Assembly (NCBI GenBank): GCA_963854835.1
Contig: OY978527.1
Span: forward strand, 44,528,040-44,592,039
Length of the DNA stretch: 64,000 nucleotides
Source: Megamerina dolium
Lineage: Eukaryota; Arthropoda; Insecta; Diptera; Megamerinidae
Reading direction: 5' to 3'
Shown here: one piece after another, positions 1-64,000 of the stretch
Position numbering within the stretch: the first letter of the stretch is position 1
Layout of the letters: every line of letters starts with the position of its first letter
Translations under genes and position numbers: made by a program
The notes under the pieces: generated by a model
Databases searched by the model: none
What the model was told of the DNA's origin: nothing
The model's input: the letters and a program-made list of their open reading frames with translations, nothing else

Positions 1-302
1 ACGAGGAATCAACACATTCGGGTCTTCGGCAACAATTTCACTTACAGCAGCGATATTTTCGGTGGTACGTGCGAAACGACGATGCACAGGCTTTACAATA
101 TCTGTAACCGATCCAGTCTCTTCATATTTCTTTACAATTTTGCCAATTGCTTGCGTAGGTGGACGATTATGTAAACCATAATCTCCTCTTAAAGCACGAT
201 ATGTGGCTGTGGCAGAATCACCATTTTTGTAGTAGGTTTTTACAATTTTAATGCCTTGTGCGATAGTTAAGCGATCCGTTTTCGCAAATGTCAGACTTTG
301 AA
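1..302 (-). mobile_element. Mariner/Tc1-type transposase N-terminal fragment, runs off window
   Basis: Read on the minus strand from 302 to 1, one frame is open to the window edge and gives about 100 residues that resemble the helix-turn-helix N-terminus of IS630/Tc1/mariner transposases. Visible landmarks are KIVKTYYKNGDSATATYRAL, then HNRPPTQAIGKIVKKYEETG, then RTTENIAAVSEIVAEDPNV; this arrangement (first helix-turn-helix, H-N-R-P, K-K-x-E-E-T-G-S-V, then N-I-A-A-V) is typical of the family. There is no in-frame ATG upstream. The frame meets a stop at about 322-324, and a TTTTTCAG acceptor-like sequence sits just before the homologous part. It may therefore be an internal exon of a domesticated gene, or a transposon copy that lost its start. 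The rest lies outside the window, so activity cannot be judged. Confidence 0.6.
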
Positions 303-303
303 C

Positions 304-3180
304 TGAAAAAGAAAGAAATTGTTATAACAACTCAGTTTGACAGATGTCGAATTCTAGCCCTATACTTTTGAAACCGCGAAATGGATAACCCTTTATATTG
401 TAAATATATGAAATCTTTTTTTTTCAAATACTTCTTCATATGAATGGTACTAAAAAACATATTTGTTTCTATAATCAAACAATAGTTTTAATTGACAGCA
501 ACCATATGAACATTCTTGGTAATTGATTGATTAAGCAAAACACCACGACAAATGCAGTACCTATATATGCTATTCTAGAAGAACTTCAATCCTTGCAAAG
601 AGCTACCACTATTTTATTGAAGTGTTCGATTTTGAGAAAATAATAAATCAAGTAACACTAACTATGTATCTACTTCATATTACATAAGAGTATTAAACGT
701 ATATTCATATTATTTTGTATTTTCTTGAACATATATGTGTACAGTATGGACATATATTGTAAACACTATGTACTATGTGTATGTGTATGCCAATGGACGC
801 ATCATGTGTTAAAGCCACTTCGAAAAACAGGTGCATTGACAGCATTAATTTCATGAAAGAATGCGAAATAATTGGACTCGACTCGTTGTGTAGTCGAATA
901 GTCGGAAGGTACATATTCGTTTACTTATAAGTATGTATAAAATTCAAGGTTGACCAGAGAATTTCAGCAAATGTCGCAGCAATTGTTGGTCAACTTTAGA
1001 TTTTAAGTTGAAATTTTTTCAAAGTAAAAACTGATTTTTCAATTTAAATTCAACATGCACTGGGACGTATATTATCGATTAATAATTATTTCGACTAAAT
1101 GATATATGTATGTATATATCGTACGCATCGTATGTATATATCGTTCACATGTGTGGAGAGCAAGAGTATATTCATATATGCACGTTTGTATGTACATGAG
1201 CAACTTTTGCAGCATAAATCCAAGTATTATGTAATAACAGCCACATACTTACACGTTGTTGATGGACTCAAAAATGTAAGAGTATGCACATACAAATAAA
1301 TAAAATACAGAAACAGTAACATCAATATTAACAACATCAGCAGTAGCAGCAGCAGTAGCAGCAGCAGCAGCACTGGCAATAACAAAAACAATTGATATAT
1401 TACAACACAGTTTACTCGAACTACTGTAAATATTTGTAACGATAGTTTTTATTGTTGTTGCTGTGGTGTTTTTTGTTTGTTTTTATTTTAAAAATATCTG
1501 ACAATAAAATTGTGTATACAAAGATATGTATTGAATGTGTATGTACTAACATAGTTAAATAGTTATGAGTAGTACATTAGAATGCCTTATGAAAATGTTT
1601 CTGTTGTTATCGACTCCAAAACGAATCTTGTTTTATTTTAACTAATAGTAACTAATAGTAACTAAAAGATTGTAACGTTTTTCATATTATATTGTTAAAT
1701 AAAATAATTGATTTTGCATAGAGCTATTAAATGTGTACTTACTCGATTGGTCATTACAATCGCAAATCGATTTTGGCCGCTCACAAAGCAATTTCCCGCC
1801 TATTTCTGCTATTCGCTCACTGGCGCCAGTTGATGGGTTCTTCATACCCTCGCCATTGAGTGGCATGAGTCCTTCTATCCTGCTATTCCTTTTATCAAAA
1901 AAATATTTTAGTACCCGGAAACTGAAAATTGGTACAACTTTGCCTTTTGAAGCACTTTAATGCACACACACACATAGATGTTCATATACAAGTGTATCAT
2001 TTCAGACATCGTCCACTTAGTAAAGAAAAAGAAGAAGCGGAACTAAGGGTACAATATATATATGCACACATCACACATATACGAGTATGTGCAGTACCTA
2101 CAAATATACCTATATCAATATATTGCAATTGTCGCTGATAGCAATTTTATTGCGATTATCAATTTACGCTCTAAGGCATATCTAATCGTTTGAATGGAAA
2201 ATACGATATGTCTTAGTGTATGTATGTATTTTTGCTACAAAAATATCTATGCTGTTTCAAGCAAAACATACATACACACATGTGTACCTCTAAAATACCA
2301 CCAATAATAGCAGTAGCGATTTTAACAACAATCCTAGCCAAAACAAAACTAAACAGCATTTGATTTAGTAATAACTAAACTAAATTCTGTTGCAAAGTTT
2401 CTTCATGACATACCATACATATATTGTTAAATAAATTTTTTTGTGCACACGCACATAGGTAAACACTTGCACAAGACACAATTGAAGTAGAATTCAACTA
2501 CTCGTAATTTGCCGTCAGCAAAAGAAGACAAATTTAGATAAATATTGTAAAAGCGATTTACTCTGTTAGTTGATATAAGTGACTGTTGCGTAGTTATTGC
2601 AAGTGTTGGATTAGAAATTGCAATAAAATGCAAGCAATTTAAAAATTTTATTTTAACTTTAGATAAAGCAAAATCAAATTGCCAAAGATTATAGCAAAAT
2701 AGATTTTCATTTAGCTTATGGAAAATAATACTTTGCAAGGCCTAATAAAAGGCTCTAAATAAAAGGCTCTAAGCTAAAAATGAAAAGCAATGAAGGAAAT
2801 CTCTAGTTTCCGAAAAGAACGAAATAATGCCGATTTACGCCAAAAAAAAAGTATCTAAACGCAAGTAGAAGTAAAACTTAATTTTATTGAAATGAAATAA
2901 CATTCAACGTTTTTCAAACCCTTTAGTCGAGTGTCTCTTCCGGCATTATTATACGAATATTTGGACAATATTGCTAGGAAATTATAAATAGATCGCTTAT
3001 ATGTCAAACATTTGTATGGCATATTATTAATAAGATATAATGGGTAATTTTTGGCCAACTGGTGGATAGCGCTTGAAAATTTCACGTTTCACATCAGGAG
3101 TTCGAACGACAATTGTCGCTTAATGTTTTGCTCTCTCCGAGAAAATGTTATTAAACTAATGTCGGATATTTAGTATTAGA
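304..3180. other. Non-coding, AT-rich intergenic DNA
   Basis: No reading frame here looks like a protein. The stretch holds short microsatellites, including an imperfect CAG/TAG trinucleotide run at about 1340-1372 and scattered TATG/CATA repeats. It may include upstream exons or introns of the chitinase gene that starts further right, but none could be recognised. Confidence 0.5.
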
Positions 3181-3194
3181 ATTAGAATTAGTAT

Positions 3195-3545
3195 AAAAAA
3201 AATAAATAAATATCTGGCACTTAAAACCCCAAAGGGCTCATTGGCCGAGCTTCTTTTCCATTACTGTTGTGCGTCTTAAAATTTAGACAGTATTACAAGG
3301 GACCTACTTATTTTAACTGGTTCCGAACGGCAGAACACTTGTGACATCACTTTTTCTGAGCTTTGTCACAGAGTTCTTTTAGAAGCTTTTTCATGGAAAG
3401 TTGTTACTGTCGGAAGAATTGCCAATTGCTTGCCGACAGGTGGGTACCGTTAAATAAAATAAATTTGTTATGCATCAGCCGGGGATTGAACCGCGACCTA
3501 CAGATCAGAAGGCGAACACACTAACCACTGAACTACGGCACCCAC
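3195..3545 (-). mobile_element. tRNA-derived SINE, copy 1, with target-site duplication
   Basis: On the minus strand the element begins with a tRNA-like head (about 3545 to 3470). It carries a pol III A box (TAGTTCAGTGGTTAG) and B box (GGTTCAATCCCC) in tRNA-like spacing, followed by a body of about 250 bases and a T/A-rich tail (TTTATTTATTTTTTT). The 14-base sequence ATTAGAATTAGTAT occurs at 3181-3194 and 3546-3559 on either side, as expected of retroposition. The body matches the copy at about 29933-30200 and the shorter copy at 52614-52775. It has no coding capacity and would depend on a LINE for movement. Confidence 0.8.
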
Positions 3546-3560
3546 ATTAGAATTAGTATT

Positions 3561-6500
3561 ATAATTATTAAAAAACTCGACTCGAATTACATAGCACAAC
3601 ATACACTCTGGAGAATATCCAATGATAAAAAAATAGTGAATATATTTTTGGATATCTGTCTCTACTATTACATCTCAACAATCATAGCCTATAATAATAA
3701 TACTTTTTGATTTTCTTTGAAGTTCACTTTCAGAACTCCGCCGCCGTATTCGTCGGACTTAAATATTGAAAATTCTACACCAATTGGAATATTACTGTCT
3801 TCAACAATATTAATAAGAATTCATAGCACCCTCTTTCGAATGGAAACATTTTTTTTTTTACATAAATTTGTTTCTATTCGAACTAATAGCCGGCTCCAAT
3901 TCCAAACTTCATCACTAAGTTTACTATTTTTAATGACAACGACAATGTATCATACATACTTATACAACTCCATCTGCTACGACAAAATCTATTTATTTGG
4001 TTATAACCACATCCATATTATAGCAATATTACAAAATTTTACACTTTACTCGCTTATTAAGAACGTCGAATGTGATATGTATTAAATCAGATATGTTATG
4101 TAGTCGTGTATAATCATATATCTTTGTAGAGATGTCTAATAAAACACTAGTTTAACTATGCCGGTTAAGCTTTATGCATGTCATATATAATTTGAATTTA
4201 TGATGGTTTAATGATTTTCATTCAAAACTAGTTCAATAGGTAATTTCATTTAAGACTCTAACTAAAATATATATTTATTTAATGAGTGCAAATTAAATGA
4301 CCTAATATTCACATAAAATTATTGTATATATTTATATATATATAAGTTATTGTGCTCCCTCAAGCACATCGTGAGTGTTGTTTATCTCTAAAAATAAGAG
4401 TAATGCAAAATAACCCAATACATCTCAATTTCCAATTTAAACAGAGCATTGAGAATTGATGTTGGTTACATAATAGCAAAGTTATAGGATATCATGACTA
4501 TATTGCTTAGAATTTGCTCCAGATAAATAATGAACGTAATGTTTATATTGCCTCGCATTATTGTGTAGGGTCAGAAAACTCAACGCCGTATGCTTCAATT
4601 TAGGAACCACGCTTACATATTCAAGTATTCATAGCGGAAATATGCTCTAGGTAGATTTACATACATTTACGTAGATATAAAACAATTACCTAGTAACTAT
4701 TATGGTTATATGGGTGTTGGTAAAATTAGGTAAACTAAAATAGCGAAAGAGAAAACTAAAAATATAAATATAAGGCTACGAAATTATAATTACAACAAAA
4801 GCAAAAATAAATTGTAAAAATTAAACCAACAATAAAACGTGATATCCAACGAAAACGATATGAACGATGACGAAGCACTAAACCGGATATAATTGTACAA
4901 AAATCCCAATACTAGAATAATCGAAATCGAAAACAGAACTCATAGTATACGAAATAAAAAATATGTAGGCTAGATTTAAGAATAATTCATTTTAATGCTT
5001 TTATTCATAATCACCAAAAAGAGCTGTTTATAAGAAAAAAATTACAAGTAACCACAAAGTTATAGTACAACACATACATATGTATGTATCATACATACTC
5101 GTATATTGAAACTTATGACATCAACCGCAACAAAAACTCCCGAAAAAGGTAAAAACGTGTTTTAAAATGTGTTTCAAAAAAAAAAACAGAAATACACAAA
5201 TTCCTCTTCAATGAAGCACAGTTATATGCAAATTTATTTGTATTTTTTTCATACATATATATTTGTATGTACATATGTGCTCGAATGCTGGTACTCACAC
5301 ATATATCCGAATGCTTTTACTGCCATAACTTGCGTGTACTATGTACTGCTGTATGAGCTAGGTAATTACGCGTGTATAAAAACGCATGCGCACACTTTAT
5401 ATCACATACGTAACATACATGTATGATAGTGGCGACAATCATAACCAGCAGCAACAACAAATTATAAACATACTAATACATATAATGGGTGCAAATATTT
5501 ATGTAATACGTAGGTATGTAGGTATGTATATATACTTTGTGTAATACAACAACAACAACAAATAAATGAATGACTCGGTACACAACAAAGGCTTATTGAT
5601 TAGACTGTCGTTGTCAGTAATTGCTGGCACACTTTATATTAAGTACCTTCATATACACTTACAAATTTTTATTTATATTTTTTTATTATTTTATTTTACT
5701 TTAATTTGGTTTTTTTTTAATATTACTTTAATATTATTGAACATATTTTGCAATTGGTATTACCAGTTTTGAAAAATTTGATATAAAAATAATTGCCACT
5801 ACTCCTTTTATATGTACCTACCTAAACATAGAAATTTTCTTAAAGTCCTAATACTTTTCCACAAATATTTCAATAAATTTAAATCCTTAATTTTAAAATT
5901 AAAGTACTAAAGTATACAACTAATCTACAGATGTAAACATTAAATGTTAATATGAAAAACCACTTTAAAGAAACTTATTTAAAATACCAAACTGGTTTCT
6001 TGTAAAAACAACCGTTACATACTCGCATACACTTAATTGTTATGTGTGTTGGCAAATTATGTAAGCTAGCGCTTTTGATTTCATCTACTCTGATGACCTT
6101 GATAGGAAACGATGTTATTAATTATGTGATGAATATTTTCTTTAATAATATCTATACATAGAAATATGTAAATAAACCTATACAGTTTTTATTGTTTAAT
6201 TTCCATTGTCTTTTAAATTTTGCTATATGAAGAAAAGAGTTTTCATTCATATTCATGTTTTAATGTCAATGTTAGTCATATGCATGTATTATAATTTTAT
6301 GTAAATTCTACAACATTTCAATAAAATTGAGTGTTTTATCACAAAATGATTTCTTTGTATTTGTGTAAATAAGTTTACCTGATTCGATGTGACATGTGTT
6401 GTAATGCTTTTTAAAACAGTAAACATAATTGATGTCTATCTTTTACACTACCTACCCAACTAATTACTGAATGCAATGCAATTAAATGATAATAATGTGA

Positions 6501-8512
6501 AAATTTATAATGTATACCATAGCTCAGTGGTTAGTGCGTTCATCTCGTTCCTTCGAAGCCTCTCATAATCATATATTTATTTTGAATATGAGAATTTAAG
6601 AAGAATAAATTCATCATGATGTGAAATAAGAAAATTCCTTTATAATGCCTAAACACAAATGAGTATAGGCTTTATATAGGCATTATAAAGGATGTTCAAA
6701 GTTTTCCAATGAATAGTTCAGGATTTCATCATTTTATGAAATAAGTTACTTTAAGTTAAGTTACCGTACAGAAAACCTACTGTGTTGCACAGTTAGCATT
6801 AAATACCGATTTAGCACCATAGTTCTAATATATACGACCGTATATCCAACTAGATTCATCCATCTTCCCAATAACCTCATTAGAACAGTAGCTGCTATCA
6901 TAAGGAGACATGAGTCCTTAACGATTATCGATTCGGTCCCTAATAATAAGATCTAGTTTACTACAAAATGAGAGTGACTTCATCCCATACAGTTTTCTTC
7001 TTATACCAACTTAGAGTTTATAGTGTCACTCACAACTGGACAACTTTTATTAGTCGACAAGCCTCTCTATTTGCCAGAACTTCTATCTAAAAAGTCGTGG
7101 CCACAGTAAATGATCGAATTGAATATTTTATGTCCTCACATGACAAGAATACCCATGGGTCTAGCCCACAGTTCACTTTGAAATCATCGATATAATTGGA
7201 GATCTAATATTTCATTTGAAACAGTGTCTAGTTTCTTACTGTATCGGTATGTGTATTCCGGCCAGCAATCGACTGCGTAAAGCTCTTACCTAAATCTGGC
7301 CACCAAACGATTTCTTCGTATGCTAGGTTAGGTTATGTGGCTGCCCTATCTCTGAGAGGACACACTTAGTCCTGAAAGGCCCATTGTGATACCACCGAGC
7401 GCTTTTCTTCCAATACTGTTGTGCGTGTTAAATTTGGACAGCATTAAAAGCATTATTAAAACCCCTAAATAATAATAACAGAGTGAAGACTGAAAGTTTG
7501 GTTCTAGTGGTGAAAAATATCAATGCAGTTTTTTCCGGGGTTACAGCACACTCCGCAGTTTATGGCCTAAATGCTTAGCTTAAGCAGGGCCCTCTTCATA
7601 ATATCGTTAAATAGATCAGGGAGCATCCCTCACACTATTATTACCATGTCTTCCACATATGACACCGTTTTCACTCCCATTATGTTTACTTAGTTAGGTA
7701 CTACCTATACATGGAACTAATGCGGCACAAAAATTTTTCACAACCGTGAAAAGAGTGTAATTTGATTATCAAAAATGACAGCTTATTTCCATTACATTGC
7801 GAAAAGTAAGTTTATTTTGTTTTTCAAGAAAATAAACTGAACTATACTTTAAAATAACGCTTAGCTCTCTTGTACTTGTTTTGTTTAGCTTGACCTATGC
7901 TAATATTTCACTATCAATATTCGATGTCAATTGTATTTCTGTTTTCTGCTCTCTCGTCAATATTCGATTGATGCTCCTCTATTTCACTATAAAATGTTTG
8001 AGGCAACGTATACCTTTGGATGTGCCCGGGCAACCCATTAAAGTGATGAAGGTTCATTTCATCAGTGATTTGCTCACTCCTCTCTTTTTCTCAATGTTCA
8101 TTCCTCAACACAATAACAACTTCATTCGTTTAACAGCACATATTAACAATGAAATATGGACATTACACTTCCTTAAAAAATATACAAATTATGTATGTAT
8201 GTATTGTATGTATTTCTTGTATAATAATTTGCTGCGGTAATATGTAATTTCCCAGCCTTTTGTTTTTGTTTTTTTCCCAAATACAACAACACAATGATTC
8301 GTCACGTCGCGTTTTACCTAATTCGACTGATTCGTTTCTGAGAGAGCTCTAAGCACTCATGAAAACTAGATGTGCAACGTAATATTTGTGCCCTTCGAAA
8401 TAATTAATATAAATTAAGTATAAAAATATACTTGCATTCTTGTTTCAAATTTTTAGTACAAAATTTAAATATTATATTAATTTTTAATTTTTTTTTTACT
8501 ATTTCTTTATAG
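3561..8512. other. Non-coding DNA upstream of the recognised Cht6 exons
   Basis: No convincing exon was found. Noted inside: a tRNA-like A-box fragment at about 6523-6550 without a B box; a perfect 16-bp inverted repeat at 6636-6692; and a dispersed-repeat fragment at about 7325-7460 that shares the phrase TACTGTTGTGCGT with the SINE tail region. The Cht6 initiation exon should lie here or further left, because the first recognised Cht6 exon begins in mid-frame after an acceptor. Confidence 0.5.
6636..6692. repeat. Perfect 16-bp inverted repeat (hairpin)
   Basis: TCCTTTATAATGCCTA at 6636-6651 is the exact reverse complement of 6677-6692, with a 25-base loop. A looser direct repeat (TGAAATAAG-type) flanks it. 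No gene is associated, and it may be the relic of a small foldback element. Confidence 0.6.
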
Positions 8513-8573
8513 CTTCCACGCGGAGCGGTTTGGCCAGCCCTCTTCTTAATATGTGCGGTGCTTTTTTTTAATG
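8513..8573 (+). CDS. Cht6: Cht6 exon: signal peptide segment
   Basis: The exon follows a T-rich acceptor ending in TATAG and reads LPRGAVWPALFLICAVLFFN, a hydrophobic core typical of a signal peptide. It ends with one base (G) before a GTCAGT donor. This joins the AA of the next exon to give Glu and the sequence VRSEGRVVCYYTNWS. The Met must come from an earlier exon. Confidence 0.75.
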
Positions 8574-11500
8574 GTCAGTTAATATTTTTATTTTAATATT
8601 GAAATCTATGTAAAAATCTAACCCTTTTATGAATTGATTGTTTTTTTATTGAATCTTCCCACGTGTGTAGAAGTCCGTTCAGAGGGAAGAGTCGTTTGTT
8701 ACTACACTAATTGGAGTGTGTATCGACCTGGTACAGCGAAATACAATCCACAGAATATAAATCCGTATCTGTGTACACATTTAGTGTATGCATTCGGTGG
8801 ATTCACAAAAGATAATCAAATGAAACCATTTGACAAATATCAGGATATCGAACAAGGTAATGCAAAAACAATTTCTGATTTATCTTATGCGTATATGCGC
8901 TACAAATTTATATCATCGAATAGGTGGTTATGCAAAATTTACTGGTCTTAAAACGTACAATAAACAATTGAAAACAATGATTGCCATTGGTGGCTGGAAT
9001 GAGGCTTCATCTCGCTTCTCACCACTGGTGGCCAATGCTGAACGACGTCAGAAATTTATTAAAAATATTTTGAAATTCCTTCGGCAAAATCATTTTGATG
9101 GTATCGATTTGGATTGGGAATATCCGGCACATCGTGAGGGTGGAAAATCTCGTGACCGTGATAATTATGCACAATTCGTGCAAGAACTACGAGCTGAATT
9201 TGAACGCGAAGCTGAAAAAACGGGACGTCCGCGTCTATTATTGACTATGGCCGTTCCAGCAGGTATTGAATACATTGAGAAGGGTTATGATATTCCAAAA
9301 TTGAACAAGTATTTGGATTGGTTTAATCTGCTGACTTACGATTTCCATTCATCACACGAGCCATCGGCAAATCATCATGCACCATTATATTCATTAGAAG
9401 AAGAGTCCGAGTATAATTTCGATGTTGAATTGAATATTGTAAGTTTTTTAGTACAATGAAGTGGCCCTTAGCTCCATGAAGAATAGTTTCTTTAGTAATT
9501 CAAAGGGCCATTCTGCCCTTTGCATTAGAGAAATAAAAACGGTTAAGTCATTAGCTAAGGACCACTCTTATTTACATACATACAAGAACTTGTGTAAATC
9601 AAAAATCTTTTTTTTTATTAGGACTATGCAGTCAAATTCTATTTAAAAGCTGGTGCTGATCGTGATAAGCTAGTACTGGGTATTCCTACCTATGGTCGTT
9701 CCTATACTTTAATTAATGAGGAGAGCACAGATATTGGCGCACCGTCTGAAGGTCCTGGTGAGAAAGGCGACGCTACAAGAGAAGAGGGTTACTTAGCCTA
9801 CTATGAGGTAAAAGAACTTAAGAAATGTGAAGATTATGTTTGCATTATACAATTGTTTTCTTTATGCTCATGCAGATTTGTCAGAACATCAAAGAAGACC
9901 CAGAATGGACAGTAGTTCATCCTAATCCTAACGCTATGGGACCTTACGCTTATCGTCGAAATCAATGGGTAGGATATGACGATGAAGACATAGTACGTAA
10001 GAAGGCACAATATGTCGTTGAAAACGGTTTGGGTGGCATCATGTTTTGGGCAATTGATAATGATGATTTTCGTGGTACATGTACTGGTAAACCATATCCT
10101 TTGATAGAAGCTGCAAAAGAAGCAATGTTGGAGAACTTAGGGTATTATTTTTTCTGAAATACTATAAGAGAAACTGAGAAAAATTATAATCTTTATATTT
10201 TATATTCTTCTTTCAGACTCGGTATCAATGAAGTTTCGAAACCTAGCTCTCCTAAGAAACCTCTAAGGTCCAGAAGTCGCGAAAATACATCTTCAACACG
10301 TAATCGTATTGCTAATGAGAAACCAGAAAAGGAGATTACGCGCAAACGTACCCAAGCAAGTACAACAACACCGCCAAGCACCACATTTAAACTCACTGAA
10401 GCAGAAGGATCATCTCTATATATCGGTGGTCGCACCACTCCACCCCCGCCAACCACTCCTGATCCAGGCGTTGGTAGGATTTAAAAATGCGTTCATTTTC
10501 TTAATATTCTTGAAACTATATTTGTTCTATATGTTCTATACTTCTTTGTGGTTAATGTAGATTTTAAATGTGAAGAAGAAGGCTTCTTTCAACATCCACG
10601 AGATTGCAAAAAATATTATTGGTGTTTGGATAGCGGACCATCTGGTTTAGGAATAGTTGGGCATCAATTTACTTGTCCATCTGGTCTCTACTTTAATCCG
10701 GCTGCAGATTCTTGCGATTTCGCACGCAATGTACCTTGCAAAACGCAAAAGTAAATTGAAAATACCTATTCAATATAAATTGTATCAAATAATATGTGCA
10801 TATATTTTACATTTACGTAGATCAACAACTGCTTCTCCTGGTAAAACTACAAGCACCACAACAGCTCGTCCGACTAATGCACCGAACAGAATTACAGCTG
10901 CTACCTCTCGCACCTCTTTCTTTAGAACGACTACGACTAGTACCACTACTGCCTCACCAGAAGATGATGAAGAATATGAGGATGATCATGAAACTGCGGC
11001 TCATAGTAAAGAAAGGGATCCAGAAGAGGATCCACAAGTTATTAAAGAACTTATCGAATTAATACGTAAAGTAGGTGGCATCGAAGAGCTGGAAAAACAC
11101 TTCTTACACAAGGAAGATGGCAGCATTGCTTTCAAGGAAACTCAATCCGGTTCGGATGCATCGACAACACCATCTTCCATAAGTAAAACACTCTATGACA
11201 AGGTTCTAAGTCGACCAGGCACTTATAAGTCATTCCGAAATCGTCTAACGTCATCATCGCTATATCGTAGTACCGGCCAAACTAAACCTAAACAAAATAC
11301 GCAAGAAGAAGAAGACGATCTGGCAGAGGAGGAACAAAGCAAAACAGCTAGCTCGGGTTCCTCAAAATATTCGTCTGTTGTGCGTGGCAATAGCAGACAA
11401 GGTCCACAGAATGAAGGTTTGGAAAAATTAGCTGAATTTGATGGATTCCTCAAAGAAAAGAAACAATATGTAACGATAAACCGAAACAAAGGATCAACTA

Positions 11501-14500
11501 AAGTGCATGATAAGGAAGATGCTGAAGACGAATATGAAGAGGTGGAAGAAGAAGCTGAAGATAAATCTAAAACGACAAGAAGACCGGTCGGAGGAGCTAC
11601 ACCATCCTATAGCAGTATAAGGAGAAGCCGGCCAACAACAACCAAACCAGACGAGGTCGAAACTGAGGAAGACAGTAAACTCGAAAAGGAAAGCGATAAA
11701 AAGGGCAAAATAGGCGTTGAGAAGAAAACGTACACGCCATTAAGCAGAAATCGCGGAAGAATTACTACTGAAAAACCTGAAGCAGATGAGATCGTGTCAA
11801 CAAATAAGTAAGCTTCGTCAACTATTGTGTGGTATAATTGTGTCAAACACGAAATTTGCATTGTCTTACAGATATAAATACTTAGAACGAACACGTCCCA
11901 CAAAAACCATAAACAGATCGGATCAACTAGAAGACACCACAAGCAGCCCTGACGGCGATGACGGTGAGGAGGAGGAGGAGGAGGACAAGCCAAATGTTAC
12001 GGTACATGAAAAGGATGCTAAAGATTCTACACACAATTCACAAACCACAACACGTATCTACGCGACCATAAACCGCAGAACTACAACACAAGAAACTCCA
12101 ACAACTAGCACCAACAACCCCACTGAAACGTCAACAATTAAAACCGATACATTAGCAAACGAAACTCCTGAACCACTCACAACATCTACTAACCCGAATC
12201 AAAATTCCGCTACCACTACCACACCATCAACTCCCATCACATCCACCATTACTCTCATAACCGAAAATGATGATGATGATGACTCATCATCAGAATCCTT
12301 AACGACAACCATTAGTCCTAATGATATAGCTTCCTCTAACATAAACTCAAAGGAGTCCTCCTCAGTCCTTTCCCTTGACAGTAATTCTCTGATAGGCGAA
12401 TCACCGGCAGAAACTGAGACTAACTCTAGTCTACACAAAATAGACCAGAATGCTGCCGATAATTTCAATAGTAGTAATGAAGCAACGACTACAACGACTA
12501 CTGCCCAGACATCGACCAAAACGCTAATCGGCACAACTGACTCTGACCATTCATCAGACGAGGTAACGAATATAAGTAGTAATAATAGTGATAAGAGTAT
12601 ATCAAAGACACAATATAAATACACAACAAGAACCAGAAATTTAACATCCACCAACACCAATACAGCGAAAGATATCGATACTAATAAGATATCTACCTCA
12701 ACCAACACAATTACCAATACGAGTGAACATACACAAACTAGTCTTAATGATGATGATAGTAGCAATAATTTAAGTAATCATAATAATAGTATTAGAGGTA
12801 ATAGTTTTAAATATTCTGGTGGTAGAAGACAACAACAGCAACAAAAACAACAACAACAACAACTAAATCAATTACATAATCGTAAATCCCAAATCCAACA
12901 GACCGCTACTCGTACTACTACCGAGTCAATTCCCACTAATGAATTCCTGGGAACCGTATCTAGTCCAAGACCATTTGGTTTCCCTAGACGTCGTACGCGT
13001 CCAACTGCTAGTTCGACAACAACATCAACACCAACAGCGACAGAAGAAATCAAAAATAACAATTCGAACGAACATGAAGAAGATGAAGGAATTGGTTCAA
13101 ACGTACTAACAAAGAAAATTTCTACTACGCTAAATTCGGTGAATAAGGTGAGTTCCGAAGTACAAAAGAAAAAAGAAGATGTTGATGAAGAGGAATTTAG
13201 AAACAAGATAACGGGCACTACGAACACCCAAAATGAAACCCAAACGCATGTTGTAGAAGTAGTTGATAACAACAATTCTAGTTTAAGGCATGTTGTAGGT
13301 AGTGAACTTAGTAATTTAAGTAGCCGGGACAAAACGAAAAAGATCGATTCTATTAAGGAATCAAATACCGCAGATAAAGTAGCACATATTAATACATTGG
13401 CTATCGATAGCAAAGACAAAAAGTTTAGTAAGAAGGATGATAGTTTGTTACACTCCAGCCCCAAATATCGTGGCAAAAATTTTGAAGCTCACTCCGAAGA
13501 AAATGATATATCAAAGGAACACCTTGGCGCAGGGAAATTCAGAAGTCGTGGTTTAAAAACGGTTGCTGTGGATACGGAGACCAGTAATGAAAACTCCTTA
13601 AGCGAAGATCATGACATTAAGCTATTGGAACCCTATGACTTAGTCGATAATGATACCAAAACAGAAGTTCAACAATTCGTGACAAAAAATGAAAACAATG
13701 GTACCACCACCACCACTACTACCACCACGACTACTACAACCACGACGTATACTCTCGTAAATGGGGTCAACGTTAGTCACGTAGAACCGGCGGTCGCAAA
13801 TGAAACTAATGAATATAGTGAAAACCAATCAATAATTGACAATGCTAGTGGAAATTCTTCAGAAGCAAATAGTTCCACAAAATCGGAAAATACAATTGAA
13901 AACAATGAAAATGCTAAGACGTCTAATACAAATGATATCGAATCTAATCAATCCATCAACACCACAATTATTGAAGATGAGGCAACCGATGACGGTACTC
14001 AAAGGATCACAGAATATAAAGTATTCACCAAGGACGGCAGCGTTGTCGATAATAAGATTGAAGAAACTGAAAGTAGTAGCAATTCTACAAATGGAAGTAT
14101 TCTAACAACTACCAAAAATGAAACACAAACTGTGGAAGAGGCTGACGGAACTGTGCGACAAACAACAAGATATCAAACTGTTACCAGAGACAATAAGGTA
14201 CTCGGTGAGGTCGGAGTAGACCAACAAAATGGACAAATAATTACTCACTCACACGCAGACGTAGATGGCGAAACAAAAAATCGCAAAGCAATTGAATACC
14301 AAAATACATCTGTCCTCAACGGAACTGAAAGGAATGACACTTCTATTGCATCAAATAGAAAGCTGGCGATAGTTGAAGAAAATGTTGCATCCATTTTTGA
14401 AACTGGTAATGATACTGAAGAGTCAAAAACAGCAGAAGAAGAAAATATTAGTAAATTAGAAAATGAACAAAATGGAAATACCGCCAACACAATAAATTAT

Positions 14501-17500
14501 AATGCTACTGATGAAGATTGGTCCAGTCTTCTTATAAATTTGGCAGCCTTTGCAACACCTAATGATACGGATAAAGGAACAATAACGATAGACGCCAATA
14601 TTCTCGAAACTACTACGGAACAACAAGCTGAGAGTTTAACAGAGAAAATATATAATATTGATGAAGAGGAAAGTATTGCTAATGATAGTAAAACTGAAAT
14701 AACACTTTTATCTCTGCATGAAGTCAAGGAGAACTCAACTGAAGAAAATGAAAAGAGCGAACAAATTAATAAAGATGTGGAAGGTATTTTAGATCTTGAA
14801 AAAATAACCGCAGATTCAACCGAAGCGTCATTAGTGGGATCAACTGAACCCATCTTTGAAGTAGGGGAAACCACAACCGCAACTTCAACCACAACCCTTG
14901 TAACTACAACACCTACATTTGATACCACTACCAGCAATGCTGCATCAATAGAAGAAACCAGTACTAAAAGAACATCATTTAGAAGCCGTGGGTCAACAAG
15001 TACCACTCAATCAAAGAACGAAGACACCACTGCAAGAACTTCTTACAAAAGGCTGAAGTCTACAAAACAAACAGCTATATCGATAGAAGAGAGCACCGAA
15101 GATATTACTACCACTGAACAACCCAAAACATCGACATTTAGTAAACTTGGGTCGAGAAGAAAAATTCAATTAGCGAGGACATCTGTGGATACTTCAGCAG
15201 AGGATGATTTTGAGCATTTAAGTGATCATAGAAGCACACCGAGAACGCCTGCTTATAAGGGCACAATTTCTCGTGGCACATATCGTCCTCCAAAAGACGA
15301 GGACTTGTCTTCTTTGCTGGCCATTGATGCTAACAAACGACATGGATACACTGATGATGTAAGTCCGCAAGGTAGCAGGAGACGCAGACCCATTGATAGG
15401 ATTAAAACAACAACAGAAACTGAAAATGAAATCGTCACAAAAACAAGGAGGCCCACTATTAGTTCCAAACGTGTGGCATCAAATAATGCAGATACCAACG
15501 AGCATAATGATTCCACTGAAGCTCTTCAGAAAAGTAATTCGATTCACTCAAATCTATCAAGTGAAAACCACGGAGAACACGAACACGTTGTCGAAATTGG
15601 ACAAACACGAAGAACTATTGAAAAAAGTACAGCAATTGCGGGTCAAAATGGAAGACGAAGAGTTGTAGTCAAATTAAAGAGGCCAATAAATGCTGCTGGC
15701 ACATCTTCAAACGATATTGACATTTCAAACCACACCACGGCAGTTAAAAATACGTTCAATGAAACACAAGTGCAAGTAAACACCGAAATGGAAGTGGTAG
15801 CTTCTAATGAAACTGTATCTGATTCTACTGAGAAATTAGATGATGGATTATCGCGTAATAAATCATTATTAAAAGACGTATCTGAATCGAATATTGATGA
15901 AGACGAAGCAAAGAAAAATGAGGGTACAGCAAATGATACAGAAAGTGAATCTGATATAAACGAATCTTCTAAGAAATCCAACACGTTTGGACGAGCAAAA
16001 CTTTACAATCGAGCGGATCATAATATCAAACAAAGTTCTGAATCGTCAGAAAAGGTAAACGAAAACAATTCGTTTGAAAGGTCTCGACCCAACACCCGCA
16101 GTAATAAACATTTTAATCAAAATGTCGAAAATAAAATAAACGATGTAGAAGAAGAAGAAGACAGTGATGTAAATAATAGTCAAGTAGCCGATGAGAAAAA
16201 TAAACAAACTAAACTCACATTAACCAGTTCAAGCGAGAGTACTAACTCTGCACGTTCAAGATATAATGGTCGTGGTCGACTAAATGCACAAAATGGCTTG
16301 AGATCGTCACAGAAAACAACAACCGAAACGGAATCTGATGAAAACGGTTCAACTAAAACCCGTACCGTGTCCACACGAACATACAATCATGGAGTTAACG
16401 GGCAGAAAACTATAAAACGCACTCACACGAAAACTGTGAAGGAAGATCAACCCGAATATGAATATGTTTATGATGTTGTTACCGAAACTGTGGAACCGGC
16501 AACACCGCGACCTGTGACACGTAATCGAGGTAGCGTTAAATTCAACAATGCAGATTTGTCATCTTTGCTTGCTTTGGATTTTGTTTCGAAATCAAACCGT
16601 AAAGCTGAAGGCGAAAAGACTATTGTAAAGACTAGAAGGCGTATAATAAAGAAACCAAAAGTTGTGACTGAAACCGATGAGGTTGAGGAGGAAGAATATG
16701 AATCCGAAGAGCCTTCAACTAGACCGCCTCGACCAACAACAACAACCACAACGGGTACCACTACTACTAGCAGACCGATTGTACGTCGCACTAGACCAAC
16801 GAGACCGGCGCGTACAACTACGGTATATCCTTCCAGCACCACAGAGCAGATAGAAGACAATGGAGAAGAGTCGACAACTGCTACACCACCTGCTCATCTT
16901 ACAACTAGAAGAGGGCTTGCATTTAGGCGGCCTACACAAAGACCTATACATAAAGACGAAATTAATGACAAAGATGTTGACTCTAGTAAACCAACAAGCA
17001 ATGAGGAAGCAATTAAAGAGGTTAAAAAATATAATTTCAAAAGTCGTGTCCAGCTTAAAACATCAACTACAAGGACGACTACCGAAGAACCGTTATCAGA
17101 TCTGACTACAACTCCCGAAGACACTTCTACAACAACAAGGCCTACTTTAAGTCGCAAAGTCATCAAACTTCGTCGTCCAGTCTCTTCATTGAATGCTATA
17201 GACAAAAAAGAAAATTCTGAATCAAATGATATTGCGGAAACTACTCCCGCAACCATAGACCCAACCACAACTGCCTCTAAAGATGTTGCCACCGCCACAT
17301 CGACAGTACAAAACGATACTTTAAATATCGAAACTATAGAAACCAATAAAACAATAGCACTATTGCCGTCGCCAACTGATAATAATACGGATCAATTGGA
17401 TCAAGAAACCGCGAAAACGACTACGAAAATAACTGAAACCTCAACTAATACAACTGAGCATAAGACTTCAACGATAGATGATAGTTTGGAGAAATTGAAA

Positions 17501-20500
17501 CGTACCTTTTCGAAGGCTGTTAATAGATTGAAATCTTCCGAAAGAGAAGAAACAGTCACCTCCGACAATCAACTCGATAACTTGTTTACCAAAAAATATA
17601 CAACAAATACAAAATCGATAACTAAAGAAGAGACACATTTAGACGATAATACAGAGTCAGCACTCAACTCAGAGGCGGCAAGTGAATCGAATAATGAACT
17701 GAATACTAGTGATGATGAGCTCTCATTGCCAATATACCATCGACGAAAATACTATCAATACTATAAAGATTCTCCAATAATCTATGTAGGTAAAATTCAG
17801 CAGCAGAGCAAATCTACTATAGATGTGAAGAAACAAATTCATGACGTCTTTAATGTAAGTCATAATCAGCTAGTCACACCAACTGATTCTGCTGAGACAG
17901 AAGAAAATTTAATAGCAGAACAAGCAAAGGAAATAAATTCAGAGATCGGTAATTTTTTATTGAAAACCCCCAGGTCGACGTAGAGGGTTACCTGGGGGAA
18001 AAATTAATCGGTGTAAATAATTTAAACAGCAGCAAATCAAGTGAAAATACAAACGTAAACCGTAATAAAGCGAACTTTGGCTTAAATCGAACAAGATTTA
18101 CGGATAGAAAATATGAAAACAATCGAAGAAAGATAACAACAGAAAATCCACTCAACAATACAGCTGAGGAGGTAACAAGTCCATCGGAAATAAAAAAATT
18201 AATGGTTACTTCAACAGGAGATATTGCAATCAACCTAAGTACTGATTCTGGCGAGGAGGATGATGCTGAAGATGAAAGAACTACACCTAACGCAGAGACA
18301 GATACTGTCAGAAGTACAAGACTAAATCTAGAGTCACGGGGCTCTAGCTTCAAAACGCACCGCCCGTATACGTTGTTGAATCGAACTCGTGCTACTGACT
18401 CAACACTTGCCACAGAATCTTTAAGTGATATAGAAAATGTTACCAATGATGAAGATGACACAGTGGTAACAACGCCTAAACGTACTTATGCCATATTAAA
18501 TCGTTTGAGAACTCAAACAAACAAACCCAAAATCCGAACTCAAAATGCAGAGGGTCATGACCAAGATGATTCTGATGCAGAAGGCGCTTTAGAGCCGACT
18601 GTTTCTACATTACAACGTCCATACATTGGAATTAACAAATTTAGAAGTTCCACACGTACAACAATAGGTCCAACTGAAATAACGAGTGAAGATAAAGATT
18701 ATGGACAAGTTGCAACAACAAAACGAAGTTATACTTCAATAAACCGTTTAAGGAGTAATTCTGTAACATCAAAGTCAACTGCCGATAACGCTGATGATGA
18801 TGATGATGATGATGATGATAATGATAATTACGGTACTACTTCGACACGTCGTCCATATACTGGCAGAATAGACGTATCAACAAAACGTACATATACAGCC
18901 CTCAATCGATTAGGTGGTTCCGTTACCACAATTGAAGAGGATGAAGATGATGATTTAATTGCAAAATACATTGCCACCACCACAAATGCTCCCACAAGAC
19001 GTTTATATACTGAAATTAGACGCACGAAAACAAAAACTACAATTGCAGACGAACGAGATTCTGTAGAGGAGAATGAAGAAAGTTCAACAACAAAAAGAAA
19101 TCACATTACATTAGACCGTTCACGAACCCGAGTTTCGTCGTTGGACAATGCGGGTCATAATGAAGATGAGGAAGACCTAAGTACCACATCATCATTTACG
19201 CGCCGGCCATACGTCAATATTAACCGACTAAGAAGCAGTACTACTAAGAATCCCAGTATAGCACTAGAAATAGAAGCAGAAGAGCCAATTGACAAAACAG
19301 ATACATCAAAAGTGGAAGCTTCCTCCCGAGAAACAAACGGTCTTCGAAAAACGTTTAATCAGCGTACTTATACTGATACCAAAATATTAAGGTTAAAGAA
19401 TAATAACAGTACTTCACAAGAAGTTTCTGATGAAAATGATCAAATAACACTTGATACGACTACTGCTAATAACTTAAGTGAAAAAACTGACCCTACGAAT
19501 GAAGTTGAAATTACAACTGTTATAGCTGCTTTAGATGAACCCACAGAAAATGACAATGCAGTCAGTACAATACACCGTACTTACACGGACATTAAAACCC
19601 TAAGAGCAAATAGTGTAATCAATAGTTCGTTGGAAATGTCCAATGAAAATAGTACATCTGAGGATACCGCAATTGAGATGGCAACGACACCTAGCGGTAG
19701 TGACGATACAGATCTCACGACAATATCACCAACTGAAAATGTCGAAGAGAACGAAGATGCAGCTTCTGAAACGTTTACACCTGGCTTGGTGTCGGAAAAG
19801 TCAAACACTAGTGCTGTAAAAATTGAAGATACAAGTACCGTAAACGTGACTGATGAATCAAATTCAGGAGACTACATAACCACTACAATGTCTACTAGTG
19901 ATGCATCAGAAGATCAGGAGGATAAGAAATATACGACAGAATCTGCTGTCGAAACAGTAACGAATAAAACTGCAATTAATACATTGAGTACATTGCTATC
20001 AAAGAAACGTATCCGCGTATCAAATACAACAGTTGAACCCGATAATTCCACAATTTCGAAAACTGTACTAAATGATACAGAGGCACTATCGAAGACGAAT
20101 AAATTACGTATTCCAACCACAAGAAGGTCCTACACTCAATTGAATCGTGCTAATACGAAGAGTAGCGAATCCCCCAATGAACCAACCAACGAAGACTCTG
20201 ATTCTAGTACTACTCAGCGTACACTTTCTCTACTGAAACGGTTTCGTACCACAACCGTAAAATCCAATATTGAAGAAGATGGAACTTCTAAGGTACCCGA
20301 AATCGATACAAGTACACGTCGCACACCTGGAATCTTTAGTCGCACACGAAGTACAACCACTGTAGCTCCCGAAGAAGATGTCGAAGAGAATGAAACTGAC
20401 GTGGAATCACCAAAAAAACAAAACGTTGTCCCCTTTGGCAAAAGAGGACGTCCAACAATAGCTTTAAAAACCCAACCAACTCCAAAACTGAATATCGCAT

Positions 20501-23500
20501 CCTTTAAGAAAAAACCCAATTACATATCGGAAAAAGAAGAAGAGCAAGAAACAGATGATGAGGGACAGACAGATACATCCACACTTAGACCGTTCAATTT
20601 GAAACGCCCACAACTAATCACAAATAATCGCGCAGGTAAACAATTATTCGGTAATCGTCCAAAATTTAATCTACAAAGAAAAGGCGATGAAGTATATTCT
20701 AATGAAAAATCGGGCGAAGATTATGATGAAGACGATGAATCTAGCGATAGAGAACCAAACTTAGCCACCACTTCTGAACGAACTAATAATTATAAATATA
20801 CGCCAAAACGTTTTAACGCTTCGGACTCTGTTAAATTAGGTCTTAAGACTCTTTCAAACGTACGCCCACAAGATGAGGACTCAACTTCAGACGAAATAAA
20901 AGAAAATGAAAATGTACATAACACCACTGTAGATATTACTAACGAGAAGGTCACAATTATTAACAAACCAACTTTCAACTTAAGCACATATCGTAGTAAT
21001 AGTAGCAATACTAACCGTAGTAACACCGTAGCCAATTATTTCAATAGAACTAAAACTAATTTAAGTGTAAAGTCTAACAATTCTAAATTCACTGCAACTG
21101 TTAATAGTGCTGTAGAAAATAATGCAGAACAGGAAGATGATAATGAAAGTGGGGTAGATGAAGATAACGCTAATAATGATAATGAGGGTAATGTTGAAGT
21201 TAATTCTAACCGACGTTTTCAGAAATACCAATTCAACCGTTCAAGACCAACAACAACAACTACAACTGCTGCAACAACAGCCACGCCGAAAATTGTCAAG
21301 CAATCGGGAAGAAATAGAACGTCAACTGTTCAGGTAAATGATCTAGTAGATGGTGATGAAGAAGAAGAAGAAAATCATGATGGTGAAGAAGAAAATACAA
21401 CCACGTCTGAAAGCACTCAAAGCTCTAGTCCAGCTTCACCAACACCAAGACGCATTAGGGTCTTGAAATCTCGTCGCCCTGTAGGTGGCACCCTCAATGC
21501 TACTGTAGCTGATATTAGTCATACTAATGCAACCACTGTTAGTTCTACTAATGTAACCAACGTTGTTGTTGCCAATAGTTTAGATACCCCAACAGTTGTT
21601 AGCAATGTAGAACAGCAAGTAGTTAGTTCTCCATCCCAAACTCAAAACTCTGAAACAAATCAAAACACCACAACCACAAAACGCTTCCGTAAAGTAATAC
21701 GTAAGCTCATTAGGCCAGTAAATGCGACAAAAGAAACAATTTCCGAAAGCAGTGGAAATACCACAGAAACTCATTTGACAATTAATACCCCCACACTAGC
21801 ATCTCAACAAAGGCGCCAGAATGGTACTCGTTTTGGTTTTAATCGTAGCACAAATTTTGGCCCCAATAAACAGCAAGATATTGTCGCAGATGAGGAGAAA
21901 GATACACATGAAAGAAAGGCCTTCTCAACTGGAAGCGGTAAAACTCGTTTTTCCTCAACTGCATCTGACACAACGGAAAGAGTGGGGCTTTTTGGAAATC
22001 GCCGATTTGGCAATAAGGGTCCCATAAGAACCACACCATCGCCTTTACTAAAGAGCGATGATGACAATGGCTCTGAAGTAGAGGACGAAGAAGAAGAGCA
22101 TACAGCTGAAGATGACGCTACATTAAATAAACCTACAGCTCAAAGAAGCCGTTTGCTTCCTTCAAGGAGACCATATAACAGTGCCAACTTATCACCTTCC
22201 ACAGAACGTAGTGCACAAAGTTCCGTGAAAACGTTTGTTCCTCCATCACGAAAACCATTTTCTTTCAATCGAGTTAGCACCACAGCGAAAACTATTAGCG
22301 GTGAAGAAGAAGAAGAAGATGAATATTATGACGAGGATAAAACTGAAGAATACGAAAATAACGAAGAAAAGAAAGTTACATTTTCCACAAATCGTGGTTT
22401 TACACCTAGAAAGTCCTTTACAAGAAATGGCTTGTCTTCTACAACAGAAAACGTTGTAGAAAGAACGACAGCAAATCCGGCTCTATCTCCATTATCTCGG
22501 AAACCATTCTCATTCTCTCGAACAAGTACGACTACCAAAGCTTCAGTTGAAGACGACCATGAAGATTCCACTGAAGACAGTGACGAAGAGCTCGAAGACG
22601 AAAAGGAATCAAAGACTAATAATTCAGATACTAGTACACCAAGGACAGTATCCTCATCACGAATTCCTTATTCATCCATTTCTAGATTGAGACCATCAAT
22701 TGAATCGTCTAATAAGAGTGAAATACTAAACAGCACTGAAGACAACGAAGGTGAAGATAACACGAGTGTGCTAAATAAAACGTTGTCACTTACATTTGCA
22801 CAAAGAAAGGCTTTAGACGCCTCATCTAAGGAAAACGCAACAAACGACGGTGCTACTATAGACAGCAAGGATGAAGACATCAAGGTGAACGTTCTCTCAG
22901 CACAAAACCAAACAATTTCAATCGAGTCTCCTAAAAGCAATACCACCACAATATTGTACAAATCATCTAATTACCCAAAAGTAAATATTACAACTGAAGA
23001 TGATGAATTAGTGGCAATCAATGAAGATGACAATGACGATAGCGCAGAAAGGGGAAAGGACGGAAAAGATGGAGAAGTTAAAGTTGAGCAGAGTAACGGT
23101 GTTTTAAAGAGACGTCTTAAGAAAATTATACTGGTACGTAAAAATGGCGGAAATACTACAAATGTAAATTTGGATGTTACCGGACTCACTGAAGAAGAAA
23201 GGAAAGCCGCTTTACAAAAATTACGCAATCAAATTAGAGAGGAACAAACAAAGGAAAAGGATGCAGATGGCGTTTTAATTGAGGACAAGGAAATAACAAG
23301 CAATGCCACTAACAGTACAACTGATGTTACCTCTCTTCTTAAGAGTTTGTTACTAAATCGAACCAATATTAATTCGACGCAAAATGTTGAAAATGTCAAT
23401 CACTCGAATACAACTGACGTCATAGATGAATATGAATCAGATGAAAAATCGATTACAGATAAACCTAATAATGGTTCTAGAATAAAACCCTTCCCCTCTA

Positions 23501-26500
23501 GACGACCATTTGTAATCGCCCCTAAAACAGAACCTACAGAAATAGAAACAACTACGGATGGCAGTGATGATGATGGCTCAACAGAAATATTAGAAAGTAC
23601 AACTAATACTCTCCCCACAACTCGTTCCACGTATCGCAAATTAGTTGCTAAACGCCCATACGTCCCACCAAAGCCTTCATCATCAGCCATTTCTACCACA
23701 GTAAGTCTACAAAAGCAAGAGGAGCGTACATTTGTCCCTCGTAAGGGCTTTGGACGCGGCCATACTTTCAGTGGCAATACACAAAATACCGATGAAGGAT
23801 TTATACGTACAGAGCCTCGAGAATCTCTTCTGCCTGGTACAAATCGTTTTAAAACCGAGCATAAGATTCGTGAGCAAAATGGTCAAACAGGTGACGACGG
23901 ACATAGTGACGAAAATGAGAATGATAGCGACGAGAGTCAAAAGAGTGAAGATCAAAATCAGAAAACAGAAACCACAGTCACATCTTTTAATCCATTAAGA
24001 GTAACAGTCACCAGACCACCGGGATTATTTAGTAGATCACAGACATCTATCCTTAAGAAGCCAACAGATGAAAATGTGACGAATAAAAATGAGGAAAGCG
24101 AAGAAGAAAATGACAATGATGCTGACGATGATGATGGTGATGGCGATGATGATGAAGATGAGGACGATGATGAAGAGGAAAATGAAGAGACCACTGAAGA
24201 TGGAATAGACGAAGAGAAAAAAACAGAAACCATACCAAAATTCAATACCCCATCGTTCCGGCCAAAGAATAACCTTGTATCGCCGGGAATACGGCCGACA
24301 TTGCCGACTTTAGGAAGTTCATCCTTCAATTCAAGAAACAGTCAATCAAACGCATTGAATCGTTCAACGGCATTTACAAGTAGCACAAGTGGAATTCGTT
24401 TTGGCAATGGACGCACCACGGCACGACCGCGAGTTGTCAATAGACCACCAGGTGTCGCTCCACCGAATCTCACATTGAAACCAATTGCTCAAGATTACGA
24501 ACGTACAACAGTATCCACACCCACCAAACCGGCGCCATTCATTCCAACCAATACACGCTTATATGAGCGTAAATATTCTGCCACATCCACAGAAACACCA
24601 GAAATCAATGTCGATAACTCACTTATAGAAGATCTTAATATCGAAGCACTGAATGCACGTAACAAAAAGATTTTCGATATTAACAGTAAAAAACACACAA
24701 CTTTGAAACCGAAAGTCGCAATACCCTCCACCAAGTTAACACCAACAGAGCAACAAGAATTAGAACACGAAACTCAAAACAACACCCAACAAAACACTCA
24801 AACTGAAAACGATGATGGGTACACACAATCAAGCCATAGCTCTGGTGTAGAAGGTTACATCACCACCACACCACGAACACAATTCGTTTTTGATAACACA
24901 AACACTGGTTACAATGTCAATGCTAATGAGATTTCTTCACAGGACAACGCTAAGGAAAACGGGCTCACTACAACTCTGCCGCCCGCAACAACACTTGTGC
25001 ACATCTTCACAGTAACCGATGACGAACAAACAAGTAAACCATTAACGGCTGATGGCGATGAAGCAGAGCCATCACCACGTCCGGTGGCCGAAAAAGTGCG
25101 TCCCAAACACAAGGTTGTCGAAATAAATCGCATTGTGGAAATTACATCCAAAGAGGATAAAGTACGACGCAAATCGAAGTCAAATCACGAACTCTTTAGC
25201 CCTGTCGGAACGTCGAGTCTGAAGGTTGAATCACTGCCACATGTTGAACAGTTGGGAGAAATAAGTGTGGTTAAATACGTTCACCTTGTAGACGGTAGCG
25301 ATATTGAAATCAATGGCCATAGTACAGTAACAGATTACACGCCTACCGATGCAACTGTAACAAAAAATCCAGTGACAGGGCCAGTTCGAAATTCCCTGCC
25401 CACAGACACCGTACACATATATGAATACTCACAAAATGAGGTTGCACCAAGATATTTTTATGAGCATTCGACTGAAGGTGCTCGAGTTCGTACTACCCTC
25501 GAACAACGTTACGGTAAATCACTACTACCAGAAGTTATCCGTGAAGCAATCGAAACATCGACTATTTCGTTAGAAGGTCTTTTCGATGGCACAAATAAAA
25601 GTAAAGAGTTGAATACAGCTGATAGCGAAGTTCATGCATACACGTTGGGTGATGATGCCGCACCCACAACAACACCTTCATCGGACATCGCTAGCTTAAC
25701 TACTACAGATAATATTGCTCAAATAATCGATGAAGTGGGATTAAACTTGATTGCCGCAAGAGCACCAACATCAAATGCTGAAGTTGCCGAAATTACCATA
25801 AGCAATACAACAGAAGAAAATAATTTAATAACCACTACGGAAAACAGCGTTAAGGCTACCACAGTGCCTGCAACACTATTTCCAACATACGTAAGACCAA
25901 TTGTACCCCTACTACGTCCAGAATCTAATGAATCCTCACACTTTGTCATATCCATTGCTAACCTTGATAGGGTCATATTAAGAAAAGGTAATAAGACCAT
26001 TGCGGAAAACGCAAAAAGTTTTGAACCGCAAGGTGACGAGAGCATTAACGACTCTAGTGCTGCCTATTCGAGTCGTCATGCTTCCATAGTAGAAGCACCA
26101 ACAAATATTTTACACGAAAGAAATGGTCGAAAATACACTTCAAGTGCACACACAAATACGCACTTATCGAAAACTTGGACAAAAAACAATAATGATTTGG
26201 TTGGTAACATTAATAGTACTAACAGTTCTAGCAGCAATTATACAAGTAGTAATAGTAGTAGTAATGATCCTATTGTAAGTAGCTCTAGTGGCAGCAGTGT
26301 TAGCGAAACTGTCAGTTTTAGTGCAGAAACCAATGTCGTGCGTAAGAAAAATCCACGACGCAAACATAAGTTAAGACAGTTTAGAACATCAACAACAACA
26401 ACCCCAGTGTCCGTATCAACACTTCAGAGTGATTATGAAACAACAACAACGACAACAAATGTTTAAAAGCACTTAAATTACTCTTGTCTTAATTATGTAA

Positions 26501-29500
26501 TAAATGTAATTCAGTTAAAACTACTTAAGTAAATTATTCGGAAAAAAAGAGCTCGGTGTATAGTTTCACCTTTGCCTGACAAGCTTGTGAAATAAATATA
26601 TTTAAAGAAAAACGCTTGTTTTTGCAAACAAAGAATAAAAACAAGAATAAAGCTCAAAGAAGTCATACATATTTTTTGTTTTGTCTATTTGATTGTAACT
26701 AGTTATACTTTTCTAGTCCTATGTAATACCATTTTTGTTTGTTTTTTTTTTTAATTTTTGTCGAATTTTGTTTTATTTTCTACATATGGTTCGAAAAATT
26801 AATTGTAAATACATTTACCTACTATTTTAAATAATTGGCTGCGTTCGCTTTCTCACATGTGATTCCGAAAAGAAAAATAACGACAACATCAAGCAAGAAG
26901 TAATTAGTCAAGCCATTCTTACTTAACAATTTAATCCATTGGTTCACCAGAGTTAGTTTATATGCAGTAGTGCTATATACTTACCTATTATTGTATTTTA
27001 TTGACATTCAACAATTCAAATCATAAAAGATCACGAACAAGAGTTGCCAACATAAAGTACATTTATAAAATTCGTATGTAGTTTATTTAAAAAAGAATCA
27101 TCGCCTTAATTAATTGCCTGTGCGTTTTGCCTGCTGCTTAACATGAGCTTATTACATATTATTATGATTATAATTAAATACGATTTGTTGACATGATTAT
27201 TAAATTAAGCATACCTTACCTTCATATCGTAATCAATCAATCAATCAATCCTATTCACAATCATACAAGCTGCCATATAGAATCGAACTGATTTCACACC
27301 AATAAAAAAATAACAAATGCTTTTGATCGGTTCAGAGCTAGGTATATATTCTTTTATTTTTCCGATTATATTAAATACATACTATATATCTACAATATAA
27401 TTGTTAGTAATATTGTTTTGCAATTATATGCCTTTATTAAATTTCTTTTAATTTTTATTATTAGATATTTTTAATTTGTAATTTGTGTAACTACAATATA
27501 ACATATATATATTATTGTATAATATGTATAACGAAACATATTTAATCTTAGTTTTTACTTCGAAATATATTTTTCTGTTTTAATTTTCTAGTTGTAAAAT
27601 ATTTATACGCACACACACACACACAGACATACAGGCACAATTATAAATATGCAAAGCAACGAAATTAATAAAACGTGTCAATATTGTAATATAAAAACAC
27701 TAAATTTTATTTACACTTAACAGGATCAATTCATCTCTATCATTTTTATAAACACCTACAGGCACGCATACAAACACACTCACATAGACACATATTTGCT
27801 CCTTTTTTACAACCTTGTAATTATAAATTGACAACAATTTCTGTGCAGCACCACACCATAAATTTAGTAATGATTTATGTTCTAATAAGTTCATCAAGTT
27901 GCATGAATTTGAAATATTATTGCTGCTTCTCATTTTGTTTCTATTTCTTTTGTTTTTATACGCCATTACACTTCAAAGTGAAATGTGACGTCTTTTCGAC
28001 AAGTCTTTGATGAAATCATCCCGAAGCAGGTTGATTTACATTATTTAATTTATTCAGAATTTGACATTTTATTTCATATATTCGTGTTCAATTCTAGCTG
28101 TGTTTAGTTAGTAAATATTGTTTGAAATGACATTGATATGTAATTTTTATATTTTCAAAAGAGTTGAATGCTCCTTCACAAGTTCTCTTGATGACACGTA
28201 TTAATTCGTCGGTACACACAGGTATTCGTACCTATAAACAACGAGTGACATTCTCTTAGTGACATTCATAGCCACTATGATGTAGTTGCGGATGGTATTT
28301 TTCTGTTTATTTTATATTTCTTGAGGGCGATTTCATCAAAACTCATTTCATATTTCATTAATAATGCAAAAAAAACAGTGTTGCTGCCTATAATTTTTGA
28401 TTACAAATTAAGTGACTTTTTATTTTTTTACTTTTCTAATATTATATCTACTTGTGTAAATATGCTGGCTTTTAACAATAACAGTGTTTCAGTTGGAACA
28501 CGTGTATATGTCATATGATAATGTCGTATGTACATCAATTAAATGTCCACACACACACACAGATATTTGTAAGATGATGCAAATCATTGCAATGTAGTAA
28601 ACTGGAAATTTACTTATGCTTCTTCTTCTTAATGTCTTCGCATTAAGCTCTATTTATGTAGGTATTTCAAAAGAATAAAAATATGCTGCGTAAAAATCCT
28701 TTTAACACACATTGGCTATACACTCCATGATATGCATAATCAACGAGTTACATTTGAATTCAGTTGAAGTCGTTAAAGTTTTCTTATGAATATCTTTTTA
28801 CAAAATAACCTTACAAAAGTACAATGCAGTGGCATTGTACTTTTGTAGTGGCCCACCAAACAAAAAAAAAACCAAAATGAATCGATTAAGAAAAAAACAT
28901 TACATTCGCAACATGTATTTGTGTATTTTGTTTTTACAATTTCGCAATGGCTTGAAATAAAATCGACTCTTTTTACTACAATTGCAAATAAACTTAATGA
29001 ATAAAAATATAGCATACAGCAAGTACATGCCTTCGAATACAAAATTTCAAAAAAAAAACGAACATTTGATCAATTATTACCTACTAGTAGCATTTTTTTT
29101 TTCTTTTGTATTTTTACTGAATATTCATATCAATTTCATGTAAATCGACACTTTATATGAAATTTGATTTTAATTTCTTCATTGTCGTTTTTGCTGAAAT
29201 GTATAAAAAAAAACGCACATGTGGTCATTTCCGTTTAATGAAATTAAAAAGTTTCACTTTTTCTTTTACAAGCAACTGTATCAAATGTCATAAGGTTACC
29301 TGAGTCTGCATTATGGAATTATTAAAGTGTTACGTTCATATCTACATACATACATACTTGAATGTATCATGTTTCAGTAGCAAGGTGAAATGATTTAAAA
29401 CAAAAAATATCAGTGCACACTTGGCTTTCTTTAATTTTTGCCATTACAATACAATTATAATCATATGATTACGTTAGAGCTGCTCAAGGGATCAGAAAAT

Positions 29501-32500
29501 AATTTTTCTCTATTCAATATCACAATATCTATTAGTGTGGATAGGTTTATAGGTATCTGTTTTTTTTAATTAGCTTCTGATCATAAAAAACATAGGAATT
29601 GTTTCAATTAAAATTTTCAAATATTAAATAAATCACATTATTTTTTTTATTTTGTTTTTTTTTTTGACAGATCTAATGTACATACAGGTATGTATGACAT
29701 AAAAACCTAAGTCTACTAATAATAATGATAACTATAAAGTTGATGTGCAAAAAAAATGAAAGACAAGTAAAAAATGTTTACAAATAATTAATTTCAGTAA
29801 TAACGAATAATGAAATACCCTATACTATGACAGATGGAGCAATATGTCAAATTTCCATATTCCATAGTTTTTATTTTCGCCCTCAAAATCAGAAAATAGT
29901 ATTTTTTTTTAATTATGCTTTTGTATGGAAAGTAAAAGTGGGTGCCGTAGCTTCTGGTCTGTTGGTCGTAGGTTCACCCCCCGGCTGAAGTATAAAAAAC
30001 TTTTATATCGACAAGATTTTTCTTTCGAACTTTACCTACCTGTCGGCAAGCAATTGTCAATTCTTCCGGCATTAACAATTTGCCATGGAGAAGCTTCTAA
30101 AAGAACTCTGTGGCAAAGCTCAGATAAAGTGATGTCACAAGGGTTCGGAGGCTCGGCCAAAGAGCACTTCGGTGTTTATAAGGGCCACATTTATATATAT
30201 TATGGAAAGAAAACGTTATTTTCATCCGATTTGTTGGTAGAAACTATCTTATGAACCGAGTTTCAGCATCATCACTTTATAATTCCGTGTCCGTAAAAAC
30301 AAATGTCCGAAAAACAGCTCTTGTATGAAGAATAAGCATAGATTTCATAATATTACATCAAAAAATCGTATATTAACAACGCTCAAAATGAGCCAAAAAC
30401 TTTTTAAATATGAAAAAATCCTGTATCCAGTAAATTTTCTCCTTCCCGCTTTCTCCTTCATAGATGTCAAAATGAGTCTAATACAAACACGCTCTTATGG
30501 ATATTAGAAATAGTTGCATACGCTTAACTCTTTGAGTGTAGGGTATAATAAATACTTCATAGTGTATTTAAATCAACGAAAAAATTTAAATTAACACTGT
30601 GTAACAAATATATATACATGTATGTATGTATGTATGTATGTAATATAGGTACGTACAATAAGTATTCATTGACAAACGCAATACAACTATGTACAACCTG
30701 TTTGCCAACACTTTCCAGCGTAAACATATGCGCTTGTAAACTAATAAAACACCAACCACTATGAAAACAACAATATTAACTGCTTGACGCGTCTTCATTT
30801 ATATTACGCAATCTTTTGTTAATAATTCCATACAGATTATGTACATACAATATTGATGGTAAAAACAATCAACAAACAAATAAACTACACAAAATCAACT
30901 TATGTGGAATGTCGACTTCAATTTGTTTTATTTATTGAACAACCATTAATGGGTGTGATACCGAAAAAAAAATGTTGCCAAATCTGTTGATGCAGCAGCA
31001 TCCGCACAAGAAATTTAAATTGACACCTATAGTTTGTTGTTTATTGTTGATGTATGATACATTAATTACTTCTACATAACTGTAGGTTTAGCACCAATGA
31101 TGTGCTGTTTTATTATACCTGCCTATAATTTTTGATTACAAATTAAGTGACTTTTTATTTTTTTACTTTTCTAATATTATATCTACTTGTGTAAATATGC
31201 TGGCTTTTAACAATAACAATGTTTCAGTTGGAACACGTGTATATGTCATATGATAATGTCGTATGTACATCAATTAAATGTCCACACACACACACAGATA
31301 TTTGTAAGATGATGCAAATCATTGCAATGTAGTAAACTGGAAATTTACTTCTATCGTATTTCAAATGTCTGTTAATGTCAATGATTTATGCTGTGGTTAA
31401 ATGTGAAATAAGATGACATCAACCTTCTTTATATTAAATATCAAATGCCAAGCATTATATACTAACAAGTTATAGCATTACTACTTGCAATTTACTTACG
31501 CAACTTTACCACAAATGTTACGATCATATGCATCAACATTCGCATATGCGTTGAATATTTAAAATTTTTCATTTCTTGTGCAAAAAATAATTGTATTAAG
31601 GCATTTTGATTCAATGTCAACAACATGTCTAAATATATGAATGTAGGTATTGAAAACTTGGTATAATATTTGTTTTGATTTCCCCCAGCAATAATGTATG
31701 TATAGGAAGATACATAGCATACATATACGGTGACGTTCACACTATTTCAATCAGCAATGAAGCATTCATTTGTGTATAAATATTTGCATTTGAATGAAAA
31801 ATGCCAAACAAACAAATAAAAAATATCAATATTTACTTATTATACAACAATACCAATAGTTGTGAAATAATTTTGCAATCTACCAATGCATTACCAAGGC
31901 CTGTATAATCCATTGTTACGCCTTTGAAACAAATTAAATTAATTGATTACAATATTATTGCGATAACCTTAAGTTGTACGATTCAATTACCTATAATTAC
32001 ATATACCATTAATAATTTTAAATAATCAATAGTAATTACAATATTTGAGTTAATTGCTTTTAATTGTTTTTCTTATCACAACAGTTTTTATTAGGTATGC
32101 GGTAATTTGCTATAAGTAGCATAGTAGTAAAATAACACCAAACAAAAGAGTTGAGAAACAAACAAGAATAAATAATAAAATTTTTCAAATTCACTAAATT
32201 AAAACAAGTTCTTATGTAGAATATCAATTCGATTTTTTAAATCCGTTTTTGATATGAATTTCCTGTGCGATATTTTAATATGACACTTATATAATTTACA
32301 CTGTTTTTCTTTTGTATTATATACAATCCTTTGTCCCTCTAACTATCTGTAAATTATTACTAAAATAAAACACACAAACCACCAACAAAATAAAAATTGC
32401 ATTTATTTATCTATCATATTTTGTATATATTTATATAATTTTCTTTAGTTGTTTTGAATAATCATACTAATAATTGGAATTAGTGGAATTTTAAATGTAG

Positions 32501-35500
32501 TTGGATATATACTTAAGTTTGCTCGATAATTTAAATAAATACACAAACACATATGTCAAACACAAAAGTACTGAAAAAAACAAAAACTTATATTAAAAGA
32601 ATTTAAAAACCGTAAAAAAAACAAAACAAATAACAAATATCTTAAATACGCACACTCACTATCCACTTCCAATATCTTATAGTTGCACACACCAACTGCC
32701 AGCCTAAGTAAGACAGCAATATCACGAAGACCTGTATTGAGTGTACGCCGGCGTATAATTAATTCATCATCACCACTACCAACATCAGGTATAAACAGCG
32801 GCAGTATTGTAACCACAGAGGCAACAATAACAGCATCGAATGCTCTCAGCGATAGCAACAATAATGCTATGAGCACAGCTACAACTGAATTAGCAACGAC
32901 CTTTTCAAAATTTTATCGTAATCGTAATCGACCTACAGCATCCCAATTGATAGCTGCAATAACAACAACAACAACAACACCAGCAACAACATCGTCTTTG
33001 TTTAACAATCAAAATCAGAAATCGTCTTCATCTTCGCCAACATCCTCAAATGACGTCACATCACAGTTTCAAACAACAAAATATCCCACATCTGCATTAC
33101 GACGTAAATTTCAAATACGCCGCCTACCAACAGCTTCAATATTAAGTGTGACCGACGAAAACGGTAAATATGTGATTCAATAATTCCATAAATATGTATT
33201 CAATAATAACATGTGCCTTACATAGTGAACGCTTGTTTATATACCAATAATGAATGTAGCAACATGTTTGACAACAAATGTTGCTCGAGTTCAACCAATG
33301 AATTTAAATATTTTGTATATGAATATAAGTAGTTAGTATGTTCTTTGTTGGAACAAAAAATATAGTGGGTTGTTTATTTGCAACTTATTGTTGGTAAACG
33401 TATATATAATATATATACATATAAAAGTCACATTCCAAGCTGTTGAGTGTTCAGCTGATGTACTATTAGTAAATTATTACATACATATGTATATATAACT
33501 TTTGCAATGTTGCAATGCAACAAAAAATTCCATAGCTTAGAATTTAGTGTTAGCACAAAAACAAATCTATCGTTAGTTCACTCAAAGTAATGTCATAAAT
33601 CAGTAACGTAATTTAGGAACACCGTGTGCTACGCATGCAATTTTTGTACTTCATATGGGAATTTCCTGAGGTATGGATGCGACATGCCAATGGAAACATG
33701 TGATACTATTTTTATTTAGCTGTGTGTACAGTGGAACTTTTGATTTCAAGATATCAGCGAATATAAGACAGAAAATGGGAGTGTCTTTTGGGTATATAGG
33801 AAAAGTTACAAAATTCTGAAAATTCTCTCAATTCACAGAAGAATTTGCTTTTCAAAAATATTCAATTTAATTGCAAATAGCAAAGATTGAGTCTAAATCA
33901 GAGCAGAATATAGTAGGGTAATACAAAATTAATGAATTAGAAAATATTTATTAGATTTAAGTTTCAGTAATCTTAATATGTCGGCTTAAAGAAAATCAAC
34001 GCAATTTTTCCATTCTTGGAATACTTCTAATGTACGTATTTCAACTTTTTAACTAATTCTAGGGAAAATTTTTCGATTTGCCGTAAAAAACACATGTGTT
34101 TTCACATTCTAAAGTATTATCAATACTAAAATTATTATTTAGTAAATATTAATTCGAATTAGTGAAAAACCCCGAGTTTATTTTCAGATACGTTTCGCAT
34201 TAATTCTGTCGATACCCATGTGTTTTTCAGCCACTATGGGAAATATGGAATCGTTGGGAACTGTTTTTTTTTATGGCAACTTTCTAGAGCATGATAGCTT
34301 TTCTAACGTTAATGCAACAAAAAACAAAAGTACCCCATAAATCCAATACGGTCGTTTTTTTTTTATTCACCCTTTCACTCCCCCACACTAAAAATGATCC
34401 GCTTTCACTCATTAGGTAGTTTTGAAAACCAACTACTGGCCTCATAATTAATCGAGCACATACTAAAAATATAACGGATGCGACGAAATGTCAGCGCTAA
34501 TATAACCTTCAATGAAATATAGAGCTTTATTCACTTACTTTCCTTCTTCAATGTCGTTTTAAGGTTACGGACGCGACAATAGAAAATTACTTGGGGTTGG
34601 TGGTTCGCTTTAGTTCAGCCAATTGCATAAAAAAGAAGCTTTGTCGAGTTAGAGAAAAATTCAGTTGTTTAAAAACTCGGCAGTATTTTTTCCGTAAAAA
34701 AATTGAAATGACATCTCCATACTCATATGTCAATATTAAAATTTGAACACTGAAACAATATTATAAGGTTTTCGGTATCTTTAATTTTTCGGTTCACCTT
34801 TTTGTGAAAAATGTTTATAAAATTGATGCTTTTCTATTTATAATACATAATTCTATCATACAAGTGTTATGCAACATATGCAACAACGAAATCTGTGAAT
34901 ATAAGTACATAGCTCCTTTACAATACTATTGCATTAACCATCAAGTATAAATGTGACTAGATTTGATAAAATTATCACTAAGTATGTCTCTATTTTTCAT
35001 GCATATTCTTAATTACGCACACTGAGTATATACAAGTTTATCATGAATTTAATGGAGTTGTCTGTCATTCGCTACAACTTTACATTTTATATTATATGAA
35101 GAAAAGAGGTTTAATGCAATTCTAGACGCGAAGCCTTAAATATATGTACAAAATTATGTTGAAATTTGAATTATAGGTAGTAGTAGACACATAAATATTC
35201 ATTTATATATGTACATGTATACAAATAAATTTTTATTTAAAGCAACCGAACCGCCACGTACACAAAATCCACTCTTTAAGAGGCGTTTCAGCATTACGTC
35301 TACTCCCGGACCAGATCAGATAACAATTACTACACCCAAATCAACAACGCCTTCGACTATCACAGCCGCAACGGTAGGAACGTTAGATACATTCACAACT
35401 ACGGCTTTGGTTAATGCGCCCGAGACAGATGATACCACTGATCAAATAGCCAAATCAAGCATACTGTCAGATCACATCAATAAAATTGTTCAAGAGAAAC

Positions 35501-36421
35501 CTGTAAATGCAGTCGACACTGTTGAACATCGCCGGGACGACGATGAAGAAACTAATTTGGTTGCTGCAATAAAAACAATTTCAGAAGTTTCGCCACAGGC
35601 AAAACATGTGTTCAAACCACCATCACATTCAACCCCAGGTGCAGATGTACGTACGAATTACAAGCATAACGAGACTCTTAAACGACGTATGGACACAACG
35701 TTATTACAAGCCGGAAGAACAACAACAACGACGAGTATGTAAAACGGATATTACTGGAAACGATGATAATTGTGTGAATGAAATTGAATTGAAATATGTG
35801 TCTTTGCTTTGATTTTAGGGAGAACCCCAGTGACGAAGTTTCGACCGCAGACGACTACTCCTCTTCCGCCACAAAATAAACCGTCATCATCGCGCATTGC
35901 ACAAAAAGAAAGTAACACTGAGAGTCGTCGACGTCCACACAAATACAATGAACCATTTGATCGTTTGAATCACAACAGTAACAACAACAATAACAGCAAC
36001 AAAAATGCCAAGGACAATCAGTCAAAAGCGGTCGTTAAAACAACTTCATCACCAGCCCCCGGACGAACTTATAGACCAACAATTGACTACGACTATTATG
36101 ATGATGAAGATGTACGTATAGTGGGCGATACCGATGGGCAAGAGGTAGCGTATTCAGCAACATTTCCAATGTCATATTAAGCAATTAATTAATTTACTAT
36201 TTTGATTGCAGCCTAAGGTGATTCTGCATGGTCGTGGCATCATAGAGTGTTTGGACCAAGGCAATTTTCCACATCCTCTGTCATGCCGTAAATTTATATC
36301 GTGTGCTAAATTTGAGACAGGCGGAGTTGTGGGTTGGGAATACACATGTCCGAAAGGTCTGAGTTATGATCCAGTCGGAGGCATGTGTAATTGGGCAGCT
36401 GGTTTGGGTTGTAAAGAGTAA
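8513..36421 (+). CDS. Cht6: Giant group-VI chitinase Cht6 (gene span, 13 recognised coding exons)
   Basis: Secreted chitin-acting protein of the cuticle matrix. Exons inferred from splice sites and phase: 8513-8573, 8671-8856, 8924-9438, 9622-9807, 9876-10141, 10217-10473, 10561-10750, 10821-11807, 11872-26274, 32683-33163, 35243-35734, 35819-36144, 36212-36421. Order of domains: signal peptide, GH18, CBM14, very long Thr/Ser/acidic mucin-like region, second CBM14, stop. All splice phases close, provided that one -1 frame change near 17953-17980 is allowed. The spliced length is then about 6,190 residues without the unseen start exon, which is longer than the Drosophila protein as I remember it. 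The initiation codon lies further upstream and was not found. Identity rests on the GH18 motifs plus the giant low-complexity tail, a combination characteristic of Cht6. Confidence 0.88.
8671..10473 (+). CDS. Cht6: Cht6 GH18 catalytic domain exons
   Basis: Five exons (8671-8856, 8924-9438, 9622-9807, 9876-10141, 10217-10473) encode a complete glycosyl hydrolase family 18 domain that hydrolyses beta-1,4 linkages in chitin. Conserved regions visible in order: RVVCYYTNW and the YAFGGF strand; KTMIAIGGWNEAS; FDGIDLDWEYP, with the full D-x-x-D-x-D-x-E signature and catalytic Glu codon at 9118-9120; NLLTYDFH; and GGIMFWAIDNDDF. No key residue is missing, so the domain should be catalytically competent. 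After the domain the last of these exons passes into a Pro/Thr-rich linker. Introns are small (67 to 183 bases) with canonical ends. Reading through the donor at 10142 would give a stop after GYYFF. Confidence 0.92.
10561..10750 (+). CDS. Cht6: Cht6 exon: first CBM14 chitin-binding domain
   Basis: Encodes one peritrophin-A type (CBM14) domain with its six cysteines: FKC, RDC, YWC, FTC, DSC and VPC, plus the aromatic residues of the fold (HPRDCKKYYWC). It joins the GH18 linker through a phase-1 intron and leaves in phase 2 at a GTAAAT donor. The donor itself spells a stop in frame (AAG TAA), so a transcript keeping this 70-base intron would end right after the domain and give an ordinary chitinase of about 550 residues. 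Confidence 0.9.
10821..11807 (+). CDS. Cht6: Cht6 exon: start of mucin-like linker
   Basis: About 330 residues rich in Thr, Ser, Glu and Lys. It contains early members of a recurring motif of the form K/R-x-Y-x-x-I/L-x-R-x-R, for example KQYVTINRNK, PSYSSIRRSR and KTYTPLSRNR. The donor GTAAGC again carries the in-frame stop (AAG TAA) if not spliced. The next exon begins after a TTACAG acceptor at 11872, completing a Lys codon. Confidence 0.85.
11872..17983 (+). CDS. Cht6: Cht6 giant exon, frame-0 part (ends at TAG)
   Basis: About 2,030 codons of Thr/Ser/Asn/Asp/Glu-rich sequence with long Thr and acidic runs, poly-Gln around 12830-12865 and many N-x-S/T sequons. It looks like a heavily glycosylated extracellular spacer. 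A short phrase recurs inside it: DEDLSSLLAID near 15298 and NADLSSLLALD near 16545. The frame closes at TAG 17981-17983, but the same kind of sequence continues at once in the -1 frame. This stop is therefore either a regulated end, bypassed by frameshifting at 17953-17959, or an artefact of one missing base. If it is used, the product would be about 2,920 residues with one CBM14. Confidence 0.85.
17953..17998 (+). promoter_or_regulatory. Cht6: Candidate -1 programmed ribosomal frameshift signal
   Basis: In frame 0 the codons run GGT AAT TTT TTA TTG. Bases 17953-17959 therefore form the slippery heptamer T TTT TTA in the exact phase required for -1 slippage (X XXY YYZ). After a 7-base spacer (17960-17966) comes a perfect stem: CCCCCAGGT at 17967-17975 pairs with ACCTGGGGG at 17990-17998, with a 14-base loop holding the frame-0 stop TAG. 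Slippage by -1 moves reading into a frame open from 17953 to 26466. The required shift direction, the heptamer, the spacing and the stem all agree with known -1 frameshift sites. A missing T in the T6 run is the alternative. Confidence 0.7.
17953..26466 (+). CDS. Cht6: Cht6 giant exon, -1 frame part
   Basis: The frame is open from 17953 and reads ENPQVDVEGYLGEKLIGVNN onward for about 2,830 codons, with the same composition as the upstream part. Its first third (about 18355-20400) is a degenerate tandem repeat built on R-x-Y-T-x-I/L-N-R-L-R. Later variants read SRKPFSFNR and SRRPF. Poly-Asp and poly-Glu stretches occur near 18790-18830 and 24115-24190. It ends at TAA 26464-26466, but a consensus GTAAGT donor at 26275 in phase 0 connects to the exon at 32683, so both a terminal form and a spliced form are possible. 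The end is followed by several AATAAA signals (about 26593 and 26633), consistent with an alternative 3' end. Confidence 0.85.
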   Translation, partial: FFIENPQVDVEGYLGEKLIGVNNLNSSKSSENTNVNRNKANFGLNRTRFTDRKYENNRRKITTENPLNNTAEEVTSPSEIKKLMVTSTGDIAINLSTDSGEEDDAEDERTTPNAETDTVRSTRLNLESRGSSFKTHRPYTLLNRTRATDSTLATESLSDIENVTNDEDDTVVTTPKRTYAILNRLRTQTNKPKIRTQNAEGHDQDDSDAEGALEPTVSTLQRPYIGINKFRSSTRTTIGPTEITSEDKDYGQVATTKRSYTSINRLRSNSVTSKSTADNADDDDDDDDDNDNYGTTSTRRPYTGRIDVSTKRTYTALNRLGGSVTTIEEDEDDDLIAKYIATTTNAPTRRLYTEIRRTKTKTTIADERDSVEENEESSTTKRNHITLDRSRTRVSSLDNAGHNEDEEDLSTTSSFTRRPYVNINRLRSSTTKNPSIALEIEAEEPIDKTDTSKVEASSRETNGLRKTFNQRTYTDTKILRLKNNNSTSQEVSDENDQITLDTTTANNLSEKTDPTNEVEITTVIAALDEPTENDNAVSTIHRTYTDIKTLRANSVINSSLEMSNENSTSEDTAIEMATTPSGSDDTDLTTISPTENVEENEDAASETFTPGLVSEKSNTSAVKIEDTSTVNVTDESNSGDYITTTMSTSDASEDQEDKKYTTESAVETVTNKTAINTLSTLLSKKRIRVSNTTVEPDNSTISKTVLNDTEALSKTNKLRIPTTRRSYTQLNRANTKSSESPNEPTNEDSDSSTTQRTLSLLKRFRTTTVKSNIEEDGTSKVPEIDTSTRRTPGIFSRTRSTTTVAPEEDVEENETDVESPKKQNVVPFGKRGRPTIALKTQPTPKLNIASFKKKPNYISEKEEEQETDDEGQTDTSTLRPFNLKRPQLITNNRAGKQLFGNRPKFNLQRKGDEVYSNEKSGEDYDEDDESSDREPNLATTSERTNNYKYTPKRFNASDSVKLGLKTLSNVRPQDEDSTSDEIKENENVHNTTVDITNEKVTIINKPTFNLSTYRSNSSNTNRSNTVANYFNRTKTNLSVKSNNSKFTATVNSAVENNAEQEDDNESGVDEDNANNDNEGNVEVNSNRRFQKYQFNRSRPTTTTTTAATTATPKIVKQSGRNRTSTVQVNDLVDGDEEEEENHDGEEENTTTSESTQSSSPASPTPRRIRVLKSRRPVGGTLNATVADISHTNATTVSSTNVTNVVVANSLDTPTVVSNVEQQVVSSPSQTQNSETNQNTTTTKRFRKVIRKLIRPVNATKETISESSGNTTETHLTINTPTLASQQRRQNGTRFGFNRSTNFGPNKQQDIVADEEKDTHERKAFSTGSGKTRFSSTASDTTERVGLFGNRRFGNKGPIRTTPSPLLKSDDDNGSEVEDEEEEHTAEDDATLNKPTAQRSRLLPSRRPYNSANLSPSTERSAQSSVKTFVPPSRKPFSFNRVSTTAKTISGEEEEEDEYYDEDKTEEYENNEEKKVTFSTNRGFTPRKSFTRNGLSSTTENVVERTTANPALSPLSRKPFSFSRTSTTTKASVEDDHEDSTEDSDEELEDEKESKTNNSDTSTPRTVSSSRIPYSSISRLRPSIESSNKSEILNSTEDNEGEDNTSVLNKTLSLTFAQRKALDASSKENATNDGATIDSKDEDIKVNVLSAQNQTISIESPKSNTTTILYKSSNYPKVNITTEDDELVAINEDDNDDSAERGKDGKDGEVKVEQSNGVLKRRLKKIILVRKNGGNTTNVNLDVTGLTEEERKAALQKLRNQIREEQTKEKDADGVLIEDKEITSNATNSTTDVTSLLKSLLLNRTNINSTQNVENVNHSNTTDVIDEYESDEKSITDKPNNGSRIKPFPSRRPFVIAPKTEPTEIETTTDGSDDDGSTEILESTTNTLPTTRSTYRKLVAKRPYVPPKPSSSAISTTVSLQKQEERTFVPRKGFGRGHTFSGNTQNTDEGFIRTEPRESLLPGTNRFKTEHKIREQNGQTGDDGHSDENENDSDESQKSEDQNQKTETTVTSFNPLRVTVTRPPGLFSRSQTSILKKPTDENVTNKNEESEEENDNDADDDDGDGDDDEDEDDDEEENEETTEDGIDEEKKTETIPKFNTPSFRPKNNLVSPGIRPTLPTLGSSSFNSRNSQSNALNRSTAFTSSTSGIRFGNGRTTARPRVVNRPPGVAPPNLTLKPIAQDYERTTVSTPTKPAPFIPTNTRLYERKYSATSTETPEINVDNSLIEDLNIEALNARNKKIFDINSKKHTTLKPKVAIPSTKLTPTEQQELEHETQNNTQQNTQTENDDGYTQSSHSSGVEGYITTTPRTQFVFDNTNTGYNVNANEISSQDNAKENGLTTTLPPATTLVHIFTVTDDEQTSKPLTADGDEAEPSPRPVAEKVRPKHKVVEINRIVEITSKEDKVRRKSKSNHELFSPVGTSSLKVESLPHVEQLGEISVVKYVHLVDGSDIEINGHSTVTDYTPTDATVTKNPVTGPVRNSLPTDTVHIYEYSQNEVAPRYFYEHSTEGARVRTTLEQRYGKSLLPEVIREAIETSTISLEGLFDGTNKSKELNTADSEVHAYTLGDDAAPTTTPSSDIASLTTTDNIAQIIDEVGLNLIAARAPTSNAEVAEITISNTTEENNLITTTENSVKATTVPATLFPTYVRPIVPLLRPESNESSHFVISIANLDRVILRKGNKTIAENAKSFEPQGDESINDSSAAYSSRHASIVEAPTNILHERNGRKYTSSAHTNTHLSKTWTKNNNDLVGNINSTNSSSSNYTSSNSSSNDPIVSSSSGSSVSETVSFSAETNVVRKKNPRRKHKLRQFRTSTTTTPVSVSTLQSDYETTTTTTNV
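18355..20345 (+). repeat. Degenerate protein tandem repeat in Cht6 spacer
   Basis: A basic-aromatic motif recurs every 30 to 60 residues, separated by acidic Asp/Glu and Thr-rich spacers. Examples: HRPYTLLNRTR, KRTYAILNRLR, QRPYIGINKFR, KRSYTSINRLR, KRTYTALNRLG, RRLYTEIRRTK, RRPYVNINRLR, HRTYTDIKTLR, RRSYTQLNRAN, RRTPGIFSRTR. Related but looser copies lie in the upstream part (RIYATINRRT) and downstream (SRIPYSSISRLR). This is an ordered motif array, not random low complexity. Confidence 0.75.
28384..28615 (+). repeat. 232-bp direct duplication, copy 1
   Basis: Identical to 31119-31350 except for one base that I could see (ACAGTG versus ACAATG), including a CACACACACA run and AT-rich context. 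Both copies lie in the same orientation 2,735 bases apart inside the Cht6 intron. Confidence 0.85.
28813..28846. repeat. Perfect 15-bp hairpin with 4-base loop
   Basis: ACAAAAGTACAATGC (28813-28827) and its exact reverse complement (28832-28846) are separated by AGTG. It would fold as a very tight stem in DNA or in the intron RNA. Confidence 0.7.
29933..30200 (+). mobile_element. tRNA-derived SINE, copy 2
   Basis: Begins GGGTGCCGTAGC with a partly deleted tRNA-like head (the B box has become GGTTCACCCCCC). The body is shared with the copy at 3195-3545, including CCTGTCGGCAAGCAATTG and AGCTTCTAAAAGAACTCTGT. TATGGAAAG occurs on both sides (29924-29932 and 30201-30209) as a likely target duplication. 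The 3' end differs from copy 1 by an internal deletion. It sits within the Cht6 intron in sense orientation. Confidence 0.75.
31119..31350 (+). repeat. 232-bp direct duplication, copy 2
   Basis: Second copy of the block at 28384-28615. The flanks differ on both sides, so the unit is sharply bounded. Confidence 0.85.
32683..33163 (+). CDS. Cht6: Cht6 exon: Thr/Ser/Asn-rich segment
   Basis: Starts after a TTATAG acceptor in phase 0, matching the phase-0 donor at 26275. It reads LHTPTASLSKTAISRRPVLS and continues with Thr/Ser/Asn-rich sequence and the basic phrase KFYRNRNRPTAS, similar to the motif of the giant exon. It ends in phase 1 before GTAAAT (TDENG split). If not spliced, the frame stops at 33181-33183. 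The phase match on both sides is the main evidence. Confidence 0.75.
33164..35242 (+). other. Cht6 intron, no features recognised
   Basis: About 2.1 kb of AT-rich sequence between two phase-compatible exons. I see no gene or clear transposon; homopolymer T runs and short ATATA stretches only. Confidence 0.6.
35243..35734 (+). CDS. Cht6: Cht6 exon: Thr/Pro-rich segment
   Basis: Begins after TTTAAAG, with CA completing a GCA codon from the previous exon (phase 1), and reads TEPPRTQNPLFKRRFSITST onward. About 160 residues, Thr-rich with an acidic stretch (HRRDDDEETNL). The best donor is GTATGT at 35735 in phase 1. It joins GG at 35819 to give Arg. Using the next GT at 35739 would break the frame. 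Confidence 0.75.
35819..36144 (+). CDS. Cht6: Cht6 exon: Asn-rich segment with Tyr/Asp cluster
   Basis: Reads RTPVTKFRPQTTTPLPPQ onward, includes a poly-Asn run, and ends with an acidic Tyr cluster (DYDYYDDEDVRI). The donor is placed at GTAGCG (36145), phase 0, matching the CCT start of the next exon. GTACGT at 36112 is also in phase 0 and would shorten the exon by 11 codons, so the exact end is uncertain. Confidence 0.7.
36212..36421 (+). CDS. Cht6: Cht6 last exon: second CBM14 domain
   Basis: After a GATTGCAG acceptor the exon reads PKVILHGRGIIECLDQGNFP and contains one six-cysteine CBM14 domain (IEC, LSC, ISC, YTC, GMC, LGC), then ends KE and TAA at 36419-36421. This places a second chitin-binding module about 5,600 residues away from the first, so one long molecule could bridge chitin fibres. 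An AATAAA lies near 36840. Confidence 0.88.
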   Translation, partial: PKVILHGRGIIECLDQGNFPHPLSCRKFISCAKFETGGVVGWEYTCPKGLSYDPVGGMCNWAAGLGCKE

Positions 36422-37148
36422 CGTGGCACTTACGTATGCACACATACTATATTGGGTAGATGTCTACGTACTCATTGGGAAATTCCCAACAACACAACCA
36501 TACCGTAGTGTATTCGTAAATTGGTTTTTAATCAAAACTATTTTTGTTGTTGTTTTTTTTTTTTTTTGTAATAATTGACTGAATGGATTTTTGTCTTGTA
36601 GGTATATAATTAATTTTTTTTTGCGATTATCAATTATATTTATGTATATACACGTAAGTACATGTATATTAGATTAATTATGCAATTTGTTTGTAAAATC
36701 ATTCCATCATTTCACTTTTTTTTTTGTTTCACTTTAAATATAGTTTTTCTGCGTGTATGTCTCTAGATTAAAACTTTAATAATATTTGTATACTGTACAA
36801 GCTTGTGTATATTACTACATATTTCATTATTTATATGTTTAATAAAAATGCTACACCTTGATGTAATCGAAATTCTCTTCGTAATTACTTCCTATTTGCT
36901 ATATGTACGATATGTAAAAATTTCTTAACACTTGAAGTTTTGGAGTTTTAAAAGTAATTGCAATGGTATTTATTGAACAAAAAATAGAAAATCATTTTAA
37001 TATAACATCGGAGGGAAATGGTGTTACAAATTCGAGGAAAGTGTAACAAAATATATAGGTTAAAGCTCCTTTTAATCAAATCCAAATTTCTGAGCAACAG
37101 AAATTATTTTGACTTTTTTGAAGTTCACATCATTAACAGGTTCACAAT
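36422..37148. other. Cht6 3' UTR and convergent intergenic space
   Basis: T-rich sequence with an AATAAA for Cht6 near 36840 and, on the minus strand, an AATAAA for the first yolk gene at 36969-36974. The two genes converge here. Confidence 0.6.
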
Positions 37149-38616
37149 TTAGTCATCTTGTTCCATTTTCCATTGCTGGTGAGCGCCGTGATAAGAGCTT
37201 TGTTTCTGAGCAGGTGCACTCTTACCGAAGGGGCTCTTCGAATTCACTTGCAAAATGTAGTCACCCTCAACATCGTAATTGGTTGCAATGCCCATGTAAG
37301 CACGTTGTGTTTGGCCATTGTTGTTTTTGTATTGTTTAAGAGAGTTGGCAGCGACAGCGGGGAAATTGCGTTCATTTCCTGGACGAACGGATTCGGCAAA
37401 GTAGCGGGTAGCACGCATTGAAGCCTCAACAACATTGTCGGCTCCAGGTACAGCAGCAGATGGTCCATTTGGATAGAAGTCAGCATCACCAACACGAGCT
37501 GGAGTGCCCATACCATAGGCGGAGGTGTGGATGGCATCAACAAAATCAGCATCACCACGTGCCAAACCAGTTAAAATGTTTGGGTTCTTTGCAATGATCT
37601 TAGAGGGGTCCAATGCTGTAATGCGACGCAATTTGTGTCCAGTTAAGCGAGTGTAATAACGACCGGCAGCACCAGCTACATGGCTAGCAATACCCTGGGC
37701 AACGACATGTACAATTTCGGCTGGCACTTTATTTGTAAGCTCGACAAGATTGCTGGCCAAAAGAGCACCGGTACGCTCAATGTCAAGACCAGCAACGCGT
37801 TTGAAGCTCTTGAGATTATCACCCAAATCAATGATCTAAAATAAAATGAAGAGAGTGAATTTAATTAGTAGCGTTTTAACCCGCATTATTTATACAAAAT
37901 GGCGTACGTACAATCAAGTTTCCGGTAGTTTTCTCTTGAGATTGCCATGATTCATTGGAATCTTCCTCATCACTGTTCGATTGTCTATTTTGATTGTTTT
38001 GCTTGTTGTTGCGGTTATCGTCATTCTTATTATTATTATTTCTGTTGTCGTTCTTGCGTTGTTGTCCATTGTAACGTTGCATATAAGCTTCCACTATTTT
38101 TCTGGTCGCTTTCTTCACCGAATGAGTTTGTTGTGGTAGACCCGTAATGAAAACAGTTACTTCCTCCTGGCCGAAATTAGGCTGTTGTTGTGCAATGGCA
38201 CCCAATTGATTCAAATTGAATTCCATTTTCTGGCCATTGGGTTGAACAAGGTAAGTGGCAATTTCATTGGGGTTTGGAGTATAATTTGGCGAAACATCCT
38301 GGGTGACTTGTGACAAATGATCTAAAATAATGCATTAATTTGGAATGTTATTTGCATTGCGATTTCATATATATGAAATGACATATATTTATAACTTACA
38401 AATTTTGTTTACCAAATCTGCACCATCCTGAGCTGGCATGTTTTCCAAGTCTTTTAAAGTGATTTCATCAATAGCTGGCAAATTTTCCAACTCATTCATG
38501 GACAACCATGCACTTGGCTTCAAACTATTATTCAATGAGTTACTACGCGAACTGGGCGATGCACACACCACAACTGCCAAACAGGCGACAACATATAGAT
38601 TTCTCAATGGATTCAT
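37149..38616 (-). CDS. Yolk protein gene A (lipase-type vitellogenin), 3 exons
   Basis: Egg-yolk storage protein secreted by fat body and ovary. Exons on the minus strand: 38616-38400, 38321-37912, 37835-37149; 437 residues. The start MNPLRNLYVVACLAVVVCAS is a signal peptide and was preferred to an in-frame Met 19 codons upstream. Landmarks: EEVTVFITGLPQQ; a charged Asn/Asp/Ser-rich insert (sulfation-type acidic region); GTPARVGDADFYPNGPS; RATRYFAESVRPGNERNF. Where active lipases have G-x-S-x-G, this protein has VVAQGIASHVAG, so the nucleophile Ser is absent, as is usual for yolk proteins. It is the most divergent of the three copies in this window. A TATAAAAG box lies upstream at 38706-38699. 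Confidence 0.93.
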
Positions 38617-38698
38617 GTTGCTAATGTCGTCCTTTGTCGTAACTAAATCACTAGAATACTTCTCAAGGCACACTGTTTGTTGATTTCAAAATAAGTTG

Positions 38699-38706
38699 CT
38701 TTTATA
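38699..38706 (-). promoter_or_regulatory. TATA box of yolk gene A
   Basis: TATAAAAG on the minus strand, 83 bases upstream of the chosen start codon; a normal position for a strong, regulated fly promoter with a 5' UTR of about 50 bases. Confidence 0.6.
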
Positions 38707-38719
38707 GTGCATCGAACTA

Positions 38720-42070
<3,351 letters not shown>

Positions 42071-42079
42071 AAATTTCGT

Positions 42080-42086
42080 ATATAAG
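42080..42086 (+). promoter_or_regulatory. TATA box of yolk gene B
   Basis: TATATAAG-type element (GTATATAAG at 42079-42087) about 90 bases upstream of the start codon, comparable in position to the TATA boxes of the other two yolk genes. Confidence 0.55.
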
Positions 42087-42170
42087 CTGAGTATTGATTG
42101 TTAAATCTTCACTCTGCATTGTTTTGACTGCTCTAGCTGTTTGTTAGTTACTCCGGCATAAGAGACCAAA

Positions 42171-43617
42171 ATGAATCCACTAAAGAGATTGTGTTTAATG
42201 GCATGCCTTGTGGCTGTCGTCTGTGCTTCGCCAACACAAAAAAATAATGGAAATAGAGGCAATGCTGGTAACAACAGCCTTAAACCTACCGATTGGTTGT
42301 CTCCATCGGAATTACAATCAATTCCCTCATTGGATGAAGTGTCTCTCCAGCGTTTGGAGAATATGTCTGCTGAAAAAGGAGCTAAACTCGTAGACGCATT
42401 GTGTAAGTATAAATTTCAATTACAATAATAATAAGTTTTATAATTTTTTTCTGCCCTCATGCAGCTCATTTGGCACAAATCAACCACGATTTAACGCCAA
42501 CCTTCACTCCTAGCCCCAGTAACATTCCAGCTTATATTATTAAGCCTAATGGTCAAAATGTTACAACCAATTTGAATAATCTTGCCGCAACTGCTAAACA
42601 ACAACCTAACTTCGGCGACGAGGAAGTTACCGTTTTCATTACCGGTCTTCCACAACAAAGTCAACCTGTTCGCAAGGCTACAAAAAAACTGGTGAAAGCT
42701 TACGTACAACGATACAACAGACAACAGCAGCAACAACAGCAAAGTCAAAACACCAACGCTGACTATTATGAACAATCTAACAACGACCGTTCATCCAGCG
42801 AAGAAAATGAAAATCAACCATGGAAATCACAAAAGCAAACCACTGGAAACCTTATTGTAAGTTCAATCATACAATTTATATGAAGAGAGCTATATGAGTA
42901 AGTCTATTATGTGACATTTAGGTTATTGATTTGGGTAGCACTCTCACAAGCTTCAAACGTATTGCCATGTTGGACATCGACCAAACCGGTAAAATGATCG
43001 GTAAAGTTCTGGTTGAATTGGCCGATGAAGTTCCTCACGATATCATACACGTCGTCGCCCAAGGTGTTGCATCGCATGTTGCTGGTGCTGCAGGTCGTCA
43101 ATTCATCCGCGAAACAGGCCACCAATTACGCCGTATCACCGCTTTAGACCCTTCAAAGATTCTTGCCAAAAACCCCAACACATTGAGTTGCTTGGCCCGT
43201 GGTGATGCTGAATTTGTTGATGCCATTCACACCTCTGCTTATGGTATGGGTACTCCAGCTCGTGTTGGTGACATCGATTTTTACCCCAATGGTCCATCCG
43301 AATCCGTGCCCGGTGCTGAAAATGTTGTTGAAGCCACCATGCGTGCTACCCGTTACTTTGCTGAATCCGTACGACCAGGCAATGAGCGTAACTTCCCAGC
43401 TGTTGCTGCTAGATCGCTGGAGCAATACAAGAACAATAACGGTTACGGCAAACGTGCTTATATGGGTATCGATACTGATTACGACTCCGAAGGTGATTAT
43501 ATACTTCAAGTAAATGCACAAAGTCCATATGGCAGAAATGCTCCAGCCCAAAAGCAATCACCATACCATGGTGTTCATCAAGGACGGAAAAACTTAAACT
43601 CACAGGATTATGAATAA
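42171..43617 (+). CDS. Yolk protein gene B (lipase-type vitellogenin), 3 exons
   Basis: Exons 42171-42402, 42465-42856 and 42922-43617; 439 residues. The signal peptide MNPLKRLCLMACLVAVVCAS is followed by the conserved WLSPSELQSIPSLDE block, EEVTVFITGLPQQ, a Gln run (QQQQQQQS) with an acidic, Tyr-containing stretch (NADYYEQSNNDRSSSEENE), and the long lipase-fold exon. The lipase nucleophile position is again VVAQGVASHVAG without Ser, so it is a storage protein and not an enzyme. Intron positions and phases are identical to genes A and C, and exon sizes match gene C exactly (232, 392 and 696 bases). AATAAA lies at 43737-43742. Expression is expected in adult females. Confidence 0.94.
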
Positions 43618-43742
43618 GCTGTAAAAATGTAGTATTGCGAAACTCATCATAAAAGAATGTTCTTTCATCATCATGGATATTACGTAGTTTATGTCTTCAT
43701 TTTTATACATATATTATGATTTTGAGTTAAAAAATTAATAAA

Positions 43743-44394
43743 ATTGTGCACTTCTTCTAAAAAGACTATATTTGGTGTATATATTTCATTATTATTAACA
43801 AAACAATCGAAGTAACATGTTTTCTCAATCTGAGCTTTTGAATTTTGGTTTAGTTGTTTAAGTGATCCTATTGGAAGGTAAACCAAACCATCTATACTTT
43901 CAGGCCTCAACGCTGATACAATTTCCATCATCTGCCTTATCGCGTCCAATAACGTTGCAATAATTCTAAACTCATCATGGTACAATAGTAACAAGCAATA
44001 CATAACACAAATATGAACCGTTGCAAGTCCAGTGTAGGTCCATGTTCCTTGAGATTATCAAAGTAGTAACTACTATTTAGAAGTACCAAATATGATTGCT
44101 TTGATAAGGGGGAGACGTAAATGTAGTGCGATTCGACACATACCAAGATCGGGAAAATTTTGAAGAACATCTCAAAATCAACGCTTACTATTTGAACTAC
44201 TATTTGAAGTCATTGCTTTTACAATAACCTAAACTAATTGTGGTAAAATTCGCCAACGAACTTTCGTTTCTCTTGTGAAGCAAAATTTTTTCTAAATACA
44301 ACGCAATTTATATATTTAATTCTCATGTGTTAAAAAACCATAAAATGAAAATAAAAATTTTTATGTATTTCCATTATTAAAAAATCTCCTTACA
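43743..44394. other. Non-coding DNA downstream of yolk gene B
   Basis: AT-rich sequence with no recognised gene; ends where the ~155-bp repeat array starts. Confidence 0.5.
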
Positions 44395-45840
44395 GTCGGC
44401 TGGGGCGTGGCATGTTGATTTTTTGCCAGATTATGTACAACTACCATATTAACCTAAGTATTAATTATGATTGTTCTAGACAGAATATTACAGAAGCCGC
44501 AGCTATCTCAATTTAAAAGAAATTCAGTCATCCTGTATGGGAGCCACTATAAACAATGGACGTGGCTGGCCCATTTCTTGTGGGTATATTTGCTCTTACA
44601 ATACTAATTCACACCTTCAATCCGGTTGTTCTACGCTGAATAGTTTGTAAGTTATGGCGGTTAAAATTTTTGTTTAATTTCCTCAACTTTGTATGGGAGC
44701 CCCAATAAGAAGTGGGCGTGGTACGCTGATTTTTTGCCAAATTATTTCCGACTATGATATTAATCTAAGTGTCAATTATGGTTATTTTAGACAGGAGATT
44801 GCCGATGTTACGGCTGTTTCAATTTGAAAGAATTGCAGTCATTTTGTATGGGGGCTACAATAAGCAGTGGACATGGCGCGCCCATTTCCTGTGAGCCTAG
44901 TTGCTCGTACAATACTAATCCATACCTTAAATCTCGTTGTCCTACGCTAAATGGTTGGTAAGTTATGGAGCTTAATAGTTTGAGTTTAATTCCCTCGACT
45001 TTGTATGGGAGACCCATGAAGGAGTGGGTGTGGCACACTGATTTTCTGCCAGATTATTTCCAACTACGATATTAATTTAAGTGTCAATTATGGTTATTCT
45101 GGACAGAAGATTGCCGAAATTACAGCTGTTTCAATTTAAAATTTGTATGGGGGCTACGATACTTTGCAAGCTATAACCGGTAACATTTTTTTTTTAATTT
45201 CCGCAACATTGGATGGGAGACCCAAAAAGGAGTGGGCGTGGCACACTGATTTTGTGCCATATTATTTCCGACTACCATGTTAATCTAAGTGTCAATTATG
45301 GTTATTCTGGACAGAAGATTTTAGAAGTTACAGCTGTTTCAATTTAAGAGAAGTACAGACACTTTGTATGAGAGCTACGCTAAAAAGTAGGCGTGGTTCA
45401 CCCACTTTGGCGAGGTTATATAGTAGTATAATATAACTCTATGTGCCAAATATTGTTGTCCCAAGTGGTATATTATGTGAGTTATAGCAAGTTAAAGATT
45501 TTGAAAATTCCGAGGTTAGTCGCTTTGAATGCTTGGTGTGGGCGTGGCTATTGACCGATCATGCCCAATATCAATCCCCTCCGTACCCTTGGATCATAGG
45601 TTACTTGTGCCAAATTTCGTCGAAATAGCTCAATATTTACTCAAGTTATCGTGCTAACCAGCCAGGTGACGAACAGACAGACGGACGGACGGACGGACGG
45701 ACATCGTTAAATCGAAAATTTAAGCGACGGTGATCACGAATATATATCTATGTTTATATCTCCTGAGATTCCTTCAAGTGGACACAAACATCTGACCGAA
45801 ATGAATATACCTTGCATATTGCATTATGCAGGGTATAAAA
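44395..45840. repeat. Dispersed-type repeat with ~155-bp internal period
   Basis: A landmark of the form GGGCGTGGC recurs at about 44402, 44557, 44712, 44868, 45023, 45231, 45386 and 45538. Most steps are about 155 bases, and one longer step reflects loss or disruption of a unit. Alternate units resemble each other more (TGATTTTTTGCCA versus GCCCATTTCTTG), giving a ~310-bp dimer. TGTATGGGAGCC precedes each landmark. The array ends with a GGAC tetranucleotide run (about 45684-45705) and a terminus of the type GCAGGGTATAAAAA, a common end of dispersed repeats in flies. No protein is encoded; the class is unknown to me. Confidence 0.75.
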
Positions 45841-46124
45841 ATAAGTAATATCTCCACATTGTTTATTGTTTCAAATAAAGTATTATTTCTAATTTTTTCG
45901 CAATTGAACTCTTCAACATTTTGCTATTTATTATCTTATATTATTATTAATAATATTAGGTACCAAGAATGATAGAAATAGAGATTGCGCCCTGAGTGAA
46001 CAGTTATATGTTTTGTTTCGATTTTGACAGTCGACTGTTCGTATGCTGACGTCATAATTCTTGCAATTGTATAGTACGCGGTCACTTAAAACAATTTTGA
46101 TTGAAAAAAAGGTCGTTTTTATAA

Positions 46125-47154
46125 ATGAAGTGTGCAGTGCGGAGTTGCAATAACGATAGTTCCGACAAATCGTTATTAAAGAACTATTTACCTTTCCGTA
46201 TGATGTGGATTTCTCAAAAACGTGGATTAGTTTCTACCGGCAATTAAGTCCTTTGAACCACAAAAATAGTGTGATTTGCAAGGACCATTTCATAAATGGT
46301 GATTTTATCAACCTCAAGAAAAAATGCATATACGATAATATAAACTTCTAGAATTTTCTCAGGCGATCAGAGGATTGGCATATGACGGCCTCAAAAATAT
46401 TGTTGGCTATATACAAGGTGTGACAATTATGTATTAAGACTCGCACCATATCTCAGCAACCAAGCGCGCCATCTATGTTTTTGCGTTTTGAAGCTTCAAC
46501 CTTCCTCTACTAACTGTCAAAATTTCATAGCATTTGGTTGACATTTAATATTATTTACATTCATTTTACAAAACACGTGTTCGTTTGATGTTGAAATTTT
46601 AACATGAAATTTGACACACAGCACTCATTGTTCATCAATTTTTGGCACCGTGCGACTTCTTTTTGTTCCCAAAACTGAAATTGAAGTTGAAAGGATGCTT
46701 TTTTGATGATATTCAGACTATACAACGGGCTTCGACGAGGGCACTGTAGGCTATTCCAAAAAATGAGCTGGAACACGCGTTTGATCGATGTAACAAGTGT
46801 ATTGAATCAGGAGGATAATATTTCGAATAAATATACCGAAAAATTAGCATATATCGTGTTTTAATTGTGTTTTCTAGAGGCAGTCTTAATACATAGTTGT
46901 AGCACCTTGTATGTCATAAATTACGACACGAAGTGGGAGATATTGCGATTCAAGATGGCGCGTATTACCTAAGGGAAGGTGGTTTATCAAAACCTACCGA
47001 AGAACTCGTGGTTCAATTGAACTCGCTTGAAAATATTTTTAACGCAACGCTCATAACTAAGAATTTTGTACAAAACCATATTGAGCAATCTTCCAGTATT
47101 AATTGCAATTTTAAGGTAAAGAAATTGTTCTTCCGGGTTAGATTAGAAAACTAA
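46125..47154 (+). pseudogene. P-like (THAP) transposase remnant, interrupted
   Basis: From ATG 46125 the sequence begins MKCAVRSC, the first two Cys of a C2CH THAP zinc finger. After a one-base deletion near 46191-46198 the homology continues in another frame (PYDVDFSKTWISF, then VICKDHF with the last Cys and His). A stop and an internal deletion follow near 46351. A C-terminal part then resumes (GLAYDGLKNIVGYI), is broken at 46413 by a mariner, and continues in the same frame after it (CHKLRHEVGDIAIQDG) to TAA at 47152-47154. The combination of a THAP finger and a G-Y-I-x-H-K-L type end fits P-element-related transposases. It is dead through frameshift, deletion and insertion. Confidence 0.75.
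46414..46909 (+). mobile_element. Internally deleted mariner with intact TIRs
   Basis: Terminal inverted repeats begin CAAGGTGTGACAATTATGTA on the left and, in reverse complement, CAAGGTGCTACAACTATGTA on the right. The element is flanked by TA on both sides (46412-46413 and 46910-46911), as expected for Tc1/mariner insertion. Inside, a transposase C-terminal remnant reads LAPCDFFLFPKLK and FDDIQTIQRAS, with one internal stop, and ends near a C-I-E-S-G-G motif. The N-terminal and most catalytic regions are missing. About 496 bases long; non-autonomous. Confidence 0.85.
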
Positions 47155-48465
47155 ACAAAGAAATTGATGAATCCGCTCACAAGAAACAAAGAAAATTCAC
47201 TAAAATAGTAACTTAATTATAATTAATTCTTAATTAATTCTTTTTTAAATTATTGATATAATTATTTATTTTTTTTTTTTAATATTTATACATGTATACA
47301 TATGTGCACAATAAAACTTGTAATGAAAACACGAAACCACTTCGCTTTTATTTATATATTTTGATCCATAGCTTTTCGACTTAGGCAACTTCTAGTCACA
47401 TTAAGTTACATACATATTTTCACGGTATATTTATTTACTTGTTTCTTCTAATATTTTCCATAATAAAGTAATAAATATTGCTTATTTTACAATTTTGCAT
47501 AAACGTCCGCAGCTTTATTTACCTTTTGTATGGGATTTTGGTACTTCTTATTTGCCTACTATTCGTACTATTTGGTTTATGGCGTCACAGGGCGCAATCT
47601 GTATTTCTATCATTCTAGATTAGGTACTGTATTTACTATTTCCATTGAAAACACCACAACACCCTTTTTGAAAACCCTGAGAGAGAGATTTAAGCAATAC
47701 GACATAAACATATTGCCATATTAGGTGTTTCCGTACTTTTCCAGTAACAATTATCCAGTAAACAAATTTCTGAGAATTTGACAGCATTCGCTCTCAAAGA
47801 GAAACATATGGCAAAAAGTATAAGAGCGCTAAACCAGTAAAAACCTGTAAGTTTCACGAACAGCTGATATTCCACTAAGTAAATTGCAATTGTTCGTTTG
47901 CTTGTTAGTTTATTTTGCTTATGATCAGTTGTTTTTCCTACTTGCAAGTCTTGACTGGTATAAATTTGTCCAGTAAAAATTTGCAACTTCTCCTCAAAAT
48001 GAAATGTCATTTCGCTCTCTCAATTTCCCCTTCTTTGCAAGTTTTTTGGGTACGAGGACGCCAAAAAGTGATAGTTTGTAACAATTATTACAAACTTATG
48101 CGTACGAGAACACTCCTATTGTTACTGCACACTACCGCTAAAAATTTTATAAAAATAGTTTAAATGCCAATAATTTTGAAAAATGAATTTATAACGTTTT
48201 GTAAAGTCATTCCTCATTTTCATTCATATTAGGATTTTATTTTTTCTATTTGATCATAATTTTTACTGTATTATTTTCAAATGAATTAACCAGATATTAA
48301 ATATGGTTATATAAGTGATGGAAAGCCCTTTCTTCAAGATTGACAGATAAAAAATTTCAAAAATTATTTTTAAAAGATTTTAATATAATTTGTTCACATT
48401 TTCTGAAACCAAAAATTTCAATTCAACATCATAAATTAGTTTATAATATTGGATTTGAATTTAAA
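47155..48465. other. Non-coding DNA between transposon remnant and yolk gene C
   Basis: No gene recognised. A weak terminal inverted repeat (AGGTGTTTCCGTAC near 47724 and GTACGAGAACACTCCT near 48105) could mark a MITE of about 400 bases, but identity is poor. A minus-strand AATAAA at about 48236-48241 may serve yolk gene C. Confidence 0.4.
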
Positions 48466-49911
48466 TCATTCATAATCAGGATCGTTAGATTTGTTCCATC
48501 CTTGATGAACTCCATGGTATGGTGACTGCTTTTGAGCAGGAGAGTTTCTGCCATATGGACTTTGTGCATTCACTTGAAGTATATAATCACCCTCCAAATC
48601 GTAATCAGTATCGATACCCATATAAGTACGTTTACCGTAACCGTTCTTGTTCTTGTATTGCTCCAGCGATCTAGCAGCAACAGCTGGGAAGTTACGCTCA
48701 TTTCCTGGTCGTACGGATTCAGCAAAGTAACGGGTAGCACGCATGGCGGCTTCAACAACATTTTCAGCACCGGGCACAGATTCGGATGGACCGTTGGGGT
48801 AGAAATCGATGTCACCAACACGAGCTGGAGTACCCATACCATAAGCAGAGGTGTGAATGGCATCAACAAATTCAGCATCACCGCGGGCCAAGCTAGTCAA
48901 TGTGTTTGGTTTTCTGGCAAGAATCTTGGAAGGGTCCAAAGCGGTGATACGGCGTAATTGATGTCCTGTTTCGCGAATGAATTGACGACCTGCAGCACCA
49001 GCAACATGCGATGCAACACCTTGAGCAACTACATGCATGATTTCGCGTGGAACCAGATCAGCCATATCAACCAAAGTTTTGCCTATCATTTTACCAGTTT
49101 GATCAATGTCCAACATGGCAATACGTTTGAAGTTTGTGAGAGTGCTACCCAAATCAATAACCTAAAGGTAACATATTAGATATATTCACTTCTCTTTAAA
49201 CAAATTTGTTATTCCACTTACAATAAGATTTCCAGTGGTTTGCTTTTGTGATTTCCATGGTTGATTCTCATTTTCTTCGCTGGACGAACGGTCGTTATTA
49301 GATTGATCATAATAGTCAGCGTTGGTGTTTTGACTTTGCTGTTGTTGCTGTTGTTGTCTGTTGTAGCGTTGTACATAAGCATTCACCAATTTTCTTGTAG
49401 CCTTACGAACAGGTTGACTTTCTTGTGGAAGACCAGTAATGAAAACGGTAACCTCCTCGTCGCCAAAGTTAGGTTGTTGTTTAGCAGCAGCGGCAAGATT
49501 ATTTAAATTGGTTGTAACATTTTGTCCATTAGGCTTGATGATATAAGCTGGAATGTTACTGGGGCTAGGAGTGTAGGTGGGTGTCAAATCGTGATTAATT
49601 TGTCCCAAATGATCTACACAAAAGAAAATTGTTCAGTATTCAAATTGTGTGCAGCATAAATTTATTTATATATACTTACACAATTTATCTACTAATTTAG
49701 CTCCTTTTTCAGCAGACACATTCTCCAAACGCTGCAGAGAGACTTCATCCAATGAGGGTGTTGATTGCAATTCCGATGGAGACAACCAATCGGTTGGATT
49801 AGTACTACTGCTGCCTGAGTTGCCTCTCATACCACCCCTTCTTTGATTGGGTGAGGCATAGACTACACTCATAAGGAACGATGTTAAACAAACGATTATC
49901 AAAGTATTCAT
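48466..49911 (-). CDS. Yolk protein gene C (lipase-type vitellogenin), 3 exons
   Basis: Minus-strand exons 49911-49680, 49613-49222 and 49161-48466; 439 residues. The start MNTLIIVCLTSFLMSVVYAS is the signal peptide and was chosen because the upstream in-frame codon of the longer frame is GTG. Exon sizes and intron phases equal those of gene B, and exon 3 is nearly identical in protein sequence, while the signal peptide exon differs clearly. The second exon has the same Gln run and acidic Tyr stretch. No lipase nucleophile is present (VVAQGVASHVAG). TATAAAAG lies upstream on the minus strand at 49997-49990. Genes B and C are tail to tail and look like a recent inverted duplicate pair. Confidence 0.94.
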
Positions 49912-49989
49912 GCTGACCACGTATGACTATCACACTCTTCTAAAGAAATACTTTCAATGAACTACGCTGGTAATATGGTTAATATTTGG

Positions 49990-49998
49990 CTTTTATAT
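49990..49998 (-). promoter_or_regulatory. TATA box of yolk gene C
   Basis: ATATAAAAG on the minus strand, about 80 bases upstream of the start codon; same position as in yolk gene A. Confidence 0.6.
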
Positions 49999-50527
49999 GA
50001 AAACATAGGTTGATAAACTGCTGACTCTCTGCTATAAAATCGATTGCAAATTATGCATATGCTGATAGTAACGAAATTATTCTGCTTTGTAGTTCAAAAA
50101 TATCTCGAAGCTTCATAGTGTAAGCAACGTCATTATGTTCCTATTTCTGCATGAATATACATTACATAACTCAATTGCATTCATATGTTACTTACACCTT
50201 TTTACATTGTTATACTTTGAGTTACAATTTTAAAGATTTTTAACACAGCTTAACTTCATTAAGTAGGCAACTTTAATTTGTAGTAATTAAAAAAATCTTG
50301 TAGAAAATATGTTATAGGGGTAAATAAAATATACGAGAATAATACAATTTGAATGAAATTAGAGAAAATGATTATTTACTTTAGTTTATTAATGGACTTA
50401 AGTTTAAATGTCTCAATAGTTGTCTTTCTTTCCAAATTATTATTGCAAAACTAGTATACTGATTGTACATATTTAAACGTAAGAAATTAGTAAAAAGTAT
50501 TATATGTAAATTAGACAATACACGAAA
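49999..50527. other. Intergenic space between yolk gene C promoter and Rtc1 3' end
   Basis: About 530 bases of AT-rich DNA. Likely holds regulatory sequence of yolk gene C; an ACATTGT (reverse ACAATGT) at 50204-50210 matches the core of a Doublesex site, which is only suggestive at this length. Confidence 0.35.
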
Positions 50528-51805
50528 TTATATAACACGTTTACTAATATTGGTGTAACCTATGCCCACACAAGTTAATAACACTTTCTGTACACCTGGC
50601 AAAGCATCTTCATCATCATCGTTTTCCGGATTCTCCAATTTAAATGTAATTGAGAAAAAATCACGTAAATGTTGCAGGAAATGAATAGTGTAATTTGAAA
50701 GAGGCCCTAGAAACACAAATTAGTTAATCAATTAATATTTTATATTTAATTAGTATTTACCTGTTAAAAATTTGGAAACATTTTTTTGTCCCAAGGCCAT
50801 GTAAAGTGCGACGAGCCATTGATAGGAGGAGTCACAGCAACCACCACGATAAATTTCATCAAGTAACTTCATAGCAGCTTGTCGCCCCAAATCTTCTGGT
50901 ATAGAAGGATCTTTCTCCTAGATAATATATAGCAGAATGGAATTTATATTGTAGAATATACAAAATACATACATTCGTATCATATTATTTCTCACCTCGT
51001 TCTTTGAATTCGATATTGAATCTGCACCAAAGCAAACACCATCCGTAGTTTCTGCTAGAAGACAAACACCAAAACCAGGTGAATTACCAGACATTTTCCC
51101 ACGATTTTGATCGGTATAGATATATACGTCAGGCAAAAATTTTAGCAGAACTCCTTTAGCTGCCTCCACTGTACGATTCGCCATCGCAGGTGACACTTTG
51201 CACGCATAAACAGTGCCACGTATACGCTTTACCATACCTTGTGCTTGAAACTGTATGGACCGGAAATTCTTACGTACCGGGCAACGAAAAAGAACCTCTC
51301 CACCTCCAAGTGGAGCTACACCACGTCGCACCACCTTCAATTCTAGTCCATCATCCACTACTAGAAAACGTTTTAGTACTGAAAACGCGGCTCCTTTAAA
51401 GTGATCCACAGATGGTGAGTCTTTGCTGTTAGTTACTCCTTTCAAGACTATATTCAGTGGGTTTTTACAAAAAGGAGCAAGTGCTGTTAGTGCATCCAAA
51501 TAGTAGCTGATGCTACGCGCTGTACAGCTGTCGTGTTGCAGCTGACCTCCATGCAGTAATCCCGGACTGAAAGATACAGCTGTACCGGAAGGGTTTAGCT
51601 CAATCTTAGTGCCATTTGTAACTTTATCCAGTAATCGAATTAAACTAATTTCAAATTCGCGTAAGCCAGGATCTTTTTCATTATCTGACCGTATGTTTGT
51701 AATTTTAACTGGTTTTCCACTCAAACAGGAAAGCAATAATCTCTGCTTAAGAAAATTGCTTCCCTGGTAAATAAGGCAATTGCCCTCTTGTCCTATTGGC
51801 GGCAT
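50528..51805 (-). CDS. Rtc1: RNA 3'-terminal phosphate cyclase-like protein (RCL1/Rtc1), 3 exons
   Basis: Nucleolar protein of the small ribosomal subunit processome, needed for early 18S rRNA processing; related to RNA cyclase but not considered a cyclase. Minus-strand exons: 51805-50996, 50917-50761, 50706-50528; 381 residues, close to the family's usual ~370. Landmarks: CLIYQGSNFLKQRLLLSCLS, DPGLREFEISLIRLLDK, FSPGLLHGGQLQHDC, GVAPLGGGEVLFRCPV, VKRIRGTVYACKVSPAMANR, DVYIYTDQNRGKMSGNSPGF, then GQKNVSKFLTGPLSNYTIHF and LLTCVGIGYTNISKR. The C-terminal part is diagnostic of RCL1 as opposed to RtcA. Intron 1 (50918-50995) and intron 2 (50707-50760) are small with canonical ends. Start MPPIGQEGN chosen as the first Met. 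Confidence 0.92.
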
Positions 51806-52613
51806 TTTAGTTTATATTTTAGTTATATGTAATACGAACTACTAAATCAGGTAAATATATATTTATCAGCACGTGCTAAAAAGGTATATAGTAATAATTG
51901 TCAACAATTAAAATGTAAACAACTTTTGACAGATGCTGTCATAGGTATATATCTTATTAAAGTGTCCCATAGACGAGCATACATGAATGCGCAAAGCAGC
52001 GAATTCTCAAGCGAACGCATACATTTGATACTCTGAATCCGTATTTGCATTTCTTGATGTATTAAAAATATTTTTTTTAATACGGGCCTTGCTGGAAACA
52101 CATTTCATAGCGATACATCCGTATTAAACGTCATGCGTTTTACCAGTGTTGCCTTTCACAAGGTCTATAGGCTATAAGGAAATATCTGATGTATTTGGTT
52201 ATGTTGTCAAATGTGAAGAATTGTTTGGTTTGCAAATTAATATTTAATTAAAATGCAAATTATTGCAAATATTAAATACAATTTTACCTCTAAGCTCCAG
52301 CTTAAGTGTTTCCATATTACTTTCCAAACATTTGGAATTCAATACACTAAACACGAATGGGAAATAAGAAAAAAATTAATTTAAGTTAAACGAGGGTACC
52401 ATTATTGTCTTCCCAGTACCAGTATTGTATACAACTATTTCAAACCTAATATTGTGCGTTTGCATACATTTTATAAAAATCGATAAAGGAGGAGGAGTTA
52501 AAAGTGCTCATAGCTTTAATGGATTTCACACACATTTTCATGCAATTTTAATTAATTTGATTTCTTTTCTTTTCCATGGCAAATTATTAATGCCGGAAAA
52601 AGTGCCAGTTGCT
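51806..52613. other. Rtc1 upstream intergenic DNA
   Basis: No gene recognised in this stretch; AT-rich, ends at the third SINE. Confidence 0.5.
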
Positions 52614-52775
52614 TGCCGTAGCTCAGTGGTTAGTGTGTTGCCCTTCTGATCTGTAGGTCGTGGGTTCAATCCCCGGCTGAAGCAGAACAAATTTAATATC
52701 GAAATGTTTTTTCTTTCGAACGGTATCCACCTGTCGGCAAGTAATTGGCAATTCTTCCAATTACAAATTGAATGT
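52614..52775 (+). mobile_element. tRNA-derived SINE, copy 3, 3'-truncated
   Basis: Starts GCCGTAGCTCAGTGGTTAGT (A box) with a near-perfect B box (GGGTTCAATCCCCGG) about 45 bases later, then the shared body phrase CACCTGTCGGCAAGTAATTG. Homology to the other two copies fades after about 52775, before the AGCTTCTAAAAG section, so the 3' part is missing. Its tRNA-like head is the best preserved of the three. Confidence 0.78.
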
Positions 52776-55298
52776 ACAAATCGTAAACATTTAATGCAAC
52801 ACTATTAGTTTGATAACTCTGAAAAGTACACAATGGCTGATTTCTTCAACGCATCCAGAAATGCATACAGCAAAATTAGGGATTAACAATTCACTGCAAT
52901 TAATATTTTCTAACCAAAGGTGATATTACAATTTCAATGTTTTATTGACAATGTTTTCCAGATTTTACTCTCTCATCAATGTCCTAATTGATGTGAATTT
53001 ATTCGTTCAAACTAGGTCTGACCTAGTGAACAATTTGATTTTTTCCGTGAAACCGTGTCAGCTGATCGCTTTCTATTAGTACAATGTTGCCAGATTAGAC
53101 TTTTATAAATAAATAAGAAATAAACTAAGAAAGTTTAGTTTTTTTTTTGTAATTAATCAAAACTATCAAATTGTTTAGTTATTTATTAAAATATACTTCA
53201 CGTATATTAATTAGCGTGATTAAATGCATGCACGCACAGTGATACAGATACATGGCAACATTGTTATGTATGTATACAAGAAAGAACAGTCGATTTCTCC
53301 GTTGCCGCTACGGACATAACTTTTGAAAAATTTATGTTCTTACGTACGGACGATACGGAAGGGGGGTACGTTCGTGGCTAGTTGCACCATTATTCTCTCC
53401 GCTACGGGCAACGGTTAAGTCACCGTCAAACGGTGGTGAGTTTTCGTAACACGACATTCCCATAAGGTAAGTCGTGTCAGCTGACATGTTCTACGGTGTT
53501 ACGTTCGTGGCTAGTTGCACCAAAACTCGTTTATTTTTTCTTTACTTCTTCTTTCCGTATGTGTTTGTTGTTGTTTTGTTAACTTCTTCTTCATTTTGAG
53601 AACACTCTTATTGCTTTACCTTTACAATGATCGTGGCTTACCAGCCACCGCTCAAGGTATATTTATAGAAGTAGAGCAATTCCAAAAGATTCCTCTTGGA
53701 TGCGACATATAATGTCACAAGCTGGCTTCTTAGGCGGCTATTATGTTGACGGTCTCGGTAACAATCAACAATCACGTCACGCGTTGTTTTCGTTGCAATC
53801 GGTCACAAAATAAAGAGCGTAATATTGTCGTGGTTGGTAATCATATGATTCTCCACATAGAAGCCGCCTTAATTAGTGCGTTTATTGTTTTCTTTTCTAC
53901 TTCAGTTGTTTCCTTTTCAGCTTATTCTTCTTCTTCTTTTCCCATGTGTTTGTAGTTGCTTTATTTAGTTTTTCTCCCTCATTCGTGTGAACTCTCCCTA
54001 ATGGCGCTAACTTATATTATTATACCAAGTCCATCGCAGAAGTGTATGTCAGTCAGTTTTTCTTTGTGTAAAAAGTGGAACTCCATAACATCCGCGTGCG
54101 TATGATTATCGTGCGAACAGATAAGGCAACTCCATAGTATACGTTCTATACGTTTGAAAGTGATATTATATATTATTTTTAAAAATTAGAATGGGCGAAG
54201 ATTTCATGTTAATATCAATCAACTTCGAGTACATTGAACAAATGACAACAAAATGGATGTGAGTACAAGAAATATATTTGGACCATGAATAATTTCGCAT
54301 CGCAACACGCATGGAATCCACAGTCTTTGATGCTTTGTTCAGCCTCACAAAGTTGTAAAAGCATTTTCCGTACGGCCTGCAATTCTAGCGAAGAGCAGAC
54401 TGCTCCTTACATTGATGTTTTTTCCACGAAAAATCTTAAATAAAAATTACAATGACATGTAACATAAAATAAATATTGTATTTTTATGTCATTATTACAT
54501 TTCATTTCATTTCTATCATCATTTCATCATATCAATTTTTATGCGTTCAAATACTTTTACTCGCGTGCCTATGGAGTTCATCCCATAAGATCACGTGTTT
54601 TCTACTCTCCTGTCAAATGCACGCATACGCCTCCGCGTGTATTTGGAGTTCCAATGGAAAAAGAAGTTAAGCAGGTCGAAAAGTTAGAACATCATTAGTC
54701 GTGGAATCCTTGTATAGTTTACGCGATGATTTCATAGTATAAATAACCAGATAAAATTATACAATTTAAAATGCAACTCTATTGTACACGTTTTTCTTCT
54801 GTAATCGTTAAATCATAGGTAAATATACGTAATTTATATTACGGATAATTACATTCATTTTTCTCAAACAGCACAATCATTAATTTGTATTTTTTCCAGT
54901 TTTGCTAATTTTCAACATTTTAATTTTGTTGTTGTTAACATGTTGATTGATTTACGGTCTTTACACAATCATTTGTTTGGTGCGTTCATACAACAATGCG
55001 CGAAGAACTTATAAAATTATACGACTTATATGGTTATTCGATTGCATGAATCCCATTATTATTTCTACTTTGTTCATCCCTAATGTCTTTACCTCGTTAA
55101 TAGGATCACTACTTTCGTTTTTATTTTGCAAATTTGCAATAACAAATTTTCGTTTGCAACAGTAAAAAAATGGTCATGTTGCCACGACATTAGTTTTTTT
55201 TTTACCATATTTTGTACCATTACTCTTGATTTTGAAGACAATTGCTTTTCAACGGTCACGGCGTCAACTTCGAATATTAGTCAACGTAAAAAATAAAA
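52776..55298. other. Intergenic DNA with short repeats
   Basis: No convincing gene. An identical 23-base sequence (TACGTTCGTGGCTAGTTGCACCA, given here as two parts: TACGTTCGTGGC then TAGTTGCACCA) occurs at 53367-53389 and 53500-53522. A T/C-rich stretch at about 53525-53600 is echoed at about 53885-53985. Sequences near 54078 and 54655 form a weak inverted repeat. Confidence 0.45.
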
Positions 55299-56766
55299 AT
55301 GCAGGTGGAAGAAGAAATGGTGCAATGCCCTTATGACAAGTCACATATGATTTTAATATCGCGTATTCAGGTGCATTTGAAGCGCTGTCGACCAAATTAC
55401 AAAGATGTACCGAAAGTAACGTGTCCATTTAGTGTGTCACATCTGGTAGATAGTGAGAAATTAGATGTAAGTATACACGATTGCTTAATTACATATTTTT
55501 AATAAACCGCTGTTTAATAAATCCTAAAGGACCATGTAAAAACGTGCTCACAAAGAGGTACCTTTGAGGTTCATAGACGCCGTGACCAACCACCTGCATC
55601 TGCTAGTAAAGAGGCGGCACCAACGTTGCCGGATATTGAATGTTCGGAAAATTGGGATGATGCACCACATGTTTCCAGTTATAATCCTCTTAATTACGTG
55701 AGCACTGCACCAGTTTTACGAAATCCTCAAGGTATGCCGCCATCAGAGAAAAAGAAATTTCGTGGGAAAGAACGTATTCGGTTGATAGAGCTAAGTGAAA
55801 ACAAGACACACAAAAAATAATAGCTCTTTTAAATAAAGTGAAAGAGAACTTTAGAATTAAGAATAAATTTTCAAAATCTACGATTAGATTGTATTAAATT
55901 TTAAATGTACTGTTAAATTGTGATTGTAAAGATTTTAACAAAGTGAAAATTATTGGCTGTAATACAATTATCATATAATATCATTATGATATAATTAGTT
56001 GTAACGTTATTAGTATATCTATATGATTATTAACCGAAACTAAGCAATTTTTTTACTTGAAATGTTTTATGTGTAATTTGTACATATATACAAATGTTGC
56101 TTATGTGAACTAAAGATTTCTGTAATTATACAAATAGTCTCGTAATATTTTGTAATCGCAATTTAAAAACCTTTTTAATTCGCTTCTGTATTCAAAACGA
56201 TTGAGTTTGTAATTTTACGATTTTTAACCACAGTAAATGATTTAAAAGACATTTATTTAATTGCTGTTTTTATTTTTATAAACTTAACTGAATTTATTAA
56301 AATAGTAATTGTACAGTGAGCAATGAATTTGAATTTTGCTATTTAGAGGATTGAGGAAAGTTGTAATATTGATGGTGTTTTCGGTAGGAGATAAGTTGGA
56401 TGGGGCTATCATTATGGTGGACGAGGTTTCTGTGATTATCAAAATATGTGTAGGGAATACTAATTGCAGAAGGCCAACATTCTAACTATAGGCACATATT
56501 TCCAGTTACAGTAGGTTGTGGATTTTATAACATCGGTATTTTTTCTACTACATAATAAAATGCTGCGGCTGTGGTCAAAAAACCGCCATTACGTCATTTT
56601 TACGTTATCATATTTGTTGGTGTTCATTTACCCGGTCCTTTGCAATAGTTACTGTATAAATTTCTATGTGTAGGTGCAATAGTGGGACTCATGCAATCGT
56701 AAAATCATATAAACCGTATAATTTTATAAGTTCTACGCGCATTGTTGTACGAACGCACCAAACAAG
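54972..56766. repeat. Inverted repeat arms flanking GTSF1-like paralog 1
   Basis: Arm 54972-55060 (+) matches the reverse complement of 56678-56766, with shared phrases TTTGGTGCGTTC, ACAACAATGCGCG and AGAACTTATAAAATTATACG and a few mismatches. A further shared piece (AATGCAACTCT, TTGTACA) occurs at 54768-54796 and in reverse at 57551-57579, so the homology continues outward with an insertion in the right arm. The arms could be two oppositely oriented copies of a MITE or an old inverted duplication. Confidence 0.65.
55299..55820 (+). CDS. GTSF1/Asterix-like CHHC zinc-finger protein, paralog 1
   Basis: Two exons (55299-55466 and 55530-55820), 152 residues. Two U11-48K-type CHHC fingers: C-P-Y-D-K-S-H with RIQVHLKRC, and C-P-F-S-V-S-H with DHVKTC. 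Both have the C-x5-H-x9-H-x3-C spacing, and the second finger is completed only after splicing, which confirms the intron. The C-terminal part has the family's ECSENWDDAPHVSSYNP block and a basic end. Drosophila Asterix is a nuclear Piwi partner in piRNA-guided silencing, so a germline RNA-silencing or related role is inferred. An inverted repeat of about 90 bp flanks the gene. Confidence 0.85.
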
Positions 56767-58148
56767 TAAGTTATCGTGTAATGTCCGTAATGCCGTGATT
56801 ATATTACCAATCAATTGAACGCTAATCATGGTGTTCATTTTCCGTTTCACCAATTTAGAATGTTGGGTGGTTACACATGATTGCTGAGACAGAGGTGTGA
56901 TATTTTATCAAAATAATTGTGCTGCATTAAATTTCAATTGATTTCATAATGGATACCGCGCTGAATGATTTGATAAAATGTGTGTTTTTTGAATAATCAT
57001 AGAAGTGTGTTGGGAAAAATAATTTAGTTAATAGAAAAAGTATCATCGTAAATCGGCAAAAAACGAAAACGATCAAGTGTGATAAAAAATAAACAAATGC
57101 AAATAGATTTCTTTAAAGGGAATTTATATAAATAATGTTTAAAATTTAATAATCCCTCGCAGTTGTCAACATAATAAACATGTATGTATACAATACCCGT
57201 AAAGGAATGTTGCATTATTTAGAAATATATTTTCTCACATTTTCTTTTTCTTTATATAAAATTGCATATGGCAACACTGGTGAAATTGGTCTGATTGGTG
57301 TCGACAACAGCAATCAGAACTGATTGACATGCATGCGTTCATTTTCCATTTTGTATTGAACCCAACAATTTTTTTTATTGGTGTTCAATTGATTGTTAAT
57401 ATAACCACGGCATAATGCATTCAGCATGTTTTAGTTAACAACAACAATATAAAAATCTCGAAAATTAGCAGAATTGAAAAAATACAAATTAATGATTGGG
57501 CTGTTTGAGAAAAATGAAAGTAATTATCTTTAATATAAATCAAACGTAACAAAAACATGTACAACAGAGTTGCATTTGAAACCATATCGTGGTCGATTAC
57601 ACGATAAAATCAACGCATATACTTTTACGAGTCGCGTAAGATCCCTTTCATACAAATAAAATACATGACAGTTGATTTACGACCGTATAATTTCATAAGG
57701 TTTAAATTCAGTATAAACTTTTTGACAGATTTTTACATGGGAACTATGCCAAATAAGTCGATTCTAAATATAAGATTAAAGATAACTTTAACTTTAACTA
57801 CGGAACCACATTTTTAACACATGAACTTGCAATAGAATCAAAAATAGTTTTGTTGGACAACAACCAAAATTTAAGATGACAAATAACTAAATTTATATTA
57901 AGTACCACAAAATCTGATCGAACACTGACGTTGAAATTGAACGCACATATTTTAGATTTGTCCGTACATTTCAACAATTATTTTGTTAAAAATGGTATGA
58001 TTTTGTAGCCAGTCTGGTCACCCGGTTAGTTTAGAAAGCGTTACAATTTACGTAGCATTGGAACAGCTGTGCAATATGTCACATTTGATTTGATGCATTC
58101 GTAATTTTTTAGTATAAGAAAAAGAATTGTTAGTTTATCGATTTGAAA
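55821..58148. other. Intergenic DNA between GTSF1-like paralogs 1 and 2
   Basis: About 2.3 kb with no gene recognised. Contains the right arm of the inverted repeat and other AT-rich, MITE-like sequence. Confidence 0.5.
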
Positions 58149-58907
58149 ATGTATTCTACAAATAGCGATCTGGATATGATAGAATGTCCTTATGACAAGT
58201 CACATCGTATGCTGCGAAAGCGTTTACAGTTTCATTTAATAAAATGCCGCCAGCATTACCCTGACGTTGAATTACAAAAGTGTCCATTTAATCAAACACA
58301 TCTCATACCTGAGCCAGAGTTTGTGGTAAGTAATTTAATGTAGCTCAAATAAGCGGTCAAAGAACTTATGTCAAATGTATTTTGTTTATACCAGTTTCAC
58401 GTAACAAACTGTTCAGACCGTACACTCATAACACAATACAAATACAATGCCCCCGATGTAAAGGAAAAGGAGTTAGAAAAAGTTAAACAAGAGCCAATTG
58501 AATGTGATGAAAACTGGGATGATACCGACGTTATTGATTATGATCCTGGAAAACATATTACAAAAGCACGTGTACTACGACAACCAGTTGGATCAAATCC
58601 ATCAGAAAGAAAAGAATTTATGAAAAAGGAGCGCAAAAGACTTGGCGACTCAGATAGTGAAGACGACGAGAAACCAGATATGAAGCACATTAAAGTAGAA
58701 AAGACCATTGATCACGAATCTAGTGACGGATCACTACCGCCGACGCCACCACCACCAAGCATAGATAATTGGCACAGTGAAATAAATAAATTATCTTCAA
58801 AACACATAGAAGATAGGGCATTATCAAGCCGTCATTCTTCTGAATTTTCATCACGCCAAATATCACGTGACGACAAAAGATATAATCCGTATCAACGAGA
58901 CAAATAA
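58149..58907 (+). CDS. GTSF1/Asterix-like CHHC zinc-finger protein, paralog 2 (long tail)
   Basis: Exons 58149-58325 and 58395-58907; 229 residues. The start MYSTNSDLDMIECPYDKSH was taken at the first ATG, because the longer frame begins only with TTG. Fingers: C-P-Y-D-K-S-H...H-L-I-K-C and C-P-F-N-Q-T-H...H-V-T-N-C, spacing C-x5-H-x9-H-x3-C restored by splicing. The family block reads ECDENWDDTDVIDYDPG, followed by RVLRQPVGSNPSERKEF. It is longer than the other two because of a Ser/Pro/charged tail (SLPPTPPPPSIDNW, then basic residues). A role with Piwi-type silencing is inferred from the family. Confidence 0.85.
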
Positions 58908-59204
58908 AGGCGGGAATTCTAATTATACAATTTGTTTAGCTTAAGTATGTATTATGATAACTCATGGACTGGCTAAATATCGAACGAATAATAAAAACTT
59001 AAAAGAAGTCAATACAATGGTAAGAGTATAAGCAGATCAATAATTACTAAAATGTTTGCAAACGTCTACATTCACAATCGCAACAGAATCGAGAAGAGTG
59101 GAAATAATCGTACCTTCGTTATATTAAAATGCATATTCTTAAAGTATTCGTACGTGTATTTCATCTAATAACCAGATGTGACAGTATTTCTCTGCAGAAC
59201 ATCG
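58908..59204. other. Convergent intergenic gap
   Basis: About 300 bases between the 3' ends of paralogs 2 (+) and 3 (-); AATAAA at about 58989 fits paralog 2. Nothing else seen. Confidence 0.5.
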
Positions 59205-59734
59205 CTAATATTTCAATGTGGATAAACGCTCACGTTCCGATTTCCGAAATGCCGTACGTTGTGCAGGGGCCATGCCAACAGGAGCACGTAATACATTCGA
59301 TTTGGCAGAATATTCTGTGGGATTGTAAGAAGGAACCGTAGGTTCATTATCCCAATTTTCCACTGATTCAATTTCTGCAAGGTTGCCGATTTGGGTAATT
59401 GAACTGCTGCAAATCGATTCGTTTATCCTAGACAGTTCGCCCCGTGGATCACGATATTTGTATTCCTCGAAGGAACGACGATCAGGACAACAACCCACGT
59501 GCCACTAAAATAATAAAATTAATTGTGATTCTAAAATTATAAAAAAATACCTACATCCAACTCCGGCTTATTAAGTATATGGGTGACATTAAATGGGCAA
59601 GTAATTTTTGGCGTATACAGATGATTTCGACGACAACGCGCAAGATGTACTTGGAGCCGCGACCGCAATATTTCATGGGCCATATCGTAAGGACACTGTA
59701 GTAAATCTGTCCCGTTTCCTTTTTCTGAAGACAT
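59205..59734 (-). CDS. GTSF1/Asterix-like CHHC zinc-finger protein, paralog 3
   Basis: Minus-strand exons 59734-59555 and 59504-59205; 159 residues, close to the size of Drosophila Asterix as I remember it. Fingers: C-P-Y-D-M-A-H...H-L-A-R-C and C-P-F-N-V-T-H...H-V-G-C-C, the second one restored by splicing across a 50-base intron. Family block VENWDNEPTVPSYNP followed by VLRAPVGMAPAQRTAF. Exon structure is the same as in paralogs 1 and 2. On length it is the best candidate for the direct Asterix counterpart, but I cannot settle orthology from this window. Confidence 0.85.
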
Positions 59735-60684
59735 TTTGCTCTTTCTTTTTGAATATTACAATAACTTTTTCAAAGTAAACGGTAACTGTAGTTCTATGTA
59801 GTTCTAAATATAAAAAGCTAAGGGTACTCTAGACGATACCATATTTATGATGCTGATAATACAAATCCATGGTCTAATTATTATGCTGAGTGTACACGTG
59901 CCAACCGTTGGTTAAGCACATTGTGGAATGAGTTGAATGGCTGTTTAGTATACACGTATCAACACGATGTACAATACGTTGTCCAACTTTAGTATTCTCA
60001 TATTCATCACGTTGAACACTTCGCAAAATACGCAATATCAGTTGTTCAGCTCTCTGTTATTGCATTGCAGTGCATCTTTTCTTGCTGAGGGTTGAAATAA
60101 GTTTAAATTTAAACTCCGTTTACGTAAACTTAATATAAACAAGGTTGAAACTTGTACTAAAAAACTTGCCCTTAATGCATTTAATGCGTTTTTATGAACG
60201 TTACACGACGAAATAATTTGTCGAAGCACAAAATTTTTGTGTGGAAAAGAAGAAAATAAGCAATAAATACCAAACGTTACTCGTTTTTACACATACTAAA
60301 ATACTGCGAGAGAAAATTAAAAAATGGCGAATAGAAAAGAAAAATGTAAACAATGCGGAATAATGAATGAATAATGCAACTCTTGCAACTACTTCTACGT
60401 CAATCAATAAAATCTGTCAAATTCACTGAGAACCGATTAGCGGTAAAAGATGTGCCCAACCTTAGTTTCTCTGTTCTATGGATACTGACGATACATGATC
60501 AAACAAGTCCACATTTACAGTTATTATATCGAATCCATTCGCATCTTACTTGATGATGCTTACATGAGCACATTTTTACTTCACCGCTCTGGACTCTAAT
60601 AGACACCCACGATACAATGTCTCGTAGTAGTGTGATGTCTACCTCTATCTACCATCCGTCCCGCGATACTAATTTGTATTTCCC
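59735..60684. other. Intergenic DNA upstream of paralog 3
   Basis: About 950 bases, AT-rich, no gene recognised; ends at the left target-site duplication of the RTE element (60685-60696). Confidence 0.5.
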
Positions 60685-60696
60685 ACATGTATGAAA

Positions 60697-63600
60697 ACAA
60701 ATATGCCTCGGAGAAGGACTACCGTTTTTGTTGATGACCCCCGCAAACGAAAAAAGGACCACGATTTACGGATATGCACCTGGAATGTCCGATCCCTTTA
60801 TAGGGAGGGTGCCTCTATCCAGCTGGTTGATGTCCTCGAAAAATACAGAGCTGACATCACCGCTCTCCAGGAAATGCGATGGACAGGACAGGGCTGCTCC
60901 AAAAGAGCGTCCTGTGACATCTACTACAGTTGCCATGCTGAAAGGCACGAATTAGGATGTGGATTTTTGGTCAGCAAGAGACTACGACATCTTGTCTCGC
61001 AGTTCACGCCTGTGAACGAACGGCTGGCCACAATCCGCATCAAGGCAAAATTTTTCAACATCAGCCTTATATGTGCCCACGCTCCGACGGATGAGAAGGA
61101 CAATGTGACCAAGGAGAGCTTCTTTCAGCGCCTCGAAGAAGCTTATGACCGCTGCCCCCGCCACGATATCAAAATCGTGCTTGGCGACTTTAATGCCAGG
61201 GTGGGCAAGGAAGGCACCTTTGGTCCAACTGTCGGAAAATTCAGCCTCCACCAAAACACCTCCGATAACGGAATGAGGCTGATTGACTTCGCCGCAGCAC
61301 GAAACATGGTAATTGGTGGTACCAGATTCCAGCATCTCGACATCCACAAAGCGACATGGCTGTCTCCAGATCATCGTACAAGAAACCAAATTGATCATGT
61401 GTTGATTGACGGAAGGCATGCTTCCAGTGTGATGGACGTGAAATCGATCCGTGGTGCCAACATCGACTCGGATCACTACCTTGTTGCAGCTAAGGTGCGC
61501 ACACGCTTATGTGTCGCAAATAACAAGAGAAGTCCCACACAGAGAAAGCTCGACGTCAGTAAGCTGCAATCACCAGAGACAGCAGATGCATTTTCCACTC
61601 GACTATCGGATCTGCTTATGCAGAACACTCCCCCACTTGATGATACATGCGCACGGTGGACACATATATCCCACTCCATGACTACTGCTGCCGAGGAGGT
61701 AATCGGTTACTACCGGCCTCTGAGGAATGAGTGGTATGATCAGGAGTGTCGCGACGCTACCGCAGAGAAAGACGCCGCCTACAGAAAAACCCTGCGTGCA
61801 GGCGTAACGCGAGCTGCTAATGAGCGGTATAGAGAGAAAAGGAGTGCAGAGAGACGTCTTTTCAGGCGCAAGAAGAGGGAGTTGGAAAGACGCGAGTGTG
61901 AGGAGATAGAGATGTGTACCGACAAGAATGAGACTCGAAAATTCTTTGAAAAGATCAAGCGCCTGAGTGGAGGTTTAAATCCCGGAGCCTCTTCTTGTCG
62001 TGATGGAAATGGGAATCTGGTTACGGATGTCCAGAGTGTACTGAGCCTATGGAGGGAACACTTCTCCACGTTACTGAATGGCGATGCTACGAACAATTCC
62101 GCCAGTGGAGGAGAATGCCCGATAACCCCAATTACAGATGATGGTGTTGATGTTCCACCACCCGACTATGACGAGGTTGAAACGGCCATTTTAAGGCTGA
62201 AGAACAACAAAGCTGCAGGTGCTGATGGCCTGCCTGCCGAGTTGTTTAAGACCGGAGGCGATGAGCTGCTCACCCGCATGCACCAGCTCATAAGCAGAAT
62301 ATGGTCGGATGAAAGCATGCCTGATGATTGGAGGCTCAGTGTTCTCTGTCCTGTACATAAAAAAGGAGACCCCACAATTTGCGCCAACTACCGTGGAATA
62401 AGTCTCCTGAGCATCGCGTACAAGGTTCTATCGAGCGTACTCTGTGAAAGATTGAAGCCTATGCTCAGCAACCTGATTGGACCTTATCAGTGTGGCTTCA
62501 GACCTGGTAAATCCACCATCGACCAGATTTTCACACTGCGCCAAATCCTGGAGAAGACCCAAGAAAAACAGATCGACACACACCACCTATTTGTTGATTA
62601 TAAAGCCGCTTTCGACAGTCCGGTAAGGGATTACCTCTACGCAACAATGTCTGAGTTCGGTATTCCTGCAAAGCTCATTCGACTTTGTAGAATGACACTG
62701 CATAACTCCCGTTGTGCAGTGAAAATTGGGAAGGACCTCTCCGCACCGTTTAATACCGAACGGGGTTTCAGACAAGGTGATTCGTTATCGTGCGACTTCT
62801 TCAATCTTATTATGGAGAAAATAATACGAGCTGCTGATCTACGACATAATGGCACTATCTTCAACAAAAGTGTCATGCTGTTAGCGTATGCCGACGATAT
62901 TGACATAATCGGCATGAACACGCGAGCAGTCAGTGCAGCATTCTCAGAGTTGGAAAGAGAGTCGCGTCGGATGGGTCTCACGGTGAACGAGGGCAAGACG
63001 AAGTATCTAGTGTCAACAAACAAAGAGTCCCGGCGTCTTGGACAGCACGTCACTGTTGACAACTACGCTTTTGAAGTAGTAAGGGACTTTGTCTATCTTG
63101 GAACCAGCATTAACAGCAGTAATGACGTCAGCTTGGAGATCATGCGTAGGATAACTCTTGCTAACAGGTGTTACTTTGGGCTGAGTAAGCAATTGAGAAG
63201 TCGAGCCCTCTCTCGAAGAACGAAAACTACACTCTACAAGTCTCTCATCATGCCTGTCCTAACATATGGCGCTGAAGCCTGGACAATTTCCACCTCGGAT
63301 GAGCAAATACTTGGAGTTTTCGAGAGAAAAGTCCTACGCAAGATCTTTGGACCTATTTGCGTTGGTGGCGAGTACCGAATAAGGTACAACCATGAGCTGT
63401 ACGAGCTGTATGCCGATATTGACATAGTAAAGCGCATCAAAATCCAGCGGCTGCGCTGGCTAGGTCATGTCGAGCGAATGGAAGAACACGCTCCAGCTAA
63501 GAAGGTGTTATATTCGGAACCCGCTGGAGGACGACGCAAAAGAGGAAGACCAAACCTCCGGTGGAAAGACCAATTACTGGAGAACCTGACGGCGCTTGGA

Positions 63601-63709
63601 ATTTCTAACTGGCGCCAGCTAGCGAAGAACAGAGATGGCTGGCGAAGCATATTATTTTCGGCCTAAATCGATATTCGGTTGTTATGGCCACATAAGTAAG
63701 TAAGTAAGT
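60697..63709 (+). mobile_element. RTE-like non-LTR retrotransposon, intact ORF, 12-bp TSD
   Basis: The 12-base sequence ACATGTATGAAA occurs at 60685-60696 and 63710-63721, framing the element exactly. Inside is one long ORF and a very short 3' UTR ending in (TAAG)n at about 63692-63709, a simple tandem-repeat tail as in RTE-type LINEs. There is almost no 5' UTR, so it is either full length or lost only a little at the 5' end. Its GC content is visibly higher than that of the surrounding DNA. The perfect duplication and unbroken ORF mark a recent insertion. Confidence 0.88.
60703..63666 (+). CDS. Endonuclease-reverse transcriptase of RTE-like LINE
   Basis: About 987 residues from the first Met inside the element (MPRRRTTVF); a Met 12 bases earlier lies in the target-site duplication and so in host DNA. 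N-terminal AP-type endonuclease: ICTWNVRSLY, ITALQEMRW, GDFNARVG and SDHYLV, all key regions visible. Middle: reverse transcriptase with NNKAAGADGLPAELFK, SLLSIAYKVL, CGFRPGKSTIDQIF, the YKAAFDS aspartate, RGFRQGDSLSCDFF and the YADDIDIIG active site. C-terminal part: FVYLGTSINSSNDVS, YGAEAWTIS and RWLGHVERM, common in RTE-type proteins. No stop or frameshift, so it appears able to encode a working protein for target-primed reverse transcription. Confidence 0.9.
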   Translation: MPRRRTTVFVDDPRKRKKDHDLRICTWNVRSLYREGASIQLVDVLEKYRADITALQEMRWTGQGCSKRASCDIYYSCHAERHELGCGFLVSKRLRHLVSQFTPVNERLATIRIKAKFFNISLICAHAPTDEKDNVTKESFFQRLEEAYDRCPRHDIKIVLGDFNARVGKEGTFGPTVGKFSLHQNTSDNGMRLIDFAAARNMVIGGTRFQHLDIHKATWLSPDHRTRNQIDHVLIDGRHASSVMDVKSIRGANIDSDHYLVAAKVRTRLCVANNKRSPTQRKLDVSKLQSPETADAFSTRLSDLLMQNTPPLDDTCARWTHISHSMTTAAEEVIGYYRPLRNEWYDQECRDATAEKDAAYRKTLRAGVTRAANERYREKRSAERRLFRRKKRELERRECEEIEMCTDKNETRKFFEKIKRLSGGLNPGASSCRDGNGNLVTDVQSVLSLWREHFSTLLNGDATNNSASGGECPITPITDDGVDVPPPDYDEVETAILRLKNNKAAGADGLPAELFKTGGDELLTRMHQLISRIWSDESMPDDWRLSVLCPVHKKGDPTICANYRGISLLSIAYKVLSSVLCERLKPMLSNLIGPYQCGFRPGKSTIDQIFTLRQILEKTQEKQIDTHHLFVDYKAAFDSPVRDYLYATMSEFGIPAKLIRLCRMTLHNSRCAVKIGKDLSAPFNTERGFRQGDSLSCDFFNLIMEKIIRAADLRHNGTIFNKSVMLLAYADDIDIIGMNTRAVSAAFSELERESRRMGLTVNEGKTKYLVSTNKESRRLGQHVTVDNYAFEVVRDFVYLGTSINSSNDVSLEIMRRITLANRCYFGLSKQLRSRALSRRTKTTLYKSLIMPVLTYGAEAWTISTSDEQILGVFERKVLRKIFGPICVGGEYRIRYNHELYELYADIDIVKRIKIQRLRWLGHVERMEEHAPAKKVLYSEPAGGRRKRGRPNLRWKDQLLENLTALGISNWRQLAKNRDGWRSILFSA

Positions 63710-63711
63710 AC

Positions 63712-64000
63712 ATGTATGAAATACAAATTTTTGATGTCAATTTACTGCTTACACGTGATACAACGAGCCGGTTGCTTTGGGTACAAAAATTTTTATAATG
63801 TTGAATTTTTGAACGAAAAAAGTTCAAAATTTCAAATCAAATGGTTTTTTGAAAATATACAAAATATCTTTGGTGTAAATTCTCTCATATCGTCTAAGCA
63901 ACCATGTGATTTGTATAACGTCATCAGAAACTTGCAAATTGACAATCACAGTACTTAATTGACAGCTGAATATTCTTTTATAGGTGATGGATAGTGATGG
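63712..64000. other. Right flank of window
   Basis: Short AT-rich sequence after the retrotransposon; a frame of 80 residues (63716-63958) has no recognised similarity and begins at the target-site duplication, so I do not call it a gene. Confidence 0.4.

What the first reader, a model, noticed from the sequence alone, without database searches (positions are those of the whole stretch)
17953..17998. Textbook -1 ribosomal frameshift signal inside the giant chitinase gene Cht6
Seen directly: frame 0 ends at TAG 17981, while the -1 frame is open from 17953 through more than 2,800 codons of the same composition. It joins, in correct splice phases, to the exons of the second CBM14. At the junction: slippery T TTT TTA in the correct phase, a 7-base spacer, and a perfect 9-bp stem (CCCCCAGGT / ACCTGGGGG) whose loop holds the stop. 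Known: X XXY YYZ plus a stem about 5-9 bases downstream is the standard -1 signal. The chance of the required direction, phase, heptamer, spacing and perfect stem coinciding at a random sequencing error is small. Inferred: the ratio of a ~2,920-residue one-CBM form to a ~6,190-residue two-CBM form is set by translation. I know of no report of this in an insect chitinase.
Basis: partly seen in the sequence, partly recalled or inferred. Interest (0 to 1): 0.95.

Follow-up and report, generated by a model that had tools for sequence, protein, structure and literature searches.

The report
Likely ribosomal frameshift in fly chitinase
In a fly's giant chitinase gene the reading frame stops at a site that related flies appear to share and carries on one base back, next to the sequence signal that makes ribosomes slip, so one message probably yields two proteins of very different length; unseen splicing is not yet excluded.

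Summary
Frame 0 of the giant Cht6 exon stops at TAG 17981-17983; the -1 frame is open for 2,837 codons from 17953. At the join lie T TTT TTA in phase, a 7-base spacer and a perfect 9-bp stem. The heptamer occurs once in the 14.6-kb exon, and the stem is the exon's strongest local fold.

A sequencing error is very unlikely: four relatives' ORFs (two close pairs) end at the same residue, and two have a downstream ORF on a contig of equal length.

Annotated relatives reach the distal part through an alternative intron that maps to 13148-21222 and skips the junction, so a two-CBM form need not require frameshifting. And a possible splice acceptor (17973) lies inside the signal.

The first ~1,080 codons of the -1 frame look coding, yet only one of 55 annotated relatives was seen to carry that segment, with probes weak outside Drosophila. 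I favour a -1 programmed frameshift (about 0.62); unannotated splicing is the main rival. No relative's DNA could be read, so conservation of heptamer and stem is untested.

The parts
8926..9438 (+). GH18 catalytic exon of Cht6 (part)
   Evidence: Pfam PF00704 E 1.2e-53; 92-95% identical to the annotated fly proteins compared
10557..10745 (+). first CBM14 domain
   Evidence: Pfam PF01607 E 1.2e-14
11872..17983 (+). proximal part of giant exon, frame 0 (ORF1), ending at TAG 17981-17983
   Evidence: tail aligned with P0004-P0007, similar in P0018, P0019, P0013
13148..21222 (+). alternative intron, 8,075 nt, AAG|GTGAGT ... TTTTCAG|AAATAC, joins frame 0 to frame -1 by splicing
   Evidence: junction read from annotated A. 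obliqua P0009 and P0011 before KYQFNRSR; same acceptor in P0010 and P0013-P0015; inferred for the window, no RNA seen
17953..17959 (+). slippery heptamer T TTT TTA in phase
17960..17966 (+). 7-base spacer TTGAAAA
17967..17998 (+). proposed stimulatory stem-loop: 9-bp perfect stem, 14-base loop containing the frame-0 stop
17953..26466 (+). -1 frame ORF (ORF2), 2,837 codons plus stop
   Evidence: homologues
17855..17973 (+). rival: candidate 119-nt exitron AAT|GTAAGT ... CCCCCAG|GTC, phase 0, 2 mod 3
   Evidence: interior is coding-like in frame 0 and partly protein-conserved
36209..36418 (+). second CBM14 domain, last exon
   Evidence: Pfam PF01607 E 4.4e-10; 98.6% identical in B. tryoni P0016

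Best explanation
-1 programmed ribosomal frameshifting. On messenger RNA that keeps the whole giant exon, ribosomes read ORF1 to T TTT TTA. The stem 7 bases downstream stalls some of them; the P- and A-site tRNAs (Phe, Leu) slip back one base, and translation continues as ...N-F-L-I-E-N-P-Q... into ORF2. The rest add seven more residues (L-K-T-P-R-S-T) and stop inside the stem-loop. Two products follow: a protein of about 2,900 residues with one CBM14, and a giant one that adds ORF2 and, where the 3' exons are spliced on, the second CBM14. A separate alternative intron (13148-21222) makes a shorter distal form without frameshifting. Shown: signal, frames, coding character, and the ORF1 end shared by four relatives' ORFs. 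Inferred: that slippage happens, its efficiency, the retained mRNA, and conservation of the RNA signal in other flies.
For: Complete and correctly spaced signal, with the exon's only TTTTTTA and its strongest fold at the one 28-base overlap where the frame must change. P0004, P0005, P0006 and P0007 (the four hits; two pairs of close relatives, so about two independent comparisons) end at the same residue as ORF1. P0053 and P0057 are downstream ORFs on contigs of the same lengths (30,946 and 31,697) as those of P0005 and P0004, so a two-ORF layout exists elsewhere. The 8 fetched sequences that contain HDVFN (window included) all carry [HN]-F-L, compatible with NNT TTT TTR. ORF2 looks coding from the junction on: 1 of 25,239 noncoding segments scores as high before the first ATG, and openness of 1,089 codons has chance about 10^-73 by the stop rate (290 of 2,022) of the same frame in the ORF1 region. 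ORF2's 5' part was detected in 1 of the 55 annotated relatives, the D. virilis model P0018.
Against: No reads, ribosome profiling or peptides were available. No relative's DNA was reached (each by six short peptide patterns), so ORF2's frame, heptamer and stem in other species are unknown. A possible splice pair spans the junction; chance gives a short one as good at 36 of 1,370 exon positions, or 19% of positions if longer introns are allowed. Donor 17855 scores 4.1, above the nine apparent intron donors of the gene scored; acceptor 17973 scores 1.2, like the 21222 acceptor at 1.1. DmCht6 is given as 4,498 residues (PMC3097210, passages), long enough by my estimate to hold both ORFs, while FlyBase in 2015 listed only Oda and, in a note, Apc as frameshifted (PMC4528330, passages; its supplementary gene lists not read): the D. 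melanogaster model may cross by an intron. Three annotated models (P0013, P0018, P0019) run past the site. The probes for ORF2's 5' part are insensitive outside Drosophila: the window's own first 800 ORF2 residues matched nothing, and one search found no long protein although P0008 and P0012 were of eligible length. One search scored only the 7,975 candidates sharing most words.
Confidence: 0.62

Rival explanations
1. Alternative splicing joins the frames: acceptor 17973 (TTTTTTATTGAAAACCCCCAG|GTC) is used from donor 17855 (119-nt exitron) or from donor 13148. The T6 and C5 are then a pyrimidine tract and acceptor, and the stem, which pairs tract and acceptor with ACCUGGGGGAAAAAUUA downstream, would regulate their use.
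For: Phase 0 and length 2 mod 3 for both donors. Donor 17855 scores 4.1, above the nine apparent intron donors of the gene; donor 13148 scores 8.5; acceptor 1.2. The MFE fold pairs UAAUUUUU and CCCCCAGGU with one contiguous downstream segment. N-V-S at the 17855 donor is kept in the 5 aligned sequences (N-I-S in Glossina P0013). Glossina P0013 has P-R-S at the acceptor, compatible with a kept CCCAG|GTC. DmCht6 of 4,498 residues suggests a spliced model in D. melanogaster (inference).
Against: The 17855-17973 interior is coding-like in frame 0 (0.025% of 52,062 noncoding segments score as high) and its end is protein-conserved, so it is not a constitutive intron. In P0004-P0007, P0018 and P0019 the residue after P is G, codon GGN, so no AG can lie there in the phase that leads to -1, if their ORF2 is in -1. 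ORF2's 5' part was found in 1 of 55 annotated relatives. Heptamer phase, spacing and a stop starting 8 bases past the acceptor would be coincidences.
Confidence: 0.24
2. A small intron at the stop, such as 17974-18029 (56 nt, CAG|GTCGAC ... TTTAAACAG|C), as the D. virilis and D. subpalustris models seem to use at ...KTPGS| and ...NTPG|.
For: 56 is 2 mod 3; P0018 and P0019 change course at that residue. Its donor score, -2.4, is weak but one apparent intron of the gene scores -2.5.
Against: Weak sites: donor -2.4, acceptor -1.4, the latter below the eight apparent acceptors scored (0.2 to 6.7). Automated models may insert introns to escape stops (general knowledge). The -1 frame is coding-like through the stretch (17959-18030: 111 of 25,911 noncoding segments as high).
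Confidence: 0.07
3. Assembly or sequencing error, or a frameshifted allele: a T missing from a run of seven.
For: A homopolymer loss gives a -1 shift and a T-run by itself.
Against: Four relatives' ORFs end at the same residue, two of them with a separate downstream ORF on a contig of the same length. The assembly is chromosome-scale (500.5 Mb in 8 contigs), though its base accuracy is unknown.
Confidence: 0.03
4. ORF2 is started separately, by internal initiation or as a nested gene, or only its distal part is translated through splice 13148-21222.
For: The distal-only splice form is annotated in relatives.
Against: First in-frame ATG is 18202, yet coding signal runs from the junction; about 1,080 open codons before 21222 would be unexplained. 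No signal peptide would precede ORF2 (inference).
Confidence: 0.04

Closest known systems
HIV-1 gag-pol type -1 frameshift (recalled, not fetched)
   Same: Same heptamer U UUU UUA, short spacer, simple GC-rich stem-loop
   Different: Cellular chitinase gene; 9-bp stem with a 14-base loop; the long product is about twice the short one
Drosophila Apc -1 frameshift (Baranov 2011; seen only as described in PMC5009743 passages)
   Same: Chromosomal fly gene, -1 direction, new frame conserved
   Different: In the Apc passage the -1 segment is 125 residues against 13 in nematodes; here 2,837 codons. Different gene; Apc was tested experimentally
Oda antizyme +1 frameshift (PMC4528330 passages)
   Same: Conserved recoding in a fly chromosomal gene
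   Different: +1 and polyamine-regulated
Exitrons and FlyBase 'multiphasic' coding regions (PMC4484396 search listing; PMC4528330 passages)
   Same: Would also put two frames of one exon into use
   Different: Splicing, not translation; needs a junction at 17973, which I did not see in any annotated relative

Membership tests
-1 programmed ribosomal frameshift | In-phase slippery heptamer X XXY YYZ | tested here: met
   T TTT TTA at 17953-17959, codons TTT and TTA in frame 0
-1 programmed ribosomal frameshift | Stable RNA structure about 5-9 bases downstream | tested here: met
   7-base spacer; best 40-nt fold of 14,551 in the exon
-1 programmed ribosomal frameshift | Frame-0 stop soon after and open, coding -1 frame | tested here: met
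   TAG starts 22 bases past the heptamer's end; ORF2 coding signal
-1 programmed ribosomal frameshift | Two-ORF arrangement conserved in relatives | tested here: met
   ORF1 end shared by P0004-P0007; ORF2 as P0053 and P0057 on contigs of the same lengths. The frame of ORF2 there is unknown
-1 programmed ribosomal frameshift | Heptamer and stem conserved with compensatory changes | tested here: inconclusive
   Only protein available: [HN]FL in 8 of 8; no DNA reached
-1 programmed ribosomal frameshift | Measured slippage or trans-frame peptide | not testable with these tools
   no reads, profiling or proteomics
Exitron or alternative intron at 17973 | Splice sites in correct phase | tested here: met
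Exitron or alternative intron at 17973 | Spliced product present among annotated relatives | tested here: inconclusive
   ORF2 5' part detected in 1 of 55, the D. virilis model P0018, which crosses elsewhere; probes weak outside Drosophila
Exitron or alternative intron at 17973 | Acceptor AG kept in the same phase in relatives | tested here: inconclusive
   Residue after P is G, codon GGN, in P0004-P0007, P0018, P0019, so not kept there if ORF2 is in -1; Glossina P0013 has R, compatible
Group VI chitinase Cht6 | GH18 domain, CBM14, very long tail | tested here: met
   Pfam hits; homologues named Cht6 among the hits

The most novel reading that the evidence does not exclude
An ancient -1 frameshift, shared by tephritids and drosophilids, in a secreted matrix chitinase: a simple hairpin and U UUU UUA decide whether the ribosome ends near 2,900 residues or adds up to 2,837 codons and, by the 3' exons, a second chitin-binding domain. 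It would be the longest conserved frameshift extension in an animal chromosomal gene that I know of (recalled, not searched).
Probability: 0.5. Interest if true: 0.85.

Novelty: new member of a known kind. Interest (0 to 1): 0.72.

Why it matters
FlyBase's 2015 account of exceptional gene models (PMC4528330, passages) names one frameshifted D. melanogaster gene, Oda, and in a note Apc. A further fly case, in a chitinase whose product length would be set by the ribosome, would extend cellular -1 frameshifting and explain an ORF that the annotated relatives seen here mostly leave out or bridge. In D. melanogaster it is testable with ribosome profiling, RNA-seq and a reporter. Cht6 knockdown gives enlarged and unstable tracheal tubes (PMC7414880, passages), so a phenotype is at hand.

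Tried and rejected
Sequencing error: set aside because relatives end at the same residue. Constitutive intron 17855-17973: rejected because its interior is coding-like and its end conserved. Donor 17949 with acceptor 17983 is only 35 nt, too short for a fly intron (my arithmetic, general knowledge). Pseudoknot: loop-downstream pairings of at most 6 bp, G-U and A-U rich. Alternative poly(A) at AATAAA 18064: 24 such hexamers lie in the exon, so uninformative. Glossina P0013 past the site: best local score 98 against shuffled mean 73, maximum 103, so no significant match to ORF2; the matched end is KYHFNRSR. First protein search (downstream region, long candidates): nothing at E 0.01. Relatives' DNA in viral contigs and genome contigs: none, each by six peptide patterns. 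Paper searches; no title or abstract start in these listings reports this site, one search found no paper, and only four papers were opened (PMC5009743, PMC7414880, PMC3097210 and PMC4528330: passages, plus the outline of the last). Row 1 used the wrong frame and is dropped; one search has the right value. The splice matrices are from memory and score the gene's apparent introns only modestly (donors -2.5 to 2.2, acceptors 0.2 to 6.7), so their scores rank sites roughly. That P0018 is an ab initio model is recalled.

Full report
What is there. The window holds Cht6, a group VI chitinase: GH18 exon at 8926-9438, CBM14 at 10557-10745 and 36209-36418 (Pfam), and one giant exon from 11872. Frame 0 of that exon (ORF1) ends at TAG 17981-17983. 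The -1 frame (ORF2) opens at 17953, directly after a TAA, and runs 2,837 codons. The overlap is 28 bases. T TTT TTA fills its first seven, then a 7-base spacer and a perfect 9-bp stem whose loop holds the stop.

More than chance. In the exon's 14,592 bases only this place has TTTTTTA or a run of six or more T; of 195 perfect inverted repeats of at least 8 bp in the window (loop 3-25) only this one has six or more G or C. The 40-nt windows starting 17960-17967 give the lowest energy of 14,551 (-21.1 kcal/mol, mean -3.1, sd 2.6); the next best of 16 in-phase heptamers is -9.1. The 61-base fold has z = -3.33 against shuffles. A codon model trained outside the junction shows frame 0 coding up to the site and frame -1 after it. 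Before the first ATG of ORF2 (18202), 17959-18198 scores as coding: 1 of 25,239 noncoding and 0 of 8,617 off-frame segments reach it.

Very unlikely an error. One search found four relatives of the junction region (among 2,236 candidates); all four end at the same residue: window ...EQAKEINSEIGNFLLKTPRST*, P0004 and P0005 ...EQAKEINAELGHFLLKTPGSK, P0006 and P0007 ...EQA[KR]EINSELSHFLLNTPGSV. They are two close pairs (P0004 and P0005 83% identical, the other two 51-52% to P0005), so about two independent comparisons; that each ends at a stop is inferred from the shared end. One search then found ORFs P0053 and P0057 homologous to ORF2 on contigs of 30,946 and 31,697 bases, the lengths given for P0005 and P0004; I take them to be the same contigs. 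P0008 and P0012 are further ORFs of that kind. ORF2 in P0008, P0012 and P0053 begins 28-37 residues before a shared GKTF motif. The window's ORF2 has no GKTF, so its start could not be aligned by that motif.

What the annotation of relatives shows. Of the 59 proteins, 55 come from annotated sources. By exact motif, three of the 55 (P0013, P0018, P0019) contain the ORF1 block HRRKY/HDVFN and 52 do not. The A. obliqua proteins P0009 and P0011 join ...STTIASKTK to KYQFNRSR; P0010 and the Glossina models P0014 and P0015 join to KY[QH]FNRSR from other donors, and P0013 reaches it about 200 residues after the ORF1 tail. B. tryoni P0016 enters further downstream. In the window the A. obliqua junction maps to a donor AAG|GTGAGT at 13148 (score 8.5, best in the exon) and an acceptor TTTTCAG at 21222: 8,075 bases, 2 mod 3. 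That intron removes the junction and joins the frames by ordinary splicing.

What remains to be explained. ORF2 from 17984 to 21222 (about 1,080 codons) is open in -1, while frame 0 has 68 stops in 1,080 codons there. It is spliced out of that form. A motif search and BLAST with six 5' segments found it in one of the 55 annotated proteins, the D. virilis model P0018. These probes are weak outside Drosophila: the window's own segment matched nothing. D. subpalustris P0019 has only the last stretch before the acceptor. Some mechanism must translate this part.

Rivals. Splice acceptor 17973 lies inside the signal. With donor 17855 (GTAAGT) it makes a 119-nt exitron, and it is also in phase with donor 13148; a short pair as good spans 36 of 1,370 exon positions by chance, 19% if longer introns are allowed. 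Against it: the interior is coding-like in frame 0 and its end conserved; P0004-P0007, P0018 and P0019 have glycine after the proline, so the AG is not kept in that phase if their ORF2 is in -1; I saw it in no annotated relative. In its favour: donor 17855 scores above the nine apparent donors of the gene, the acceptor scores like the 21222 one, the fold pairs exactly the tract and acceptor, Glossina P0013 has P-R-S there, compatible with a kept acceptor, and DmCht6 is given as 4,498 residues (PMC3097210 passages), which by my estimate from D. virilis segment lengths needs both ORFs; FlyBase in 2015 named only Oda and Apc as frameshifted (PMC4528330 passages; supplements not read), so its model may cross by an intron. 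This last is the strongest point against my reading. A 56-nt intron 17974-18029 has weak sites.

Verdict. -1 programmed frameshifting is most likely (0.62): the sequence features of the class that could be tested are met, the two-ORF arrangement recurs in relatives, and the splice rivals lack a seen product. Slippage itself, the retained mRNA, and conservation of the RNA signal are inferred. It resembles HIV-1 gag-pol in heptamer (recalled) and Drosophila Apc in being a -1 shift in a fly chromosomal gene (PMC5009743 passages). The listings show no report of it; they cover only the open-licence library.

Limits. No reads, no relative's DNA, splice matrices from memory, organism not named (500.5 Mb, 8 contigs). 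A search of the own genome for other copies of the stem never ran.

Noticed in passing
window 13148-21222: Alternative 8-kb intron inside the giant coding exon whose interior is itself coding in two frames; matches annotated A. obliqua isoform junctions and an acceptor used in Glossina models.
   Followed up: partly
window 37149-37835 (-), 42922-43617 (+), 48466-49161 (-): Three ORFs with Lipase domain next to Cht6, probably yolk proteins by recall (Pfam).
   Followed up: no
window 60673-63666 (+): 997-residue ORF with endonuclease and reverse transcriptase domains, a non-LTR retrotransposon by its domains; observed only.
   Followed up: no
window about 28807-28850: Strong inverted repeat ACAAAAGTACAATGC...GCATTGTACTTTTGT, the only other + strand fold in the window at -19 kcal/mol or below in 40-nt windows.
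   Followed up: no
window 50918-51811 (-): RNA 3'-terminal phosphate cyclase domain ORF.
   Followed up: no
window 44403-45141 and 40430-40597: A 311-base tandem repeat (2.4 copies) and an (AT)84 run.
   Followed up: no
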